Shown here piece by piece: positions 1-64,000 of a stretch of DNA of 64,000 bases. Both the position numbers and the translations under genes were made by a program. Source of the stretch: Rhizobium sp. GN54 (lineage in GTDB: Bacteria > Pseudomonadota > Alphaproteobacteria > Rhizobiales > Rhizobiaceae); NCBI RefSeq assembly GCF_021026345.1, contig NZ_JAJNCZ010000001.1, positions 744,001-808,000 of the forward strand, given 5' to 3'. The notes beneath the pieces were generated by a model. That model worked only from the letters and a program-made list of their open reading frames with translations, searched no databases and was not told the origin of the DNA. Position 1 is the stretch's first letter; each line of letters opens with the position of its first letter.

Positions 1-2
1 GC

Positions 3-1679
3 GGTTCCGCAAAGGCCTCCGAAGAGGTCGCCACCGTCTCGATCCCGAAGGACAAGGGCGGGGAACTGCTGGCCATGGTCTCCAAGCCCGGAGCCGCGAG
101 CCGGCTGATCACCGTGCCCGAAGCCGGTTCCGGGGCTGCCGCCCCGGCAGGGTCGGCGACCGGGCAGGGCGCTGCTTCCTCCGCCGCGCAACCCTCGGCC
201 ACGGGGGGCGCCGAGACCGCAGCCGTCGCGCCGCAAACCGATGCCCAGGCTCCGGCCGGCGAGGCGGCCTCCGCAGCGACCGCGGCCACAGGGGGCGCCG
301 CCCCGAACGTGCGCATTTCCGCCGTCGAGCTGGAGGGCGACCATATGTTCGTCGCCGGCAGCACCAGGCCGGGCGCGCTGGTACGCATCTATGCCAATGA
401 CAAGCTGCTCGGCGAGATGAAGGCCGATTCGGATGGCCGCTACGTGGTCGACGGCGTGATGCCGCTGGCGGTCGGCCGCCACGTGATCCGCGCCGACGTC
501 ATGAGCGCCGATGCGGCCACCGTCGAGCTCCGCGCCTCCGTCCCCTTCGACCGGCCCGAGGGCGAACAGGTGGCGGTCGTCGCCCAGGAGCCCGCCGCTC
601 CCAGCGACGCCCCGACGCTCGGCCTGATCGACAACGGCAGCTTCGACAAGCTGCGCGCCGAGGCCAACAAGGCCGTCGGCCTGCTCGGCGGCCTCTACGG
701 CGAGGGTCGCCAGCCGACCGCGGAAGAACTGGCGGCGGCACGCTCGGCGACCGAAATCGCCCTGCAGTCGCTGGCCGAGTACAAGGCGCCGCCCGGCAGC
801 GCCGGCGAGCCGATCGCGGCAAAGACCGCAGCCGTCGCCGCCGATGCGCTCGCCAAGCTGAAGGCGCTGCCGAAGGATGCCGCAAGCGTCGGCCAGTCCG
901 TCGGCGAGATCTCGGCCGCCGTGAAGGACGCGCTGACGCCGGCGACCAATGGCGATCCCCCGCCGAAGGTTGCCGTTCCCGTCGTCGACATCACCGCCCT
1001 CGAGGCGCGCGCGCTGGAACTCGGCCGGCAGTTCACCGGCTTGTTCGACGCCGGCCGCAATGCGACGCCGGCAGACATCGCGACGGCCCGTGGAGGCCTG
1101 CAGCAGGCGCTCGACGGGATTGCGGCCTATGCCGCGCCGACCGGCACCGATGCGGCCCGCCTGGCGCTGATAGACCGGCTGAAGCTCTGGGCGCGGACGG
1201 CCGCCGCGGCCCTTTCCGGCGTGCCCGCGGATGCGGCGAAGGAAGGCTATGCGGACGCGGTGGCGGCGCTGAAGGCGGCGCCGGACGCGCTGCTGTCGCA
1301 GGCGCAGGTCGCCGCAGCCGGAAACGAGCCGGCACCGGCCCCTGGCACCGCCTCGGACGGCGGCGCACCGGTTGCGGGCGATGCCAGGCCGGACACAGGC
1401 GAGACGCAGGCCGCGGCCGGCCAGCCGCAGACCGTCGAGCAGGAGCCGCTTCAGCAGAGCAAGAACTCCGTGATCATCCGCCGCGGCGACACGCTGTGGC
1501 AGATCGCCCGCCGGGTCTACGGCCAGGGCGTGCGCTACACCACGATCTATCTCGCCAACGAGGGCCAGATCAACAACCCGGACCGGATCCTGCCCGGCCA
1601 GGTCTTCGGCGTTCCGGACGAGGCGATGCCGGAGGCCGAGGCCGAGCAGATCCACCGCAAGCACGTCAAGGGCGATTGA
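3..1679 (+). CDS. LysM peptidoglycan-binding protein, 5'-truncated by the window edge
   Basis: The reading frame is open from base 3 with no stop, so the true start lies upstream of the window; the first ATG inside it is at 75. The visible protein begins Ala/Pro/Gly-rich and probably disordered, followed by an Ig-like beta segment (around VRISAVELEG to RASVPFDRP), a long Ala-rich helical part and a second low-complexity linker. A C-terminal LysM domain of about 50 residues (RRGDTLWQIARRVYG, then NPDRILPGQ) ends about 20 residues before the stop. LysM domains bind the glycan strands of peptidoglycan, so a periplasmic, wall-associated role is likely; any signal peptide would be in the missing part. 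An intrinsic terminator follows at 1744. The exact role is unknown. Confidence 0.85.
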   Translation, partial: GSAKASEEVATVSIPKDKGGELLAMVSKPGAASRLITVPEAGSGAAAPAGSATGQGAASSAAQPSATGGAETAAVAPQTDAQAPAGEAASAATAATGGAAPNVRISAVELEGDHMFVAGSTRPGALVRIYANDKLLGEMKADSDGRYVVDGVMPLAVGRHVIRADVMSADAATVELRASVPFDRPEGEQVAVVAQEPAAPSDAPTLGLIDNGSFDKLRAEANKAVGLLGGLYGEGRQPTAEELAAARSATEIALQSLAEYKAPPGSAGEPIAAKTAAVAADALAKLKALPKDAASVGQSVGEISAAVKDALTPATNGDPPPKVAVPVVDITALEARALELGRQFTGLFDAGRNATPADIATARGGLQQALDGIAAYAAPTGTDAARLALIDRLKLWARTAAAALSGVPADAAKEGYADAVAALKAAPDALLSQAQVAAAGNEPAPAPGTASDGGAPVAGDARPDTGETQAAAGQPQTVEQEPLQQSKNSVIIRRGDTLWQIARRVYGQGVRYTTIYLANEGQINNPDRILPGQVFGVPDEAMPEAEAEQIHRKHVKGD

Positions 1680-1743
1680 GGCGGCGAACGGCTTTTCCCG
1701 CGCCGGCCCGTTGTTTCGGACGGCGATCGGTCCTATCTCTCCC

Positions 1744-1773
1744 ATGCGGCGTCCTCGGGGCGCCGCATTTTTT
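1744..1773 (+). terminator. intrinsic terminator of the LysM gene
   Basis: An 8-bp perfect stem (ATGCGGCG / CGCCGCAT) with a 9-base loop is followed directly by six T. It lies 65 bases after the LysM stop and 44 bases before the next start. Confidence 0.85.
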
Positions 1774-1816
1774 CTTGAACGCATGAGCCGGCGCCGGTCG
1801 GCACCCGGAGGCGCGC

Positions 1817-3709
1817 GTGGCGGCCACAACGAAGAAGACGGTTTCTGCCGACAGCAGCAATCCGTTCGGAACCATCGTCAACCTCTGGCCCTATATGTGG
1901 CCCTCCGACCGGCCGGACCTGAAGATGCGGGTGGTCTGGGCGACGCTGTTCCTGCTCGCCTCCAAGATCGTGCTGCTGCTCGTTCCCTATTTCTTCAAGT
2001 GGGCGACCGACGCCTTGAACGGCAGGATGGACGCGGTCGACCTGCTGCCGGCCTTCCTGCTCGGCGCGGTCATGCTGGTCATCGCCTACAATCTTGCCCG
2101 CATCCTGCAGGCGGGTCTGAACCAGCTGCGCGACGCGCTCTTTGCCAGTGTCGGCCAGTATGCGGTGCGCCAGCTCGCCTACCGCACCTTCGTCCACCTG
2201 CACCGCCTGTCGCTGCGCTTTCATCTGGAGCGACGTACCGGCGGCCTGTCGCGCGTCATCGAGCGCGGCACCAAGGGTATCGAGACGATTGTCCGCTTCA
2301 CCATCCTCAACTCGATCCCGACCATCATCGAGTTCGTGCTGACGGCGATCGTCTTCTGGGCCGGCTACGGCTTCAGCTACCTCGCGGTGACCGCCGCCAC
2401 CGTTGCGCTCTACATCTGGTTCACCGTGCGGGCCAGCGACTGGCGCATCGCCATCCGCCGCTCGATGAACGACAGCGACACGGAAGCCAATACCAAGGCG
2501 ATCGACTCGCTCCTGAATTTCGAGACGGTGAAGTACTTCGGCAACGAGGAGATGGAGGCGAAGCGCTTCGACCAGTCGATGGAGCGCTACGAGCGTGCGG
2601 CGACGCAGGTCTGGACCTCGCTCGGCTGGCTGAACTTCGGCCAGGCGCTGATCTTCGGCGTCGGCACCGCGATCATGATGGTCATGTCGGCCATGGCCGT
2701 CCAGCGCGGCGAGCAGACGATCGGCGACTTCGTCTTCGTCAATGCCATGCTGATCCAGCTGTCGATCCCGCTGAATTTCATCGGCTTCGTCTATCGCGAG
2801 ATTCGCCAGGGGCTCACCGACATCGAGCAGATGTTCGATCTCCTGGAGGTCGAGGCCGAGGTCGAGGACCGGCCGGACGCGCGGCCGCTTGCGATCGGCA
2901 GCGGCGCGATCGCCTTCCGCGACGTCCACTTCGCCTATGATCCGGCGCGGCCGATCCTGAAGGGCGTCTCCTTCGAGGTCCCGGCCGGCAAGACGGTCGC
3001 CGTCGTCGGCCCGTCGGGGGCGGGAAAGTCGACGCTGTCGCGCCTGCTCTACCGCTTCTACGACATCCAGCAGGGTTCGATCACCATTGACGGCCAGGAC
3101 GTGCGTGACGTCACCCAGAAGTCACTGCGCGCGGAGATCGGCATGGTGCCGCAGGATACCGTGCTCTTCAACGACACGATCGCCTACAACATCCGCTACG
3201 GCCGGCCGTCTGCTACTGACGAGGAGGTAAAGGCGGCTGCCGACATCGCCCAGATTTCCGGCTTCATCGACCACCTGCCAGGCGGCTTCAAGGCAATGGT
3301 CGGCGAGCGTGGGCTGAAGCTTTCCGGTGGCGAGAAGCAGCGCGTGGCGATCGCCCGGACGATCCTGAAGAGCCCGCCGATCTTGATCCTCGACGAGGCC
3401 ACCTCGGCCCTCGACACCCGCACCGAGCAGGAGATCCAGGCAGCCCTCGAACTCGTGTCGAAAAACCGCACGACGCTCGTGATCGCCCACCGTCTGTCGA
3501 CGGTGGTGGATGCCGACGAGATCATCGTCTTGAAGGACGGCCTGATCGCCGAGCGGGGGACACATGCCGGCCTGCTCCGGCAGGGCGGCCTCTACGCCTC
3601 GATGTGGAACCGCCAGCGCGAGGCCACCGAGGCCGAGGAACACCTGCAGCAGGTCCGCGCCGCCGACGAACTGGGCGTCGTCGTGCGCCAGCCGGCGGCC
3701 GGCGAGTAA
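1817..3709 (+). CDS. Atm1/HMT-type ABC transporter, fused permease and ATPase
   Basis: A 630-aa half-transporter that should work as a homodimer in the inner membrane. The N-terminal ~340 residues are a six-helix exporter membrane domain. The ATPase domain follows, with Walker A GPSGAGKS near residue 398, signature LSGGEKQR near 502, Walker B ILILDEA near 521 and a switch His in IAHRLST. Closest family by motif is the Atm1/HMT1 group, known to export glutathione-linked or metal-thiol compounds; the substrate here is inferred. The start is GTG at 1817, with GGAG six bases upstream. In rhizobia, as I recall, this gene sits next to psd; here about 11 kb lies between them. It converges with the MATE gene at 3722. 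Confidence 0.9.
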   Translation: MAATTKKTVSADSSNPFGTIVNLWPYMWPSDRPDLKMRVVWATLFLLASKIVLLLVPYFFKWATDALNGRMDAVDLLPAFLLGAVMLVIAYNLARILQAGLNQLRDALFASVGQYAVRQLAYRTFVHLHRLSLRFHLERRTGGLSRVIERGTKGIETIVRFTILNSIPTIIEFVLTAIVFWAGYGFSYLAVTAATVALYIWFTVRASDWRIAIRRSMNDSDTEANTKAIDSLLNFETVKYFGNEEMEAKRFDQSMERYERAATQVWTSLGWLNFGQALIFGVGTAIMMVMSAMAVQRGEQTIGDFVFVNAMLIQLSIPLNFIGFVYREIRQGLTDIEQMFDLLEVEAEVEDRPDARPLAIGSGAIAFRDVHFAYDPARPILKGVSFEVPAGKTVAVVGPSGAGKSTLSRLLYRFYDIQQGSITIDGQDVRDVTQKSLRAEIGMVPQDTVLFNDTIAYNIRYGRPSATDEEVKAAADIAQISGFIDHLPGGFKAMVGERGLKLSGGEKQRVAIARTILKSPPILILDEATSALDTRTEQEIQAALELVSKNRTTLVIAHRLSTVVDADEIIVLKDGLIAERGTHAGLLRQGGLYASMWNRQREATEAEEHLQQVRAADELGVVVRQPAAGE

Positions 3710-3721
3710 GAGGGATAAGCG

Positions 3722-5071
3722 TTACGGCCGCACCGCGCCCGCAAAGGTGCGGTCGGCAAGCGTCGGCAGCATCCATCGGAAGGCGACGCTTCTGGCGCCC
3801 TGGAACGTCAGCAACGCCAGCCACAGCCCGGTATTGCCGAACAGCGGCTGCAGCACCGCCCAGGTGGCGAAGTAGACGGCGAGCGAGGCGAGCATCAGGT
3901 TGCGCATCTGCCGCGACCAGGTCGCGCCGATATAGATGCCGTCCATCTGGAAGGCGACGAGGCCGACCAGCGGCAGCACCACCACATAGGGCAGGTAGTC
4001 GTGCGCAAGCGCCACGATCTCCGGCGAAGGCGCGATCATGTCGATCACCCAGCCGCCCGAGAGCAGAAAGGCCAGCGCGACGAGGCCGGCGAAGACGAAC
4101 CCCCACAGCGTCGTCAGCGACAGCATCCGGTCGAAGGCCGGGCGGTAGCGCGCGCCGATCGCCCGGCCCGCCATCTGCTCGGCGGCGGTGGCGATGCCGT
4201 CGAGGAAGGCGACGCCGAAGAAGTAGAACCGCAGCAGGATGGTGTTGGCGGCAAGGATGTCGATGCCGAGGACGCCGCTCTGCCGGGTGAAGAAGGACAG
4301 ACCGATCAGCAGCGACAGCGAGCGGATCATCATGTCGCCGTTGACGGAGAACATCCGCTTCAGCGCCGCCAGATCCGGTCGGTTCCAGGCGTGGCGGTCG
4401 GTCCGGGCAAAGACGAGGGCGATGCCCACGATCGCGGTCACCGCTTCGGCCACGAGCGAGGCGGCGGCGACGCCGGCCAGCCCCCAGCCGAGGTCCAGCA
4501 CCCAGTAGAGGCTGAGGACGATGTTGAGGCCGTTCAGCAGCGTCTGCAGCAGCATCGCCGTCAGCGCCTCGCCGCGGCCGATGATCCAGCCGAAGATGAC
4601 GAAGTTGACGAGCACGAAGGGTGCCGACCAGACGCGCCAGGAAAAATAGACCTGCGCCGCCTCGGCGACCGCGCCGTCGGCGCCGAGCAGCGCGAGGCCG
4701 AGCGTGCCGATCGGCCCCTGCAGGACGAGGATCGCAAGCCCCGAGACGAGTGCCACGACGAGGCCGCCGAGTAGCATGCGCTGTTCGAAGAGGCGGTCGT
4801 CCGCGCCGATTGCCTGTGCGGTGAAGCCGGTCGTGGCCCCTCTGAGGAAATTGAAGGAGACGAAGATCACGTCGAAGATCACCGCCGCCAGCGCCACGCC
4901 GCCGACGAGGGCCTCGTCGCGCAATTGCCCGATGACGCCGGTGGCGACGAGGCTCACCAGCGGCGTCGAGAGATAGGCGATCATCATCGGGATGGCGATG
5001 CGCAGCACGTCGCCATGCGAAATCGTGAAGGGCCTGGCCGCGCCGGTGGCACTTTCGGAAGAAGCGGTCAC
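3722..5071 (-). CDS. MATE family multidrug/toxic-compound exporter (DinF-like)
   Basis: A 449-aa inner-membrane protein with about 12 hydrophobic segments in two related halves, beginning with ISHGDVLRIAIPMM and TPLVSLVATGVIGQL. These are typical of MATE/DinF sodium- or proton-driven antiporters, which expel cationic or oxidised small molecules. The start is GTG at 5071; the preceding gene's stop (TGA, 5074-5072) directly abuts it, so the two are almost certainly co-translated. It is the last gene of the long leftward operon that starts at the racemase (13163). It may export a product or toxic by-product of the oxidative enzymes encoded upstream; that role is inferred from position only. Confidence 0.88.
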   Translation of the reverse strand: MTASSESATGAARPFTISHGDVLRIAIPMMIAYLSTPLVSLVATGVIGQLRDEALVGGVALAAVIFDVIFVSFNFLRGATTGFTAQAIGADDRLFEQRMLLGGLVVALVSGLAILVLQGPIGTLGLALLGADGAVAEAAQVYFSWRVWSAPFVLVNFVIFGWIIGRGEALTAMLLQTLLNGLNIVLSLYWVLDLGWGLAGVAAASLVAEAVTAIVGIALVFARTDRHAWNRPDLAALKRMFSVNGDMMIRSLSLLIGLSFFTRQSGVLGIDILAANTILLRFYFFGVAFLDGIATAAEQMAGRAIGARYRPAFDRMLSLTTLWGFVFAGLVALAFLLSGGWVIDMIAPSPEIVALAHDYLPYVVVLPLVGLVAFQMDGIYIGATWSRQMRNLMLASLAVYFATWAVLQPLFGNTGLWLALLTFQGARSVAFRWMLPTLADRTFAGAVRP

Positions 5072-5647
5072 TCAGTCTTTCCGATGCGGTTCGCCGAGCG
5101 TATGCATCAGCCGGTTGGCCCAGCCGAAGATGGCGACGGAGTGGATCAGGTCGAGGATCTCGAGATCGTCGAGCCCCTTCTCGCGCAGGTGGTAGAACTG
5201 GTAGACGCCGACATTGTCGGGATGGGCGGTCAGGTCCACGCCGAAGTTGAACAGCGCCTGGTCGTATTCCGGAAGGTCGGCATCGAGCCCGCTCCGGTAG
5301 ATCTCGTCCACCACCTCCGGCCGCTTCTCCAGCTGGATGTAGCGGTTGGCGTGCACGGCCGCGCAGTAGACACAGTGGTTGACGAAGGAGGCGGCGAGCG
5401 CGCCGAGTTCCCGTCCGCCGCGCGACAGTCCGCCTTCGCTGTACATGATGTCGTTGAACAGCGGCGTACGCTCGGCGAGCGTCTCGGCCTCCTGGGCGAG
5501 CACCAGCACATAGGCCGAGACCTTGGTGTTGGACGGCGTGACCTTCAGCGCATCGAGCTGTTCCGGCGTCGCAGCCGAGAGATCCACCGGCTTCACGTAA
5601 GGATGCCAGTCGAGCGGTTCGAGGGTGAAATCATTTACGACGGTCAT
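5072..5647 (-). CDS. alkylhydroperoxidase/CMD-fold protein (Avi_7169-type)
   Basis: A 191-aa protein of the AhpD/carboxymuconolactone decarboxylase fold. The AhpD-like redox motif is present as NHCVYCAAVHANRY, giving a CxxC pair followed by His, the arrangement used by AhpD to reduce peroxides through a cysteine relay. Length and motif order match what I recall as the 'alkylhydroperoxidase domain protein, Avi_7169 family', which travels with a companion CMD protein; that companion is encoded just upstream (5649-6155), one base away. The gene abuts the MATE gene downstream with no gap. Probable job: peroxide or redox handling tied to the monooxygenase in the same operon. The substrate is unknown. 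Confidence 0.8.
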   Translation of the reverse strand: MTVVNDFTLEPLDWHPYVKPVDLSAATPEQLDALKVTPSNTKVSAYVLVLAQEAETLAERTPLFNDIMYSEGGLSRGGRELGALAASFVNHCVYCAAVHANRYIQLEKRPEVVDEIYRSGLDADLPEYDQALFNFGVDLTAHPDNVGVYQFYHLREKGLDDLEILDLIHSVAIFGWANRLMHTLGEPHRKD

Positions 5648-5648
5648 G

Positions 5649-6155
5649 TCAGTTGTCCCTCAGCATCTTGAGCCCGGCGACCACGAGGATCTGGTAGTTG
5701 ACGAAGGCGATCAGCCCGGCAAGCGTGACGATGTCGCGGTCGTCCAGGCCGGCGGCATGGAGCGCCTCGATATTGGCGCGCGTCGCAGCCTTCGGGTTCA
5801 GCGTGACGAGATCGACGTGGCGCAGGATGGCAGCGAGGCGCGATTGCCCGTCCTCGGGCGTCCAGCCGCTATCGGCGACGTTCAGAAGTTCCGCCGTCGA
5901 GCCCTCCTGTTCGAGCAGCCCGCGATAGTGCGCGGCGAGTTCGTCGGCCTTCCAGAGGGCCGACATGCGGGCGGCGATCGCGGCGCGGAGGGGGTAGGGG
6001 AAATTGCGCGGCTCCTTCGGGCGCAGGGCCGCGAGATAGCTCGACTGGGTCAGCGCCTTCAGCTTCTCGCGCTTCTCGCGCAGCGCCTTGAGCTCGGAGC
6101 CCGCCTCGAGCCCGAGCACGCTGTCGATGACGTCGCCGGTGGTTTGCTCGCTCAT
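5649..6155 (-). CDS. CMD-fold protein (Avi_7170-type)
   Basis: About 168 residues, with a carboxymuconolactone-decarboxylase-like helical C-terminal half (AALRPKEPRNFPYPLRAAIA, then LVTLNPKAATRANIEALHA, then AGLIAFVNYQILVVAGL). It lacks the CxxC pair of its partner at 5072-5647, so it may be a non-catalytic or differently active subunit. The ATG at 6155 is preferred over an in-frame TTG at 6173: it follows a GGAAGGATGAG stretch and leaves a clean 4-base gap to the upstream stop instead of an overlap. Pairing with an AhpD-like protein fits the Avi_7169/Avi_7170 pair I recall from curated protein families; biochemical function is not known to me. Confidence 0.75.
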   Translation of the reverse strand: MSEQTTGDVIDSVLGLEAGSELKALREKREKLKALTQSSYLAALRPKEPRNFPYPLRAAIAARMSALWKADELAAHYRGLLEQEGSTAELLNVADSGWTPEDGQSRLAAILRHVDLVTLNPKAATRANIEALHAAGLDDRDIVTLAGLIAFVNYQILVVAGLKMLRDN

Positions 6156-6159
6156 TGCC

Positions 6160-6750
6160 TCATCCTTCCGCAAGCGCTTCGTCGAGGAAGCTCAACCGGT
6201 CCTGTCCCCAGTAGAGCACGTCCTTGTAGATCCAGGTCGGCGTGCCGAACACGCCGCGCCGTTTTGCTTCCTCGTGGCTGTCGTGCCAGGCCTTCACGAT
6301 CTCCGGGTCTTCCTCCAGCGCCTGCAGCCTGCGGCCGTCGAGTCCGAGCCGGTCGGCAACGGCGATCCGCACCTCGGGCACGGTCACGTCCTGCTCCTCG
6401 CTCCACAGCGCTCGCAGCAGCGCATGGCTCAGTTCCAGCGCCGGCAGTCCCAGCCGGTCTGCGGCGATCACCATGCGGGCGGAGAACTCGTTGTTGGTGG
6501 GGTAGTATCTGGGCTTCAGCACCAGCGGCATGTCCAGCCGCTTGCGCCAGCGGTCGAGCTCGACGGCATGGTAGTCCTGCCGCGGCTGCGGCCGCGAGCG
6601 CAGCGGCACCCCGCCATTGTCCGGAACGATCCGCGTCGGCCGGACCACGATGTTAAGATCGTGCTTCGCAATCAGCGCCTTGAACTGCGGCCAGCCGAGA
6701 TAGGCCCAGGGCGAACTGAGCGCATGATAATAGTAGACGGTCTTTTTCAT
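6160..6750 (-). CDS. DsbA-fold oxidoreductase, 2-hydroxychromene-2-carboxylate isomerase family
   Basis: A 196-aa protein of the DsbA/kappa-GST fold. It opens with YYYHALSSPWAYLGW, where a Ser replaces the catalytic Cys of DsbA as in HCCA isomerases, and ends with the cis-Pro segment GVFGTPTWIYKDVLYWG. Known members use glutathione as cofactor to isomerise ring-cleavage intermediates in aromatic degradation (naphthalene pathway); many homologues have unknown substrates. It sits 9 bases after the flavin monooxygenase and 4 bases before the CMD gene, so it is in the same transcript and probably handles a monooxygenase product. The exact reaction is inferred only to family level. Confidence 0.82.
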   Translation of the reverse strand: MKKTVYYYHALSSPWAYLGWPQFKALIAKHDLNIVVRPTRIVPDNGGVPLRSRPQPRQDYHAVELDRWRKRLDMPLVLKPRYYPTNNEFSARMVIAADRLGLPALELSHALLRALWSEEQDVTVPEVRIAVADRLGLDGRRLQALEEDPEIVKAWHDSHEEAKRRGVFGTPTWIYKDVLYWGQDRLSFLDEALAEG

Positions 6751-6759
6751 GGGCTGGCC

Positions 6760-8223
6760 TCAGGCTGTCTTCTGTTCCCGAACGGCATCGGCATCCGTCC
6801 ACTCCGAGCCGTCCAGTTCCGGCTTCTCGTAGGCGAGCAGTTCCTGCCAGTGATGGTCGATGTCGCGGATGAACAGGGAGGCGGAGACGCCGCGGGCGAG
6901 CCAGAGCGCACCCTCGCTGATCGCCGGAATGTCGCCGCTGACCTTGCCGAGGCTCATCGAGGAACCGTAGTTGAAGCAGTGGATGTCCTTCAGCCATGGC
7001 GCGGTCCCGGGTTCCTTCTCGGTGAAGGAGAAGTCCTCCTCTAGCCAGGGGAAGCGGCCGAGCGGGGCGTTCTCCTCGCCTTCGGGCGGGGTGTAGCGGT
7101 CTTCCCAGCAGGCGATCCTGTCCTGGAACGGCGCAAGTTCGGGGCGCGCCAGCGGATCGACGTTGAAGCCGGTACCGAGGATGACGAAATCGGTGCGGAA
7201 GATCCGGCCCTTGTTCGTGGTGATGACGACCTCGCCGTCCTCCTCGCGCATCGACCGGATGCCGCAGTCGAAATGGAAATAGGCGTTCGGATGACGGCTG
7301 ACGCGCAGCGTCGAATTGTGCGGTGCCGGCGTCTGCTGCTTGGTGGCGTAGTCCATCAGCCGCCAGCGCCAGGCCGGCTCGATCTTGGGAAAGCCCGCCG
7401 TGACGCCGTAGGAGCCGATGCCCATCAGCTTGTTGATGGTCGGCATCGATTTGCGCCGCGCCAGCAGGCGGACCTCGCCGGCGCCGGCCTCCAGCGCCTC
7501 GGCCGCGTTGTCCACCGCCGAGGCGCCGACGCCGATCACCACCACCCGCTTGCCCTTCAGCGCGGCGAAATCGATCATGTCGGCGGAATGCCCCCAGGTC
7601 TTCAGCCGGGTGAGGGGAGCGACGAAATCCGGGATGGCCGGCTCGCCGAGCCCGTCGCGGCCGGTCGCCATGACGAGCTTGCGGGTGATGATCGAAGGGC
7701 GCTCGCCGCCGGCGATCTCAAGCTCCAGCAACCCGTCGTCGCGGGGGATGACGCGCGTGACGTCGATGCCGTTCTCGACCGGCACCGACAGGACGTCGCG
7801 ATACCAGTTGAGATAGTCCATCCACATCGGGCGCGGGATCCGGAAGAGTTCCTCCCAGGCGGCGACCCCGAAGAGCGCCGTATACCAGGCGCGGAAGGTG
7901 AGCGAAGCCATGCCGAGCGCCGGGCCGAGCAGGTTCTTCGGCGAGCGCAGCGTCTCCATGCGGGCATAGGTCACCCACGGTCCCTCCGCGCCCTTCTGCG
8001 CCCGATCGACGATGCGCAGGTTGCGGATGCCGGCCCGCGTCAGCGCCAGCCAGGCGACCAGCCCGCACATGCCGCCGCCGATGATGACGGCGTCGCAGAC
8101 CGCCTGGCCCGCCTCCGTTCCGACCGGCTTGCTCCAGTTGGCCGGCGGGAAGTTCAGGTATTCGAGATCCTGCTTCACCCTTGCATTGAGCTCGGCGAGC
8201 CTCGGGTCCTGTGCGCTTGTCAT
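6760..8223 (-). CDS. FAD/NAD(P)H-dependent flavin monooxygenase
   Basis: A 487-aa FMO/Baeyer-Villiger-like flavoprotein. The FAD-binding dinucleotide fold is seen at CDAVIIGGGMCGLVAW (about residues 43-58). A second Rossmann motif for NAD(P)H lies in KGKRVVVIGVGASAVDNAAE, and an ATG-type hinge appears in FVILGTGFNVD. Such enzymes insert one oxygen atom into amines, sulfides or ketones. A stretch of about 80 bases separates it from the ABC ATPase gene upstream; downstream it is tightly joined to the isomerase-like gene. The combination of importer, flavin monooxygenase and peroxide handling suggests oxidation of an imported nitrogen compound; the substrate cannot be told from sequence. Confidence 0.85.
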   Translation of the reverse strand: MTSAQDPRLAELNARVKQDLEYLNFPPANWSKPVGTEAGQAVCDAVIIGGGMCGLVAWLALTRAGIRNLRIVDRAQKGAEGPWVTYARMETLRSPKNLLGPALGMASLTFRAWYTALFGVAAWEELFRIPRPMWMDYLNWYRDVLSVPVENGIDVTRVIPRDDGLLELEIAGGERPSIITRKLVMATGRDGLGEPAIPDFVAPLTRLKTWGHSADMIDFAALKGKRVVVIGVGASAVDNAAEALEAGAGEVRLLARRKSMPTINKLMGIGSYGVTAGFPKIEPAWRWRLMDYATKQQTPAPHNSTLRVSRHPNAYFHFDCGIRSMREEDGEVVITTNKGRIFRTDFVILGTGFNVDPLARPELAPFQDRIACWEDRYTPPEGEENAPLGRFPWLEEDFSFTEKEPGTAPWLKDIHCFNYGSSMSLGKVSGDIPAISEGALWLARGVSASLFIRDIDHHWQELLAYEKPELDGSEWTDADAVREQKTA

Positions 8224-8306
8224 CGTCTGTCCTGTCCTTGTCGAATGCGGGTCGGTCCGGCCGTTGGCGGACGTCCGGCGTTGTTCTGTCTGCCTGCGGA
8301 CGGCCC

Positions 8307-9377
8307 TCAGTCGCGCAGAAGCACGGCGTCCTGTTCGCGCCAGCCGATCCAGATGTCGTCCGAATGAAGCTGCGACAGCGCCACCGGGTCGATCTGTACG
8401 ACGAGTTCCTTGCCGTTCGTGAGCTGCACGGTGAGCGCGCTGTGGGCGCCCTTGAAGACGCGCCGCACGATCCGGCCTTTGAGCGCCAGCCTATCCCCGG
8501 GCTTGTCGGCGAGGCAGTAGAGCGATTCCGGCCGCAGCGCGACCGTCGTCCGGTCGCCCGCGGCAACCCGGTTGCCGTTCACGTCGGCATGGATGACATG
8601 CCCGTCCCAGTCGAGCGTGGCGACATTGCCGTGCACGGCGGTGACGTCCGCCTCGAGGAAGTTGCTCTCGCCGATGAAGTTGGCGACGAAACGGCTCTGC
8701 GGGCGCGAATAGAGCGTGTCGGGCGCGCCCATCTGCTCGATGCGGCCCTTGTTCATAACGACAACCACGTCCGACATCGTCAGGGCCTCCTCCTGGTCGT
8801 GGGTCACGAAGATGAAGGTCTTGCCGGTGGTCTGCTGGATCGACTTGAGCTCGATCTGCATCTGCTGGCGCAGCTTCGCATCGAGTGCCGAGAGCGGTTC
8901 GTCGAGCAGGAGCACGTGCGGATTGGGGGCGAGCGCCCGCATCAGCGCCACGCGCTGGCGCTGGCCGCCGGAGAGCTGGTCGGGCATGCGCTCGGCGAAA
9001 TCCTCCAGCTTGACGAGCGACAAGAGCTCGCTGGTCCGCTTGTGGATCGCATCCGACGCCAGCCCCTTGAGCTCCAGCCCGAAGGCGATGTTGCGCCCGA
9101 CCGAAAGGTGCGGGAACAGCGCATAGTCCTGGAACACGATGTTGACGTTGCGCTTGTTCGGCGGGAGCTTCGTGATCGGCTTGCCGTCGAGGAAGATCTC
9201 GCCGGACGACGGCGTCTCGAAACCGCCCAGCATCCTGAGCGTGGTCGACTTGCCGCAGCCGGACGGGCCGAGCAGGGTGACGAACTGGCCGGGCTCGACG
9301 GACAGGTCGAGGTTTTCGACGGCGAGCGCAGCGCCATAGTACTTGTTGACGTTCTTGAAGTGCACGACAGGCTGCAT
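8307..9377 (-). CDS. polyamine-type ABC transporter ATP-binding protein (PotA-like)
   Basis: About 356 aa. Walker A GPSGCGKST, signature LSGGQRQRVALMRAL, Walker B LLLDEPLSALDAK, switch His in FVTHDQEEALTMSD and a C-terminal TOBE-like region are all present. It energises the import of the substrate captured by the binding protein at 11253. Two starts compete: ATG 9383 overlaps the permease stop as ATGA, but AAGGA lies only one base before it; ATG 9377 has the same AAGGA at a normal distance and is preferred. Family members carry spermidine, putrescine, iron or opine-like compounds. Confidence 0.88.
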   Translation of the reverse strand: MQPVVHFKNVNKYYGAALAVENLDLSVEPGQFVTLLGPSGCGKSTTLRMLGGFETPSSGEIFLDGKPITKLPPNKRNVNIVFQDYALFPHLSVGRNIAFGLELKGLASDAIHKRTSELLSLVKLEDFAERMPDQLSGGQRQRVALMRALAPNPHVLLLDEPLSALDAKLRQQMQIELKSIQQTTGKTFIFVTHDQEEALTMSDVVVVMNKGRIEQMGAPDTLYSRPQSRFVANFIGESNFLEADVTAVHGNVATLDWDGHVIHADVNGNRVAAGDRTTVALRPESLYCLADKPGDRLALKGRIVRRVFKGAHSALTVQLTNGKELVVQIDPVALSQLHSDDIWIGWREQDAVLLRD

Positions 9378-9379
9378 CG

Positions 9380-10171
9380 TCATTTCCTTGCGCGGCGGGT
9401 GAGATATTCGGCGTAGAGGCCGATGAGGGCGGTGGCGATGAGGACGATCGTCGCCATGGCGTTGATCTGGGGCGACATGCCGCCCTGCACCTTGGCGAAG
9501 ATCAGCATCGGCAGCGTCGGCTTGTAGCCGCCGAGGAAGAAGGTGCGCACGAAGTCGTCGATGCTGGTCAGCACGCAGAAGATCATGCCGCCGAGCAGCG
9601 CCGGCATCAGATAGGGGATGGTCACCCGGACGAAGGCGATGAAGGGATCGGCGCCGAGATCGCGGGCGGCATCGGTCAGGTTCTTCGGCATCGAGCGCAG
9701 CCGGGTCAGCGCCATGATGACCACGAACGGCACGGCATGCACGGTGTGGGCGAGGATGATCGCCGCCGTGCCGGTCGGCAGGTCGATGACGCGGATGAAG
9801 ATGCGCATCGAGATGGCGTTGATCAGGCCCGGCACGACTGCCGGCAGGCAGGCGAGCGCGAAGATCGCCGCCCGCCCGAAGATGCCTTCGGTGGCGACCA
9901 CCAGCGCGATCCAGACGCCGATGACGGTGGCGCAGACGGTGGTGGCAAAGGCGATGAAGGCGGAATAGGCGATGGCGTCGAGGAACTGTCGGTCCTGCAG
10001 CACCTCTGCGTACCACCGCAACGTCCAGTCCTGGATCGGGAAGGCGATGAAGTTGGCGTCCTTGAAGCTCATCGACATCATCAGCGTCAGCGGCAGCAGC
10101 AGGTAGGCGACGAACAGCCAGTAGCCCGCTGTCAGCGCGGTCTTGGGGAGATCGTTGAAATAATGGCGCAT
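9380..10171 (-). CDS. ABC transporter permease (PotC-like)
   Basis: A 263-aa inner-membrane permease with about six helices. The cytoplasmic EAA loop that docks on the ATPase reads LTDAARDLGADPFIAFVRVT. The start is ATG 10171 with a weak GAGG upstream; an apparent longer frame continues upstream only because it overlaps the other permease gene. The stop overlaps the possible first ATG of the ATPase gene. It forms a heterodimer with the PotB-like permease encoded 11 bases upstream. The Pot-type family assignment rests on the EAA loop, size and gene order. Confidence 0.87.
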   Translation of the reverse strand: MRHYFNDLPKTALTAGYWLFVAYLLLPLTLMMSMSFKDANFIAFPIQDWTLRWYAEVLQDRQFLDAIAYSAFIAFATTVCATVIGVWIALVVATEGIFGRAAIFALACLPAVVPGLINAISMRIFIRVIDLPTGTAAIILAHTVHAVPFVVIMALTRLRSMPKNLTDAARDLGADPFIAFVRVTIPYLMPALLGGMIFCVLTSIDDFVRTFFLGGYKPTLPMLIFAKVQGGMSPQINAMATIVLIATALIGLYAEYLTRRARK

Positions 10172-10182
10172 CGGTGCTGCCC

Positions 10183-11166
10183 TCACATCAGCCGGACGGA
10201 GCGGCCGCCGACGATCTTCATGAACAGTCCGACGGTCGAAAGCGAGACCACGAGCATGATGATCGAGAACGCAGCCCCTTCCGGCCACTTGTCGTTGGAA
10301 CCGTGGAAGAGCGTTGCGATCACTTCCGGGAAGATGACGGTCTCCGGGCCGCCGAGCAGCAGGGGGGCCGCGAACACGCCGACGGTGGTGAGATAGACCA
10401 GGCTGCAGCCCGAGACGATCCCGTCCTTCGACAGCGGCAGGATCACCCGGCGGAAGCGCTGCCAGGGCCCGGCGCCGAGGTCGTCGGCGGCATCGACCAG
10501 CTGCGGCGGGATCTTCTCGATTGCCGAGTAGAGCGGCAGCAGCATGTAGAGCGCGATCAGGTACACGACGCCGAAGCCCAGCGAGAAATAGGTGTAGAGC
10601 ATCGGGATCGGCCGATCGATCAGGCCGAGCTCGCGCAGGAGCACGTTCACCGCGCCGCGGTTGGCGAGCAGCATGATGACGGAGAAGGTCCGGATGAGCT
10701 CGCCGGCCCAGAACGGAAGGAGCAGCAGCAGCAGCGCCCGCATCCGGTTCCTGGGCTTGACCACCTTGGCGACGTAGTAGGCGACGGGATAGACGATCAC
10801 GAGCGTACAGAGCGTCACCAGCGCGGCGAAGATCAGCGTGCGGATGAAGGGGACGAAATAGAGCGGTTCCTGGAAGAACAGCCGGTAGTTCGAGAGCGTG
10901 TAGGCGTTCTGGCCGTCCACCGCTTCGGGGTAGTTCTCGAGCAGGCTGATGCGGAGCATCTGGTAGATCGGACCGATATGCAGGGCCGCGATCCAGACGA
11001 GCGGCACCCCGAGCAGGATGGTCAGGCGCACGGCCCGGCTGTTGGCGATGAGGCCGATCGTTCCCGCATAGATCGGGGAGGCGGCAAGGCGCCCGATCCA
11101 TCCCGAATAGCGGGGCGCGGAGGGGGGCGACGTCTTTCCGCTCGGTGTCATGATGCTTTCTGCCAT
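10183..11166 (-). CDS. ABC transporter permease (PotB-like)
   Basis: A 327-aa inner-membrane permease with a hydrophilic N-terminus of about 40 residues, then six or seven helices. EAA loop: LVDAADDLGAGPWQRFRRVI. It is the first permease of the transporter. Between it and the binding-protein gene lie 86 bases holding a strong hairpin (11201-11222), a common way of making more binding protein than permease from one mRNA. The substrate is inferred to be a polyamine or other small amine from family resemblance only. Confidence 0.87.
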   Translation of the reverse strand: MAESIMTPSGKTSPPSAPRYSGWIGRLAASPIYAGTIGLIANSRAVRLTILLGVPLVWIAALHIGPIYQMLRISLLENYPEAVDGQNAYTLSNYRLFFQEPLYFVPFIRTLIFAALVTLCTLVIVYPVAYYVAKVVKPRNRMRALLLLLLPFWAGELIRTFSVIMLLANRGAVNVLLRELGLIDRPIPMLYTYFSLGFGVVYLIALYMLLPLYSAIEKIPPQLVDAADDLGAGPWQRFRRVILPLSKDGIVSGCSLVYLTTVGVFAAPLLLGGPETVIFPEVIATLFHGSNDKWPEGAAFSIIMLVVSLSTVGLFMKIVGGRSVRLM

Positions 11167-11200
11167 TCTCTGTTCCCGGCTCTGGACAAGCTCTCGTTCG

Positions 11201-11222
11201 AACCGGCCCGAGCGGGCCGGTT
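11201..11222. promoter_or_regulatory. intercistronic hairpin between binding-protein and permease genes
   Basis: A perfect 10-bp inverted repeat (AACCGGCCCG / CGGGCCGGTT) with a 2-base centre. There is no T-run on the transcribed (minus) side, so it is more likely an mRNA stabiliser or processing element than a full terminator. Confidence 0.6.
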
Positions 11223-11252
11223 CCTTTCGCGTTCGGTGTCGGGACGCGCCGG

Positions 11253-12353
11253 TCAGGCGGCCTTGATCTCGGCCGCGGCCTTGTCGATCATGTCGTTCTT
11301 CATGTCGCGGTTGACAGAAGAGAAGAACTTGATGCGCTCCATCTGCTCGGGGGGAAGCGCATTGGCCGCCCGCTCGCGCTCGTTCAGGACGTTCTCGACG
11401 CCGGCGAAGGCGGAGGAGAAGCCGGACTGGCGGGTCATCGCCGCACCGATTTCCGGCGAGGAGAGGATCGCGTCGAGGAAGGTGTAGGCGGCCTCGGCGT
11501 TCGGCGCGTTGTTGACGACGTTGAACGAGTAGAGGAAGCCGTAGGTGCCTTCCTTCGGCACGGTCAGTTCGACCGGGTGGCCGTCCATGATCAGCTTCGC
11601 TGCCGGGCCGGACCAGGCCTGGGCGACGTAGGCGTCCTCGTTGACCAGCATCTGCTGCACCTCGGAGCCGGCGTCGTAATACTTGCGCACCTGGCCCTTC
11701 TGCTCGATCAGGAAGTCGCGCGCCTTGTCGGTGGCGGCCTGCGCCTCCTCCGGCTTGCCTTCGTAGGTGACGTAGTCGCCGTCATTGCCCTGGTAGAGCA
11801 TGGCGATGGAGAGGAAGTCGGAGATGATGTAGGTCGTCAGCCCCTTGTACTCCTCGTCGAACATGATCGACCAGCTGTCGGAGGCCTTGGTGTATTCGGT
11901 GTTGCGGACCAGACCCTCGAAGCCGGCGAGCAGCGGCAGGCCATAGGTCGAGCCGTCGATGGTCAGCTGCGGCGCGCCCTTGTAGGCCGAGGCCAGGTTG
12001 CCCCAGTTCTTCAGCCGGGCGGTGTCGAGCGGGGCAAGCAGCTTGCCCTTGATGAACTGCGACAGGCGGTGGCCGGTCACGGTGACGATGTCGGTGGAGG
12101 GCGCGCTGCCTTCCGCCGACAGCAGGTTGTACTGCTTGCCCTGGTCGTCGGTCAGGCGGATGCGGACCTCGATGCCGGTGTCCTTCTGGAACTGGTCGAT
12201 GAATTCCTGCGGGACGAACTTGTCGTAGGTGGTGATGTTGACCACCTTCTCCTGGGCGAAGGCCGGGCGGATGATCGAGGGCGCGGCCAGGATGCCGGTG
12301 CCGGCGGCCAAGAGCTTGAGGGTGGAGCGGCGGGTCTGCGTGAAGTCTGTCAT
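11253..12353 (-). CDS. ABC transporter periplasmic substrate-binding protein (PotD-like, Tat signal)
   Basis: A 366-aa binding protein. The N-terminus carries a twin-arginine signal, TRRSTLKLLAAGTGILAAP, with likely cleavage after AFA, so it is probably exported folded by Tat. The mature part follows the type 2 periplasmic-binding fold of spermidine/putrescine and Fe3+ binders (VVNITTYDKFVPQEFIDQFQ at its start). A good ribosome site (AGGAGAGAGAC) precedes ATG 12353. It lies 69 bases after the racemase gene and upstream of both permeases and the ATPase. It sets the specificity of the system, but the ligand cannot be read from sequence. Confidence 0.88.
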   Translation of the reverse strand: MTDFTQTRRSTLKLLAAGTGILAAPSIIRPAFAQEKVVNITTYDKFVPQEFIDQFQKDTGIEVRIRLTDDQGKQYNLLSAEGSAPSTDIVTVTGHRLSQFIKGKLLAPLDTARLKNWGNLASAYKGAPQLTIDGSTYGLPLLAGFEGLVRNTEYTKASDSWSIMFDEEYKGLTTYIISDFLSIAMLYQGNDGDYVTYEGKPEEAQAATDKARDFLIEQKGQVRKYYDAGSEVQQMLVNEDAYVAQAWSGPAAKLIMDGHPVELTVPKEGTYGFLYSFNVVNNAPNAEAAYTFLDAILSSPEIGAAMTRQSGFSSAFAGVENVLNERERAANALPPEQMERIKFFSSVNRDMKNDMIDKAAAEIKAA

Positions 12354-12422
12354 GTCTCTCTCCTGTTGAAAATTTCCCGGTCGCCCTCTGTCCTGGGCAT
12401 AACCCGCGGCCTGTTTGCTGCG

Positions 12423-13163
12423 CTAGTGCACCCCGGCAGGTTGGCCAGCCGGCCTGGCCCTGGCCATGCCTGTCGTGAGCGAAAGGTCGACGGCCGCATC
12501 CGCATGCAGCAGCGTGGAATCGAACGTCGGGATGTCGAAGTCGTCAGGGCCGACCAGCAGGCCGATCTCGGTGCATCCGAGGATGACGCTGTCGGCGCCG
12601 GCCGCCTTGCCCGCCTCGACGACCTGGAGGTAGCGTTCCTTGGAGTTCGGCCTGACGATCCCGCAGCAGAGCTCCGAGAAGATGATGTCGTGGACATCCT
12701 GCCGGTCGGCAGCGTCGGGGACGAGCGCGTCGATGTCGAACGCCTGCTTCAGCCGCTGGCGGTAGAATTCCTGCTCCATGGTGTAGCGGGTGGCGAGCAG
12801 CAGCGGACGCCTGCAGCCGGCGGCGACCACCGCCTCGCCAGTGACGTCGGCGATGTGGACCAGCGGGATGCCGACACTGGCCTGGACCTTGTCGGCGAGC
12901 AGATGCATCGTGTTGGTGCAGATCAGGATCATGTCCGCGCCTGCGCCCTCCAGTTCCCTTGCGACCTGGCCGAGCGCGTCGGCTGCCTTGTCCCACGCCC
13001 CGGCCTTCTGGAGCGCCACGATACCCTCAAAATTTAGGGATCGCAAAACCACATCGGCGGAATTCAGTCCACCAAGCCTGTCGCGAACCTGCTCGTTGAC
13101 GCGGCGATAGTAGACCGCGGTGCTCTCCCAGCTCATGCCGCCTATCAAGCCTATCCTTTTCAT
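12423..13163 (-). CDS. aspartate/glutamate racemase family protein
   Basis: A 246-aa member of the Asp/Glu/hydantoin racemase superfamily. The two catalytic cysteines sit in CTNTMH and LGCTEIG; the N-terminal signature IGLIGGMSWEST is typical of the YgeA/amino-acid racemase branch. It would interconvert D- and L-forms of an amino acid without PLP. The start is ATG 13163, with GGAAG six bases upstream; an open frame extends to 13331 but has no better start. It is the promoter-proximal gene of the leftward operon and is divergent from the Lrp-type regulator, which points to amino acid or opine metabolism. The substrate may not be aspartate or glutamate. Confidence 0.85.
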   Translation of the reverse strand: MKRIGLIGGMSWESTAVYYRRVNEQVRDRLGGLNSADVVLRSLNFEGIVALQKAGAWDKAADALGQVARELEGAGADMILICTNTMHLLADKVQASVGIPLVHIADVTGEAVVAAGCRRPLLLATRYTMEQEFYRQRLKQAFDIDALVPDAADRQDVHDIIFSELCCGIVRPNSKERYLQVVEAGKAAGADSVILGCTEIGLLVGPDDFDIPTFDSTLLHADAAVDLSLTTGMARARPAGQPAGVH

Positions 13164-13533
13164 GCGCTTCTTCCGTCTCATTGTTACTGACTGGAGAAAC
13201 GATAGGACAGGGCGGATGCGGTGAAATTGCGTTTTTTCAGATCTCCGCCGAAACCTCGGCAATGTCATCCTGCAATTTTGCCATCTTGGTAGGATGAAAT
13301 TACCAGAAATTGGCGATGCGTAAATTTTCACTCTACTGCCTGCTTTTTTGACACTTTACAGCGCCGTCGTTTTTCCTGATCAATGAAGGAGACGGCCGAC
13401 CCGGTGTTGCGTCGCTCGGCGGCGAATTTCGCCGAGGATCGGGCGCAAGGGAAGAACCAATTTGGCGCAAGAAGCGCCGGTTGGGGAAAACCTCTTCGCG
13501 GAACGAAGGTCGGGCGCAATGAACGGAGACGGC
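13164..13533. promoter_or_regulatory. divergent control region between racemase operon and Lrp gene
   Basis: This 370-base gene-free stretch is clearly more AT-rich than its surroundings (notably 13215-13380, with runs such as GCGTTTTTTCAG and CTGCTTTTTTGACAC). It must carry the promoters for both directions and is the natural place for Lrp-type binding, which prefers AT-rich bent DNA. A hairpin-like repeat with a bulge (CCAATTTGGCGC / GCGCCGGTTGG, 13457-13484) lies in the regulator's leader. No exact operator can be named. Confidence 0.5.
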
Positions 13534-13995
13534 ATGTTCGACCAGATCGACCGAAAGATCATCGAAATTCTCCAGCAGGACGCCAACAGGTCCGTCGTCG
13601 ACATTGCAAACGAGGTCGGCCTGTCGCATACGCCCTGCTGGCGCCGCATCAAGCGCATGGAAGACATGGGCCTGATCCGCAACCGCGTGGCGCTGGTCGA
13701 CCGGCGCATGGCGAACGTCGGGATGACGATCTTCATCGCCATCAAGGTGCCGCGCCACAATTCCGTCTGGCTGGATGCCTTCCGCAAGGAGATCCGCGAC
13801 ATTCCGGAAATCATGGAGGCCTATCGGCTGACAGGCGAGACCGACTACCTGCTGCGGGTCGTCGTTCCCGACATCGAGGTCTACGACCAGGTGTACCAGA
13901 ACCTCATCAACCGTCTGGAGTTCTCCGACCTTTCCTCCTCCATCGCCATGGAGGAGATGAAATTCACCACTGCGCTGCCGACCAAATACATGTAG
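13534..13995 (+). CDS. Lrp/AsnC family transcriptional regulator
   Basis: A 153-aa regulator. An N-terminal winged helix-turn-helix (DQIDRKIIEILQQDANRS, then ANEVGLSHTPCWRRIKRM) is followed by the RAM/AsnC ligand-binding domain (GMTIFIAIKVPRHN and TGETDYLLRVVVPDIEVY). Such proteins form octamers and sense amino acids. ATG 13534 is chosen because GGAGA lies five bases upstream; earlier in-frame starts at 13462 and 13519 lack this. Its position, divergent from the racemase/ABC/monooxygenase operon and directly upstream of the opine-dehydrogenase-like gene, suggests it controls both units in response to their amino-acid-like substrate. Confidence 0.9.
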   Translation: MFDQIDRKIIEILQQDANRSVVDIANEVGLSHTPCWRRIKRMEDMGLIRNRVALVDRRMANVGMTIFIAIKVPRHNSVWLDAFRKEIRDIPEIMEAYRLTGETDYLLRVVVPDIEVYDQVYQNLINRLEFSDLSSSIAMEEMKFTTALPTKYM

Positions 13996-14040
13996 CCCGG
14001 CCGGCAGTTTCCACAGACCGAAAAGACAGGAAGAAACGTC

Positions 14041-15117
14041 ATGCGCATCGCAATTCTCGGATCCGGATCGATCGCCTTCGGCATGGCCGCTTTTTTGGCC
14101 AAGTGGGGGCATGAGCCCGTCCTGTGGTCGCCTTCGGGCAAGCGGACGGAAAAGCTCGCTGCCGGCGCACCGCTGGTCGCAACCGGCGCGGTCGAATTCG
14201 AGGGCAGGGTGGCGGTCGCGAAAGACTGCGCGGAAGCGGTATCGGGCGCGGACGCCGTCGTCATCGCGCTGCCGACCAACGGCCACCGCCTGGCCTTCGA
14301 CCAGGCGCTGCCGCACCTGCGCCCGGGACAGCCGGTCATCGTCAGCTCGCACAGCTCGTTCGGCGCGCTCTATCTGTCGAAGCGCTGTGCCGAGCGCGGC
14401 CTGAAGCTGCCGATCATCGTGTGGGGGACGACGCTTCTGACCGGCCGCCAGCAGCCTGACCTCGTGAGCGTGGCCGTCAGCACGGTGCGCGAGAAGATCG
14501 ACTTCGCCACCCTGCCGAAGAGCGAGGCGGCCCTCGGCAAGTCGCTCTGCACGACCCTTTTCGGCGATCGTTTCGTCGAGCGCGACGGCATGCTGGCGAT
14601 CGCGCTCTCCAACCTGAACCCGCAGAACCATCTCGCGATCGCCCTGCTCAACCTAACCCGCATGGAGAAGGGCGAAAAATGGGGGCAGGGCGAGCACGTG
14701 ACGCCGCGCGTCGGCGCGCTGATCGAGGCGCTGGACGCCGAGCGGCTGACGATTGCCGAGAGCTTCGGCCTGTCGGTGCGCACGGTCAGGGAGCACTTCT
14801 CCCTGTCCTTCCATGTCCCCATGGCCTCGGTCGCCGAGATGAACCAGCAGATGCACCAGGAGGGGCGGGGCGGCTTCGGTCCGACGACCGTCGACAGCCG
14901 CTACATCCACGAGGACGTGCCCTTCGGCCTCGTGCCGACGAGCCTGCTCGGCCAGATCTCCGGCCGTCCGACGCCGCTGCACGACGCCGGCATCGCGCTC
15001 TTCTCCGGCACGATGGAGCAGGACCTCGCCGCGCAGAACGATCTCCTGCCCGATCTGGGGCTCGACCGGCTGGCGCCCGCCGACCTGAAGGCTCTTTGCG
15101 AGAAGGGCTTCGGCTGA
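14041..15117 (+). CDS. NAD(P)-dependent octopine/nopaline dehydrogenase family enzyme
   Basis: A 358-aa two-domain dehydrogenase. The N-terminal Rossmann fold has AILGSGSIAFGMAAFLAKWG. The C-terminal octopine-DH domain includes ALSNLNPQNHLAIALLNLTR, where the NPxxH segment carries the likely catalytic His. Family members make or break the secondary amine bond between an amino acid and a 2-oxo acid (opines). It follows the Lrp gene by 45 bases and is probably co-transcribed. Together with the divergent ABC importer and racemase it points to opine or N-alkyl amino acid metabolism. Distant relatives act on other substrates, so the exact reaction is uncertain. Confidence 0.85.
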   Translation: MRIAILGSGSIAFGMAAFLAKWGHEPVLWSPSGKRTEKLAAGAPLVATGAVEFEGRVAVAKDCAEAVSGADAVVIALPTNGHRLAFDQALPHLRPGQPVIVSSHSSFGALYLSKRCAERGLKLPIIVWGTTLLTGRQQPDLVSVAVSTVREKIDFATLPKSEAALGKSLCTTLFGDRFVERDGMLAIALSNLNPQNHLAIALLNLTRMEKGEKWGQGEHVTPRVGALIEALDAERLTIAESFGLSVRTVREHFSLSFHVPMASVAEMNQQMHQEGRGGFGPTTVDSRYIHEDVPFGLVPTSLLGQISGRPTPLHDAGIALFSGTMEQDLAAQNDLLPDLGLDRLAPADLKALCEKGFG

Positions 15118-15197
15118 AGGCCGAAGCTTCTGGCGATCCAGGCTTCCTTCGCTGCGACAGTGCTCGGCACAATGAAAGGGCAATTGCATCTGGAGCC

Positions 15198-15344
15198 GCC
15201 CCCTCTGGCCTGCCGGCCATCTCCCCCACAAGAGGGGAGAAAACCGCAGCACCCGTTTGCCCGAAGCGAGCCTCGGCAGAGCGGCGAGCCTCGGCGGGTG
15301 CGGCCGGGTCAAGCCCTCCCCCTTGTGGGGAGGGTGGGGAGGGG
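15198..15344. repeat. rhizobial-type intergenic palindromic repeat
   Basis: It fills most of the 321-base gap between the opine-dehydrogenase-like gene and psd. The left part reads CTGGCCTGCCGGCCAT then CTCCCCCACAAGAGGGGAG. The right part has a perfect 8-bp hairpin (CCCTCCCC / GGGGAGGG, 15314-15334). The two CTCCCC...GGGGAG blocks are inverted relative to each other and the outer ends are CCCCTC and GAGGGG. I recall closely similar short elements scattered through Rhizobium, Sinorhizobium and Mesorhizobium genomes. No coding potential. Confidence 0.7.
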
Positions 15345-15438
15345 TGTTCCTTTCATATGTCCCGCCGCATCATGCCGCGCACATTGCCCCGGCCGCGGTT
15401 TCGCGCTAGTTGCAGGGCACTTGAAACGGAGAGATGGC

Positions 15439-16137
15439 ATGAGTCTGGTCGATACGGTGCGCAACACGCTGGTTCCCGTCCATCGCGACGGCTGGAAATT
15501 CGTTGCCATCTTCTTCGTGGTGTCCGTCATCCTCGGCTTCCTGTGGGAACCGCTGATGTGGCTGGGCTTCGTGCTGACCGCCTGGTGCGCCTATTTCTTC
15601 CGCGATCCCGAGCGCGTCACGCCGCAGGATCCCGATCTCGTCATCAGCCCGGCCGACGGCCGCGTCTCGGCCATCGCCATGGTGACGCCGCCGCTCGAAC
15701 TCGAGCTCGGCTCCGAGCCGATGCTGCGCATCTCGGTGTTCATGAACGTCTTCAACTGCCACGTGAACCGGTCGCCGATGCGCGGCAGCGTGCGTCGCAT
15801 CGCCTATCGCGCCGGCAGCTTCCTCAATGCCGAACTCGACAAGGCGAGCCAGGAGAACGAGCGCAACGGCCTCGTCATCGACACCGCCCATGGCGAGATC
15901 GGCGTGGTCCAGATCGCCGGCCTCGTCGCCCGCCGCATCGTCTGCTGGACCTCGACCTTCGACCATCTGGAGGCCGGCGAGCGCTTCGGCCTGATCCGCT
16001 TCGGCTCGCGCCTCGACGTCTTCCTGCCGGCGGGTGCGGAAGCGCGCGTCGCCGTCGGCCAGACGGCGATCGCCGGCGAGACGGTGCTGGCCGAATTCGG
16101 TTCCGCCAAGGGTCCGCTTCTGGGACGCCGGGGTTGA
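15439..16137 (+). CDS. psd: phosphatidylserine decarboxylase proenzyme
   Basis: A 232-aa proenzyme of the short Psd class. It decarboxylates phosphatidylserine to phosphatidylethanolamine on the inner membrane. N-terminal hydrophobic segments are at about residues 21-53. The self-cleavage site that creates the pyruvoyl group is Gly189-Ser190 in [13 protein letters not shown]; the conserved SPADGRVS and [13 protein letters not shown] blocks are intact. The start is ATG 15439, with CGGAGAG upstream; an earlier ATG at 15434 is out of frame. pssA follows about 100 bases later and makes its substrate, so the two form one pathway unit. Confidence 0.95.
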
Positions 16138-16240
16138 CAGGCGGCGCGGATCGCACGATTCCGGGGCCGGTGTTCCGTCATAACGGGATTCCGCGCGCCC
16201 TGACCTGCGAGCGCCGGTCCTGCCAGCAAAGCGAGCCGAG

Positions 16241-17113
16241 ATGAAAACGCCGTTTCACCCCTACGAGCCGAACGGCCCCAACGACGAGGCGCGCGGGCCG
16301 CGCCTGCGGCAGATACCGCTCCGGGTGATCATTCCGAACATGATCACGATCCTGGCGATCTGCGCGGGGCTGACCGGCATCCGCCTCGCCTTCGAGAACC
16401 GCTACGAGCTCGCCGTCGGCATGGTCCTGCTCGCCGCCTTCCTCGACGGCATCGACGGCCGGGTCGCAAGGCTCCTGAAGGCCACGTCGAAATTCGGCGT
16501 GCAGATGGATTCTCTGGCCGACATCGTCAATTTCGGCGTTGCACCCGCGCTGGTGCTCTACGTGTTCATCCTCGACCAGGCGCGCTCGGTCGGCTGGATC
16601 GCCGCCCTGATCTTCGCGATCGCCGCCGGCCTGCGGCTTGCCCGCTTCAACGTCATGTCGGAGCGTGAGACCAAGGCATCCTGGCAGTCGGAATATTTCG
16701 TCGGCGTACCCGCGCCGGCCGGCGCCATGCTGGTGCTGCTGCCGGTCTATGTCGGCTTCCTCGGCCTCGCCCCCAGCCTGCCCTTCGCGCTCGTCTCGTC
16801 CGCCTATACCGTGCTGATCGCCTTCCTTCTCGTCAGCCGCGTGCCGGTCTGGTCGGGCAAGTCCGAGGGCAGCCGCATCCGCCGGGATTTCGTCCTGCCG
16901 GTGATGCTGGTCGTCGTCATCTACGTCGCCACCCTGATGAGCTTCACCTGGGAGACCATGGTGGTGACTGTTGCGATCTATCTCGTCTCGCTCCCCTTCG
17001 GCGCCCGCGCCTGGTACCGCAAGTACGGCGGCTGGCCTTCGGCCGATGCCGCAGTGGAAAACCACTTCCCCGGCGAGGTGGAAGAGGATCCCGAGACCCG
17101 CGACGGCCGCTAG
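16241..17113 (+). CDS. pssA: CDP-diacylglycerol-serine O-phosphatidyltransferase
   Basis: A 290-aa integral membrane enzyme that joins serine to CDP-diacylglycerol to give phosphatidylserine, which Psd then decarboxylates. The CDP-alcohol phosphatidyltransferase signature is complete: DGRVAR, then G, D and D at the required spacing (DGIDGRVARLLKATSKFG followed by VQMDSLADIV). About eight hydrophobic segments and a short hydrophilic N-terminus are visible. It is of the type II (Bacillus/rhizobial) PssA class rather than the soluble E. coli class. A hairpin follows the stop. Confidence 0.95.
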   Translation: MKTPFHPYEPNGPNDEARGPRLRQIPLRVIIPNMITILAICAGLTGIRLAFENRYELAVGMVLLAAFLDGIDGRVARLLKATSKFGVQMDSLADIVNFGVAPALVLYVFILDQARSVGWIAALIFAIAAGLRLARFNVMSERETKASWQSEYFVGVPAPAGAMLVLLPVYVGFLGLAPSLPFALVSSAYTVLIAFLLVSRVPVWSGKSEGSRIRRDFVLPVMLVVVIYVATLMSFTWETMVVTVAIYLVSLPFGARAWYRKYGGWPSADAAVENHFPGEVEEDPETRDGR

Positions 17114-17148
17114 GGCCCACCTCGCTTCACGCCTTCATGTACTGACCG

Positions 17149-17178
17149 CATCCGGTGCGCACGCTTGCGCGCCGGATG
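17149..17178 (+). terminator. hairpin downstream of pssA, probable terminator
   Basis: A 12-bp stem (CATCCGGTGCGC / GCGCGCCGGATG, one G-T pair) with a 6-base loop lies 36 bases after the pssA stop. No T-run follows, so termination may need Rho. Confidence 0.5.
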
Positions 17179-17234
17179 GCGTGCGGCATGCGCTCGTCGC
17201 GCCTCAGCCTTGCGTAAACGCAACTCTCGCCGGC

Positions 17235-17290
17235 TTGCGATCCTGGCTCATCGATGATATTTAACTCGCTAATTACTAGCGTGCTAATTA
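17235..17290 (+). promoter_or_regulatory. marR promoter and probable MarR self-operator
   Basis: A -35-like TTGCGA (17235-17240) and -10-like TATTTA (17258-17263) are 17 bases apart. Over and just after the expected start point lies a dyad centred on TAGCGTGCTA (17277-17286), flanked by ATTAC and ATTAT, and a direct repeat GCTAATTA at 17269 and 17283. The region is strikingly AT-rich. This is the usual layout for MarR autorepression; binding is inferred. Confidence 0.6.
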
Positions 17291-17305
17291 TGGTTGGGCT
17301 AAGCA

Positions 17306-17755
17306 ATGTCACCCTCGATCCCCCGGGACATCGTCCTTGAAGAACTCTCCCGTGCCGGCAGGAAGATGCGGGCGCTGTTCGATGCCCGCGTGCGGGCGAG
17401 GGGAGTGACGCTGTCGCGGGCGCGCACGCTTCTGATCCTGCGCCGGACGCCGGGCCTCAACCAGCGCGAACTGGCCGAGGAACTCGACATCGAGACGCCG
17501 ACGCTGGTGCGCTTGCTCGACGGCATGGAGAAGCAGGGCTTCATCCAGCGCCGCAACGTCGAGGGCGACCGCCGCGCCAAGCAGATCGTGATGACGCCCG
17601 AAGGCGAAAGGGCGGCCGACGAGATGGTGGCGCTCGCCCAGGACCTGCGCCACGACCTTCTGGCCGATGTCAGCGAAAAGGACATCGCCACCGCCGTGCG
17701 CGTCCTGCAGCGGATCTCCAGTTCCGCCACGACCTCCTGCCGGGAGGGCGTGTAG
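17306..17755 (+). CDS. MarR family transcriptional regulator
   Basis: A 149-aa winged-helix regulator. The DNA-binding part includes LNQRELAEELDIETPTLVRL as recognition region and RRNVEGDRRAKQIVMTPEGE as wing. MarR proteins release DNA when they bind phenolic or drug ligands. The MFS gene starts two bases after its stop, with HlyD next, making a regulator-pump-adaptor operon like emrR-emrB-emrA in reverse pump order. A dyad just upstream (17277-17286) is the likely operator. The ribosome site before ATG 17306 is weak, so low expression is expected. Confidence 0.9.
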   Translation: MSPSIPRDIVLEELSRAGRKMRALFDARVRARGVTLSRARTLLILRRTPGLNQRELAEELDIETPTLVRLLDGMEKQGFIQRRNVEGDRRAKQIVMTPEGERAADEMVALAQDLRHDLLADVSEKDIATAVRVLQRISSSATTSCREGV

Positions 17756-17757
17756 CG

Positions 17758-19512
17758 ATGCGCACCGCGATCCGGAACGACGGGGAGATCCGCACCGTCG
17801 GCGCCCCGTCCGGCACGACCCCGTCCGCCGGGCCCATCGTCGCTCCCGTCGCCGCGAATGACGACCCGCCGGCAGGGCTTGCCGCGCGCGCGGAGGCCCC
17901 GGCCGCCGATGCCATCGCCGAGCCGCCGCCCGCATCCGTCGCGAATCCGTCGCCGAACCTTCCGTCCTGGCCCTATTTCGTCGCGTCTGCGCTCCTGCTT
18001 CTGACGCAGGGCTTCGGCATGAACATGATCGCCGGCAACCTGCCGCAGCTGCAGGGCGCCTACAGCGCCACGCAGAACGAGGCCGCCTGGCTGATCGCCG
18101 CCTACCTGGCTCCGAACGTCAGCCTGTCGATCGCCCTCGTCAAGGTGCGCAACCAGTATGGCCTGCGCAGGTTCGCCGAATGCAGCATCCTCTTCTTCAT
18201 GCTCGTCTGCATCCTGCACCTGTTCGTCACCGACCTCTCGGGCGCGATCGCCGTGCGCTTCTTCGCAGGCTTCGCCGCAGCGCCGCTTTCGAGCCTCGGC
18301 TTCCTCTACATGATCGAGAAGCTGGCCCCGGAGAAGAAGCTGCAATACGGCATCCCCGCGGCGCTGACGCTGATCGCGGTGATGCCCTCGCTCACCCGCA
18401 TCACCTTCCCCACGCTCTTCGAGCTCGGCGGCGTGCACGGGCTCTATATCTTCGAGCTCGGCCTCGCCATGGCGAGCTTCGGCGCGATCTACCTGCTGCC
18501 GCTGACCTCGCCGCCGCGGATCCGTGCCATCGAGCGGCTGGATTTCCTCTGCTATCCGCTGATTGCCGTGGGCCTCGGCTCCATGGCGATCGTGCTGTCG
18601 ACCGGCCGCCTCTACTGGTGGTTCGAGGCCCCGTGGCTCGGCGCGTTGCTGGTCCTGTCCATCGTCTGCCTGACGCTTGCGATCGTGATCGACCTGAACC
18701 GCGAAAAGCCCTTCATCGACTATCGCTGGCTGATGAGCCCGTCGATGCTGCATTTCACCGCCGTCCTGCTGCTGTTCAGGCTGCTTCTGACGGAACAGAC
18801 GGCCGCGGCCACCAACTTCTTCCTCGTGCTCGGCCTCCAGAGCGACCAGTTGACCGGGCTCTACCTCGTCATCGCGATCGCGGCCATCGTCGGCGGCGTC
18901 ACCTGTGCGCTTTTGAGCCGGCCGGGACGCCAGCCCTACATCCACCTGGTCTGCCTGCTGCTGATCGCCGCCGGTGCCTACATGGACAGCCACGCCACCA
19001 ACCTGACCCGCCCGCACGACATCTATGTCAGCCAGGCGCTCATGGCCCTTGCCAGCGCCATGTTCCTGCCGCCGGCGATGGCGAAGGGCATCGGCGAGGC
19101 GTTCAAGCGGGGGCCGAACCACTTCCTCACCTTCATCCTCGTCTTTCTGGCGACGCAGAACCTCGGCGGGCAGCTCGGTTCGGCGGCGTTCGGAACGATG
19201 ATCACGCTGCGCGAGAAGTTTCATTCCAATGTGCTCGCCCAGTCGATCACGCTCACCGACCCGGTCGTCGCCAACCGCGTCAGCCAGCTTTCGGCGACCT
19301 ACGGCCACACGCTGACCGACCGGGCGCTGCTCAACGCCGAGGGCACCAGCCTGCTCGCCCAGCGGATCACGCGCGAGGCCAACGTGCTGGCCTATAACGA
19401 CGTGTTCGTGCTGATCGCCGCACTCTCGCTCGTGGCCGCCATCTGCCTGGTGCTGCACCTGGCCTTCGACACCATCAGGATCCGCGCGCAGCGCGATCCC
19501 GCGACGGCCTGA
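17758..19512 (+). CDS. MFS multidrug exporter (EmrB/DHA2-like) with long N-terminal extension
   Basis: A 584-aa major facilitator protein with about 14 hydrophobic segments, as in the DHA2 drug:proton antiporters. Membrane segments begin near residue 70 (LPSWPYFVASALLLLTQGFG). The first 70 residues are an Ala/Pro-rich, probably disordered cytoplasmic extension, longer than usual for EmrB. With the HlyD-type adaptor encoded 40 bases downstream it would form an inner-membrane/periplasm efflux unit that may dock on a TolC-like channel encoded elsewhere. Substrates are unknown; control by the adjacent MarR suggests aromatic or phenolic compounds. Confidence 0.88.
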   Translation: MRTAIRNDGEIRTVGAPSGTTPSAGPIVAPVAANDDPPAGLAARAEAPAADAIAEPPPASVANPSPNLPSWPYFVASALLLLTQGFGMNMIAGNLPQLQGAYSATQNEAAWLIAAYLAPNVSLSIALVKVRNQYGLRRFAECSILFFMLVCILHLFVTDLSGAIAVRFFAGFAAAPLSSLGFLYMIEKLAPEKKLQYGIPAALTLIAVMPSLTRITFPTLFELGGVHGLYIFELGLAMASFGAIYLLPLTSPPRIRAIERLDFLCYPLIAVGLGSMAIVLSTGRLYWWFEAPWLGALLVLSIVCLTLAIVIDLNREKPFIDYRWLMSPSMLHFTAVLLLFRLLLTEQTAAATNFFLVLGLQSDQLTGLYLVIAIAAIVGGVTCALLSRPGRQPYIHLVCLLLIAAGAYMDSHATNLTRPHDIYVSQALMALASAMFLPPAMAKGIGEAFKRGPNHFLTFILVFLATQNLGGQLGSAAFGTMITLREKFHSNVLAQSITLTDPVVANRVSQLSATYGHTLTDRALLNAEGTSLLAQRITREANVLAYNDVFVLIAALSLVAAICLVLHLAFDTIRIRAQRDPATA

Positions 19513-19551
19513 GGCCGGTCGCGACCACGCACAAACTATCGAGTAACGACC

Positions 19552-20631
19552 ATGAAGAACATCCTCACCAAACTTGCCTCCACAGCCGCAGTCGCCATCG
19601 GCATCGCCGGCGTCACCCTCGTGCTCTATGCCTGGGACCTGCCGCCGTTCCGGAGCGCGGTGCAGACGACCGACAACGCCTATGTCCGCGGCTCCGTCAC
19701 CCTGATCAGCCCGCAGCTGTCCGGCTATATCGTCGAGGTCCCGGTCAAGGACTTCGAGCACGTCAGCGCCGGGCAACTGCTTGCGAGACTTGACGACCGC
19801 ATCTTCAATCAGAAGGTGGAGCAGGCGAAGGCGACGCAGGCCGCGCAGGAGGCAGCGCTGACCAATTCGATCCAGCAGGAGAAGTCGGCCAACGCCAAGA
19901 TCGGCGCCAGCGAGGCGGCCGTCGACAGCGCCACCTACGCCCTGCGCCGCGCCAGGGAAAACTCCGATCGCGTGGAGAACCTCGCCGCCAAGGGCATCAT
20001 GGCCGAGAGCGACCGCGAGCAGAGCCGCACCACGCTCGACCAGGCGCAGGCCGCCGTCGACCAGGCAAAGGCGCAGCTCGAGGTCTCGCGGCAGGACCTG
20101 CAGTCGATCATCGTCAATCGCGCTTCGCTGAAGGCGGCCGTCGATGGCGCAAAGGCGGCCGTCGAACTCGCCGAGATCGATCTCGCCAACACCCGCATCA
20201 TCGCCCCGCAGGACGGCACCGTCGGCGAGGTCGGCGTCAAGCTCGGCCAGTATGTCGCAGCCGGCACGCAACTGATGGCGGTCGTGCCGAGCGGCACCTG
20301 GATCATCGCCAATTTCAAGGAGACGCAACTGAGCCGCATCCGGCCCGGCCAGGAGGTGACCTTCACCGTCGACGCGCTCGACCACCTGCAACTGCGCGGC
20401 CATGTCGAGCGCTTCTCGCCCGCCGCAGGCTCCGAGTTCAGCGTCATCAAGCCCGACAACGCCACCGGCAACTTCACCAAGGTCGCCCAGCGCGTCCCCG
20501 TCCGCATCTCGATCGACCCCGGCCAGGACCAGGTCTCCCGCCTGGCGCCCGGCCTGTCGGTGGTCGTGCGTACGGTGGTGGACGGCGACGGAGCCGCAAC
20601 GGCTCAGGCCGCTGCGCCGACGAACGGCTGA
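19552..20631 (+). CDS. HlyD/EmrA family periplasmic adaptor
   Basis: A 359-aa membrane-fusion protein. It has one N-terminal membrane anchor (AVAIGIAGVTLVLYAWDLPP), a lipoyl-like half motif TDNAYVRGSVTLISPQLSGY, a long helical hairpin rich in Ala/Gln/Glu (about residues 85-205), and a returning beta-barrel region with ANTRIIAPQDGTVGEV. It bridges the MFS pump to an outer-membrane channel. It ends the marR-MFS-HlyD operon. The 249 bases after it hold the first of two structured repeats and no gene. Confidence 0.9.
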   Translation: MKNILTKLASTAAVAIGIAGVTLVLYAWDLPPFRSAVQTTDNAYVRGSVTLISPQLSGYIVEVPVKDFEHVSAGQLLARLDDRIFNQKVEQAKATQAAQEAALTNSIQQEKSANAKIGASEAAVDSATYALRRARENSDRVENLAAKGIMAESDREQSRTTLDQAQAAVDQAKAQLEVSRQDLQSIIVNRASLKAAVDGAKAAVELAEIDLANTRIIAPQDGTVGEVGVKLGQYVAAGTQLMAVVPSGTWIIANFKETQLSRIRPGQEVTFTVDALDHLQLRGHVERFSPAAGSEFSVIKPDNATGNFTKVAQRVPVRISIDPGQDQVSRLAPGLSVVVRTVVDGDGAATAQAAAPTNG

Positions 20632-20698
20632 AATCCATGGACGCCGGAGCCGGGCACCGGCCATGTAATCCGATCCGCATGCCGGATGCTTTGACCGC

Positions 20699-20814
20699 CC
20701 GTCATGTCGGAGACGATCCGGCATTCGGCACGCGCAAGTCTTTGTGCGATAAAGCATTTTCTCACGCCGCCGACGCGGCGTGGCTGGATGCCGGATCAAG
20801 TCCGGCATGACGGG
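20699..20814. repeat. structured intergenic repeat, copy A
   Basis: About 116 bases, with inverted ends (CCGTCATG... and ...CCGGCATGACGG). The internal hairpin GCGCAAGTCTTTGTGC is followed by GCGATAAAGCATTTT, and a second stem CGCCGCCGACGCGGCG is present. It is a direct-orientation relative of copy B (21237-21350); the two enclose the GIY-YIG gene. The shared core includes GCGATAAAGCAT without change. It resembles the repeats that give rise to spurious 'MPDLIRHP' peptides in alphaproteobacterial annotations. Confidence 0.75.
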
Positions 20815-20880
20815 GAACGGGAGGATGCGGGCCTATCTTCATGGCATGGATCTAACCGGAAGAGATGACGCGCGAAGCGA

Positions 20881-21171
20881 TCACAGCCCGTGCAGGTAAT
20901 ATGCGATGTCCTGCCAGTCGGGGTTCATGGCCTCTATTCGGTCGAGCTTCCATTTCCGCGGCCAGTTCTTGATGGCTTTTTCACGAGCGATGGCATCGGT
21001 GGCGAGGTCGTGCTCCTCAAACCAGACGAGCGTCTTGACGCCGTAGCGAGTTGTGAATCCCGGCGTGAGATCGTTTTGGTGCTCGTAGAGCCGACGTGGC
21101 AGGTTAGTCGTCACTCCCGTGTAGAGCGTGCCGTTGCGCTGTGAGGCGAGGATGTAGACGTATCCCTTCAT
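20881..21171 (-). CDS. GIY-YIG family endonuclease (UPF0213-like)
   Basis: A 96-aa single-domain protein. The N-terminal half has the GIY-YIG signature in variant form: YVYILAS for GIY, and GTLYTGVTTNLPRRLYEH for YIG plus the following Arg and His. The later Glu of the active site probably lies in FEEHDLATDAIAREKAIK. Small proteins of this kind are common in alphaproteobacteria, often in several copies per genome; their DNA targets are mostly unknown. It stands alone, with no operon partner, and is flanked at about 65 bases on each side by copies of the same structured repeat, which suggests the gene and repeats move or act together. Confidence 0.88.
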   Translation of the reverse strand: MKGYVYILASQRNGTLYTGVTTNLPRRLYEHQNDLTPGFTTRYGVKTLVWFEEHDLATDAIAREKAIKNWPRKWKLDRIEAMNPDWQDIAYYLHGL

Positions 21172-21236
21172 GACATCATGATGGGCGCGGTAATATCAAA
21201 ATTCAATCTTGGGCAGCGTTTGGTGTCACTCACTCT

Positions 21237-21350
21237 CCGTCATGCCGGCCCCCGAGTCGGCATCCAGCCGCGCAAGTCCTTGCGCGATAAAGCATCTTTT
21301 CGTCACAGGCAGGGCGCCGCCGGACTCCGGATCGAGTCCTGCATGGCGGG
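21237..21350. repeat. structured intergenic repeat, copy B
   Basis: About 114 bases, same orientation as copy A. It starts CCGTCATGCCGG, has the internal hairpin GCGCAAGTCCTTGCGC (perfect 7-bp stem) followed by GCGATAAAGCATCTTTT, and ends CCGGATCGAGTCCTGCATGG. Copy A differs in this hairpin only by changes that keep G-T pairing. It lies between the GIY-YIG gene and the end of the SDR gene. Confidence 0.75.
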
Positions 21351-21399
21351 TGGGCGGACGTCTGTGGGGCCTCGAAGGAGAGGACCCAAGGCCCCGTGC

Positions 21400-22140
21400 C
21401 TACTCCGGCAGCCGGTAGTCGACCAGCTTCTTCTCGCGGACGATGAAGAGCTTGCCGGTCTCGGTCATGTCGGGGCCGACGAGCGGCATCATCGTCTCGG
21501 CGACCTCCGAGGGATGCGGGACGGTCGTCGGATCCTCGCCCGGGATCGCCTGCGCGCGCATCGCCGTGCGCGTGCCGCCGGGGTCGACCGAGACGATGCG
21601 CAGCGGCGTGCGCTGCGTCTCGCCGGCCCAGGTGCGCGCCAGGGCCTCGACGGCCGCCTTGGAGGCGGAGTAGGGACCCCAGAAGGGCTTGCACTTGTGG
21701 GCGGCGGACGAGGACAGGATCAGCGCCCGGCCGGCGTCGGACTTCAAAAGCAGCGGCTCGACCGAGCGGATCAGCCGCCAGGTGGCGGTGACGTTGATGG
21801 TCATCACCTTTTCGAACACCTTCGCCTCGACATGGCCGATCGGCGAGATCGTGCCGAGCACGCCGGCATTGGCGACGAGGATGTCGAGCTTGCCCCAGCG
21901 CTCGAAGATCGAGCCGCCGAGCTTGTCGATCGCCGCCATGTCGGCGAGGTCGAAGGGCACCAGCGTCGCCGTGCCGCCGACCGCCTTGATCGCGTCGTCG
22001 AGTTCTTCCAGCCCGCCGACGGTGCGCGCGCAGGCGATCACGTGCGCGCCGCGCTTCGCCAGCGAAAGTGCCGTGAAATAACCGATGCCGCGCGAGGCGC
22101 CGGTAACCAGCGCGATCCTGCCCTTCAGGTCGATGTCCAT
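21400..22140 (-). CDS. short-chain dehydrogenase/reductase (SDR)
   Basis: About 246 aa. The classical SDR cofactor motif is VTGASRGIG, NAG appears in VANAGVLGT, and the catalytic Ser-Tyr-Lys set lies in LSSSAAHKCKPFWGPYSASK. The C-terminal part ends EKKLVDYRLPE. ATG 22140 is preferred: GGAAG lies six bases upstream, while the adjoining ATG at 22143 and a TTG at 22167 are worse placed. It lies directly downstream of purF but beyond a strong terminator, so it is probably transcribed separately or by read-through. The substrate is unknown; NAD(P)-linked oxidation or reduction of an alcohol/ketone is expected. Confidence 0.85.
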   Translation of the reverse strand: MDIDLKGRIALVTGASRGIGYFTALSLAKRGAHVIACARTVGGLEELDDAIKAVGGTATLVPFDLADMAAIDKLGGSIFERWGKLDILVANAGVLGTISPIGHVEAKVFEKVMTINVTATWRLIRSVEPLLLKSDAGRALILSSSAAHKCKPFWGPYSASKAAVEALARTWAGETQRTPLRIVSVDPGGTRTAMRAQAIPGEDPTTVPHPSEVAETMMPLVGPDMTETGKLFIVREKKLVDYRLPE

Positions 22141-22164
22141 CATTCTCTTCCCATCTGTTGCCGC

Positions 22165-22196
22165 CAAAAAAGAAGGCCGCGTTTCCGCAGCCTTCT
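22165..22196 (-). terminator. intrinsic terminator of purF
   Basis: On the minus strand an 11-bp stem (AGAAGGCTGCG / CGCGGCCTTCT, one G-T pair) closes a GAAA tetraloop and runs straight into six T. It lies 38 bases after the purF stop. Confidence 0.93.
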
Positions 22197-22233
22197 AGAG
22201 CGTTTGTCGGCGAATGAAAACCGCCCGGCCGGC

Positions 22234-23730
22234 TCAGCCGTTGCTGGCGAGCACGGAAACCTTGCGACCCATCGTCTCGCCGTCCTTGTCGAGCAGGCGG
22301 GTCGGGTAGTCGCCGGTGAAGTAGTGGTCGGTGAACTGCGGCCGGGCATCGTTGCGGTCCTCGCCGCCGACGGCGCGATAAAGGCCGTTGATCGACAGGA
22401 ACTGCAGCGAATCGGCGCCGATGTACTTCGCCATAGCCTCGACGTCGGCATACTGGTTGGCGAGCAGCTTGTCCTTGTCGGGCGTGTCGATGCCGTAGAA
22501 GTCCGGATAGAAGATCATCGGGCTGGCGACGCGGATGTGCACCTCCGTCGCCCCCGCATCGCGGATCATCTGCACGATCTTCAGCGAGGTGGTGCCGCGC
22601 ACGATCGAATCGTCGACCAGCACCACGCGCTTGCCCTCGATCATCGCGCGGTTGGCCGAATGCTTCAGCTTGACGCCGAAGGCGCGGATCTGCTGGGTCG
22701 GCTCGATGAAGGTGCGGCCGACATAGTGATTGCGGATGATGCCGTATTCGAACGGAATGCCGCTCTCCTGCGCATATCCGAGCGCGGCCGGCGTGCCTCC
22801 ATCAGGCACCGGCACGATCACGTCGGCTTCGATCGGGTGTTCCTTGGCGAGGTTGATGCCCATGTTCTTGCGCGCGACATAGACGCTGCGGCCGCCGACC
22901 ACCGAATCGGGCCGGGCGAAATAGACGTATTCGAACAGGCAGAGCCGTTCCGGCAGGCCGTTGCCGGCCTTGCGGGCGTCGATCGAGATCGTCCCGTCCG
23001 GCTGGACCTCGCAGATGATGACCTCGCCGTTCTCCACGTCGCGGACGAACTTGGCGCCGATGATGTCGAGCGCGCAGGTCTCCGACGCGAAGATCGGCTT
23101 GCCGTCGAGCTCGCCCATGACCAGCGGGCGGATGCCGGTCGGGTCGCGCGCGGCGATCAGCTTGGTGCGGGTCACGGCCACCATCGAGTAGCCGCCCTCC
23201 ATCTGCCTGATGGCATCGATGAAGCGGTCGGCGGTCGAGGTATAGCGGGAGCGGGCGAACAGGTGCAGCACCACTTCCGTATCCGAGGTGGACTGACAGA
23301 TGGCGCCGCCGGCGATCAGCTGCCGGCGCAGCGTCAGCCCGTTGGTGAAATTGCCGTTATGGGCGATCGCGATGCCGCCGACCTCGAGCTCGGCGAACAG
23401 CGGCTGGACGTTGCGCAGCGCCACTTCACCGGTCGTCGAATAGCGGACATGGCCGATCGCCATACTGCCCGGCAGTTTCGCCAGCGTTGCCGGATCGGTG
23501 TAATGGTCGCCGACCAGGCCCATGCGGCGCTCGGAATGGAAGCGCAGACCGTCGAAGGAGACGATGCCGGCCGCCTCCTGGCCGCGGTGCTGCAGGGCGT
23601 GCAGGCCGAGTGCGGTCAGCGTCGCCGCGTCCGGATGCCCGAGGATGCCGAAGACGCCGCATTCCTCATGCAGCGTATCGTCGTCGGCATCATGCTCGGA
23701 ACGGTGGTCGGAAACGGAAAGTTCGGTCAT
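22234..23730 (-). CDS. purF: amidophosphoribosyltransferase
   Basis: About 498 aa. It catalyses the first committed step of purine synthesis, PRPP + glutamine to phosphoribosylamine. The glutaminase nucleophile is the Cys in HEECGVFGI, so about 20 residues must be removed or the start must be near it. The PRPP loop is VVLVDDSIVRGTT, and SSDTEV and NGNFTN are also conserved. The start is taken as ATG 23730 (MTELSVSD) because homologues begin close to the Cys; an in-frame ATG at 23820 with GAGG upstream is an alternative. A -10-like TATATA lies at about 23856-23861 on this strand. Confidence 0.93.
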   Translation of the reverse strand: MTELSVSDHRSEHDADDDTLHEECGVFGILGHPDAATLTALGLHALQHRGQEAAGIVSFDGLRFHSERRMGLVGDHYTDPATLAKLPGSMAIGHVRYSTTGEVALRNVQPLFAELEVGGIAIAHNGNFTNGLTLRRQLIAGGAICQSTSDTEVVLHLFARSRYTSTADRFIDAIRQMEGGYSMVAVTRTKLIAARDPTGIRPLVMGELDGKPIFASETCALDIIGAKFVRDVENGEVIICEVQPDGTISIDARKAGNGLPERLCLFEYVYFARPDSVVGGRSVYVARKNMGINLAKEHPIEADVIVPVPDGGTPAALGYAQESGIPFEYGIIRNHYVGRTFIEPTQQIRAFGVKLKHSANRAMIEGKRVVLVDDSIVRGTTSLKIVQMIRDAGATEVHIRVASPMIFYPDFYGIDTPDKDKLLANQYADVEAMAKYIGADSLQFLSINGLYRAVGGEDRNDARPQFTDHYFTGDYPTRLLDKDGETMGRKVSVLASNG

Positions 23731-23878
23731 GTGCTGCAAGCCTTTGGTCGGGACGGTGCGGGGTTGCGCGATCTTCGTTTCGTTGGCGGCAGGTGCGGAC
23801 CCTCGGGCCGGATCTGCCATGGCGCGGCCCTCTTACTTGCGCGACCGCGACGCCTATATATGGAAGCCTGAACGACTT

Positions 23879-23908
23879 TACCACCGAAGTCCGAGGGCTT
23901 CAGTGGTA
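23879..23908. promoter_or_regulatory. long hairpin between cvpA and purF
   Basis: Arms TACCACCGAAGTCC and GGGCTTCAGTGGTA pair over 14 positions with one mismatch and one G-T pair around a 2-base centre. It lies upstream of the presumed purF promoter and downstream of cvpA. No T-run follows on either side. Terminator of cvpA or operator for purF are both possible. Confidence 0.5.
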
Positions 23909-23989
23909 GCGAAGTCACTCTACCAGATTTCCATTGCGACTGCCCTTTCGAAAATCGCGGGGCAGCCCTGCATTGTCATCCGGGCGTCG

Positions 23990-24616
23990 TCAGCCGTTCG
24001 TGGCCGGTGCGTCTTCCGCCGGCTCCTCGCCGGTCGCGGGTGCCTGGCCAGTCGCTCCGTCGGTGCCGTCTGCCGGGGTGTCGGTGCCTTCGGCCGGCGC
24101 GCTGCGGCCGAGCAGGCGGTCGCGAATGGCATTGTCCGCATTTTCCGGCAGGAGCGCGACCAGCTTGCTGCCGAGATTGTCGAGCAGCGGCTTGGACTTG
24201 GCGCTTTCGACCCAGGTCGGCCGCTGCTGCGGCGTGACCAGCCAGTTGAAGAACAGCATGGCGACGACGACGATCAAAAGCCCGCGGGCCGCACCGAACA
24301 GGAAGCCGAGCGTGCGGTCGAGCGCGCCGATGCGGCTGTCGATGATGAAGTCGGCGATCCGCATGGTGATGAAGGAGATGACGATCAGCGCCACGAGGAA
24401 AACCACGCCGGCCGAGCCGATGATCGCCACCGTGTCGCTCGTCGTGTATTCCTTGGCGTAGGGGACCAGCACGGGATAGAGGAAGTAGGCGGCCGCAGCG
24501 GCGCCGACCCAGCTTGCGACTGACAGGACCTCTCGCGAGAAGCCGCGCACCATCGCAAGCACCGCCGAGAACAGCGCGACGCCGATGACGATGCCGTCGA
24601 GAAGAGTGATGGGCAT
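23990..24616 (-). CDS. cvpA: CvpA family membrane protein
   Basis: A 208-aa inner-membrane protein with four hydrophobic segments and the family blocks LDGIVIGVALFSAVLAMVRG and FGAARGLLIVVVAMLFFNW. CvpA is linked to purF in many proteobacteria; in E. coli it is needed for colicin V production and bile-salt tolerance, but its molecular job is not settled. The C-terminal ~45 residues are an Ala/Pro/Gly/Glu-rich disordered tail. It lies between radA and purF, each separated by more than 150 bases, so it may have its own promoter. Confidence 0.92.
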   Translation of the reverse strand: MPITLLDGIVIGVALFSAVLAMVRGFSREVLSVASWVGAAAAAYFLYPVLVPYAKEYTTSDTVAIIGSAGVVFLVALIVISFITMRIADFIIDSRIGALDRTLGFLFGAARGLLIVVVAMLFFNWLVTPQQRPTWVESAKSKPLLDNLGSKLVALLPENADNAIRDRLLGRSAPAEGTDTPADGTDGATGQAPATGEEPAEDAPATNG

Positions 24617-24806
24617 GTTTGTCTTACTCCAGACCAGGAATCTCTTGCGACCCGGACGCGATTTGTCGCGGCACTCTAGCCGATCGCGTTAGCGGCGTCT
24701 CAATTCGGTTCATCGGCAACGAACTGTTTCCACAAAGCTTTGCCAATTTCACGGCAGCCCGCCGGCCGGCGGCCTGTCGTGTCGTCGTCCCCTCGTTCCC
24801 GTCCCG

Positions 24807-26210
24807 TCAATCCCCGGCCTCGCCGCGCATCAGCGCGCCCTTCGAGCCGGCGATCCGGGCCACCAGGTCCGGCAGGCTGTCGATCTCCTGCCAGCGCCCG
24901 CCGTTGCCCTTCGGCAGTTCGGCCGAGCCAGTGGGCAGGACCGCTTGCGAAAAGCCCAGCTTTTCCGCCTCCTTGAGGCGCTGGGCGGTGTGTGAGACCG
25001 GCCGGACGGCGCCCGACAGGCTGACTTCGCCGAAATAGACGCAATCGGCAGGCAGGGCAAGGCCGGCCAGCGACGAAACGAGCGCGGCTGCGACGGCGAG
25101 ATCGGCAGCCGGTTCGGAGATGCGGAAGCCGCCGGCGATGTTGAGATAGACGTCGTGCTGGCCGAGGCGGACGCCGCAATGGGCCTCCAGCACCGCAAGG
25201 ATCATCGACAGCCTGGCCGAATCCCAGCCGACGACGGCGCGGCGCGCGGTGCCGAGCGAGGTCGGCGCCACAAGCGCCTGCACCTCGACGAGCACCGGGC
25301 GGGTGCCCTCCATGCCGGCGAAGACCGCAGCGCCCGGGGACTTCTCGTTGCGCTCGCCGAGGAAGAGTTCGGAGGGGTTGGCGACCTCGCGCAGGCCCTT
25401 GTCCGACATCTCGAACACGCCGATCTCGTCGGTCGGCCCGAAGCGGTTCTTGACGGTGCGCAGGATGCGGTAGTGATGGCCGCGGTCGCCCTCGAAATAG
25501 AGCACGGCGTCGACCATGTGCTCGACGACGCGGGGGCCGGCGATCTGGCCCTCCTTGGTGACGTGACCGACGAGCACAACGGCAGCGCCCGTCTGCTTGG
25601 CAAACCGGATCATCGCCTGCGCGCCGGTGCGCACCTGGGTGACGGTGCCGGGGGCCGATTCGACGATATCGCTCCACAGCGTCTGGATCGAATCGATGAT
25701 GGCAAGGTCCGGCCGCTTGCCGTCGGCGAGCGTGGCGAGGATGTCCTCGACATTGGTCTCGGCGGCGAGCAGAACGTCGGTCTCGGCGGCGCCCAGGCGC
25801 TGGGCGCGCAGCCTGATCTGCGCGACCGCCTCCTCGCCGGAGACGTAGATGACGCGCTGGCCCTTGCGCGAAAGGGCGGCGGCGGCCTGCATCAGCACGG
25901 TCGACTTGCCGATCCCCGGATCGCCGCCGACGAGCACCGCCGAGCCGCGCACGAAGCCGCCGCCGGTGACCCGGTCGAGCTCGCCGATGCCGGTCGAAAC
26001 CCGCGGCGCTTCCTCGATCTCGCCCGAAAGCGTGGTTAGCGCCACCACGCGGCCCTTCTTCGGCGTCTTGCCCGGCCCGCCGCCGATGCCCCCCATCGGG
26101 TCTTCCTCGACGACGGTGTTCCACTCGCCGCAGGCGTCGCACTTGCCGACCCAGCGCGCATGGACGGTGCCGCAGCTCTGGCAGACGAATTGGGTCCGGG
26201 CCTTGGCCAT
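24807..26210 (-). CDS. radA: DNA repair protein RadA
   Basis: A 467-aa RecA-related ATPase that drives branch migration during recombinational repair. The N-terminal zinc finger has Cys10, Cys13, Cys24 and Cys27 (CQSCGTVHARWVGKCDACG). Walker A is GDPGIGKST at 96-104, the RadA-specific KNRFG motif is present (TVKNRFGPTDEIG), and a Lon-protease-like C-terminal domain follows. ATG 26210 shares its first base with the last base of the upstream toxin-like gene stop (TGATG), so translation is probably coupled. A longer open frame to 26312 has no plausible start and overlaps the toxin gene. Confidence 0.95.
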   Translation of the reverse strand: MAKARTQFVCQSCGTVHARWVGKCDACGEWNTVVEEDPMGGIGGGPGKTPKKGRVVALTTLSGEIEEAPRVSTGIGELDRVTGGGFVRGSAVLVGGDPGIGKSTVLMQAAAALSRKGQRVIYVSGEEAVAQIRLRAQRLGAAETDVLLAAETNVEDILATLADGKRPDLAIIDSIQTLWSDIVESAPGTVTQVRTGAQAMIRFAKQTGAAVVLVGHVTKEGQIAGPRVVEHMVDAVLYFEGDRGHHYRILRTVKNRFGPTDEIGVFEMSDKGLREVANPSELFLGERNEKSPGAAVFAGMEGTRPVLVEVQALVAPTSLGTARRAVVGWDSARLSMILAVLEAHCGVRLGQHDVYLNIAGGFRISEPAADLAVAAALVSSLAGLALPADCVYFGEVSLSGAVRPVSHTAQRLKEAEKLGFSQAVLPTGSAELPKGNGGRWQEIDSLPDLVARIAGSKGALMRGEAGD

Positions 26211-26524
26211 CAGGTCTCGCTTTCGGTGAAATCGTCCGGCGACAGGTCCTGCCGGCCGTGGAGGATGCGGATGACGACGATTCGTGTGTCGTACACCCGC
26301 AGATAGATGCATCGGTCTCGGTAGGGAAGGGCTCTCAATCCGGGAGCCAGCCAGTCTCGGGCAACACCGGTATAGCCGGCCGCCGCAGCTGATTTGATCT
26401 TGGCCTCGATCGCGCGGACGAAGCGCAGGGCGGCGTCAGGATTATCCTGAGCGATGAAATCGAATATGCCGATAAGATCCTCGATCGCCGCAGGCGACAG
26501 GCGGTAGTGCCGGGCCTCGATCAC
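26210..26524 (-). CDS. ParE/RelE-superfamily toxin
   Basis: A 104-aa protein of the ParE/RelE fold: YRLSPAAIEDLIGIFDFIAQDN, then AALRFVRAIEAKIKSAAAA, and a beta-rich end with RCIYLRVYDTRIVVIRILHGRQD. ParE toxins poison gyrase; RelE types cut mRNA on ribosomes. The HGRQD ending and partner type favour ParE, but this is not proven. The start is GTG 26524 and its first bases overlap the antitoxin stop as GTGA. Its own stop overlaps the radA start as TGATG, so antitoxin, toxin and radA are joined without any gap. Confidence 0.88.
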   Translation of the reverse strand: MIEARHYRLSPAAIEDLIGIFDFIAQDNPDAALRFVRAIEAKIKSAAAAGYTGVARDWLAPGLRALPYRDRCIYLRVYDTRIVVIRILHGRQDLSPDDFTESET

Positions 26525-26787
26525 TTCGCGGACTTCGCGCGGGCGACGATATAGGCGGTCAGGTCGTCATCGGTCGAGAACTCGACATACTCGCCGTTCG
26601 CGATCTGCTGGTCGCCCTCCTCGATCAGCCGCCGCAATTCGTTCAGTTGCAGTTCGTCCCGCTCCAGCAGGCGCAGGCCCGCGCGCACGACTTCGCTGGC
26701 GTTGTTGTAGCGCCCGGAACTGACCTGCTCGTCGATGAAGGCTTCGAAATGGTCGCCGACCACGATGGATTTCTTTGCGTTCGACAT
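26521..26787 (-). CDS. ParD-type antitoxin
   Basis: An 88-aa protein with an N-terminal ribbon-helix-helix DNA-binding part (SIVVGDHFEAFIDEQVSSGR, then NNASEVVRAGLRLLE) and an acidic C-terminal tail that would wrap the toxin. ParD proteins neutralise ParE and repress their own operon. ATG 26787 has an excellent GGAGG five bases upstream; the open frame reaches 26820. The 49 bases to the end of alr must hold any separate promoter, so the module may instead be transcribed from within or before alr. Confidence 0.9.
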   Translation of the reverse strand: MSNAKKSIVVGDHFEAFIDEQVSSGRYNNASEVVRAGLRLLERDELQLNELRRLIEEGDQQIANGEYVEFSTDDDLTAYIVARAKSAK

Positions 26788-26836
26788 GCCGACCTCCGCG
26801 ATTTGCGGCGATCCTATCACTCAGGGAGAACAATTC

Positions 26837-28015
26837 CTACCGTGCAGCCTCGATGTAGTCCCGGCGGTAGCGCGGACCGAGGCTGGTCAGGAGCACGTAG
26901 TCGATCGTGCCGCCGGCGCGCGAGACGACCTCGATCGGCATGTGTGGGCCGAACAGCTCGATGAAGTCGCCGGCACGCACCGTTCCCGCCGGCAGGTCGG
27001 TCACGTCGAAATGGGTGAGGTCCATGGTGACGCGGCCGATCAGCGGCACGTGGTGGCCGTGCAGATAGCCCTTCGCACCGGAGACGACCGCCTGGCGCAG
27101 CGGCACGCCGGCGCCGGAGAGGCTGCGCAGGTAGCCGTCGGCATAGCCGATCGCAGCCACCGCGATCCGGCTGTCGCGGGAAAGCAGGGCCGAGGCCCCG
27201 TAGCCGACGCCCTCGCCGATCTTCGCCTCGCGCACCTGCAGGATCCGCGCCTCGGCCTTCACCACCGGCTTCATCGGGTTGGGCTCGCCGTTGACCGCCG
27301 CCCCGCCATAGACGGAGATGCCCGGGCGGGTCATGTCGAAGTGGAAATCCTGGCCAAGAAAGACGCCGGCGGAGTTTGCAAGGCTTGCCTCCACCCCCTC
27401 GAAGGCGCTTGCCGCGGCGCGGAAACGGTCGAGCTGCATGCGGTTCATCGGATGCAGGGGCTCGTCGCCGCAGGCGAGATGGCTCATGATCAGCACCGGC
27501 GAAAAGCTTGCCGGGCGGGCCGGGTCGTGGGCCAGCGCCGTGGCCTCGGCGACCGTCAGCCCGAGACGGTTCATGCCGGTGTCGACCTGCAGGACACACG
27601 GATAGTCGCCATGTTCCGAAATCGCCGCCATGAAGACGGCAAGCTGTTCGCTCGATGCGATGACGGGCACGAGGTCATGGCTGAAGAACAGCCGCTCCGA
27701 GCCGGCCCACATGCCGGAGAGGACGTAGATCCGGCCGTCGGGAACGGTGGGGCGAAGGGCCGCACCTTCCTGCGGGGTCGCCACGAAGAAGTCGCGCGCG
27801 CCGGCCTGGTAGAGGGTGCGCGCCGCCGGCTCCAGCCCGGTTCCATAGGCATTGGCCTTGAGCACGGCAGCGGTGCGGGCCTTCCCTGATTTTCGCGCCA
27901 TGAGGCGCCAGTTGTCGGCGAGCGCTCCGAGGTCGACGGTGACACGGGCCGGTTCCTCGCCGGGAAGATCGTCCGACGAGACCGGGGCGGAGAAGGGAAA
28001 ACCGTTGTTCGTCAT
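26837..28015 (-). CDS. alr: alanine racemase
   Basis: A 392-aa PLP enzyme that makes D-alanine for peptidoglycan. The PLP lysine is in AVLKANAYGTG; the opposite catalytic tyrosine is expected in the VGYGASALLS segment. LQVDTGMNRLGL and RPGISVYGG are family blocks. ATG 28015 has a poor ribosome site (an upstream TTG at 28051 is no better), so the exact start is unsure. In related genomes alr lies between dnaB and radA; here a secreted-protein gene and an RTX gene come between alr and dnaB. Confidence 0.93.
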   Translation of the reverse strand: MTNNGFPFSAPVSSDDLPGEEPARVTVDLGALADNWRLMARKSGKARTAAVLKANAYGTGLEPAARTLYQAGARDFFVATPQEGAALRPTVPDGRIYVLSGMWAGSERLFFSHDLVPVIASSEQLAVFMAAISEHGDYPCVLQVDTGMNRLGLTVAEATALAHDPARPASFSPVLIMSHLACGDEPLHPMNRMQLDRFRAAASAFEGVEASLANSAGVFLGQDFHFDMTRPGISVYGGAAVNGEPNPMKPVVKAEARILQVREAKIGEGVGYGASALLSRDSRIAVAAIGYADGYLRSLSGAGVPLRQAVVSGAKGYLHGHHVPLIGRVTMDLTHFDVTDLPAGTVRAGDFIELFGPHMPIEVVSRAGGTIDYVLLTSLGPRYRRDYIEAAR

Positions 28016-28187
28016 ATTTTCTGGAATACAGTCTCCGGCTTCCGGCAGCAACAGGATTGCGTCCGTGCGAAATTCCGCTAGAGCTTTGCGCGCAAGGACA
28101 ATTCTGAGGCGATTTTGTCAGGCATGCCTCCGTTTTGCGTGCAATCCGGGTTCTGCGGTTGAGACATCGGGAGGTTGAACAGCAAGC

Positions 28188-28793
28188 ATGCCAAGACGTA
28201 TCGCCATCGCCTCGCTGGCGCTCGTTCTCGCCGCGGCGTCGCTCGTCCGGCCGGTCTGTGCGCAGGAGACGCCGGACCCGCCGCTGGAACTGCGCGATGC
28301 TTACGCGACCCTGCTCGGCCTCGATCTCGATGGCGAGGCGCCTGTCCGCGACGGCCGCACCGACATCTACCGCTCGAACCTCGACAACCCCGATGCGCCG
28401 CGTCTCGTCACCCGGCTGGAGGTGAGCGGCAACGAATGCCGCGTGCGCACCACCTCCGCACTCCAGACGCCCGGCGAATGGGCTGTGCTGTCGCTGACGA
28501 TGATGGACCTGAAGCGGGTCGACAGCGCCGTCGCCTATGGATCGGTCGACGACCTGATCGCCGGAAAGAACCCGCTTCGCCCCGGCGACCCGCATGCGCG
28601 ACAGCTCGTGCTCCGGGGCAGCCACCTGCAATGCACGAGCAGGCTCTCGCTCGCCGACGAGGCCGGCACCCCCCTGAGCACCTGCCACGACCGGCTCGAC
28701 ATCTCGATGATGGACGATGCCCAGGTGGCCCGGGTCCAGAGCGCCGTGGCGCTGCTGACCCGGACCTGTGACATTGACGCCCTGCGGCGATAG
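28188..28793 (+). CDS. hypothetical secreted protein
   Basis: A 201-aa protein I cannot assign to a family. It has a clear Sec signal peptide (MPRRIAIASLALVLAAASLV, likely cut after VCA at about residue 25). The mature part has four cysteines (NECRVRT, LQCTSR, STCHDR, TRTCDID), suggesting two disulfides in the periplasm. GGGAGG lies 13 bases before ATG 28188, rather far. It is a single-gene unit, divergent from alr and convergent with the RTX gene. Confidence 0.72.
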   Translation: MPRRIAIASLALVLAAASLVRPVCAQETPDPPLELRDAYATLLGLDLDGEAPVRDGRTDIYRSNLDNPDAPRLVTRLEVSGNECRVRTTSALQTPGEWAVLSLTMMDLKRVDSAVAYGSVDDLIAGKNPLRPGDPHARQLVLRGSHLQCTSRLSLADEAGTPLSTCHDRLDISMMDDAQVARVQSAVALLTRTCDIDALRR

Positions 28794-28840
28794 GGAGGTC
28801 CTGCGCGCACTCGGCGCCTGACCCATGCCGCCCGGGGGCG

Positions 28841-30175
28841 CTACAGGATGAAGTCCCCCTTCGACAGCGACAGGGCATCGTCAAGGTGAATGCCGAAATC
28901 AGCCTTCTTGTCGCCGTTCACGTCGGCATAGACATAGGTGTCGGATTTCGACTTGCTGACACGCAGTTCTCCCGGGTCGCCGGAAAACTTCTTCGACCCC
29001 ACGAACTCGAAGGCCTGATCGCCGGACTTCTTCGTATTGGCGTCGATTGCGCTCAGATCGAGCTTGTCCCGCTGTGACTTGCTGAAGTCGAAGATCGTAT
29101 CGCGGCCGCTGGAACCCGGCTTGGAGTCGGCGATCGATTCGAACACGAAAACGTCACGGCCCTTGCCGCCATACAGGGCGTCTGCGCCCTTCATGCCGGT
29201 GATCGTGTCGTTGCCACTATTGCCCCGAAGGGTGTTGCTGGCCGAACTGCCGGTCAGCACATCGTTCTTGCTGCCGCCCGAGACATGCTCGAAATTGCGA
29301 ACGAGGAAGATCCCGTTGCCGGTATCGACGACATCGCTGATGCCGAGGTCGATGTCGAGCTTTCGTGTGAACGACGACATGATCAGGGTATCGGAGTTCC
29401 GGTCTGCCCCGGTCGATACGCCGGACCCGCCGTCGACGATCACGAACTGATCCGCCTCGGCGAGTTTGCGCAACGTGACGGTGTCGGCGTCGCGCCCACC
29501 GAACACGGCGTCGGCGCCGCCGGAACCGAGCGAGATCGTGTCCTTGCCCCGGCCGCCGGAGATGGTTCCGATCCAGCCCGAGGAGGTCGTGATGCTGTCG
29601 TTTCCGCGACCTGCATCGATGCTGTCGATTTCCGCGCCGCTCCCGATCTTGATGATGTCGCGGTCCTCCCCGGCGCGCACGACGCCCGCGCCACCGGAGC
29701 CGATTGTGACCTTGTTGGCGCCATGCCCGACGGAGATGTAGTCGACGTAGCCGGTGCCCGTCTTGACGCTGTCGTTGCCGCCGCCAAGCTCGATCTGCCC
29801 TGCGCCGGCCGCACCAAGCGTCAGGGTTTCCACGTTTCCGCTGCCCTTCACGACGTCGACATAGGTTCTATTGAAGGTCGCGACGCTCGATCCGGCGCCG
29901 TTCAGAGCGCCCAAAGCGAGAAAACCGACCGAGCCGCCAGTGCCGTCGGTGTTGTCCTTGATCACGGCCTTCACCTGGCCGGTGAAACGAAACATATCGA
30001 TGTTCCAGCCGGAGCCTTCGAGCGTATATGTTGCAGTGCGCACAGGAAGAGAGTCTTCGACCCACGTATCGACGTAGAGAAGCCAGTTCTTGCCCCAGTC
30101 ATACGGATCGACGCCCACTTTGAACGGCGTAGATCCGTCCAGCGTCACACTAATATTCGAAGTCAGTGTCGTCAT
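28841..30175 (-). CDS. RTX (hemolysin-type calcium-binding) secreted protein
   Basis: A 444-aa protein without a Sec signal, expected to leave by a type I system. Residues 1-110 are a unique domain. Residues ~127-236 hold about six tandem 19-residue repeats of form GxGxDxIxxGSG plus a short beta link. Residues ~300-340 are canonical RTX nonapeptides (GGSKNDVLTG, GNSGNDTITG, GGKGRDVFVF). The end resembles the serralysin C-terminal domain (RDTIFDFSKSQRDKLDLSAI) and closes LSLSKGDFIL, a usual type I secretion tail. ATG 30175 follows GGGGAAATCAA. No secretion genes are nearby. Function (adhesin, matrix protein, inactive glycanase) is unknown. Confidence 0.85.
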   Translation of the reverse strand: MTTLTSNISVTLDGSTPFKVGVDPYDWGKNWLLYVDTWVEDSLPVRTATYTLEGSGWNIDMFRFTGQVKAVIKDNTDGTGGSVGFLALGALNGAGSSVATFNRTYVDVVKGSGNVETLTLGAAGAGQIELGGGNDSVKTGTGYVDYISVGHGANKVTIGSGGAGVVRAGEDRDIIKIGSGAEIDSIDAGRGNDSITTSSGWIGTISGGRGKDTISLGSGGADAVFGGRDADTVTLRKLAEADQFVIVDGGSGVSTGADRNSDTLIMSSFTRKLDIDLGISDVVDTGNGIFLVRNFEHVSGGSKNDVLTGSSASNTLRGNSGNDTITGMKGADALYGGKGRDVFVFESIADSKPGSSGRDTIFDFSKSQRDKLDLSAIDANTKKSGDQAFEFVGSKKFSGDPGELRVSKSKSDTYVYADVNGDKKADFGIHLDDALSLSKGDFIL

Positions 30176-30570
30176 TTGATTTCCCCATTCCCCAGCAATC
30201 AAATTTCCCGGATAAAAATGTCCAGGTGACTCGCATAATACGAGAGCAAGGTTGCAGATCAACAACAAGTGGGAAAATTGTTCGATTGGAAACTATGCTT
30301 ATCCCCCGGCCGGACGCGATGCCATCCGGCTCGGCACGGTGCAAGTATGGCGTACTGTTGGTGCGAACGGTGGGACGTCGGCACGCGCCGCTCGCAACGT
30401 CGCGAGCCGGAATTGTCACTGTTCGAAGTGAGGGCGGGCGTTCGACCGCAGGTCACCGGCTGCCCCGTTGACCGCGATCGCCGATGGGTCGGGAGGCTGC
30501 TGCGGTGGCAGCCGATCTTGGCGCTTGAAGGCCGGACCCCGGTCCGGCCTCATGGGCGGCGAGGCGCCGC
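30176..30570. other. 395-base intergenic region upstream of the RTX gene, with dnaB terminator
   Basis: The part nearest the RTX gene (30176-30310) is AT-rich compared with the rest of the window and should hold its promoter. The middle is GC-rich with no gene seen. At 30529-30550 a perfect 10-bp hairpin (AGGCCGGACC / GGTCCGGCCT) lies 20 bases after the dnaB stop, probably the dnaB terminator, though without a clear T-run. Confidence 0.55.
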
Positions 30571-32073
30571 TCAGTGCTCTTCGTACTGCGCGAACGACGG
30601 GTCGGCGAGGTCGGCGAAGCGGGTGAATTCGGACTGGAAGGCGAGCTTCACGGTGCCGGTCGGCCCGTGGCGCTGCTTGGCGATGATCACGTCGGCCGTG
30701 CCCTTCACCTTCTCGAACTGCACCTTCCATTCTTCGTATTTCGGGTCGAACTCGTCGCGCGGCTCGAGGTTCTTGACGTAGTATTCCTCGCGGAACACGA
30801 ACAGCACCACGTCGGCGTCCTGTTCGATCGAGCCCGATTCGCGCAGGTCGGAGAGCTGCGGCCGTTTGTCCTCGCGGCTTTCCACCTGACGGGAAAGCTG
30901 GGAGAGCGCGATGATCGGCACGTTGAGTTCCTTGCCGAGCGCCTTCAGGCCCGTGGTGATCTGGGTGATTTCCTGCACGCGGTTGTCGCTCGACTTGCCC
31001 GAGCCCGTCATCAGCTGGATATAGTCCACCACCAGGCAATCGAGGCCGCGCTGCCGCTTCAGCCGGCGGGCGCGGGCGGAAAGCTGGGCGATCGAGATAC
31101 CGCCGGTCTGGTCGATGAACAGCGGCACCTTCTGCATCATCTGCGAGCAGGCGACGAGCTTCTCGAAATCGGCCTCGGAGATATCGCCGCGGCGGATCTT
31201 CGACGAGGAGACTTCCGTCTGCTCGGAGATGATACGGGTGGCGAGCTGCTCCGACGACATTTCCAGCGAGTAGAAGCCGACGACGCCGCCGTTCTTGGCC
31301 TTGTACGATCCGTCGGCCTGCACCTCCTGCTCATAGGCGGCAGCGATGTTGTAGGCGATGTTCGTTGCGAGCGACGTCTTGCCCATGCCCGGGCGGCCGG
31401 CGAGCACGATCAGGTCCGAACGCTGCAGGCCGCCCATGCGGGCGTCGAGCGAATGGATGCCGGTCGAGATGCCCGACAGCGAGCCGTCGCGCTCGAAGGC
31501 GGCTCCCGCCATGTCGATCGCAAGCGCCACAGCATCGTTGAACGACTGGAAGCCGCCGTCGTAGCGGCCGGTCTCGGCCAGTTCGAACAGCCGCCGCTCC
31601 GCATCCTCGATCTGGCTCTGCGGGGGCATGTCGAGCGGTGCGTCATAGGCGATGTTGACCATGTCCTCGCCAATGGTGATCAGCGAGCGCCGCAGCGCCA
31701 GGTCGTAGATCGCGCGGCCGTAGTCCTCGGCGTTGATGATGGTCACCGCCTCGGCCGCAAGCCGGGCGAGATATTGCGGGATCGTCAGGTCGCCGACACG
31801 GCCGTCGGCCGGAAGGTGCGTCTTCAGCGTGATCGTCGTTGCGATCTTGCCCATGCGGATCGTGTCGCCGGCAAGCTCGAAGATCTTGCGGTGAAGCGGC
31901 TCCTGGAAATGGATCGGCTTGAGGAAATCGGAGACGCGATAATAGGCGTCGTTGTTAACCAGGATCGCGCCCAAGAGCGCCTGCTCGGCCTCGATGTTGC
32001 TCGGCGCCTCGCGGTGGTGCACCCCGAGATCGTCGCGGCCCGGATTGGCAAGCTTTCGCACGGCGTCGTTCAT
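30571..32073 (-). CDS. dnaB: replicative DNA helicase
   Basis: A 500-aa hexameric 5'-3' helicase that unwinds the chromosome fork. The N-terminal domain begins at APSNIEAEQALLGAILVNNDA; the RecA-like domain has Walker A AGRPGMGKTS, Walker B LDCLVVDYIQLM and the arginine-finger region ESREDKRPQLSDLRESGSIE. Full length with no intein. It starts at ATG 32073 with a separate upstream region of about 280 bases, so it is probably transcribed alone, ending at the hairpin at 30529. Confidence 0.97.
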   Translation of the reverse strand: MNDAVRKLANPGRDDLGVHHREAPSNIEAEQALLGAILVNNDAYYRVSDFLKPIHFQEPLHRKIFELAGDTIRMGKIATTITLKTHLPADGRVGDLTIPQYLARLAAEAVTIINAEDYGRAIYDLALRRSLITIGEDMVNIAYDAPLDMPPQSQIEDAERRLFELAETGRYDGGFQSFNDAVALAIDMAGAAFERDGSLSGISTGIHSLDARMGGLQRSDLIVLAGRPGMGKTSLATNIAYNIAAAYEQEVQADGSYKAKNGGVVGFYSLEMSSEQLATRIISEQTEVSSSKIRRGDISEADFEKLVACSQMMQKVPLFIDQTGGISIAQLSARARRLKRQRGLDCLVVDYIQLMTGSGKSSDNRVQEITQITTGLKALGKELNVPIIALSQLSRQVESREDKRPQLSDLRESGSIEQDADVVLFVFREEYYVKNLEPRDEFDPKYEEWKVQFEKVKGTADVIIAKQRHGPTGTVKLAFQSEFTRFADLADPSFAQYEEH

Positions 32074-32254
32074 GTGGCCCGTTTCTCCCGAATCCCGTCT
32101 GCGCTGAAGCCTCTGCTTTCAACCGGGGCAGAGCGGGGGTCAAGCGCCGACTGTGCCGCAATGCCGTTCACCGGCCGGGCGAATCAGTCTTGGACACAGT
32201 CTTAGACCTTTCCACAACGGCGCCCGTGCGCAAAGTCCACAGTGCGGATTTAAA

Positions 32255-32271
32255 CGGCCCGGATCGGGCCG
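32255..32271 (-). terminator. possible terminator of cfa
   Basis: A 7-bp perfect stem (CGGCCCG / CGGGCCG) with a 3-base loop is followed on the minus strand by TTTAAAT. It lies about 80 bases after the cfa stop. Short T-run, so moderate support. Confidence 0.45.
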
Positions 32272-32353
32272 AAACGGGGAAGGGTACTTGACGCCGCCGT
32301 GGAGCGATTCGGCCGGCGCGGGAACGGCCGGCCGGCCGCACGCCGGGCCACCG

Positions 32354-33640
32354 TCAGAGGGAGGCTTCCTGCGGGAAACGGCGTGCGCCGCCGCCGCGCG
32401 CCTTGCCGTCGCCCTCCCGGGCCTTCAGGCAGCCTTCGCCATGCTCGATGTAGTCGCGGGTGAGCGGCACGGCTTGCTGGTCGTGGGCGAGCTGCAACTG
32501 GAACACCACCAGGTTCTGCCAGCGGAACGCGCTCTCGGAGGCGGCCAGATAGAACTCCCAGATCCGGCAGAAGCACTCGTCGTAGAGCGCCTTCGCCTCG
32601 TCGCGCCGCGCCATGAAGCGAAGCCGCCAGTGCCGCAGCGTCTCGGCATAGTGCAGCCGCAGGATCTCGATGTCGGTGATCGCAAGCCCCGATTTCTCCA
32701 CTGCCCGCATCACCTCCGACAGGGCCGGGATGTAGCCGCCGGGGAAGATGTACTTCTCGATGAACGGGTTGTTGGTCGTCGGCGCGTCCGTCCGGCCGAT
32801 CGTGTGCAGCAGCATGACGCCGTCCCGCCGCAGAAGCGAACCCGCCTTGCGGAAGAAGGTCAGGTAGTTCGGCCGCCCGACATGCTCGAACATGCCGACC
32901 GAGACGATGCGGTCATAGGTATCGGGGACATTGCGGTAGTCTTCCAGCAGGAACCGCACCTCGTCGTCTAGGCCGGTGGCCCTGGCGCGCTCGCGCGATA
33001 CCGCGAACTGCTCGTCCGACAGGGTGACGCCGGTGACGCGCGCGCCGAGGTTGCGCGCGAGGTAGAGCGCCATGCCGCCCCAGCCGCTGCCGATGTCGAG
33101 GACCGAAAGCCCCGGCCGCCGCATCGTCAGCTTCGCGGCGATGTGCCGCTTCTTGGCCAGTTGCGCATCGTCGAGGCTCTGTTCCGGCGTCTCGAAATAG
33201 GCGCAGGAATATTGCTTGTCCTCGTCCAGGAACAGGTCGTAGAGCGCGCCGGTGAGGTCGTAGTGGTGCTGGACGTTGTCGCGCGAGCGCCGGATCGTGT
33301 TCTTCTCCCGAAGCCAGCGCAGGGGATAGCGCATCCGCTCCAGAAGCCGGTTCCAGCGGCCGTCGTAATATTTGAAGTCGGGATTGCCGGTGAACACCGT
33401 CTCCAGAAGGTCGTACATGTCGCCTTCGACGAGGTCGATATCGCCGGTGCCGTAATAGTGGCCGAGATAGTAGGCCGGGTCGAAGATGAGCCCCCGCACG
33501 GCGCGCTTGCTGTTCAGCCGCACGTGGACCGGCTTGCCGGTGCGGTCGCCGGCTTCCGTCGTCGTGCCGTCGGGAAATGTCAGTTTCAGATTGCCACGTT
33601 GTACCAGGCGCGAGATCGTCGCGGAAAGAACGTATTTCAT
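32354..33640 (-). CDS. cfa: cyclopropane-fatty-acyl-phospholipid synthase
   Basis: A 428-aa SAM-dependent enzyme that adds a methylene bridge to unsaturated acyl chains in membrane phospholipids, usually in stationary phase or acid stress. The N-terminal lipid-binding part begins MKYVLSATISRLVQRGNLKL; the methyltransferase domain has NVQHHYDLTG, SVLDIGSGWGGMALYLA and SVGMFEHVGRPNY. ATG 33640 has GGAG seven bases upstream; the open frame extends to 33742 without a better start. Alternatively one of the unassigned rhizobial paralogues of cfa. Confidence 0.9.
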   Translation of the reverse strand: MKYVLSATISRLVQRGNLKLTFPDGTTTEAGDRTGKPVHVRLNSKRAVRGLIFDPAYYLGHYYGTGDIDLVEGDMYDLLETVFTGNPDFKYYDGRWNRLLERMRYPLRWLREKNTIRRSRDNVQHHYDLTGALYDLFLDEDKQYSCAYFETPEQSLDDAQLAKKRHIAAKLTMRRPGLSVLDIGSGWGGMALYLARNLGARVTGVTLSDEQFAVSRERARATGLDDEVRFLLEDYRNVPDTYDRIVSVGMFEHVGRPNYLTFFRKAGSLLRRDGVMLLHTIGRTDAPTTNNPFIEKYIFPGGYIPALSEVMRAVEKSGLAITDIEILRLHYAETLRHWRLRFMARRDEAKALYDECFCRIWEFYLAASESAFRWQNLVVFQLQLAHDQQAVPLTRDYIEHGEGCLKAREGDGKARGGGARRFPQEASL

Positions 33641-33739
33641 CAGCGGACTCCATCGCAGGCTGCGGCGGAGCGGGTCTGGTCGGAAACCGGCCTGGGAGCG
33701 GCCCGACCGCCTTTCCAGTCTGATTACAATAACAAATAA

Positions 33740-33770
33740 CAAAAAAACCCGGATTTCAACCCGGGTTTTT
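33740..33770 (-). terminator. intrinsic terminator of the rpsF-rpsR-DUF2232-rplI operon
   Basis: A stem AACCCGG / CCGGGTT around an 8-base loop has A7 on one side and T5 on the other, so it can act in both directions. On the minus strand, after rplI, it runs into seven T. Confidence 0.9.
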
Positions 33771-33823
33771 GTACGTTTGAGTTGTGTTCCGCGCGGTCGG
33801 AAATTCCGCCGCCGGCGCCGGCC

Positions 33824-34402
33824 TCAGGCCTGCTCTTCTTCCTCGCCGTCGGCTTCCGGATCGAAGAAGTCTTCCGGCTTCAGGGCGTCCTCGTCGACGC
33901 CGTAGATGGCGTCAGCCGACGTCAGGGTCTCGCCCTTGGCCTGGCGCTCGGCTTCGTCGGCCGAACGGGCGACGTTGACCTGGACCGAGATCTCGACTTC
34001 GGCATGCAGGTGCAGGACGACCTTGTGCAGGCCGATCGCCTTGATCGGCGTGTTCAGCTCGACCTGGTTGCGGCCGACGTTGAAGCCTTCGGCAGCCAGC
34101 GCGTCGATGATGTCGCGAGCGGCGACCGAACCGTAGAGCTGGCCGGTTTCGCCGGCGGAGCGGACGATGACGAAGGATTTGCCGTCGAGCTTGTCGGCAA
34201 CCGTCTGGGCTTCCGACTTGCGCTCGAGGTTGCGGGCTTCCAGCGTCGCGCGCTCGGCTTCGAAGCGCTTCTTGTTGGCTTCGTTGGCGCGCAGTGCCTT
34301 GCCGAGCGGCAGCAGGTAGTTACGGGCGAAGCCGTCGCGGACCTTTACCGTCTCGCCCATCTGGCCGAGCTTGGAGATACGTTCGAGGAGGATCACTTCC
34401 AT
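33824..34402 (-). CDS. rplI: 50S ribosomal protein L9
   Basis: A 192-aa ribosomal protein. The N-terminal rRNA-binding domain [19 protein letters not shown] and [16 protein letters not shown] is canonical; a long linking helix and a C-terminal domain ([20 protein letters not shown]) follow. The last ~40 residues form an acidic extension ([15 protein letters not shown]) seen in alphaproteobacterial L9. It is the last gene of the rpsF operon, 20 bases after DUF2232, and ends before a strong terminator. Confidence 0.97.
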
Positions 34403-34422
34403 GTTGGTTCCTTTCTTTGCAT

Positions 34423-35400
34423 TCAGGGTTTGTTGGATTTCGTTTCAGGCTTGGGGCCTGCCGGGGTCAGCGCGATGGTGCGCCGCGTATCCGTCAGGCC
34501 GAGAACGAGGACGACGAGCACCGGCAGCGCGAACAGCAGCACCGATGCGTAGGCGAGCCAGAGGGCCGCCAGCCGCCACGGCTTGCCGCGCGTGCGGTAG
34601 TGCAGGATGGCGAAGCCGGAGAGCACGAAGCCGGCGCCGAACGTGCCGCAGATCAGTGCGCCGATGATCGCCGGCAGCCCGCCGAGGAAGCACAGGATCA
34701 GCCCGCCGAGGAAGACGAAGACGGCGTTGCGGTGCATGCGCACGGCCATCGGCATGTCCTCGCGCGGCCGCAGTCCCTTGCCCGACAGGCGCACGATGGC
34801 AGACGCGATGTAGAAGGCGGCAAACAAAAGCAGCACCCACAGCGCGCCCTGCACCAGCGGCAGCGCCATGCCGAAGATCGCCTTCATCTGGGCGATCGTG
34901 GCGGCATCGGGATTGTAGAGCGGCTCCTGCTCCTTGAGCGCCGCCAGCATCACCTCGACCATCTGGCTTGCGAGTTCGCCGCTGTAGCCGATGATCGTTC
35001 CAACCGCGATCATGCCGAGCGTCACCATGATCGCCAGGTGCGTCAGGATGTTCGACATCGGATACCAGGCGAGCGCATCCTTCGGGCCGCCGATCTCGGA
35101 GGCCGGGCGGGCGAGATTGGCGAGGTTGCTGAGCCAGCCGGCCGGGATCAGCGTGATGATGACGATCAGGAGCGCGAAATGCGAGGACGCGAGCGCGGCT
35201 GCGACGCAGCCGCCGGCGATGACGGCGATCAGCGCGCTGGCATTGCCCCAGCCGAGCCCGGCAATGAGGATCGGCAGCGCGGAGCCCGCGAACAGGACGA
35301 TCGAAAGAATCGACTGGACGTTCGCGCTCAGCGAAAGCAGAGCGGCGGTCACACCGGCGACGAGCCCGGTCGCGATCGAGGTCCAGTTCAGGTTCTGCAC
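34423..35400 (-). CDS. DUF2232 family membrane protein
   Basis: A 325-aa inner-membrane protein with about eight hydrophobic segments, matching in position and type the DUF2232 protein found between rpsR and rplI in many bacteria. Its role is not known. GTG 35400 ([13 protein letters not shown]) is chosen because AGGA lies seven bases upstream; an in-frame TTG at 35445 would read through a hairpin. That hairpin (CTGTCG / CGACAG, four-base loop, 35410-35425) stands just before the ribosome site and could limit its opening. Two further large hairpins separate it from rpsR. Confidence 0.85.
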
Positions 35401-35560
35401 AGCGCTGTCCTGTCGTTTTCGACAGTTAGAGGAGTTTCCTGACAAACGCCTTGAGGCCGGTTTGCTTCAGGAACGGCTCCCCAACATGGGATTTTGGCCG
35501 GGCGCGGCCTGTGGCTGCTCCCGCCGGTGATGTCCGATCCGCGCCCAACGCGGAAGGGAG

Positions 35561-35618
35561 GAGGGAAGGCGGCGTCCGCCTTCCCTCGAAGTGCTCTGCA
35601 TGCCGGCCGGGGCCGGCA
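35561..35618. promoter_or_regulatory. two tandem GC hairpins between rpsR and DUF2232
   Basis: First, 35561-35587: a 12-bp perfect stem (GAGGGAAGGCGG / CCGCCTTCCCTC) with a 3-base loop. Second, 35601-35618: an 8-bp perfect stem (TGCCGGCC / GGCCGGCA) with a 2-base loop. Both lie in the 234-base gap after the rpsR stop. No T-run follows; partial termination or mRNA end protection is likely. Confidence 0.65.
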
Positions 35619-35634
35619 CGCAGGGTCCGCCAGA

Positions 35635-35883
35635 TTAGGCTACGATGTAGGGCAGCAGGCCCAGGAAGCGGGCGCGTTTGATCGCCTGGGCGAGTTCGCG
35701 CTGCTTCTTCTGGGAAACGGCCGTGATGCGGGACGGAACGATCTTGCCGCGCTCGGAAATGTAGCGCGAGAGCAGGCGCACGTCCTTGTAGTCGATCCGC
35801 GGTGCGTTGGCACCGGAGAAGGGGCAGGTCTTGCGGCGGCGGTGGAACGGGCGGCGTGCCGGAGCGGAAGAAATATCAGCCAT
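35635..35883 (-). CDS. rpsR: 30S ribosomal protein S18
   Basis: An 82-aa protein with the S18 core [20 protein letters not shown] and [20 protein letters not shown]. It binds as a dimer with S6, encoded 24 bases upstream. The N-terminal basic segment ([16 protein letters not shown]) retains one Cys. Length is normal. Confidence 0.98.
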
Positions 35884-35907
35884 TGTCGTTGTCTCCTTCG
35901 GCTTCGG

Positions 35908-36363
35908 TTACGCGCGGTCTTCGCGCGGGGGGCGGTCGCCACGGGGCGGACGGTCGCCGAAGTCGCGGCGCGGGCCACGGTCGCCGAAGTCGCGGCGCGG
36001 GCCGCGGTCGTCGCCGTCACGGCGCGGGCGGTCATCGCGGTCGCGCTTCTGCATCATCGCGGACGGGCCTTCTTCGTGGGCTTCGACGGCGATGGTCATG
36101 TAGCGCAGGACGTCTTCGTTGATGCGCATCTGGCGTTCCATCTCCTGGACGGCAGCAGCCGGCGCGTCGATGTCCATCAGCGCGTAGTGCGCCTTGCGGT
36201 TCTTCTTGATGCGGTAGGTGAGGGACTTCAGGCCCCAGTTCTCGACCCGGCCGACCTTGCCGCCGTTTGCTTCGATCACGCCCTTGTACTGTTCGACGAG
36301 AGCGTCGACCTGCTGGGCGGACACGTCCTGGCGGGCCAGGAATACATGTTCGTAGAGAGCCAT
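35908..36363 (-). CDS. rpsF: 30S ribosomal protein S6
   Basis: A 151-aa protein. The first ~100 residues are the S6 fold ([39 protein letters not shown]). The last ~45 are an Arg/Asp/Pro/Gly-rich charged tail with a duplicated RGPRRDFGD unit, longer than the E. coli protein. ATG 36363 is used; the frame opens earlier but homologues start MALYEHV. The leader from the predicted promoter (36585-36612) is about 210 bases, long enough to hold the S6:S18-binding autoregulatory hairpin known from other bacteria. Confidence 0.97.
35953..36006. repeat. 27-base tandem duplication inside rpsF
   Basis: Two adjacent 27-base units, differing at one base, encode the duplicated RGPRRDFGD in the charged tail of S6. 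In frame, so it changes tail length only. Confidence 0.85.
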
Positions 36364-36727
36364 GTGGCTTTGCCTTTCTTGCGTTTGATCCACACCCGGA
36401 AACCGGCGCCAAGCCTCAACGACTGATCTTTGGCCGGAAGGCCGTGCAAGAAAAGCGTTTCATCTATACGGTCGAGAGCGGAGACACGGGAGGCCGGAAC
36501 GCTTCCGTTCCTGTCGTCGCCCTTTCGGGAAACGGCCCTCCGTCCAGCCACCAGCCGAGAAGACCGGGTGTATTGAACAGCGCGCTTATACGGATTTTTC
36601 CGCAGAAGGCAAGGGGCGGAGGCGGCGGGAAACCGGAGGGCCGTCGGCGGATGCGGAGTCCGGGCGGGAACAACATGCCGGAAGCTGCGTTGTTCTCCCC
36701 GACGCAACCAAAAAGGAGCGCGGAAAC
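36364..36727. promoter_or_regulatory. divergent region: rpsF promoter and long leader
   Basis: On the minus strand TTGCCT (36612-36607) and TATAAG (36590-36585) are spaced by 16 bases, a good sigma-70 match, giving an rpsF leader of about 210 bases with short inverted repeats (for example GGCC-TTCC-GGCC). The right end of this gap carries AAAAAGGAGCG, the ribosome site of the rightward gene at 36728. No gene is seen in the gap. Confidence 0.6.
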
Positions 36728-37048
36728 ATGCAAGATCCTGTTGAGAACCGACCCGTTCACGAGACCCGCCCGCCGGAGGACCGCACCACCGTGGTCAATA
36801 CGAGCACGGGTGGAAGCGGAGCCGGCGGCTGGGCCGTAGCGGCGATCGTGGCCGTGCTGGTCGCTGTCGGCGCCTTCTACTTCATGGGCAGCGGCCCCGG
36901 CGACAGCGTGGATCCGAACGCCAACACCTCGTCGATCGGCACGCAGGAACCGGCGCCGGCAACGCCGCCGGCAGCAGCCCCGACCGAAGGCGCCGCCGAC
37001 CCGGCCCCGCAGCCCGTCGAACCGGCTGCTCCGGCAACCGGCCAGTAA
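36728..37048 (+). CDS. small single-pass membrane protein, unknown function
   Basis: A 106-aa protein with a short charged N-terminus, one membrane segment (GGWAVAAIVAVLVAVGAFYF, about residues 33-52) and a Pro/Ala/Glu-rich tail of about 50 residues that would lie in the periplasm. AAGGAG precedes the ATG at good distance. Similar small proteins occur in rhizobia without known function. It is a single-gene unit between the rpsF promoter and a strong hairpin at 37122. Confidence 0.75.
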   Translation: MQDPVENRPVHETRPPEDRTTVVNTSTGGSGAGGWAVAAIVAVLVAVGAFYFMGSGPGDSVDPNANTSSIGTQEPAPATPPAAAPTEGAADPAPQPVEPAAPATGQ

Positions 37049-37121
37049 AGTCGTTGCATACGGCGGGGGCCTCTCCTGCCGGTCGCGGACCACGTTCAGC
37101 GTAAAAGCAGTCCGCAATGCG

Positions 37122-37149
37122 CAAAGCCCGCCCCTCGTGGCGGGCTTTG
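37122..37149 (+). terminator. terminator hairpin after the small membrane protein gene
   Basis: An 11-bp perfect stem (CAAAGCCCGCC / GGCGGGCTTTG) with a 6-base loop. The A/T ends of the stem give a partial T-run. It lies 73 bases after the stop. Confidence 0.75.
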
Positions 37150-37259
37150 TCGTGTCCGCATGACGCTGCCGCCAATTCCCGGTCATCGATGGAAGGACGT
37201 TCCTCCCGGTGTTCCGGAGCCGCCCCCTGCCGCCTAACCCTCCTAAGCCTTTTGCCTGA

Positions 37260-37290
37260 TGTGACGGTCGATTGCCAACCGGCCGTCACA
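37260..37290. promoter_or_regulatory. dyad upstream of the haem peroxidase gene
   Basis: Arms TGTGACGGTCG and CGGCCGTCACA (11 bp, one G-T pair) are separated by 9 bases. An AT-rich stretch (37300-37340, including TAGAAT as a possible -10) follows and leads to the peroxidase start at 37372. The gap 37049-37371 otherwise holds only the terminator at 37122. Operator or leader hairpin. Confidence 0.5.
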
Positions 37291-37371
37291 GGCACATCAT
37301 AGTTGTGGAAATAAATAATACACCAATAAATAGAATAACTGTCCCGATCTTCAGAACGAGGAGGCTTCGCC

Positions 37372-39051
37372 ATGGACCACGGCAGCAAGACTTTTGAAGT
37401 CACCGCACCCCGCTCGCGATCCTATCAGGGCGGCTTCGGCCGGCTCTTTCCGGATCTCGCCCCCTGGTACCCGATCGGCGTGCCGGAACACAGGCTCGAG
37501 GAGCATTTCCTGAAGTTCGCCTCGGAGAGCATGGTGGAGTTTCCCGGCCAGTCGCCGTCCGCTCTCGCCGCCGCGGCCGCCGCCGCCGACCCGAACGTAG
37601 TCGAGCCCTTCGATTCCGACATCCCCTCCGGCTATGTCTATTTCGGCCAGTTCGTCGATCACGACATGACGCTGGACGCCACACCGCTCAGTTCCGCCGA
37701 GGTCGACCCCAACCGGCTGCACAATTTCCGCACGCCCCGCCTCGATCTGGACTGTCTCTACGGCCAAGGGCCGGCCGCCCAGCCGCACCTCTACGCGCAC
37801 GATGCCAAAGGGGCGTTCACGGGAAAATTCCTCGTTGCCCCGTTTGATCCCGGCACCTTCGAGGCAGCACCGAACGGCTTTGCCAACGTCCCGCGCACCT
37901 TGTCCGACCTTCCGCGGAATGCGGAGAACCGGGCGCTGATCGGCGATCCCCGCAACGACGAGAACGTCATCGTCGCCCAGTTTCACCTGGCGTTCCTGCT
38001 GGCCCACAACCGGCTATTCGACCGGGCCACCCGCGCCATGCCGGGCGCCACCGTTGCCGAGCGTTTCGAGGCGGCGCGAAAGACGCTCCGCTGGCTCTAC
38101 CAGTGGATCGTCTGGAGCGACTTCGTCCGGCGCATCGCCGATCCCGTCGTCCATGCAACGGCGCTGGAGGAGAGGATCCAGCCCGACGGCCGCGTGCTCT
38201 GGGAGATGGGCTACAAGGACGACGTCTACGACTGGAAGCAGGATCCGTTCATGCCGGTCGAGTTCTCCGTCGCGGCCTATCGCTTCGGCCACTCGATGGT
38301 CCGCAACGCCTATCAGACCAACAGCAACACGCATGTGGCGGGTTTCCGCGTCTTCTTTCCGATCTTCGACGATCACGGCAGGTCGAGTCTCAGGGGCGGC
38401 GTGCCGTTCGATCTCGTCCGGGTGCTGCAGTGGGACTGGTTCCTAAAATTCACGACCTCCGGCGGTCCGTTCCCGCAGCGCGCCCGCAAGATCGACACAA
38501 AGCTCGCCAATGCCCTGCTGCACCTGCACGAGGACCCGGACGCCCCCGGCAACCCGAAGAAGCTCCTGAACGTGCTGGCGGCGAGGAACCTGGTCCGCGG
38601 CGTGCGGATGAAGCTGCCGGCCGGCGACGACGTCGCCCGGCTGTTCGGGCTTCCCCCCGTAGCACTTGCGCAAGATGAGCCGAAGACGCTGTGGTACTAC
38701 GTGCTGAAGGAGGCGGAGGCGCAAGGGGGCGGCAGGCTCGGCCCGGTCGGCTCGATTGTCGTCGCGGCCACTTTTGCCGGAATCCTGAAGGGCGATCCGT
38801 TGTCCTGGCTGAACCAGCAGCCGACATGGGGGCCGCATCGCGATCCCCTGCTGACGGGAAAAAGGGGGGACGGCACGCCGATCGATTTCGGCGAGGATCC
38901 GGCAGAGCCCGCGATCGACGCCGACAACGAGATGGACGGCAACAGCGAATGGGGCCTGCCGGCGGTCATCAGGCTGTCGCGGCTTCCGATCGACGGCCCG
39001 CCCTTCCGCGACATCACCGTGGTTCCGGCGGCACTGGCGGCCGCCGGTTAG
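37372..39051 (+). CDS. animal-type haem peroxidase family protein
   Basis: A 559-aa protein of the peroxidase/cyclooxygenase (animal haem peroxidase) superfamily. Key residues are visible: distal His97 in YFGQFVDHDMTLD, catalytic Arg194 in IGDPRNDENVI, proximal His307 in YRFGHSMVRNAY. Bacterial members are uncommon; characterised ones oxidise halides, phenols or fatty acids. There is no Sec or Tat signal at the N-terminus, so it is cytoplasmic or exported by another route. The RTX gene 7 kb away is not linked. It is a single-gene unit with an AT-rich promoter and a dyad upstream. The physiological substrate is unknown. Confidence 0.9.
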   Translation: MDHGSKTFEVTAPRSRSYQGGFGRLFPDLAPWYPIGVPEHRLEEHFLKFASESMVEFPGQSPSALAAAAAAADPNVVEPFDSDIPSGYVYFGQFVDHDMTLDATPLSSAEVDPNRLHNFRTPRLDLDCLYGQGPAAQPHLYAHDAKGAFTGKFLVAPFDPGTFEAAPNGFANVPRTLSDLPRNAENRALIGDPRNDENVIVAQFHLAFLLAHNRLFDRATRAMPGATVAERFEAARKTLRWLYQWIVWSDFVRRIADPVVHATALEERIQPDGRVLWEMGYKDDVYDWKQDPFMPVEFSVAAYRFGHSMVRNAYQTNSNTHVAGFRVFFPIFDDHGRSSLRGGVPFDLVRVLQWDWFLKFTTSGGPFPQRARKIDTKLANALLHLHEDPDAPGNPKKLLNVLAARNLVRGVRMKLPAGDDVARLFGLPPVALAQDEPKTLWYYVLKEAEAQGGGRLGPVGSIVVAATFAGILKGDPLSWLNQQPTWGPHRDPLLTGKRGDGTPIDFGEDPAEPAIDADNEMDGNSEWGLPAVIRLSRLPIDGPPFRDITVVPAALAAAG

Positions 39052-39079
39052 CGCAAATCGGCCACGGGCGGGAGAGGGC

Positions 39080-40123
39080 TCAGATCGGAGCCGGATACTG
39101 CCTGTGGATCCGGGCGATGCCGTCCAGCACGTCTGCGGAGAGCGCGACGTCCGCCGCTGCGATATCGGTCTTCAACTGCTCCATCGTCGTCGCGCCGATG
39201 ATGACGGAGGCCATGAACGGGCGGGTCAGGCAGAAGGCGAGCGCAAGCTGCGACAGGTCGAGGCCGTGTTCGCGCGCAAGCGCCGCATAGGCCGCGACCG
39301 CCGGCTCCTGGTAGGGCTGGTAGCGGCCGCCGAGATCGCCGTTGATGGTCAGCCGCGATCCGTCCGGACGCGCGCCGCCGAGATACTTGCCCGTCAGCAG
39401 GCCGGCGGCCAGCGGCGAATAGGCCAGAAGCCCGACGTCTTCGTGATGGGCAAGCTCGGCGAGGTCGAGGTCGAAGCTGCGGTAGAGCAGGTTGTACTCG
39501 TTCTGGATCGAGGCCATGCGCGGCAGGCCGAGCGTGTCGGAGAGCTTGAGGAACTGCATCGTTCCCCAGGCGGTCTCGTTGGAGAGCCCGACGGCGCGGA
39601 TCTTGCCCGCCTTGTGCAGTTCGCCGAGCGTCTCCAGGATTTCCGCCAGTTCCGCGCCAGTCCGGGCGGGGTCCTGGTTCGACGGGTCGTAGGCCCAGGA
39701 ATGGCGGAAGTGGTAATGGCCGCGGTTCGGCCAGTGCAGCTGGTAGAGGTCGAGGTAGTCCGTGCGCAGCCGCTCCAGGCTGCCCTCGACCGCCTCGAGG
39801 ATCGCCGCCCGCGTCATCGGGCCGCCGCCGCGAATATAGGAACGCCCGGGACCGGCGACCTTGGAGGCGAGCACCACCTTGTCGCGGTTTCCGCGCGCGG
39901 CGAGCCAGGACCCGATGAAGCGCTCCGTGGCACCATAGGTCTCGGGCGAGACCGGCGTGGTCGGATAGAGTTCGGCGGTGTCGATGAAGTTGACGCCGGC
40001 GTCGAGGGCATAGTCGAGCTGCAGATGCGCCTCGGCCTCGCTGTTCTGCGAGCCCCAGGTCATCGTGCCGAGGCAGATTTCGGAGACCTTGATGCCGGTC
40101 CGGCCGAGAAGATTGTATTTCAT
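39080..40123 (-). CDS. aldo/keto reductase (Tas-like)
   Basis: A 347-aa NADPH-dependent reductase with a TIM-barrel. The catalytic set is visible as Asp and Tyr in NFIDTAELYPTTPVSPETYG, Lys in VVLASKVAG and His in LYQLHWPNRG. The insert after HWPNRG is typical of the Tas/YajO-like branch. It reduces aldehydes or ketones of unknown identity. It converges with the haem peroxidase gene, 28 bases apart, and is divergent from fabD across a 264-base gap that holds a perfect 18-base palindrome (40184-40201). Confidence 0.9.
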   Translation of the reverse strand: MKYNLLGRTGIKVSEICLGTMTWGSQNSEAEAHLQLDYALDAGVNFIDTAELYPTTPVSPETYGATERFIGSWLAARGNRDKVVLASKVAGPGRSYIRGGGPMTRAAILEAVEGSLERLRTDYLDLYQLHWPNRGHYHFRHSWAYDPSNQDPARTGAELAEILETLGELHKAGKIRAVGLSNETAWGTMQFLKLSDTLGLPRMASIQNEYNLLYRSFDLDLAELAHHEDVGLLAYSPLAAGLLTGKYLGGARPDGSRLTINGDLGGRYQPYQEPAVAAYAALAREHGLDLSQLALAFCLTRPFMASVIIGATTMEQLKTDIAAADVALSADVLDGIARIHRQYPAPI

Positions 40124-40387
40124 GAGCGGAATTTCTGTGCGTGGGCGGCGCGCCCTTGGGCTTGCGCGGCGGAATTGGAAGGACGGCGCAGGCCTGCGCC
40201 GCGCCAGAAGGTAAACGCTGGGCCTGCAATTTCAAGTCGGAGGCAGGATGATCGCCGATCGGGCGCAGATGATGCGCCGCATTCTCCCTGAATACCGGCA
40301 GGTCGTTCCCCGTCCGGCACGCGCGCAAATCTTGACTCGCTGCCGCATTCCGTGAATGGAGGGGAAAACAACGACGGGAGAAGCCCA

Positions 40388-41332
40388 ATGACCATCGCTT
40401 TCACCTTCCCTGGCCAGGGCAGCCAGGCTGTCGGCATGGGCAAGGAACTGGCGGAGACCTATGCGGAAGCGGCTGCCGTCTTCGCCGAGGTGGACGACGC
40501 CCTCGGGGAGAAGCTGTCTGCGACCATGTTCGAGGGCCCCGAGGCCGAACTCACGCTGACGGCAAACGCCCAGCCGGCGCTGATGGCCGTCTCCATGGCG
40601 ATCGTCCGCGTGCTGGAGGCTCGCGGCCTGATCCTGCGCGACACGGTCTCCTACGTCGCCGGCCATTCGCTCGGCGAGTATTCCGCCCTCTGTGCCGCCG
40701 GCGCCTTCACCATAGCCGACACGGCCCGGCTGCTGCGCATCCGCGGCAACGCCATGCAGGCGGCCGTCCCCGTCGGCGAAGGCGCCATGGCCGCCATCAT
40801 CGGCCTCGAGCATGATGAGGTGCAGGCGATCTGCGACGCCTCGCTGGTGCACGGCTCCTGCCAGATCGCCAACGACAACGGCGGCGGCCAGCTGGTGATT
40901 TCCGGTGCCAAGCCCGCAGTCGAGCTTGCGGCGCGCACCGCCACCGAGAAGGGCGCCAAGCGTGCGCTGATGCTGCCGGTCTCCGCGCCCTTCCATTCGG
41001 CGCTGATGGCGCCGGCTGCCGAGGCGATGCGCGAGGCGCTGGCGGCAGTGGCGATCCGCGAGCCGGTCGTCCCCGTCGTCGCCAATGTCTCCGTCCAGCC
41101 CGTCACCGATCCCAAGGAGATCGCCCGGCTGCTCGTCGAGCAGGTCACCGGCCAGGTGCGCTGGCGCGAGACGGTGGAATGGTTCGCCGGCAACGACGTG
41201 ACCTCGCTTTACGAGATCGGCTCTGGCAAGGTGCTGACGGGGCTTGCGCGTCGCATCGACAAATCCGTCACCGGCTACGCCGTCAACACGGCGACCGATA
41301 TCGAGAACCTGCTGCAGACCCTCTGCGGCTGA
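40388..41332 (+). CDS. fabD: malonyl-CoA:ACP transacylase
   Basis: A 314-aa enzyme that moves malonyl groups from CoA to acyl carrier protein at the start of fatty acid synthesis. The nucleophile Ser is in GHSLGEY, the active His in PVSAPFHSALM, and FPGQGSQ is at the N-terminus. ATG 40388 has GGGAG seven bases upstream; an in-frame ATG at 40352 (MNGGENNDG) extends past homologous starts. First gene of the fabD-fabG-acpP-fabF block. A TTGACT at about 40334 may be its -35 but no convincing -10 was found. Confidence 0.96.
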   Translation: MTIAFTFPGQGSQAVGMGKELAETYAEAAAVFAEVDDALGEKLSATMFEGPEAELTLTANAQPALMAVSMAIVRVLEARGLILRDTVSYVAGHSLGEYSALCAAGAFTIADTARLLRIRGNAMQAAVPVGEGAMAAIIGLEHDEVQAICDASLVHGSCQIANDNGGGQLVISGAKPAVELAARTATEKGAKRALMLPVSAPFHSALMAPAAEAMREALAAVAIREPVVPVVANVSVQPVTDPKEIARLLVEQVTGQVRWRETVEWFAGNDVTSLYEIGSGKVLTGLARRIDKSVTGYAVNTATDIENLLQTLCG

Positions 41333-41390
41333 CACCCGGGCAGCGGGCCCAAGGGTCCCGCGCGCATCCCAAGGAAAACGGACGACAACC

Positions 41391-42128
41391 ATGTTTGATC
41401 TTTCTGGCCGCAAGGCACTGGTAACCGGCGCATCCGGCGGCATCGGCGAGGAAATCGCCCGCTCGCTGCATGCGCAGGGCGCGATCGTCGGCCTGCACGG
41501 CACGCGCGTCGAGAAGCTTGAAGCGTTGGCGAACGAGCTCGGCGAGCGCGTGCACGTCTTTCCCGCCAACCTCGCCGACCGCGCCGAGGTCAAGGCGCTC
41601 GGCGAGAAGGCCGAGGCCGAGCTCGGCGGCGTCGACATCCTCGTCAACAACGCCGGCATCACCAGGGATGGCCTGTTCGTGCGCATGAGCGACGAGGACT
41701 GGGATGCGGTTCTGGAAGTGAACCTGACCTCCGTCTTCCGCCTGACGCGCGAACTGACCCATCCGATGATGCGCCGCCGCTACGGTCGCATCATCAACAT
41801 CACCTCCGTCGTCGGCGTCACCGGCAATCCGGGCCAGGCGAACTACTGCGCCTCCAAGGCCGGCATGATCGGCTTTTCCAAGTCGCTCGCCCAGGAGATC
41901 GCCACCCGCAACGTCACCGTCAACTGCGTCGCGCCCGGTTTCATCGAGAGCGCCATGACCGGCAAGCTCAATGACAAGCAGAAGGAAGCGATCATGGGGG
42001 CGATCCCGATGAAGCGCATGGGCACCGGTGCGGAGGTCTCCTCGGCCGTGGTCTATCTCGCCTCTTCGGAAGCGGGCTACATGACCGGCCAGACCCTGCA
42101 CGTCAACGGCGGCATGGCGATGATCTGA
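41391..42128 (+). CDS. fabG: 3-oxoacyl-ACP reductase
   Basis: A 245-aa SDR enzyme that reduces 3-oxoacyl-ACP with NADPH. TGASGGIG and NNAGITRDG are present, and the catalytic Ser, Tyr and Lys lie in ITSVVGVTGNPGQANYCASK. It ends with the FabG-typical TLHVNGGMAMI. It follows fabD by 58 bases and precedes acpP by 279 bases, the latter gap carrying leader structures for acpP. Confidence 0.96.
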   Translation: MFDLSGRKALVTGASGGIGEEIARSLHAQGAIVGLHGTRVEKLEALANELGERVHVFPANLADRAEVKALGEKAEAELGGVDILVNNAGITRDGLFVRMSDEDWDAVLEVNLTSVFRLTRELTHPMMRRRYGRIINITSVVGVTGNPGQANYCASKAGMIGFSKSLAQEIATRNVTVNCVAPGFIESAMTGKLNDKQKEAIMGAIPMKRMGTGAEVSSAVVYLASSEAGYMTGQTLHVNGGMAMI

Positions 42129-42321
42129 CCCGGTCGCGAAAACACCGCGTTGTCGCATGAAAATAGCATGTTGACCGCGGCTTGCGCGGCGATTTTCGGA
42201 CTTTGCGGCAGACTTAAACCGTGTTAATCGGGCCATGACTGTCAGCAGTCGACCGGGGTATGCAGGCTTTTTGCGGCGCTCTTTGGCGGCGCCCGAGGGC
42301 ATCTACGGTTGAAAAAGAATT

Positions 42322-42379
42322 GCCCGGGATCACTTTCATTCCGGGCTTGGTTAGTGCCCCGGCGCCGTGAACGGCGCCG
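42322..42379 (+). promoter_or_regulatory. two hairpins in the acpP leader
   Basis: 42322-42346: stem GCCCGGGAT / ATTCCGGGC (one G-T pair) with a 7-base loop. 42360-42379: 9-bp stem CGGCGCCGT / ACGGCGCCG with a 2-base centre. Both stand between fabG and the acpP ribosome site. They may stabilise the very abundant acpP mRNA or terminate fabG transcripts. Confidence 0.6.
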
Positions 42380-42407
42380 AAGAAAACAAAGGTCGAGGAT
42401 TTCCGAC

Positions 42408-42644
42408 ATGAGCGATATCGCAGAACGCGTAAAGAAAATTGTGATCGATCATCTGGGCGTTGACGCCGACAAGGTCAGCGAAGGCGCGAGCTTCATCGAT
42501 GATCTCGGCGCGGACTCGCTCGACACCGTCGAACTGGTCATGGCCTTCGAGGAAGAATTCGGCGTCGAGATTCCCGACGATGCGGCAGACTCGATCCTGA
42601 CGGTCGGCGACGCCGTCAAGTTCATCGAGAAGGCACAGGCCTGA
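42408..42644 (+). CDS. acpP: acyl carrier protein
   Basis: A 78-aa acidic carrier that holds growing acyl chains on a 4'-phosphopantetheine arm attached to the Ser of [12 protein letters not shown]. Normal length and sequence for the housekeeping ACP. ATG 42408 ([11 protein letters not shown]) is used; the frame continues upstream to 42309 without homology. It is framed by hairpins on both sides (leader 42322-42379 and 42656-42681), which probably allow it to be expressed far above fabG and fabF. Confidence 0.98.
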
Positions 42645-42655
42645 TCATGTTTTTC

Positions 42656-42681
42656 CGGCGGGCCGTGTAAACGGCCCGCCG
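42656..42681 (+). promoter_or_regulatory. strong hairpin between acpP and fabF (attenuator or mRNA end)
   Basis: A perfect 11-bp stem (CGGCGGGCCGT / ACGGCCCGCCG) with loop GTAA starts 12 bases after the acpP stop. No T-run follows, so some read-through into fabF is expected. Confidence 0.75.
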
Positions 42682-42753
42682 CGACCCCGCTTGCGGCCAG
42701 CACCTGTGTGCGCCGCCTCGGTCCAGGAAAAGACATAGGGTGGATCACCGACG

Positions 42754-44013
42754 ATGAGACGTGTCGTTATCACAGGTACCGGCATGGTATCTCCTTTGGG
42801 CTGTGGTACCGAAGTGACCTGGTCCCGCCTTCTCGCCGGCGAGAGCGGCGCCCGTCAGGTGAGCGGCTTCGAGTTCGAGGATCTTCCCGCAAGAATTGCC
42901 TGCTACATTCCGACCGGCGACGGCACGGACGGCACCTACAGCGCCGACCAGTGGTTGGAGCCGAAGGAGCAGCGCAAGGTCGATCCCTTCATCGTCTATG
43001 CGGTCGCTGCCGCCGACATGGCGCTCGAGGATGCCGGCTGGCATCCGAAGACCGACGAGGAGCAGGTCGCCACCGGCGTCCTGATCGGTTCGGGCATCGG
43101 TGGCCTCGAGGGCATCGTCGAGGCAGGCTACATCCTGCGCGACAAGGGCCCCCGCCGCGTCTCTCCCTTCTTCATTCCCGGCCGCCTGATCAACCTCGCC
43201 TCCGGCCAGGTTTCGATCCGCCACAAGCTGCGCGGCCCCAATCATTCCGTCGTCACGGCCTGTTCGACCGGCGCGCATGCGATCGGCGATGCTTCGCGCC
43301 TGATCGCGCTCGGCGATGCCGACGTCATGGTCGCCGGCGGCACCGAATCGCCGATATCGCGCATGGCGCTCGCCGGCTTCTCCGCCTGCAAGGCGCTGTC
43401 GACGCAGTACAACGACGAGCCGACCATGGCCTCGCGCCCCTATGACCGCGACCGCGACGGTTTCGTCATGGGCGAGGGCGCAGGCATCGTCGTCCTCGAG
43501 GAGCTCGAGCACGCCAAGGCCCGCGGCGCCAAGATCTATGCCGAGGTGGTCGGCTACGGCCTCTCCGGCGACGCCTACCACATCACCGCGCCCTCCGAGG
43601 ACGGCGACGGCGCCTATCGCTGCATGCAGATGGCGCTGAAGCGCGCCGGCCTGACCCCCGCCGACCTCGACTACGTCAATGCCCACGGCACCTCGACGAT
43701 GGCCGACACGATCGAGCTCGGCGCGGTCGAGCGGCTGGTCGGAAACCATGCCGCCAGGCTGTCGATGTCGTCGACGAAGTCGGCGATCGGCCACCTGCTC
43801 GGCGCGGCCGGCGCGGTGGAGGCGATCTTCTCGGCGCTCGCGATCCGCGACAACGTCGCGCCGCCGACGCTCAACCTCGACAATCCGGAGGTCGAGACGG
43901 CCATCGACCTCGTGCCGCACAAGGCGCGCAAGCGCGAGATCAACGTGGCGCTCTCCAATTCCTTCGGCTTCGGCGGCACCAACGCTTCGCTGGTCCTGCG
44001 CCGCTATGCCTGA
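42754..44013 (+). CDS. fabF: 3-oxoacyl-ACP synthase II
   Basis: A 419-aa condensing enzyme that extends acyl-ACP with malonyl-ACP. The Cys-His-His set is visible: VVTACSTGAHAIG, NAHGTSTMADTIE and KSAIGHLLGAAG. Full length, ending NSFGFGGTNASLVLRRYA. It lies 109 bases after acpP beyond the hairpin at 42656, and is followed by a 315-base gap before mltG. Confidence 0.97.
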   Translation: MRRVVITGTGMVSPLGCGTEVTWSRLLAGESGARQVSGFEFEDLPARIACYIPTGDGTDGTYSADQWLEPKEQRKVDPFIVYAVAAADMALEDAGWHPKTDEEQVATGVLIGSGIGGLEGIVEAGYILRDKGPRRVSPFFIPGRLINLASGQVSIRHKLRGPNHSVVTACSTGAHAIGDASRLIALGDADVMVAGGTESPISRMALAGFSACKALSTQYNDEPTMASRPYDRDRDGFVMGEGAGIVVLEELEHAKARGAKIYAEVVGYGLSGDAYHITAPSEDGDGAYRCMQMALKRAGLTPADLDYVNAHGTSTMADTIELGAVERLVGNHAARLSMSSTKSAIGHLLGAAGAVEAIFSALAIRDNVAPPTLNLDNPEVETAIDLVPHKARKREINVALSNSFGFGGTNASLVLRRYA

Positions 44014-44328
44014 TCCGTCTCCGCGCCGCGGCGAATAGGCCGCGGCGTTGGGCCGTTCGGTCAGGGGATGCCGGGCGAATTCCGGTGACGGCGACGCGCT
44101 CGCCGCGCCCGAGGCAACACCGACGACGACTGCGGATCCCGCCCGGGGCGGGTTCCGTTCCTGTTTTTGCCGTATTGGTCTGCCCTAGTGGATCACGCGT
44201 TCGTGTGGGGTCATCGGGGCGCAGCTACAATAAACATCTGCGCATGATTCTTCTCCGCCCGACTGTCGCGGGGTGCGCGCGGGCAGGGAGGAGCGGACCA
44301 ACATGGCCAGATCATTCGAGGAGTGTCC
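44014..44328 (+). terminator. fabF-mltG gap with two hairpins
   Basis: 44024-44047: a perfect 9-bp stem (CGCCGCGGC / GCCGCGGCG), 11 bases after the fabF stop, the likely end of the fab transcript. At about 44139-44153 a second stem CCCGCC / GGCGGG is followed about ten bases later by a T5 run. The remainder holds no gene; the mltG ribosome site GAGGAG is at 44318-44323. Confidence 0.55.
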
Positions 44329-45513
44329 GTGAGCGACAATAACGATTCCAGCGACATGACCTTCGGTCGCGGCGACAATGCCAGCAAGGGGCCGATCATC
44401 CCGAAGTCGGCAAACGAGGTGCTGCGTCCCGAGCAGGTCCCGCACCCGCCGCGCCGCTCGCGCAAGGCGCGCAGCCAGCTGGTCATCTTCCTGAATTTCG
44501 TCATGACCGTCATCGTGCTGGTCACGGTGGCCGCGGCCGGGATCTTCTATTACGCGCTCGACACCTACGAGAGGCCCGGTCCGCTGGAGACCAACACCAA
44601 CTTCATCGTCCGCAACGGCGCCGGCCTCAACGAGATCGCCGCCAGCCTCGAGCGCAACAACGTCATCACCGACAGCCGCGTCTTCCGCGGCATGAGCCGC
44701 ATCTACCTGCAGGACGAGGTGCTGAAGGCCGGCGAATACGAGATCCGCGCCAATGCCTCGATGCACGACGTGCTGGAACTGCTGAAGTCCGGCAAGTCCA
44801 TCCTCTACAGCGTCTCGGTACCCGAGGGCCTGACGGTCAAGCAGGTGTTCCAGCGCCTGTCGGACGATCCGGTTCTGGAGGGCGACCTTCCCGCAGAGCT
44901 TCCGGCCGAGGGCTCGCTGATGCCCGACACCTACAAGTTCTCCCGCGGCACCAAGCGCGCCGACATCCTCCAGCAGATGCTGGGCGCCCAGAAGGCGCTG
45001 GTGGCGCAGATCTGGGATCGGCGCGACGACGGCCTGCCGATCGCGACCGAGGCCGAACTGGTGACGCTCGCCTCGATCGTCGAGAAGGAGACGGGCAGGG
45101 CGGACGAGCGCCCCCGCGTCGCCTCGGTGTTCATCAACCGCCTCGAAAAGAACATGCGCCTGCAGTCCGACCCGACGATCATCTACGGGATCTTCGGCGG
45201 CGACGGCAAACCGGCCGACCGGCCGATCCTGCAGTCCGACATCGAAAAGCAGACGCCCTACAACACCTACGTGATCAGGGGCCTGCCGCCGACGCCGATC
45301 GCAAATCCGGGGCGCGCCGCACTCGAGGCGGTGGCCAATCCGTCCAGGACCGACGACCTCTACTTCGTCGCCGACGGCACCGGCGGCCACGCCTTCGCCG
45401 AAACGCTCGACGACCACAACGCCAATGTCCGCCGGTGGCGCAAGCTGGAGGCCGAGAAGGCCGCCGAGGCCGCCAAGGAGGCGCAGGACGCCGGACAGGC
45501 GACCAGCCAGTGA
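44329..45513 (+). CDS. mltG: endolytic murein transglycosylase MltG
   Basis: A 394-aa inner-membrane enzyme that cuts nascent glycan strands in peptidoglycan. A cytoplasmic N-terminus of about 50 residues is followed by one membrane segment (LVIFLNFVMTVIVLVTVAAA) and a periplasmic YceG domain with GSLMPDTYKFSRGT, catalytic Glu in ASIVEKETGR, and LQSDPTIIYG, then GLPPTPIANPGRAALEA. GTG 44329 has GAGGAG five bases upstream; GTG 44323 is two codons earlier and worse spaced. A Lys/Ala/Glu-rich tail ends the protein. Confidence 0.95.
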   Translation: MSDNNDSSDMTFGRGDNASKGPIIPKSANEVLRPEQVPHPPRRSRKARSQLVIFLNFVMTVIVLVTVAAAGIFYYALDTYERPGPLETNTNFIVRNGAGLNEIAASLERNNVITDSRVFRGMSRIYLQDEVLKAGEYEIRANASMHDVLELLKSGKSILYSVSVPEGLTVKQVFQRLSDDPVLEGDLPAELPAEGSLMPDTYKFSRGTKRADILQQMLGAQKALVAQIWDRRDDGLPIATEAELVTLASIVEKETGRADERPRVASVFINRLEKNMRLQSDPTIIYGIFGGDGKPADRPILQSDIEKQTPYNTYVIRGLPPTPIANPGRAALEAVANPSRTDDLYFVADGTGGHAFAETLDDHNANVRRWRKLEAEKAAEAAKEAQDAGQATSQ

Positions 45514-45667
45514 CGATGCCGGGGGCGGCGCGTCCGCCTCCGCCCGCCGCATCGGCTGTGTGTTGTCGACGGACCCCACGCTTTTCCTCCCGGAAAGAGC
45601 TATAAGAAAAGGGAGCGCGCTGCGGCTGATTCCGCAGGCGCCGCATCCAGCTCGAGCGGAGATCGCC

Positions 45668-46555
45668 ATGCCTTTGCAATCCATGACCGGGTTCGCGCGA
45701 AGCGAGGGGACGAGCGGCCGTTGCCGCTGGGCCTGGGAGCTGCGCTCGGTCAACGGCAAGGGGCTCGACCTGCGCATCCGCCTGCCGCAGGGTTTCGAGC
45801 ACTTCGAGCCGGCCGTGCGGCAGAAGGCGGCGGCCGTCTTCACCCGCGGCAACATGCAGATCGGCCTTTCCGTCTCGATCGCCGAGCCGCAGGTGCAGCC
45901 GGTGGTCAACCAGGGGGCGCTCTCGGCGATCCTGTCGCTGCGCGAGCAGCTTGCCGGCATCGTCGACCCCGCCCCGCTGCGGCTGGACACGCTGCTTTCG
46001 GTGCGCGGCGTGGTCGATTTCCGCGAGGCCGAGGAGAGTGAGGACGAGCGTGCGCGCCGCGATGCCGACATCGCCGCGGGCCTCGATGCCGCCGTCGAGC
46101 GCCTGCTTGCCATGCGGCAGGGCGAGGGCGGTGCGCTGCAGCAGGTGCTTTTTGCGCAGGTCGGCCGGATCGCCGAGCTGGCCGCCCTCATCGAGGCCGA
46201 CGACAGCCGTGGCGTCGAGGCGATCGCCGGGCGGCTTGCCCAGCAGGTCCAGATGCTGATGCAGGGCAATGGCGGCCTCGACCGCGACCGGCTCTACCAG
46301 GAGGCCGTTCTGCTCGCCACCAAGGCGGACCTGCGCGAGGAGATCGACCGGCTGGGCGCCCATGTCCGCGCCGCGGGCGAGCTGCTGGCGGCCGACCACC
46401 CGGTCGGAAGAAAGCTGGACTTCCTTGCACAGGAATTTAACCGGGAAGCGAATACCATCTGCTCCAAGTCCAACGCCGCCGCCGTCACGGCCGCCGGCAT
46501 CGAACTCAAGGTCGTGATCGACCAGTTCCGCGAACAGATACAGAATTTGGAGTAG
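45668..46555 (+). CDS. YicC family protein (endoribonuclease-like)
   Basis: A 295-aa protein with the YicC N-terminal blocks MPLQSMTGFARSEG and WELRSVNGKGLDLRIRLP and the C-terminal DUF1732 block GRKLDFLAQEFNREANTICS followed by KSNAAAVTAAGIELKVVIDQ. YicC proteins are reported to have RNase activity in E. coli and B. subtilis; the physiological targets here are unknown. ATG 45668 has CGGAGA five bases upstream. It is 3 bases from gmk and co-transcribed with it, the usual arrangement. Confidence 0.93.
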   Translation: MPLQSMTGFARSEGTSGRCRWAWELRSVNGKGLDLRIRLPQGFEHFEPAVRQKAAAVFTRGNMQIGLSVSIAEPQVQPVVNQGALSAILSLREQLAGIVDPAPLRLDTLLSVRGVVDFREAEESEDERARRDADIAAGLDAAVERLLAMRQGEGGALQQVLFAQVGRIAELAALIEADDSRGVEAIAGRLAQQVQMLMQGNGGLDRDRLYQEAVLLATKADLREEIDRLGAHVRAAGELLAADHPVGRKLDFLAQEFNREANTICSKSNAAAVTAAGIELKVVIDQFREQIQNLE

Positions 46556-46558
46556 GCC

Positions 46559-47224
46559 ATGACCGCGCCGCAGAAGTCCCAACCGATCCAGATTGCCCGG
46601 CGCGGGCTGATGCTGGTGATTTCCTCGCCCTCGGGCGCCGGCAAGTCGACGATCGCCCGCAACCTTCTGGAACGCGATGCGGGGATCAGCCTGTCGGTCA
46701 GCGTCACCACCCGGCAGCGCCGCCCGAGCGAGATCGCCGGCCATCACTATCATTTCATCGACCGGGGCGAATTCGACATGCTGCGCGATTCCGACGCGCT
46801 TCTGGAATGGGCCGAGGTGCACGGCAATTTCTACGGCACCCCGCGCAAGCCGGTCGAGGAGGCGATGGCCGCCGGTCGCGACATGCTGTTCGACATCGAC
46901 TGGCAGGGCGCGCAGCAGTTGCAGGAGAAGATGGCGGCGGACGTGGTCTCGATCTTCATCCTGCCGCCGTCGATGACCGAGCTGCAGTCGCGCCTGCACC
47001 GCCGCGCCGAGGACACCGAAGAGGTGATCGCGACGCGGCTCGCCAATTCCCGCGCCGAGATCGAGCACTGGCATGAATACGACTACGTCATCCTCAACGA
47101 CGACCTGACGGCCGCCTTCGACGCCGTGCAGAGCATCGTCAAGGCCGAGCGCCTGCGCCGCGACCGCCGCCACGGCATGTTCGACTTCGTCTCGAAACTC
47201 TTGACCGAGAAGCCGGCACTTTGA
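46559..47224 (+). CDS. gmk: guanylate kinase
   Basis: A 221-aa enzyme that phosphorylates GMP/dGMP to GDP/dGDP. P-loop [13 protein letters not shown]-binding block [19 protein letters not shown] and [12 protein letters not shown] are complete. The Arg/Lys-rich C-terminus ([19 protein letters not shown]) is usual for rhizobial Gmk. Last gene of the rightward run; converges with the acetyltransferase at 47285. Confidence 0.97.
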
Positions 47225-47284
47225 GGGTGAGATCGGCAGCGAAATGACGCTTCAGGGGCGATTGTCGGCCGCATTGCCTGGTTT

Positions 47285-47917
47285 TCAAACGATCCTGAGT
47301 GCCGCGAGGTCGCCCTCTTCAAGGATGGCCAGGTTCGCGTCGATTTTCTCGAGGGGCCAATGCCACCAGGCAATATCGAGAAGCGCGCTGACGGTCTCGG
47401 CGGGATAGCGCATCCGAATGACCGTAGCCGGATTCCCTCCGACAACTGCGTAAGGTGGAACGTCGCGGGCGACGACGGACCCGGCAGCGATGATCGCGCC
47501 TGAACCGATCTGCACGCCCGGCATGATCGCTGCGTTATGGCCAATCCAGACGTCGTGCCCGACCACCGTATCTTTGACCGGCAGGTCCTTGTAGCCGAAG
47601 GTCTCGGGCCTGAAGATGCGGAATGGATAGGTGGTAAAGCCCGTCATCGGATGATTGGCGGAACTTGTGATGAAATAGCTTCCCCTGGCGATCTGGACAA
47701 AACTGCCGATGATCAACCGCTCGCGGACGCTGTGACCGAGATAGGGCGCGAGTATTTCGGCAGTGTCCTCCGGCTCGCCGGAGTGGGTGAAATAGCTGTA
47801 TTCGCCGATCTCCATGCGCGGATGGCTGATAACGTTCTTGAGGTGGACAGTGTCGCGATAGAGCGTTTCGTCCGGCAGGGTGATTGGGTGCGTTGCATTC
47901 GCATCGAGAAGAGGCAT
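47285..47917 (-). CDS. CatB/Vat-type hexapeptide O-acetyltransferase
   Basis: A 210-aa left-handed beta-helix acetyltransferase of the xenobiotic acetyltransferase (XAT) class. The catalytic His is probably in [18 protein letters not shown]; hexapeptide repeats run through [20 protein letters not shown] and [20 protein letters not shown]. Members acetylate chloramphenicol or streptogramins, but most chromosomal homologues have no proven resistance role. ATG 47917 is preferred over GTG 47926; the ribosome site is weak for both. It is placed alone between gmk and rsmA, and its base composition looks a little less GC-rich than its neighbours, so it may be acquired. Confidence 0.87.
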
Positions 47918-48065
47918 CAAAATCACCGTTCAGAGCAAGGCTGGCAGTCGGAAGACCGAGGCTAGCCCCTTGGGAGCGAGGGAATCCATCCCGCGACCCG
48001 AATGCTCCGATGAATAATTCGAATGGTGTTGCGCTTGACGCTTTGGCGATCGGATCGTCGGCTGC

Positions 48066-48896
48066 TCAGAGGCTGTTCGCCAGCGTCACGAATTCCTCGA
48101 CCGACAGCGTTTCCGCCCGCCGTTGCGGGTCGATCCCTGCTTTTGCCAGCAGCGCCTCGCCGCCGAGCGCTTTCAGGCTCTGGCGCAGCATCTTGCGGCG
48201 CTGGCCGAAGGCCGCCTGGGTGACGCGCTCGAGTGCTGCGGCCGGGCAGGGCAGGGGATCTGCGACCGGCTCGAGATGGACGACCGAGGAGGTGACCTTC
48301 GGCGGCGGCACGAAGGCCTGCGGCGGCACGTCGAAGGCGAGCCGCGCCTGCGTCCGCCAGCCGGCCAGCACCCCGAGGCGGCCATAGTGGTCGTCGTCCT
48401 CCCGGGCAACGATGCGCAGGCCCACCTCGCGCTGGAACATCAGCGTCAGCGACCGGTAGAACGGCGGCCACGCCTTCGGCAGCAGCCAGTTCACCAGCAA
48501 TTGCGTGCCGACATTATAGGGCAGGTTGGCGATGATGCGGACCGGCTCGCCCGCAGGCACCAGCGCCTCGAAATCGACCTTCAGCGCGTCGCCCTCGATC
48601 ACGCTCAGCCGGCCCGGATAGTGGTCGGAGATCTCCTGCAGCGCCGGCATCGCGCGGGCGTCGCGTTCGATGGCGATCACATGCTTCGCCCCGAGCGACA
48701 GGATCGCGCGCGTCAGCCCGCCCGGACCGGGGCCGACCTCGATGACGGTGCAGTCCTCCAGCGGCCCGGCGGTGCGGGCGATCTTCTGGGTCAGGTTGAG
48801 GTCGAGCAGGAAGTTCTGGCCGAGTGACTTCTTCGCGTCCAGCCCGTGGCGCTGGATCACCTCGCGCAGCGGCGGCAGTCCGTCGATTGCCGCCAT
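48066..48896 (-). CDS. rsmA: 16S rRNA dimethyladenosine methyltransferase (KsgA)
   Basis: A 276-aa SAM-dependent enzyme that dimethylates two adjacent adenines near the 3' end of 16S r[14 protein letters not shown], the SAM loop [16 protein letters not shown] and the catalytic NLPYNVG are all intact. Its ATG shares one base with the pdxA stop (TGATG), so the two are translationally coupled, as is common. Confidence 0.97.
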
Positions 48897-49936
48897 CAGC
48901 CTTCGCCCCGCAGCGCCGCCGCACCTTCGTGCAGCGCGAGTTCCCGGGCGAGCCGCAGCGCCGCCAGCAGGCTGTCCGGCTTCGCCTTGCCCGTGCCGGC
49001 CAGCGCGAACGCGGTGCCGTGGTCGGGCGAGGTGCGGATGAAGGGCAGGCCGAGGGTGGCGTTCACCGAATCGTCGAAGCCGAGCGCCTTGGCCGGGATC
49101 AGCGCCTGGTCGTGATACATGCAGATCGCCACGTCATAGGTGGCACGCGCAGCCTCGTGGAACATGGTATCGGCCGGCAGCGGCCCGAAGGCGTCGATGC
49201 CCGCAGCCTTCAGCCGCGCGATCGCCGGCGCCACCACGGCGTCGTCCTCCACCCCCAGCGCCCCGCCTTCGCCGGCATGCGGGTTCAGGCCGGCGACGGC
49301 CAGCCGCGGCGCGGCGATGCCGAAGCGCTGGCGCAGATCGTTCGCCGTCACAAGCGCCGTCTCGAAGACGAGGTCTTCGGTCAGTGCCGCCGGAACGTCC
49401 TTCAGCGGAATGTGGATCGTGACAGGAACGCTGCGCAGCTTCGGCCCGGCAAGCAGCATGACCGGCAGGACCGGCCGGCCGGTCGCGCGCGTGGCGAGGG
49501 CGGCGAGATATTCGGTATGGCCGGGGAAGGGGAAGCCGGCGTCGTAGAGCACCGCCTTGGCGATCGGGTTCGTCACCACCGCCGCGCATCGTCCCGCCAT
49601 CGTCAGCGTCACCGCCGTCTCGATCGCGCCGATGATCGCACCGGCATTGCGCGACGACGGTGCGCCGGCAAGGGCGGGTTCGGCAAGACGGACCGGCAGG
49701 ACGGGAATGGCGTCGTCGAATACGGATGCGGCGGTCTCGGGGGTCGCCTCCGCGATCGCCGCCTCGGTTCCGAGCGCCTTCGCACGGTCCGCAAGCGCCT
49801 CCGGGTCGCCGATGAAGAGAAAGGCCGGCAGGCCGAGGGTCCGGCGCGCGGCCCAGAGCGCGAGCGTGATGTCGAGACCGATCCCGGACGGGTCGCCCAT
49901 CGTAAGGGCCAGCGGGGGAGCGGTCACAGCGGTCAT
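48896..49936 (-). CDS. pdxA: 4-hydroxythreonine-4-phosphate dehydrogenase
   Basis: A 346-aa NAD-dependent enzyme of pyridoxal phosphate synthesis. [15 protein letters not shown] at the N-terminus and the metal-binding histidines in [18 protein letters not shown] and [13 protein letters not shown] are present. ATG 49936 is taken from homologous starts; its ribosome site is weak, and an in-frame TTG 18 bases earlier is possible. It lies between surA and rsmA in the conserved order. Confidence 0.95.
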
Positions 49937-49997
49937 GGATGCGGTTTCTGTCAAGGAGGCACCGGCGCGACAGGGGCGCACCGGCGCTCTAAAGGGA

Positions 49998-50939
49998 TCA
50001 GCGGTTGACGATCTGCGCCTTGCTGCGCAGCTCATCGAGATATTTCTGGCTGTTGCTGTCTTCCTTCTCGCCGCCGCCCTTACCGAGTTCCTCGGCGCGG
50101 AAGACCATCTCGGCCGCCATGTCGTCATTGACCTCGCGCTTCTTGCAGATGCCGAGATACTCGACGCCGCGCGGCGTCACGCGCGTGCCGGTCGTGTTGC
50201 CCTGGGCCTTCTCGATCAGCGGCTTCCAGTCTTCCGGCAGCTGCGGGGCGAGCACGCGGCCGAGTTCCTTGATCGATACGTCGTGCATGGTCGCCGCGAA
50301 GATCTTGGCGTCGTCGCAGCCCGGATATTTCGAGCGCGAGGCTTCCGCCTCGGCCTGGCGCTTGCCGAGAATGGCGCTGCGGCGCTTCTCCGGAACGACG
50401 AAGATCACCTGCTGCAGGAAATATTCGGTGGTGGACGGCTTCTGCCCGCCGCTTTCCTGCATGCGCTCCACCAGCGACTTGCCGCCGGGACCGTTGCCGT
50501 AGCGGGCGTTGACCACCCGCGGCCAGCTCATCTGCACGGCGATGTACTGCTTGAAGTGATCCGAGCCGACGCCGGCCTGGTCGAGGATCTTGTTGAGCTG
50601 GTCCGTCGACAGCTTGTTGCCGGAGGCGAAGCGGGCATAGGACGCGTCGACGTCCGCCGTGCTGACCGACATCCTCAGACGCGCGATCTCGCTGCGCTTG
50701 AGCGTCTCGTCGATCAGTTGCTGGCGCGCGATCTCGCGCGTGCTCTTGGTCCGCTGGAGTTTCAGGAAGGCCGCCCGGCGGCTGACGTCGCCCGAGGTGA
50801 TGGCCGAACCGTTCACGACGGCCTCGACCCCGGTTGCCGCGACGGCCGGGCCTGCGAAAGGCGGCGCGACGGTTGCCGTGGCCGCAAGGATGACCGTGCC
50901 GAGAGCCATCGCCCGCATCATTGACATCATGTTCCTCAT
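49998..50939 (-). CDS. surA: SurA-like periplasmic chaperone
   Basis: About 313 aa. A signal peptide ([20 protein letters not shown], likely cut after AVAA) is followed by the SurA N-terminal chaperone region ([20 protein letters not shown], then [17 protein letters not shown]). The part where a parvulin PPIase domain should be ([15 protein letters not shown] on) is short and weakly matched, so isomerase activity is doubtful. SurA helps fold outer-membrane proteins such as LptD, encoded just upstream. ATG 50939 has AAGGG six bases upstream; ATG 50945 is an alternative. Confidence 0.85.
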
Positions 50940-51160
50940 GCCCATCCCTTTCCGTGGCTCGGCGCGCCGTCCGCATCCCGTCGGGATGCCCGCGTGCCGG
51001 TCCGGAGAGCGTTGCAGTGTGCCGCTGCGCGCGCTCCCGCCGTTTCCTCTACGCGAGATTGCGCAAATCAACTTTCCCGCGCGTCGCGTCCTTCTCGCGG
51101 CCATTTGCATAATACATGCGGCCAAACGATGACAAGTGCGGTCCGAGCGGGCTTGCCTGC

Positions 51161-53503
51161 TCAGTAATCGTCAAACCCGTCGAGGGTCGTATCGCCGACG
51201 TTGATGTCTCCCAGCGTGCGGAAGCTCAGGCGGGCGCCGATCGACCAGTCGTTCGCAATCGTGGAGCCGGTGTCGCGCGTGTTCTCGTAGACGATCGAGA
51301 AGATCGTGTCGCGGTCGTCATAGGTCAGGCCGACACCGCTGCGCGCCAGGTTGCTGTTGTTGATGTCGTAGGTCAGCGAGCCGAACACCGACCAGTAGTC
51401 GCGGAACTTGAGCGCGCCGATGGTCTGCACTTCGTCGTTGTCTTCCGGGAAGCCGTAGTCCGGCTGGGCTGCGATGCGGGTGTAGGTCAGCGCGGCCTGC
51501 AGGCGGTAGTTCTCGAAACCGACGCGCGTGTCGGTGCGGCGCACCGACAGGTCCTTGCGGTCCATGCGGGCGCTGTAGGAGAGGGCCCAGCCGAGCGGCG
51601 TGTCGAGGCCGGCCATGCCGACATAGTCGGAACTGTCGGTCTCGAGGCCGGAATTGGCGCCGGCATTGACGAGGTCGTCGGTCGCAAACGAGTTCTGCCC
51701 GGAAAGCTGGTAGGACTGGCCGAAGAGGCTGCGCATCGTGTAGCCGTTGTCGAAGCTTCCTGTATAGCGGAAGCCGACATTGGCGCGGGTGCCGCCCTCG
51801 ATCCGGTCGTAGCCGGAGAACTTGTCGCGCTCGAACAGGTTGGTCGCGTCGAAGACGAAGCTCTGCGCGTCCTCGTTCGGCAGCCCGCCGGCATGCTGCT
51901 CGTCGGGACGGACATAGACCTGCGCGATCGGCTCGAACACGTGGCTGCTGCCCGCCGTCGTCAGGAGGATCGGATAGCGCGCCTCGAGGCCGGCCGTCAC
52001 CATGCCGCGCGTGGCGCTGTCGTCGGTGTCGAAATTGCCGTCGTAGCGGGAGCCGGGATCGGTCATGTCGAGGCGAAGCGCGTCGCCGCGCGCGGCGAGA
52101 AGCGGGGTCACGACGAGGCCGCCGGGCACCACGTACTGGCGCTTCCACTCCATCTCCGTCGTCAGCCGCGAGGTGCCGCCCTCGAGGCCGGGGAAGCGCC
52201 AGGACGAGCCCGCATGGTAGCGGTCGAGACGGTCGCGCTCGACATTGGTCAGGTTCACGGTCGCGCTGAGCTGGCCGCCGAAGACCGGATTGGGCGCGAT
52301 GTATTCGTAGTCGAACGACTGCGGGACCGCCTGCTGCCGCTCGGCGACGTCGTCCGGATCCGCGTCCTGGACGTCGAAGTAGAAGGCGCGCAGGTCGAGG
52401 AAGTTCCGCTTGCCGAGTCCCGTGAGGTAGACCTGGTTGCGGATGATGCGGTCGTCGTAGCCCGTCAGGTCGTAGGTGCGGGCGAAGTTGTTGTCGGTCT
52501 GGGACATCACGTCCCAGCCGAACGCCCAGCGCGGGTTGATCTGGAACACGCCTTCGGACGCGATCATCGCGCGACCGTCGACCTCGCGGTCGCTCGTCCC
52601 GGCGGTGAAGCGCTCCGGCTGCATCTGGCTGATGCCGGCCGCCCGCAGCGTCACCAGCCCGCTATGGAACTGCTTGCGGAATTCGCCCTCGAGCAGGAAG
52701 CCCTGGCTCGTATAGACGTTGGGCGTGATCGTCGCATCCATGTCGGGGGCGATGGCGATGTAATAGGGAACGCCGACGCCGAGCCCCAGCTTCTGCGTGA
52801 AGCTGAACTTCGGGAAAAGCACGCCGGTCTTGCGCTTGACGGTGTGGTCCGGAACCTCGAGCCAGGGGAAATAGGCGATCGGCTTGCCGAACATCTCGAA
52901 ACGCGCATGCTCGAGCCGGACGGTGTGCGTGCGCCCGTTCTGCACGACGCGCTCGGCCTTGATCTGCCAGAGCGAGCGGTGCGTCGGGTCGGTCGCGCAC
53001 GGCGTACAGGCGGTGTAGACGCCGTGGTTGAGGATCATTTCCTCGCCGTTGACGCGTTCGCCGCTCGTCGCCGCGATCTTCGTCAGGTCGGTCGTCTCGA
53101 TCCGCAGCGAATTGGCGAAGCCGTTGGCGAAATCGTCGGAAAGGGTCAGTTCCTGCGCATAGACCTTGTTGCCGGTCGGCTCGATGAACTCGATGTCGCC
53201 CACGGCGCGCAACTGGCCGGTCGTCTGGTCGTAGATCACCTGCTTGGCGACGAGCTGGTAGCCGCCATAGTTGATCTGCACGGCGCCGCGCGCAGTCACC
53301 GTGTCGGCGTCCCTGTTATAGACGAGTTCGTTGGCCGCCAGGATGAGCTTGGCATCGGGCGAAATGTTCGGTGCGAGCTGATCGACATTGGACGACTGGG
53401 CGCGCGCCGGCAGCGCAGCCATGGGCGCAAGCGCGCACAGGGCGACACCGGCAAGCAGCGCGGTCGCGATCCAAGTCTTACGTTCGCGGTTGCCTGCCGC
53501 CAC
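51161..53503 (-). CDS. lptD: LPS-assembly outer-membrane protein LptD
   Basis: A 780-aa outer-membrane protein that inserts lipopolysaccharide into the outer leaflet. Signal peptide at residues 1-36 (ends LPARAQ), periplasmic OstA/LptA-like domain at about 45-170, then a large beta-barrel rich in aromatic/Gly strands and ending with an FDDY C-terminus. Cysteines are few (CTPCATD region), so the E. coli disulfide scheme is not kept. GTG 53503 has AGGAGG seven bases upstream and overlaps the lptG stop by one base. A gap of about 220 bases separates it from surA. Confidence 0.94.
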   Translation of the reverse strand: MAAGNRERKTWIATALLAGVALCALAPMAALPARAQSSNVDQLAPNISPDAKLILAANELVYNRDADTVTARGAVQINYGGYQLVAKQVIYDQTTGQLRAVGDIEFIEPTGNKVYAQELTLSDDFANGFANSLRIETTDLTKIAATSGERVNGEEMILNHGVYTACTPCATDPTHRSLWQIKAERVVQNGRTHTVRLEHARFEMFGKPIAYFPWLEVPDHTVKRKTGVLFPKFSFTQKLGLGVGVPYYIAIAPDMDATITPNVYTSQGFLLEGEFRKQFHSGLVTLRAAGISQMQPERFTAGTSDREVDGRAMIASEGVFQINPRWAFGWDVMSQTDNNFARTYDLTGYDDRIIRNQVYLTGLGKRNFLDLRAFYFDVQDADPDDVAERQQAVPQSFDYEYIAPNPVFGGQLSATVNLTNVERDRLDRYHAGSSWRFPGLEGGTSRLTTEMEWKRQYVVPGGLVVTPLLAARGDALRLDMTDPGSRYDGNFDTDDSATRGMVTAGLEARYPILLTTAGSSHVFEPIAQVYVRPDEQHAGGLPNEDAQSFVFDATNLFERDKFSGYDRIEGGTRANVGFRYTGSFDNGYTMRSLFGQSYQLSGQNSFATDDLVNAGANSGLETDSSDYVGMAGLDTPLGWALSYSARMDRKDLSVRRTDTRVGFENYRLQAALTYTRIAAQPDYGFPEDNDEVQTIGALKFRDYWSVFGSLTYDINNSNLARSGVGLTYDDRDTIFSIVYENTRDTGSTIANDWSIGARLSFRTLGDINVGDTTLDGFDDY

Positions 53504-54582
53504 TAGCCGTCCTCCTGGTGCAGCAGGATCGTTGCACCCAGCGACATTGCTACGACAACTGGGAGCCAGGCCGCAACAAACGGTGGGACTATTCCACTGC
53601 TTCCGAATGCTTTCACAAGCACGGTGACGACATAAAGCATGAAGCCGGAGAGGATGCCACCCAGAATCACCGCACGTGATTGATTAAACCTGCTAAATTT
53701 TAACGATACGCTAGCCGCGATCAGGGTCATTGCAACCAGGAGAAGTGGCAGCGAAAGCATCGAATGGAGCTGCGTTTCGAGCGGCTCGGTGGCGAACCCG
53801 AACGACTTCGCCGCTTCGATCTTCCTCGGCAGGCTGAAAAACGAAACGGAATCAGGTTTTTCGAGGCTTTCCTGCACGAACTCCTGTCTCAAATTGGTTT
53901 CGAGTTGTGCCGAAGGGGAACGCCTGGGCAACTCGCCGTTGCGTGTCTCCAGCACGTTGTTAAGCTCCCAGTAACCATCTTTCAGGATTGCCGAATCGGC
54001 GTCCTGCCGAAAGCTGATGCGGCCGTCCTTGTCGAAATGGATGATCGAGACGTTCAAGAGCCGCGTTCCGTTGTCCTCGACGGCCTTGGCGCCGATGATC
54101 GCGTCGTCGTCGCCGTGGCGCTGGCGGATCCACGGGATGCCGGATCCGGCCGACTTCCGGTTCGAGCCCCACTCCGCCTCCAGCACCTGCGCCTGGCGCG
54201 TGCCCCAGGCGGCGATCGGGTTCAGCACGGTCACCGCCAGCACGCCGAACAGGAAGGCGCCGATGGCGAAGGGGCGCAGGAACTGCCAGACCGAGACGCC
54301 GGCGGCGCGCGTCACCACCAGTTCATAGCGCCGGTTCAGCGAGATCAGCGCCGCCATGCCGGCAAAGAGCGCGACGAAGGGGATGGTCTGCATCAGGATC
54401 ATCGGAATGCGCAGAACCGTCATCACCAGCCCGCTGAAGGCGGTATATTTCGGCAGGCCGCCCATGCGGCTGGCGGTCTCGCTGAAATCGATGATGAAGA
54501 CGAGCGCGAAGATCCCGATCAAAAACCAGATCGTCGTCACGATGTAGCGGCGGAAGAAATAGAGGGCGAGGGTAGGGATCAT
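53503..54582 (-). CDS. lptG: LPS export ABC transporter permease LptG
   Basis: A 359-aa inner-membrane permease of the YjgP/YjgQ family with six helices, three at each end, and a periplasmic beta-jellyroll domain between. It pairs with LptF and two LptB ATPases (encoded elsewhere) to pull LPS out of the membrane. [20 protein letters not shown] is the start; ATG 54582 overlaps the lptF stop as ATGA. The longer open frame to 54933 is antisense-like low-quality coding inside lptF and is not used. Confidence 0.94.
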   Translation of the reverse strand: MIPTLALYFFRRYIVTTIWFLIGIFALVFIIDFSETASRMGGLPKYTAFSGLVMTVLRIPMILMQTIPFVALFAGMAALISLNRRYELVVTRAAGVSVWQFLRPFAIGAFLFGVLAVTVLNPIAAWGTRQAQVLEAEWGSNRKSAGSGIPWIRQRHGDDDAIIGAKAVEDNGTRLLNVSIIHFDKDGRISFRQDADSAILKDGYWELNNVLETRNGELPRRSPSAQLETNLRQEFVQESLEKPDSVSFFSLPRKIEAAKSFGFATEPLETQLHSMLSLPLLLVAMTLIAASVSLKFSRFNQSRAVILGGILSGFMLYVVTVLVKAFGSSGIVPPFVAAWLPVVVAMSLGATILLHQEDG

Positions 54583-55766
54583 GGCTGCGGTCCGTTGCTC
54601 GTGGACGCCGCGCCGGATCGGCCGGGCAGGCGCGCGGCAAGCCTGTCGCGCAACTCGACCAGCCGTGTCCGCAAGGAGGCGGGCAATTCGAGGCTCTTGT
54701 GGCGCGACAGCTGGCGGATGGCCAGTGCGGCCACGGCGATCGGGATCAGGTACATGAAGGGGATCGCCAGCCGCGACGATTCGGCCGCACTTCCGGCATA
54801 GAAGATCGCCCAGCGGATGGCGAGCGCGACGAGCAGCGCCGAGATCATCGGATGGACGCGTGCCTCGCGGTGGGAGCGGGCGTCGACGCTCGCGACGAGC
54901 GCCACCAGGCCGAACAGGATCGGCAGCGTCCACTCGGTGAAGCGGCGATGCAGCTCGGCCGTGAACGCGCCGGGATTGCGCTTGACCTGCTCGTCTTCCG
55001 GGTCGGGGTTCAGCAGGAACGGCAGGTCGCGGTCCTTGGCGCGGATGGTCGCCTCGCCGGCGCGCTGGGTCAGGTCGGCGAGGTCGAAGGCGTAGGAATC
55101 GAACTTGATGATGGAGACGTCGCCGTTCGGCAGCTTCCGCTGCACCTCGCCGTCGTTCATCACCAGCGCCGAGGTCTTCTCGTCGATGGCGCCTTCGCGG
55201 GCATAATAGACGTATTCCACCTTCGGATCGCGGGTATCGGCCACGAACAGGCCCTCGAGCACGCCGCCGCCCTTGCGGCGGCTGACCTGGACGTAGAGCC
55301 CGTCCGTCACCTTGCGGAAGGCGTTCTCCTGGATCACCGAGGAGAGCATGTCCGCATGCGCCGTCGCCACCATCTGGCGCACGGCCATGCGCGAATAGGG
55401 TTCGACGAAATTGTCGACCGCAAAGGAGATGATGCTGAGCGCGATGCCGAGATACATGACCGGGCGGATGATCATCATCCGCGAGCTGCCCGCCGCGTTC
55501 AGCACGGTCAGCTCCGAATCGGCATTCATCGCCGTCAGCGTCTGCGCCACGCCGATGACATAGGCGAACGGCAGGATGATCGGAATGACCGAGGGCAGGA
55601 TCAGCGTGGCGAGCGTCAGGAACGCCAGCATCGACTGGCCGCTGTCGGTCACGAGATTGACGTTCGTCAGCGCCTGCGTCGTCCAGACGATGCCGAGCAG
55701 CGGCAGGAGCGTGCCGAGGAACATCAGCGACGTGCGACGCAGGATGTAGCGTTCAATCAGCTTCAT
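54579..55766 (-). CDS. lptF: LPS export ABC transporter permease LptF
   Basis: A 395-aa partner of LptG with the family start [20 protein letters not shown] and two sets of three membrane segments around a periplasmic domain. It leads the lptF-lptG-lptD-(surA-pdxA-rsmA) string, with overlapping junctions through lptD. The C-terminal ~40 residues form a cytoplasmic Arg/Ser-rich tail. A -10-like TATATG lies at 55871-55866 on this strand. Confidence 0.95.
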
Positions 55767-56080
55767 ATGTGTTCCGAACCGGGGTCCCGTTCCTGTTGTC
55801 TGTTGGTCGTCCGGTCACCCGGTGGAAGCCGATCGGTCCCGCCGGTCGACGGAAACGCTCGAGCCCATATAGGCTGTCATTCGGCCGGCACCAGACCGGC
55901 GCGGCCCCTATGCCATGGAAATTTGCCGCGAACAAACCCGCGTGTCCGGTTTTAAACCGGGCGCTGCATCTTGCCAAGCGCCGCAAAAGCGACAAGGAAT
56001 TGCCGACAGTCATCGTCGCAACCCGGGATTCCGGGTCGCCAGCGACCGGATTCCTCGATCGCATACCCTTGGAGCAGACC
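55767..56080. promoter_or_regulatory. divergent region between lptF and pepA
   Basis: A 314-base gap with no gene. It holds a -10-like TATATG for lptF (minus strand, 55871-55866), a 15-base dyad CCGGTTTTAAACCGG (55946-55960) and a 6-bp stem ACCCGG / CCGGGT (56021-56036) in the pepA leader. The pepA ribosome site GGAG lies at 56071-56074. An open frame runs through the whole gap in line with pepA but has no support as coding. Confidence 0.5.
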
Positions 56081-57571
56081 ATGTCCCAGAAGTTCGATGT
56101 CAATTTTGTGAAGGCGGCGAAGCCCGCGGGCGGGACGGCAATCGTCCTGCAGGCGCAGGATTCCATCGGCGCACCGGCCGACGCCGACCCCGCAGGCGTC
56201 GTCGCCCGGGCGGCGGACGTCGGGCGCTTCAGGGGCAAGGCGCTGAAGAGCCTCGATATCGTCGCGCCGCACGGCTCGCCGTTCGACCGAATCATCCTGG
56301 TCGGCCTCGGCGATCCGGCCAAGATCGTCGCGCACGACTGGCTGAAGGCCGGCGGCGTCGCGGCCGCAAAGGCCCGCGACGCCGAATCGGTGTCGATCTA
56401 TCTCGACGCGGCCGGCGTCGAGGTCGGCGGTCAGGCCGCTGCCGATTTCGCCCTCGGCCTGCTGCTCGGCGCCTACCGGTTCGATACCTACAAGACCAAG
56501 AAGGACGAGGACGAGCAGAAGGCCAACGGCAAGAAGCCCGTCAAGGTCACGATCGTCACGGCTGCAGCCGCTGCCGCGAAGAAGGCCTTTGACGAGAGCG
56601 AGGCGATCGCCGGCGGCGTCCTGCTTGCGCGCGATCTCGTCAACGAGCCGGCCAACGTGCTCGGCCCCGTCGAGTTCGCCGCCAAGGCCAAGGCGCTGGA
56701 AAAGCTCGGCGTCGAGGTGGAGATCCTGACGGAGCGCGAGATGAAGCGGCTCGGCATGGCGGCGCTATTGGGCGTGGCCCAGGGCTCCGCCCGCCCGCCG
56801 CGGCTTGCGGTCATGCAGTGGAACGGCGGCAAGCCCAAGGACAAGCCGATAGCCTTCGTCGGCAAGGGCGTCGTCTTCGACACCGGCGGCATCTCGATCA
56901 AGCCGGCCGCCGGCATGGAGGACATGAAGGGCGACATGGGCGGCGCCGCAGCCGTCATCGGCCTGATGCACACGCTCGCCGCCCGCAAGGCCAAGGTCAA
57001 CGCCGTCGGCATTCTCGGCCTGGTGGAGAACATGCCTGATGGTAACGCCCAGCGCCCCGGCGACATCGTCACCTCCATGTCCGGCCAGACGATCGAGGTC
57101 ATCAACACCGATGCCGAGGGCCGGCTCGTGCTCTGCGACGCGCTCTGGTATTGCAACGAACGCTTCAAGCCGCAGTTCATGATCGACCTCGCGACGCTGA
57201 CCGGCGCGGTCATGGTCGCGCTCGGCAGCCACCATGCGGGCCTGTTCTCCAACGACGACACGCTTTCCGCCCGGCTGACGGCGGCCGGCCTTGCCACCAA
57301 CGAGCGGGTCTGGCGCCTGCCGCTCGGCCGGGAATACGACAAGATGATCGACAGCAAGTTCGCCGACATGAAGAACACCGGCGGCCGCTCTGCCGGCTCG
57401 ATCACCGCCGCCCAGTTCCTGCACCGCTTCGTCAAGGACACGCCCTGGGCGCACATCGATATCGCCGGGACCGCCATGGGCTCGCCGGCTGACGAGATCA
57501 ACCAGTCCTGGGGCTCGGGCTTCGGCGTGCGGCTGCTCGACGAACTGGTGCGGGCGCAATACGAGAGCTGA
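56081..57571 (+). CDS. pepA: leucyl aminopeptidase
   Basis: A 496-aa M17 metallopeptidase that removes N-terminal residues from peptides as a hexamer with two metal ions. The family signature [14 protein letters not shown] is intact; the metal/catalytic lysine region [18 protein letters not shown] and [10 protein letters not shown] are present. ATG 56081 has GGAG six bases upstream. holC follows by 6 bases and is co-transcribed, the usual pairing. PepA can also bind DNA in E. coli; nothing here tests that. Confidence 0.96.
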
Positions 57572-57577
57572 CCCGCG

Positions 57578-58027
57578 TTGAGCGAGATCCTGTTCTACCA
57601 CCTGACCGAATCGAAACTGGAAGACGCCCTGCCACCGCTGCTCGACAAGAGCCTCGAGCGCGGCTGGCGGGTCGTCGTCCAGACCGGCACGGCCGAGCGG
57701 CGCGACGCGCTTGACACGCATCTTTGGACCTGGCGCGAGGACAGCTTCCTGCCGCACGGCACCGACGAGCAACCGAACCCCGCCGACCAGCCGGTGCTGC
57801 TGACGACAGGCCCCGACAACGCCAACGCCGCGACCGTCCGCTTCCTCGTCGACAACGCCGAACCGCCGCCGCTCGACGCCTACGACCGCGTCATCTTCAT
57901 GTTCGACGGCCACGACCAGCCCGAGCTCGACGCTGCCCGCAGCCAGTGGAAACGGCTGAGAGGCGAGGGCCACCAGCTGACCTACTGGCAGCAGAACAAC
58001 GACGGTCGCTGGGTGAAGAACGCCTGA
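57578..58027 (+). CDS. holC: DNA polymerase III subunit chi
   Basis: A 149-aa protein of the clamp-loader-associated chi family (MSEILFYHLTESKLEDALPP, then RGWRVVVQTGTAERRDALDT, and VIFMFDGHDQPELDAAR). Chi links the clamp loader to SSB. The start is TTG 57578, fixed by the conserved MSEILFYHLTE beginning; no strong ribosome site, so translation probably depends on pepA. Confidence 0.94.
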   Translation: MSEILFYHLTESKLEDALPPLLDKSLERGWRVVVQTGTAERRDALDTHLWTWREDSFLPHGTDEQPNPADQPVLLTTGPDNANAATVRFLVDNAEPPPLDAYDRVIFMFDGHDQPELDAARSQWKRLRGEGHQLTYWQQNNDGRWVKNA

Positions 58028-58064
58028 GGGGCAGGGCACGGTCGGAACGGACGCCGGTAGTCAG

Positions 58065-58817
58065 TCAGAAGAGCGGGCGGAGAAGCATCTCCGCGCCGAG
58101 CGCCAGGAGGCAGATCAGGAACCAACGGCGAAACGCGGCCGGCTCTATTCGCGCGCGGATGGCCTGCCCGGCCCACATGCCGGCCAGCGCCGGCGCCACG
58201 GCGAGCGCCGAGGTGCCGAGGTTGCCGGCATCGAGGGCGCCGTGCCATGCGAGCCCCGCCGCCAGCGCCACCGTCGAGACGGTAAACGACAGCCCGAGCG
58301 CCTGCACGAGGTCGTCGCGATCGAGGGCGAGCGATTGTAGATAGGGAACGGCGGGGATGACGAAGATGCCGGTGGCACCGGTGACGATCCCTGTCACCAG
58401 GCCCGTGAGCGGCGACAGCCACCATTCCACCGCCCGCGGCACCGGAGGCGCGCGCAGCAGCAGTGTGGTCAGCGCGTAGAGGGCCAGTATCCCGCCGAGG
58501 GCGGAGGTGGCGGCGGAACCCGGAAGACGGCTCCCGGCGATCAGCGACGACCCGCCGATCGTGCCGAGCGCAACGGCTGCCATCATCGGCCAGAGCCGAA
58601 GGACGACGGTGCGCAGGCTGGGGCCTGCGAACAATTGCCAGACATTGGTGACGAAGGACGGCACGATCAGCAGCGCGGCCGCGGCGACCGGCGAGAGCAG
58701 CGTGCCGAGCAGCCCCATCGCCACCGTCGGCAGCCCCATCCCCGTCACGCCCTTCACGGTCCCCGCCAGGAAAAAGATCGTGCCCACGATCAGGGCAAGC
58801 TGTAGCGATGCGTCCAT
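58065..58817 (-). CDS. TauE/SafE family permease
   Basis: A 250-aa inner-membrane protein with about eight hydrophobic segments and the two TauE/SafE half-repeats (LAGTVKGVTGMGLPTVAM and LVTGIVTGATGIFVIPAVPY). Members export or import small organic anions such as sulfoacetate, sulfite or other acids. ATG 58817 follows AGGCAGGC; the frame is open to 58976 but overlaps the divergent LysR gene. The LysR regulator, divergent and 97 bases away, probably controls it. Substrate unknown. Confidence 0.87.
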   Translation of the reverse strand: MDASLQLALIVGTIFFLAGTVKGVTGMGLPTVAMGLLGTLLSPVAAAALLIVPSFVTNVWQLFAGPSLRTVVLRLWPMMAAVALGTIGGSSLIAGSRLPGSAATSALGGILALYALTTLLLRAPPVPRAVEWWLSPLTGLVTGIVTGATGIFVIPAVPYLQSLALDRDDLVQALGLSFTVSTVALAAGLAWHGALDAGNLGTSALAVAPALAGMWAGQAIRARIEPAAFRRWFLICLLALGAEMLLRPLF

Positions 58818-58914
58818 GCCTGCCTGATAGCAAATCAGCCGCGGGCGACAATGCGGAAGATCCGTGGCCAGGCTTCGGCTGGAACGAAGGCTGAATTCGC
58901 GGTAGCATCGTCGC

Positions 58915-59793
58915 ATGCGATTTGACCTGATCGATCTCCGCCTCTTTCTCGCCGTGGCCGACACCGGCAGCATCACCCATGGCGCGGCGAAGATCGGCCT
59001 GTCGCTGGCTGCCGCGAGCGAACGGCTGCGCGCGATGGAGGAAGAGGGGCGGGTCAGCCTGCTGGAACGTCGTCGCCACGGCGTGGCGCTGACCGCGGCC
59101 GGCGAGGCGCTGGTCCATCACGCCCGCCTGATCGGGCAGCAGATGGCGCAGATGCGCGGCGCGCTGAGCGAACATGCCATCGGCGTGCGGGCGACCGTGC
59201 GCGTGCTGGCCAACACCGCCGCCATGACCGAGGTCCTGCCGGCCCGGATCGGACCGTGGCTGGCCGCCAATCCGTCCGTCGACGTCGATCTGGAAGAGCG
59301 TCAGAGCGTCGACATCGCCCGGACGGTCACTGGTGGCCTTGCCGACCTCGGCATCCTGTCGGAGGCGGTGGACACGGGAAATCTGCGGCTGCACCGGTTC
59401 GCCACCGATACGCTGGTGGTCATCGCCGCACCGCAGCGCCGGCTGGCGGCGCCGGTCCGGTTCACGGATCTCATCGGCGAGGATTTCGTCGGTCTGGTCG
59501 ACGGGGCGCTGCAGGGCCATGTCGAAGGGCAGGCCGAGCGCCTTGGCAAAAGGCTGAACGTGCGCATCCGGGTGCGGACGTTCGAGGGCATCGGCCAGCT
59601 GGTGGCAAACGGGGTCGGCATCGGCATCGTCCCGCAGACGGCTGCCCGGCGCCTGCGCCGATCGCTGCACCTTTCGGTCGCTGTCCTTGGCGAACCCTGG
59701 GCGATCCGCAGGCTCGTCATCTGCCACCGTGCGGACGGATTGACCAACCCGGCCCGCCGGCTGCTCGAACATCTGGCTGCGACGGCTGCATAG
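58915..59793 (+). CDS. LysR family transcriptional regulator
   Basis: A 292-aa regulator. N-terminal helix-turn-helix (RLFLAVADTGSITHGAAKIG, then AAASERLRAMEEEGRVSLLE) and a substrate-binding domain from about residue 90 (ATVRVLANTAAMTEVLPARI). Divergent from the TauE/SafE gene with a 97-base shared region, the typical LysR-target arrangement. The inducer is unknown. It converges with the sugar dehydrogenase gene across a hairpin. Confidence 0.9.
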   Translation: MRFDLIDLRLFLAVADTGSITHGAAKIGLSLAAASERLRAMEEEGRVSLLERRRHGVALTAAGEALVHHARLIGQQMAQMRGALSEHAIGVRATVRVLANTAAMTEVLPARIGPWLAANPSVDVDLEERQSVDIARTVTGGLADLGILSEAVDTGNLRLHRFATDTLVVIAAPQRRLAAPVRFTDLIGEDFVGLVDGALQGHVEGQAERLGKRLNVRIRVRTFEGIGQLVANGVGIGIVPQTAARRLRRSLHLSVAVLGEPWAIRRLVICHRADGLTNPARRLLEHLAATAA

Positions 59794-59795
59794 GC

Positions 59796-59819
59796 CGGCG
59801 CCAGAGGTCCCTGGCGCCG
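59796..59819. terminator. two-way hairpin between convergent genes
   Basis: A perfect 9-bp stem (CGGCGCCAG / CTGGCGCCG) with a 6-base loop lies between the LysR stop (59793) and the dehydrogenase stop (59840). No T-run; could end both transcripts. Confidence 0.55.
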
Positions 59820-59839
59820 TCGCATGAGGACCAGGCGCC

Positions 59840-60766
59840 TCAGTCGTAGAACGCATCCACGAACTTGCGCCGGCCCAGCATGAAGGCGTCGGCGACGTGG
59901 CGGAGCGGCGCGAGGTCGACGTCGGACCTGCCGGCGTGCACGATCTCGGCGAAGCGCTTGTAGAGCATCGGATATTCCTGCTCGGGCTCCTCGTGCTTCA
60001 GCACGCCGTCGATCGAGAGCTTCGCGCCCCCCTCGGAGAGCACCATCTCGCCGTCGTCGGTCGCAGCGACAATGTCCCAGCTCTGCTTGCCGGTCTGGCG
60101 CCAGTCGAACTCGGCGGAAAGGTCGAGACCGTGGGCATCGGTGAAGGTGATGGCGGCCGCGATCGGCGCGTCGCGGTTTTCCGGGAATTCCAGCGTTGCC
60201 TTGGTGATGAACACCGGCCGCGGCAGGATGTGGGTGACGATCGACAGCGCATTGATGCCGGGATCGAAGACGCCGAGGCCGCCCGCCTGCCAGATCCAAT
60301 CCTGGTTCGGATGCCAGTGGCGGACATCTTCCTTCCAGACGACCTTCATCGAGCGGATGACGGTAGAATCGAGAAACGCCTTGGCCGCCTCGACGGCCGG
60401 CGCATAGCGCGAATGCCAGCTTGCGAACAGCGACAGCCCCTTGGCGTCGGCGAGCGCCTGCAGGTCGGCGACCTCGCTGAGCGTCGCCCCCGGCGGCTTT
60501 TCCATGAACACGTGCTTGCCGGCCGAAAGTGCTGTGTGGGCCGCCTCGTAACGGTTCTGCGGCGGCATGCAGAGCGAGACGGCCTGGATGGCGGGGACCT
60601 TGTCCAGCATCTCGTCGATCGACTTGAAATTGTCGATGCCGTCGACGGTGCCGTGCCGGCTGGCGGCGGCCACGAGCTTGAAATCGGGGTTCTTTGCGAT
60701 CGAGGGCAGGTGCTGGTCGCGGGCGATCTTGCCGACGCCGACGATGGCGAGATGGATCGGGGACAT
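59840..60766 (-). CDS. L-arabinose/D-galactose 1-dehydrogenase (Gfo/Idh/MocA family)
   Basis: A 308-aa NAD(P)-dependent dehydrogenase. Rossmann motif LAIVGVGKIARDQHLPSI, catalytic-region EKPPGAT, then WKEDVRHWHPNQDWIWQAGG and GVFDPGINALSIVT. This order and length closely match, from memory, the L-arabinose 1-dehydrogenase of Azospirillum, which also oxidises D-galactose and feeds the non-phosphorylative pentose pathway. ATG 60766 is used. No lactonase, dehydratase or other pathway genes are in the window. It is divergent from a TRAP permease pair, so a sugar or sugar-acid link is possible. Confidence 0.85.
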   Translation of the reverse strand: MSPIHLAIVGVGKIARDQHLPSIAKNPDFKLVAAASRHGTVDGIDNFKSIDEMLDKVPAIQAVSLCMPPQNRYEAAHTALSAGKHVFMEKPPGATLSEVADLQALADAKGLSLFASWHSRYAPAVEAAKAFLDSTVIRSMKVVWKEDVRHWHPNQDWIWQAGGLGVFDPGINALSIVTHILPRPVFITKATLEFPENRDAPIAAAITFTDAHGLDLSAEFDWRQTGKQSWDIVAATDDGEMVLSEGGAKLSIDGVLKHEEPEQEYPMLYKRFAEIVHAGRSDVDLAPLRHVADAFMLGRRKFVDAFYD

Positions 60767-61014
60767 GGTGTTTTGCTCGATTTGTATGATGATTGCAGCG
60801 TGTTTTAGCAGAATGGGCGACAGCGGCAAGAGCGTCTTTTCCCATGGCTGCCTAAGCATTGTGCAACGGCGCCACCGAGCTATTCGCCTTTCGTCTAATC
60901 CGGCCGCTCATGCCGGGAAAACCGGCCTTTGCGCTTGAAACCGGACTTGAAATCAGCACTCTGGCTGTGCATGCCGAACGACAGAAGCAACAAAGCCATG
61001 CGGGGAGGAATGCA

Positions 61015-61593
61015 ATGGGAGCGCTGCTCGGCCTCAGCCGAATTATTGATATTGTTACGGAAAGGATCGGCAAGGCGGTGTCCTGGCTGATTCTCGTCGC
61101 CGTCCTCGTCAGCGCCGGAAACGCTGTCGTGCGCAAGGTCTTCAACGTCTCGTCGAACGCCTGGCTCGAGGCCCAATGGTATCTCTTCGGCGGCGCCTTC
61201 ATGCTCGCGGCCGCCTATACGCTGAGCCAGAACGAGCACATCCGCATCGACGTGGTCTACGGGAAGTTCTCGCGCCGGACGCAACACTGGATCGATCTCT
61301 TCGGCCATTGCTTCTTCCTGATGCCCTTCGTCCTGCTGATGGTCTACTACCTCGTTCCCTACGTGACGATGTCCTTCCGCTCCGGCGAAGGGTCGTCCAG
61401 CGCCGGCGGCCTGATCGTCTGGCCGGCCAAGGCCATCCTGCTCGCAGGCTTCGTGCTGCTCGCGGCCCAGGGCGTGTCCGAGATCATCAAGAAGATCGCG
61501 ATCATGCGCGGCGACATGGATGACCCGACGCCCTTCGTGCCCACCCATGCCCCGCTCGATATCGACGTTCCCGCCCAGGAGACCCGTCCATGA
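61015..61593 (+). CDS. TRAP transporter small permease (DctQ-type)
   Basis: A 192-aa membrane protein with four hydrophobic segments and the DctQ hallmark region VFNVSSNAWLEAQWYLFGGA plus LSQNEHIRIDVVYGKFSRR. It partners the large permease encoded next. ATG 61015 has an excellent GGGGAGGA upstream; the open frame starts at 60859. Its stop overlaps the large-subunit start by four bases (ATGA). The length and EHIRIDV motif are those of the mannitol/2-keto acid branch, not the C4-dicarboxylate type; the substrate is unknown. Confidence 0.9.
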   Translation: MGALLGLSRIIDIVTERIGKAVSWLILVAVLVSAGNAVVRKVFNVSSNAWLEAQWYLFGGAFMLAAAYTLSQNEHIRIDVVYGKFSRRTQHWIDLFGHCFFLMPFVLLMVYYLVPYVTMSFRSGEGSSSAGGLIVWPAKAILLAGFVLLAAQGVSEIIKKIAIMRGDMDDPTPFVPTHAPLDIDVPAQETRP

Positions 61594-63386
61594 TCGAGTT
61601 CATCGCGGAGAACCTCGCGCCGATCATGTTCGTGTCGCTGGTCGTCTTCCTGCTGCTGGGGTACCCGGTCGCCTTCGCGCTTGCGGCAAACGGCCTGCTC
61701 TTCTTCGTCATCGGCGTGGAACTGGCGCCGCTGTCCGATAGCATCAACCTGTCCTGGCCCCTCCTGAATGCCATGCCGGAGCGATTGTGGGGGGTGATGT
61801 CGAACGACACGCTGCTCGCCATCCCCTTCTTCACCTTCATGGGGATCGTGCTCGAACGCTCGGGCATGGCCGAGGACCTGCTCGATACGATCGGCCAGCT
61901 GTTCGGCCCGATCCGCGGCGGCCTCGCCTATGCGGTCATCTTCGTCGGCGCGCTGCTCGCGGCAACGACCGGCGTGGTGGCGGCCTCCGTCATCGCCATG
62001 GGGCTGATCTCGCTGCCGATCATGCTGCGCTACGGCTACGACCGCTCCATCGCCTCGGGCGTCATCGCCGCCTCCGGCACGCTCGCCCAGATCATTCCGC
62101 CCTCGCTCGTCCTCATCGTCCTGGCCGACCAGCTCGGCCGCTCGGTCGGCGACATGTATGCCGGCGCGCTGATCCCGGGCCTGGTCCTGACCGGCCTCTA
62201 CATGGGCTATATCCTGCTGATGACCTTCATCCGGCGGGACTCGATGCCGGCGCTGCCGCCCGAAGCCCGCTCGCTGGGCGCGGGGGTGACCTCGCTTCTG
62301 ATCGCGCTCGCCGTCGCCGCCGCGTTCGCCTACGCCGCCCATGTCTATCTCTCCCCGACCCAGGGCGAGAACGCCGACATCCTCGGCGCCACCGTCGGTA
62401 TCGTCTTCATCTATGTCGTGGCGCTCATCGACAAGAACTTGAACATCAACATGATGTCCCGGCTGGCCCAGCAGGTCATCATCGTGCTGATCCCGCCGCT
62501 GGCGCTGATCTTCCTCGTCCTCGGCACGATCTTCCTCGGCATCGCGACGCCGACGGAAGGCGGCGCCATGGGAGCCGTCGGCGCGCTCATCATGGCGGCG
62601 GCGAAGGGACGGCTCAATCTCGACGTCGTCCGTTCGGCGCTGGCGTCCACCACCCGGCTGTCGGCCTTCGTGCTGTTCATCCTGATCGGCGCCCGCGTGT
62701 TCTCGCTCACCTTCTACGGCGTGAACGGCCACCTGTGGGTGGAGCACCTGCTCGTCTCCATGCCGGGCGGCGAGGTGGGCTTCCTGATCGCGGTGAACCT
62801 GCTGGTCTTCTTCCTGGCGTTCTTCCTCGATTTCTTCGAGCTCGCCTTCATCATCGTGCCGCTGCTCGCGCCTGCCGCCGACAAGCTCGGCATCGACCTG
62901 ATCTGGTTCGGCGTGCTGCTCGGCATCAACATGCAGACGAGCTTCATGCATCCGCCCTTCGGCTTCGCGCTCTTCTACCTGCGTTCGGTGGCCGCCCGCG
63001 TGCCCTATCTCGACAAGGTGACGGGCAAGATGACTGCACCCGTGACGACGGGGCAAATCTACTGGGGCGCGGTGCCCTTCGTCGGCATCCAGATCATCAT
63101 GGTGGCGCTGACGATCATGTTCCCGCAGATGGTCATGCACTACAAGGGCTCCGCTGCCGCGGTCGATCCCTCGACGATCAAGATCGAGGTGCCGGGCTTC
63201 GGCGGGCAGGGCGGGGGGCTCGGCCTGCCCGACAATGGCGGCGGCCTCGGCCTTCCCGGCGGCCTGCAGCTTCCGGGCGGAAACCCGCTCGAACAGCCGC
63301 CGGCAGCACCCGATGGCGGCCAGCCGCAAGGCCAGCCGCAAACCCCGCCGGCGAACGACCTCAGCCAGCCGCCGTCGTTCAACTGA
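61590..63386 (+). CDS. TRAP transporter large permease (DctM-type) with Gly/Pro-rich tail
   Basis: A 598-aa sodium-driven permease. About 12-13 membrane segments with DctM blocks (LGYPVAFALAANGLLFFVIG, AMPERLWGVMSNDTLLAIPF, MQTSFMHPPFGFALFYLRSV). A central insertion of about 100 residues sits after the sixth helix. The last ~65 residues are a low-complexity Gly/Pro/Gln tail starting at FGGQGGGLGLP and ending QPPSFN, unusual for this family. No periplasmic binding protein gene (DctP) is near; it must be encoded elsewhere. Confidence 0.9.
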   Translation: MIEFIAENLAPIMFVSLVVFLLLGYPVAFALAANGLLFFVIGVELAPLSDSINLSWPLLNAMPERLWGVMSNDTLLAIPFFTFMGIVLERSGMAEDLLDTIGQLFGPIRGGLAYAVIFVGALLAATTGVVAASVIAMGLISLPIMLRYGYDRSIASGVIAASGTLAQIIPPSLVLIVLADQLGRSVGDMYAGALIPGLVLTGLYMGYILLMTFIRRDSMPALPPEARSLGAGVTSLLIALAVAAAFAYAAHVYLSPTQGENADILGATVGIVFIYVVALIDKNLNINMMSRLAQQVIIVLIPPLALIFLVLGTIFLGIATPTEGGAMGAVGALIMAAAKGRLNLDVVRSALASTTRLSAFVLFILIGARVFSLTFYGVNGHLWVEHLLVSMPGGEVGFLIAVNLLVFFLAFFLDFFELAFIIVPLLAPAADKLGIDLIWFGVLLGINMQTSFMHPPFGFALFYLRSVAARVPYLDKVTGKMTAPVTTGQIYWGAVPFVGIQIIMVALTIMFPQMVMHYKGSAAAVDPSTIKIEVPGFGGQGGGLGLPDNGGGLGLPGGLQLPGGNPLEQPPAAPDGGQPQGQPQTPPANDLSQPPSFN

Positions 63387-63409
63387 CGGCAGCGAACGGA
63401 CATGGCAGG

Positions 63410-63433
63410 ACGGGCCGGCGCAAGCCGGCCCGT
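63410..63433 (+). terminator. hairpin terminator of the TRAP operon
   Basis: A perfect 10-bp stem (ACGGGCCGGC / GCCGGCCCGT) with loop GCAA lies 23 bases after the DctM stop. It is followed by TCCCGTTTGG, so the T-run is poor. Confidence 0.65.
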
Positions 63434-63576
63434 TCCCGTTTGGTCGACGAACGACGGGCGCGGCCGTCCGGCCGGCTCGGGACGATGCCGGCCACCGGTT
63501 GCCAATCGCAGACGAATATCCGAAGCTCGTTGCGTGGGACGGCCAACCGGCCAGCCAGCCGGGAAGTTTGCGGGAC

Positions 63577-64000
63577 ATGACGACAGCCAATCTCATCAGG
63601 CCTACCCGCCATGGCAACGCCGGCATCTGCCGGGGGTGCTGGGACCAGATGCATGTGCCGATCCCGATTCGCGGTGTGCTTGCGCTTCCGTTCCGCGCAT
63701 TCGGCATCACCCGCAGCAAGATGAACCCGAACATCTGCACGATTTGCGAGCGCTCCTTCCGCACCGTCAAGAAACAGCGCCATGTAACCGTCGACGCAAC
63801 CATCCTGTTCGCCGACATAAGAGGCTTCACGGCCCTGTCGGAGCGGATTGACCCCGTGAGCCTGAGCGAGATCGTCAGCGTGTTCCAGGATCGGTGCGCG
63901 CAGGCGATCTGGGCGCATGACGGCATCGTCAACAAGCAGATGGGCGACGGCCTGATGGCGATCTTCAACTTTCCGATCGTCTCGAAGGATCACGCAGCGG
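63577..64000 (+). CDS. class III adenylate/guanylate cyclase, 3'-truncated by the window edge
   Basis: The frame from ATG 63577 stays open to the end of the window (141 codons visible). Residues 1-70 carry two CxxC pairs (CRGCWDQM and CTICERSF), suggesting a small zinc-binding domain. From about residue 76 the cyclase homology domain begins: ILFADIRGFTALSERID with the first metal Asp, and KQMGDGLMAIFNFP with the second. Both metal aspartates are therefore present. The product is probably cAMP; the rest of the catalytic domain lies outside. GGGAAG at 63560-63565 may serve as ribosome site. Confidence 0.85.
   Translation, partial: MTTANLIRPTRHGNAGICRGCWDQMHVPIPIRGVLALPFRAFGITRSKMNPNICTICERSFRTVKKQRHVTVDATILFADIRGFTALSERIDPVSLSEIVSVFQDRCAQAIWAHDGIVNKQMGDGLMAIFNFPIVSKDHAA

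What the first reader, a model, noticed from the sequence alone, without database searches (positions are those of the whole stretch)
5072..15117. Candidate undescribed pathway: import, racemisation and flavin oxidation of an opine- or amine-like compound under Lrp control
Seen: one leftward string with very short junctions (0, 1, 4, 9, 11 bases and one overlap) carries racemase, binding protein, two permeases, ATPase, flavin monooxygenase, HCCA-isomerase-like protein, two CMD-fold proteins and a MATE pump. Facing it are an Lrp-type regulator and an octopine/nopaline-dehydrogenase-family enzyme. Known: CMD pairs of the Avi_7169/Avi_7170 type are, as I recall, usually found with luciferase-like FMN monooxygenases and peptide-type ABC importers of unknown purpose. 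Inferred: here the monooxygenase is replaced by an FMO-type enzyme and the importer is polyamine-type, and an opine-dehydrogenase relative and racemase are added, so the whole may form a pathway for an N-substituted amino acid or similar amine, with peroxide clean-up and product export.
Basis: partly seen in the sequence, partly recalled or inferred. Interest (0 to 1): 0.78.

Follow-up and report, generated by a model that had tools for sequence, protein, structure and literature searches.

The report
Conserved flavoenzyme module for amino-acid conjugates
A tight bacterial gene cluster that imports a small molecule and attacks it with a flavin enzyme is a real, repeatedly reused and apparently undescribed module, and its relatives' neighbours suggest that it frees cysteine (sulfur) from modified amino acids rather than handling polyamines.

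Summary
A leftward string (3722-13163) plus a divergent Lrp-like regulator and opine-dehydrogenase relative (to 15117) is as described. The core set recurs in Ancylobacter, Rhizobium, Agrobacterium (pAtC58), Sinorhizobium (pSymB), Shinella and Aureimonas, and the block is missing from the same spot in a genome of the same genus. Of 73 loci with a related flavoenzyme, 57 have CMD2 (CMD1 detected in 54). All 25 with this PotF-like importer also have the opine-dehydrogenase relative, though mostly on one clade. Other loci have amino-acid-type (6) or peptide-type (4) importers; in 22 none of the three was seen. In 10 of 57 a relative of cysteine-desulfurating PLP enzymes lies nearby; some have an S/N-oxide reductase, persulfide dioxygenase or sulfite exporter. 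The window's binding protein has none of PotF's four acidic ligand residues. Best reading: import of a conjugated, probably cysteine-derived amino acid, removal of an N-carboxyalkyl group, then flavin-dependent oxygenation that frees the amino acid. Against it: the flavoenzyme's nearest folds are N-hydroxylases, the sulfur link is post hoc (p 0.10 against a small control), and this genome has no linked desulfurating enzyme. Substrate unproven.

The parts
3722..5071 (-). MATE efflux transporter (DinF-like), last gene of the string
   Evidence: TIGR00797 190.9 bits against 147.4; 0 bases to CMD2; a close relative in 12 of 57 core loci
5072..5647 (-). CMD2: AhpD-like peroxidase-related protein with Cys92-X-X-Cys95 and His99
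   Evidence: TIGR01926 227.7 bits against 81.8; both Cys and the His invariant in 27 of 27 aligned sequences
5649..6173 (-). CMD1: Avi_7170-family CMD-fold protein without conserved cysteine
   Evidence: TIGR04029 111.1 bits against 100.75; no invariant or nearly invariant Cys in 23 aligned sequences
6160..6750 (-). DsbA-fold / GST-kappa / HCCA-isomerase-like protein
   Evidence: PF01323 101.1 bits; nearest solved 2imd HCCA isomerase, then GST kappa; in 9 of 57 core loci
6760..8223 (-). flavin monooxygenase of an uncharacterised clade, fold nearest to N-hydroxylating monooxygenases
   Evidence: PF13738 and PF13434 over cut-off; AF2 model pLDDT 82.9; the 50 Foldseek rows shown are of that class
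8307..9377 (-). ABC importer ATPase (start 9377 or 9383)
   Evidence: PF00005, PF08402 TOBE_2
9380..10171 (-). ABC importer permease 2 (PotC-like)
   Evidence: NF007047 146.5 bits, below its cut-off of 326
10183..11166 (-). ABC importer permease 1
   Evidence: open frame; conserved with the other importer genes in relatives; not scanned against families
11253..12353 (-). PotF-like solute-binding protein with altered ligand residues (K45, L186, P250, Y275 at PotF D39, E185, D247, D278)
   Evidence: PF13416; HMMER alignment to 1a99; PotF residue numbers recalled
12423..13163 (-). YgeA-type Asp/Glu-superfamily amino acid racemase
   Evidence: TIGR00035 225.7 bits against 93.1; nearest solved 5hqt
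13519..13995 (+). Lrp/AsnC-type regulator (ATG 13519; the open frame begins at TTG 13462)
   Evidence: PF01037, PF13404 (scanned from 13462); start read
14041..15117 (+). Opine-dehydrogenase-family enzyme (ODH)
   Evidence: PF02317 119.7 bits against 30; only solved relative at E 0.001 is 1bg6, N-(1-D-carboxyethyl)-L-norvaline dehydrogenase, E 5.7e-38; H197 and D292 invariant in 14 of 14
13164..13518 (.). divergent intergenic region (G+C 0.507 over 13164-13461 against 0.654 for 3722-15117), likely control region
   Evidence: not tested for promoters

Best explanation
A catabolic salvage module for a conjugated amino acid. Shown: a conserved unit of importer, flavin monooxygenase and CMD pair, with an opine-dehydrogenase relative in every core locus that has this PotF-like importer. 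Inferred, step by step: (1) the binding protein and ABC importer take up an N-carboxyalkyl (opine-like) amino acid; (2) ODH removes the N-carboxyalkyl group with NAD(P)+, giving a keto acid and a free, still S-substituted amino acid, most likely a cysteine derivative; (3) the racemase, where present, turns the wrong enantiomer; (4) the flavin monooxygenase oxygenates it (on S most likely, on N possibly) so that the substituent leaves and cysteine, at first as a sulfenic acid or similar, is set free; (5) the CMD pair (CxxC in CMD2, CMD1 as non-catalytic partner) and, where present, the GST-kappa-like protein reduce that product, or peroxide from uncoupling; (6) cysteine enters metabolism (in some relatives desulfurating enzymes lie next door); (7) MATE exports surplus or by-product.
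For: Module: 57 of 73 flavoenzyme loci have CMD2 nearby, CMD1 detected in 54 of 57. PotF-like importer and ODH together in 25 of 25, in three gene orders. The importer label changes at least 10 times on the flavoenzyme tree, 'none seen' counted as a label. Front ends fit the importer: 4 of 4 loci with the f23-type peptide importer have an M24 peptidase or proline-iminopeptidase-like hydrolase; 6 of 6 with the amino-acid importer have no ODH. Cysteine: class V PLP enzymes with the desulfurase-type Cys (C426) invariant in 6 of 6 sit 0.1-2.9 kb from the flavoenzyme in 6 loci, four of them PotF+ODH loci. Relatives of L-cysteine desulfhydrase Cds1 (NF052478 571 and 559 bits for the two scanned, cut-off 600; the other three 65-78% identical to the first) sit 0.04-0.44 kb from the nearer CMD gene in L068, L073, L074, L092 and L124. 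BisC-family S/N-oxide reductase (722 bits for the one scanned, cut-off 1018) in four genomes with the peptide importer. Blh-like persulfide dioxygenase (538 bits, cut-off 625) and TauE in L081, near-identical in L067. Published analogue: CmoO/CmoJ S-alkylcysteine salvage (PMC10863075).
Against: The flavoenzyme's nearest solved folds are amine N-hydroxylases. This genome has no class V relative at E 1e-20 and only a 26% relative of the desulfhydrase, unlinked. Cysteine enzymes are in only 10 of 57 core loci, against 0 of 16 without CMD2 (Fisher p 0.10; at least three of the 16 stretches are cut short by contig ends), from few lineages (at least 3 changes on the tree), and were picked out after the fact among many recurrent neighbours. 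Close copies also lie elsewhere (G040, G115; G298). In 22 of 57 core loci none of the three importer kinds was seen; looser peptide-type binding proteins (28-29%) in L095 and L117-L119 come without the peptidase genes used as markers. The PotF/ODH link rests mostly on one clade with two independent contrasts; Roseomonas loci L046-L048 have a distant ODH relative (32-34%) without this importer. In S. meliloti the orthologous genes respond to the nitrogen regulator GlnD; the passages I saw report no sulfur link. No acetyltransferase or deacetylase as in the published pathways.
Confidence: 0.42

Rival explanations
1. N-oxygenation pathway: the flavoenzyme hydroxylates the nitrogen of an imported opine- or amine-like compound, which then falls apart; sulfur is not involved in this subtype.
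For: Predicted fold nearest to ornithine, lysine, putrescine and cadaverine N-hydroxylases; PF13434 over cut-off; nearest solved relative of ODH acts on a secondary amine (1bg6); GlnD-dependent expression in S. meliloti.
Against: Cysteine-desulfurase-like genes sit in four PotF+ODH loci (L057, L059, L061, L094); only 14-18% identity to the N-hydroxylases and TM 0.59-0.64, a superfamily link.
Confidence: 0.3
2. Detoxification module: the flavoenzyme modifies a plant- or microbe-made toxic amino acid, CMD proteins remove peroxide, MATE exports the product.
For: MATE relative in 12 of 57 core loci; AhpD-like CMD2; GST-kappa-like protein.
Against: A dedicated importer, and peptidases in the peptide form, argue for nutrition; MATE and GST-kappa-like relatives were not found in 45 and 48 of 57 core loci, S. 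meliloti included.
Confidence: 0.17
3. Polyamine uptake and use, as the S. meliloti genes have been labelled in papers.
For: Binding protein and permease hit PotF/PotC/PotD models; PMC3596328 and PMC3484140 call SMb20278-20285 / SMb20284 putative polyamine uptake.
Against: All four acidic ligand residues of PotF are replaced in the window; the PotF, PotD, YdcS and PotC model scores are far under their cut-offs; no polyamine enzyme among the scanned genes.
Confidence: 0.04
4. Chance neighbours under unrelated control.
For: The regulator differs between loci (Lrp, LysR, XRE).
Against: Same core set in many genera and several gene orders; whole block present or absent at one site within the genus.
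Confidence: 0.01

Closest known systems
S-alkylcysteine salvage of B. subtilis, CmoO/CmoJ (PMC10863075; parts 1 and 2 of 3 of the text read)
   Same: Flavin oxygenases attack a substituted cysteine, a sulfenic acid results and is reduced to recover cysteine; the paper calls the pathway widely distributed in soil bacteria
   Different: That route uses N-acetylation and deacetylation and CmoJ, a homologue of YxeK and DszA; here one flavoenzyme of another superfamily, a CMD pair and ODH or peptidases; substrate unproven
S-(2-succino)cysteine breakdown, yxe/scm operon with YxeK or 2SL (PMC9706529; abstract, outline and passages seen)
   Same: ABC importer, flavin monooxygenase and accessory enzymes in one locus; the cleaving enzyme is swapped between loci
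   Different: No relative of YxeK, YxeL or YxeP among the family hits of the window's scanned genes
Avi_7169/Avi_7170 CMD pair with luciferase-like monooxygenase KPN_01858 (NCBIfam TIGR04027-TIGR04030)
   Same: CMD pair next to a flavin monooxygenase and an ABC importer (L085, L097, L098, L099-L101, L103)
   Different: There the oxygenase is luciferase-like; here N-hydroxylase-like; CMD2 is under the Avi_7169 cut-off. The search by these names listed one paper that names KPN_01858 once, which I did not open
S. meliloti SMb20278-SMb20285 (PMC3596328, passages seen)
   Same: Eight genes that fit L075: LysR, binding protein, two permeases, ATPase, flavoenzyme, CMD1, CMD2 (matched by order and description, the record carries no annotation)
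   Different: No MATE, HCCA, racemase or Lrp relative in the stretch; labelled polyamine uptake in the paper
N-(1-D-carboxyethyl)-L-norvaline dehydrogenase (1bg6)
   Same: Only solved relative of ODH at E 0.001, E 5.7e-38
   Different: Substrate of the window's ODH not known

Membership tests
Avi_7170 CMD family (TIGR04029) | score over curated cut-off 100.75 | tested here: met
   CMD1 111.1 bits
Avi_7169 CMD family (TIGR04030) | score over curated cut-off 233.15 | tested here: not met
   CMD2 149.1 bits; over the cut-off of the broader TIGR01926
Classical FMO (PF00743) | score over gathering cut-off 22 | tested here: not met
   15.9 bits
N-hydroxylating flavin monooxygenases (PF13434, SidA/PvdA fold) | sequence domain and fold | tested here: met
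   43.2 bits against 21.3, residues 125-260; the 50 Foldseek rows shown of 1843
N-hydroxylating flavin monooxygenases (PF13434, SidA/PvdA fold) | hydroxylates an amine nitrogen | not testable with these tools
   needs enzyme assay
Polyamine-binding proteins PotF/PotD | curated score cut-off | tested here: not met
   PotF model 68.1 against 636, PotD 53 against 582
Polyamine-binding proteins PotF/PotD | acidic ligand residues D39, E185, D247, D278 (numbers recalled) | tested here: not met
   K45, L186, P250, Y275 in the window; P250 and Y275 invariant in 11 of 11, but the D39 position is D in L062, L063 and L094
Opine dehydrogenases (PF02317) | domain over cut-off | tested here: met
   119.7 against 30
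Opine dehydrogenases (PF02317) | catalytic His/Asp (H202 and D297 of 1bg6, recalled) | tested here: inconclusive
   H197 and D292 invariant in 14 of 14 and the offset fits, but no residue alignment with 1bg6 was printed
AhpD-like peroxidases | CxxC plus His | tested here: met
   CMD2, 27 of 27
Cmo/Yxe cysteine salvage | N-acetyltransferase and deacetylase with YxeK/CmoJ-type oxygenase | tested here: not met
   none among the family hits of the window's scanned genes (permease 1 not scanned)
Cmo/Yxe cysteine salvage | cysteine released from an S-substituted cysteine | not testable with these tools
   needs growth and enzyme tests

The most novel reading that the evidence does not exclude
A widespread, undescribed aerobic module that frees cysteine from conjugates with a single N-hydroxylase-like flavoenzyme and a CMD pair, fed by interchangeable front ends: opine dehydrogenase behind a PotF-like importer, peptidases behind a peptide importer, none behind an amino-acid importer. 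If so, soil and plant bacteria use opine-type cysteine conjugates that have not been looked for, and a set of 'polyamine' importers is mislabelled.
Probability: 0.3. Interest if true: 0.75.

Novelty: new variant of a known kind. Interest (0 to 1): 0.55.

Why it matters
The module is frequent on large replicons of rhizobia and agrobacteria, including the model strains S. meliloti 1021 (L075) and A. fabrum C58, so it is testable at once. It would give a function to CMD families that NCBIfam still marks as hypothetical, correct the polyamine label of a conserved importer, and link opine-dehydrogenase relatives to the use of organosulfur or N-substituted amino acids around plants.

Tried and rejected
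Polyamine reading: set aside on ligand residues. Chance neighbours: rejected on recurrence and the empty site. Structure of the binding protein: model too poor to use (mean pLDDT 46.6); nothing drawn from it. Flavoenzyme against PDB by single sequence: no hit at 1e-5; by profile 22 hits, best 42 bits. GNAT and FAD_binding_3 genes beside the Shinella locus: seen once, not used. IscS-like gene near L119: found in that locus alone, not counted. Paper searches: eight ran and their listings showed no paper that describes this cluster as a pathway; papers listed for single gene or model names (PMC4231840; PMC13106123; PMC7194016) were not opened. The 16 control loci without CMD2 are few, and L054, L109 and L120 lie on short contigs, so a CMD gene could be beyond the end. 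The genomes were partly chosen because the gene had been seen there (5 of 12 and 5 of 10), so those counts are not an unbiased test. Rows outside the 73: L051, L123, L124, L125 were merged with overlapping loci (L073, L070, L072, L069); L085, L086, L092 and other stretches without a flavoenzyme match over 300 bits, L082 among them, were left out; L049 was kept although its match is in pieces. The tree (71 rows) also left out L049 and L084, and does not count the desulfhydrase of L124 for L072.
Full report
What is there. The window is part of contig C1 of a 5.57 Mb genome whose nearest named relative in the scan is Mycoplana azooxidifex (98% at the flavoenzyme). The leftward string 13163-3722 holds racemase, binding protein, two permeases, ATPase, flavoenzyme, DsbA/GST-kappa-like protein, CMD1, CMD2 and MATE, with the junctions listed in the observation check; facing it are an Lrp-like regulator and an opine-dehydrogenase relative. 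Cluster G+C is 0.654 against 0.662 for the rest of the window, so composition does not mark it as foreign. In genome G323 of the same genus the genes on both sides are neighbours: window 303-3678 and 15367-17078 match stretches 924 bases apart. The block was therefore gained here or lost there as a unit.

Recurrence. The flavoenzyme is found at E 1e-40 or better in 67 of 397 genomes of the order, the window's own included. Of 73 distinct loci with a flavoenzyme match, 57 have CMD2 nearby, and CMD1 was detected in 54 of these. The 16 without CMD2 have flavoenzymes of at most 48% identity, except L054 (56%, contig of 14.6 kb). In S. meliloti 1021 pSymB (L075) the order LysR, binding protein, two permeases, ATPase, flavoenzyme, CMD1, CMD2 fits SMb20285-SMb20278 as described in PMC3596328 (passages seen). 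In A. fabrum C58 pAt the set with HCCA and MATE is annotated gene by gene, with LysR in place of racemase and Lrp.

The importer and ODH. All 25 core loci with a PotF-like binding protein (45% identity or more) also have ODH (45% or more); one further core locus has ODH alone (L070); Roseomonas loci L046-L048 have a distant relative of ODH (32-34%) without this importer. Three gene orders occur: ODH divergent (window), ODH after CMD2 (L055, L080), ODH between CMD2 and binding protein (L057 and kin). On the flavoenzyme tree this is mostly one clade, with two independent contrasts, both in the expected direction in most pairings, so common descent explains much of it. The binding protein aligns with PotF (1a99), but W37, S38, D39, E185, D247 and D278 become Y43, D44, K45, L186, P250 and Y275 (PotF numbers recalled). 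K45 is invariant among 10 close relatives. In farther ones the same position is N or D, D as in PotF in L062, L063 and L094, while P250 and Y275 are invariant in 11 of 11. Polyamine binding is unlikely in the window; the ligand is unknown.

The core enzymes. The flavoenzyme clade has 57% mean column identity over 35 diverse members with intact dinucleotide-binding motifs. It has no PDB relative by single sequence. Its predicted structure (pLDDT 82.9) is nearest to N-hydroxylating monooxygenases such as PvdA, SidA, DesB and putrescine N-hydroxylase: TM 0.59-0.64 on the query, 14-18% identity, in the 50 rows shown of 1843 (the role of DesB is recalled). That is a superfamily link and does not fix the atom that is oxygenated, but it speaks against a classical FMO. 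CMD2 keeps CxxC and His in 27 of 27; CMD1 has no conserved Cys and may be a partner subunit; in the Klebsiella record the two are one fused protein beside a luciferase-like monooxygenase (L085).

Swapped front and back ends. Six core loci have the amino-acid-type importer and no ODH; four have the f23-type peptide importer, all four with an M24 peptidase or proline-iminopeptidase-like hydrolase and no ODH. In the other 22 core loci none of the three importer kinds was seen by my cut-offs; some of these have TctC-like or LivK-like binding proteins, and L095 and L117-L119 have looser peptide-type binding proteins (28-29%) without the marker peptidases. The importer label changes at least 10 times on the tree, 'none seen' counted as a label. 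Back ends point to cysteine. A class V PLP enzyme of about 500 residues from the SufS/CsdB superfamily, with the catalytic Cys position (C426) and the PLP lysine motif invariant in 6 of 6 (the position of SufS Cys364 is recalled), lies 0.1-2.9 kb from the flavoenzyme in L057, L059, L061, L094, L067 and L081. It scores far under the SufS cut-off (109-131 against 475, three scanned), so it is a relative, not SufS. A PLP enzyme close to L-cysteine desulfhydrase Cds1 (571 and 559 bits for L073 and L068, cut-off 600) lies next to the CMD genes in L068, L073, L074, L092 and L124. A BisC-family S/N-oxide reductase (722 bits in L124, cut-off 1018) accompanies the peptide-importer form in L069, L072/L124, L073 and L092. 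L081 adds a Blh-like persulfide dioxygenase (538 bits, cut-off 625) and TauE, both 98% identical in L067. Genome-wide, close copies of the class V enzyme were found in 7 of 12 genomes and lie within 10 kb of the flavoenzyme in 5; close copies of the desulfhydrase were found in 6 of 10 genomes and lie beside the CMD genes in 5; 5 genomes of each set were chosen because the gene had been seen there. The window's genome has no close copy of either.

Reading. Where they are known, the front ends free an alpha-amino group (ODH from an N-carboxyalkyl group, peptidases from a peptide), and the back ends, where present, take cysteine apart. The flavoenzyme and CMD pair in between should then free cysteine from a substituent. 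This works like the published CmoO/CmoJ and YxeK routes, in which a flavin oxygenase cleaves a substituted cysteine and a sulfenic acid or thiol is recovered (PMC10863075, parts 1-2 of 3 read; PMC9706529, abstract and passages), but none of their marker enzymes was found among the window's scanned genes. The N-hydroxylase-like fold, the nitrogen-linked control in S. meliloti and the lack of a desulfurating gene in this genome keep the N-oxygenation reading alive at about 0.3.

Verdict on novelty. Eight paper searches listed no description of this cluster as a pathway; two papers mention the S. meliloti genes as putative polyamine uptake. I rate it a new variant of a known kind: an importer-fed flavin-oxygenase salvage module, with new parts and an unproven substrate.

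Noticed in passing
window 15190-15345: A short dispersed repeat of about 150 bases near the start of the phosphatidylserine decarboxylase gene; similar places in 158 plasmid records (count a lower bound), mostly Rhizobiaceae, and eight further places in G323. It looks like the RIME element of rhizobia (name recalled).
   Followed up: partly
L086 (G323, same genus), CMD2 at 9951-10721: A CMD1-CMD2 pair (38% and 57%) without the flavoenzyme in the 20 kb stretch, near TctC-like binding proteins: the pair can stand without this oxygenase.
   Followed up: no
L082 (pTi1D1487) 9989-11428: A more distant flavoenzyme relative (35%) on a Ti plasmid, in a run with two luciferase-like monooxygenases, an ABC importer, an acyl-CoA dehydrogenase and the lactonase gene aiiB.
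   Followed up: no
L049, flavoenzyme region around 10312-11181 and MATE region: In Rhizobium sp. 32-5/1 the flavoenzyme and MATE matches are in several pieces, so these genes look broken or the assembly has errors; the other cluster genes match in one piece.
   Followed up: no
L085, L088, L096, L097, L098, L103: CMD1 and CMD2 appear as one open frame of about 360-460 residues, beside a luciferase-like oxygenase (L085, L097, L098, L103) or the flavoenzyme of this clade (L088, L096); in L103 only the CMD2 part was detected.
   Followed up: partly
L111, L121, L122: DsbA/GST-kappa-like genes (45-53% to the window's) also lie near flavoenzymes of the outer clade without CMD genes, so this pairing does not depend on the CMD pair.
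   Followed up: partly
G896, G902, G985, G990: Four flavoenzyme matches outside the CMD-bearing clade each show one in-frame TGA within the match; not examined whether real or an alignment edge.
   Followed up: no
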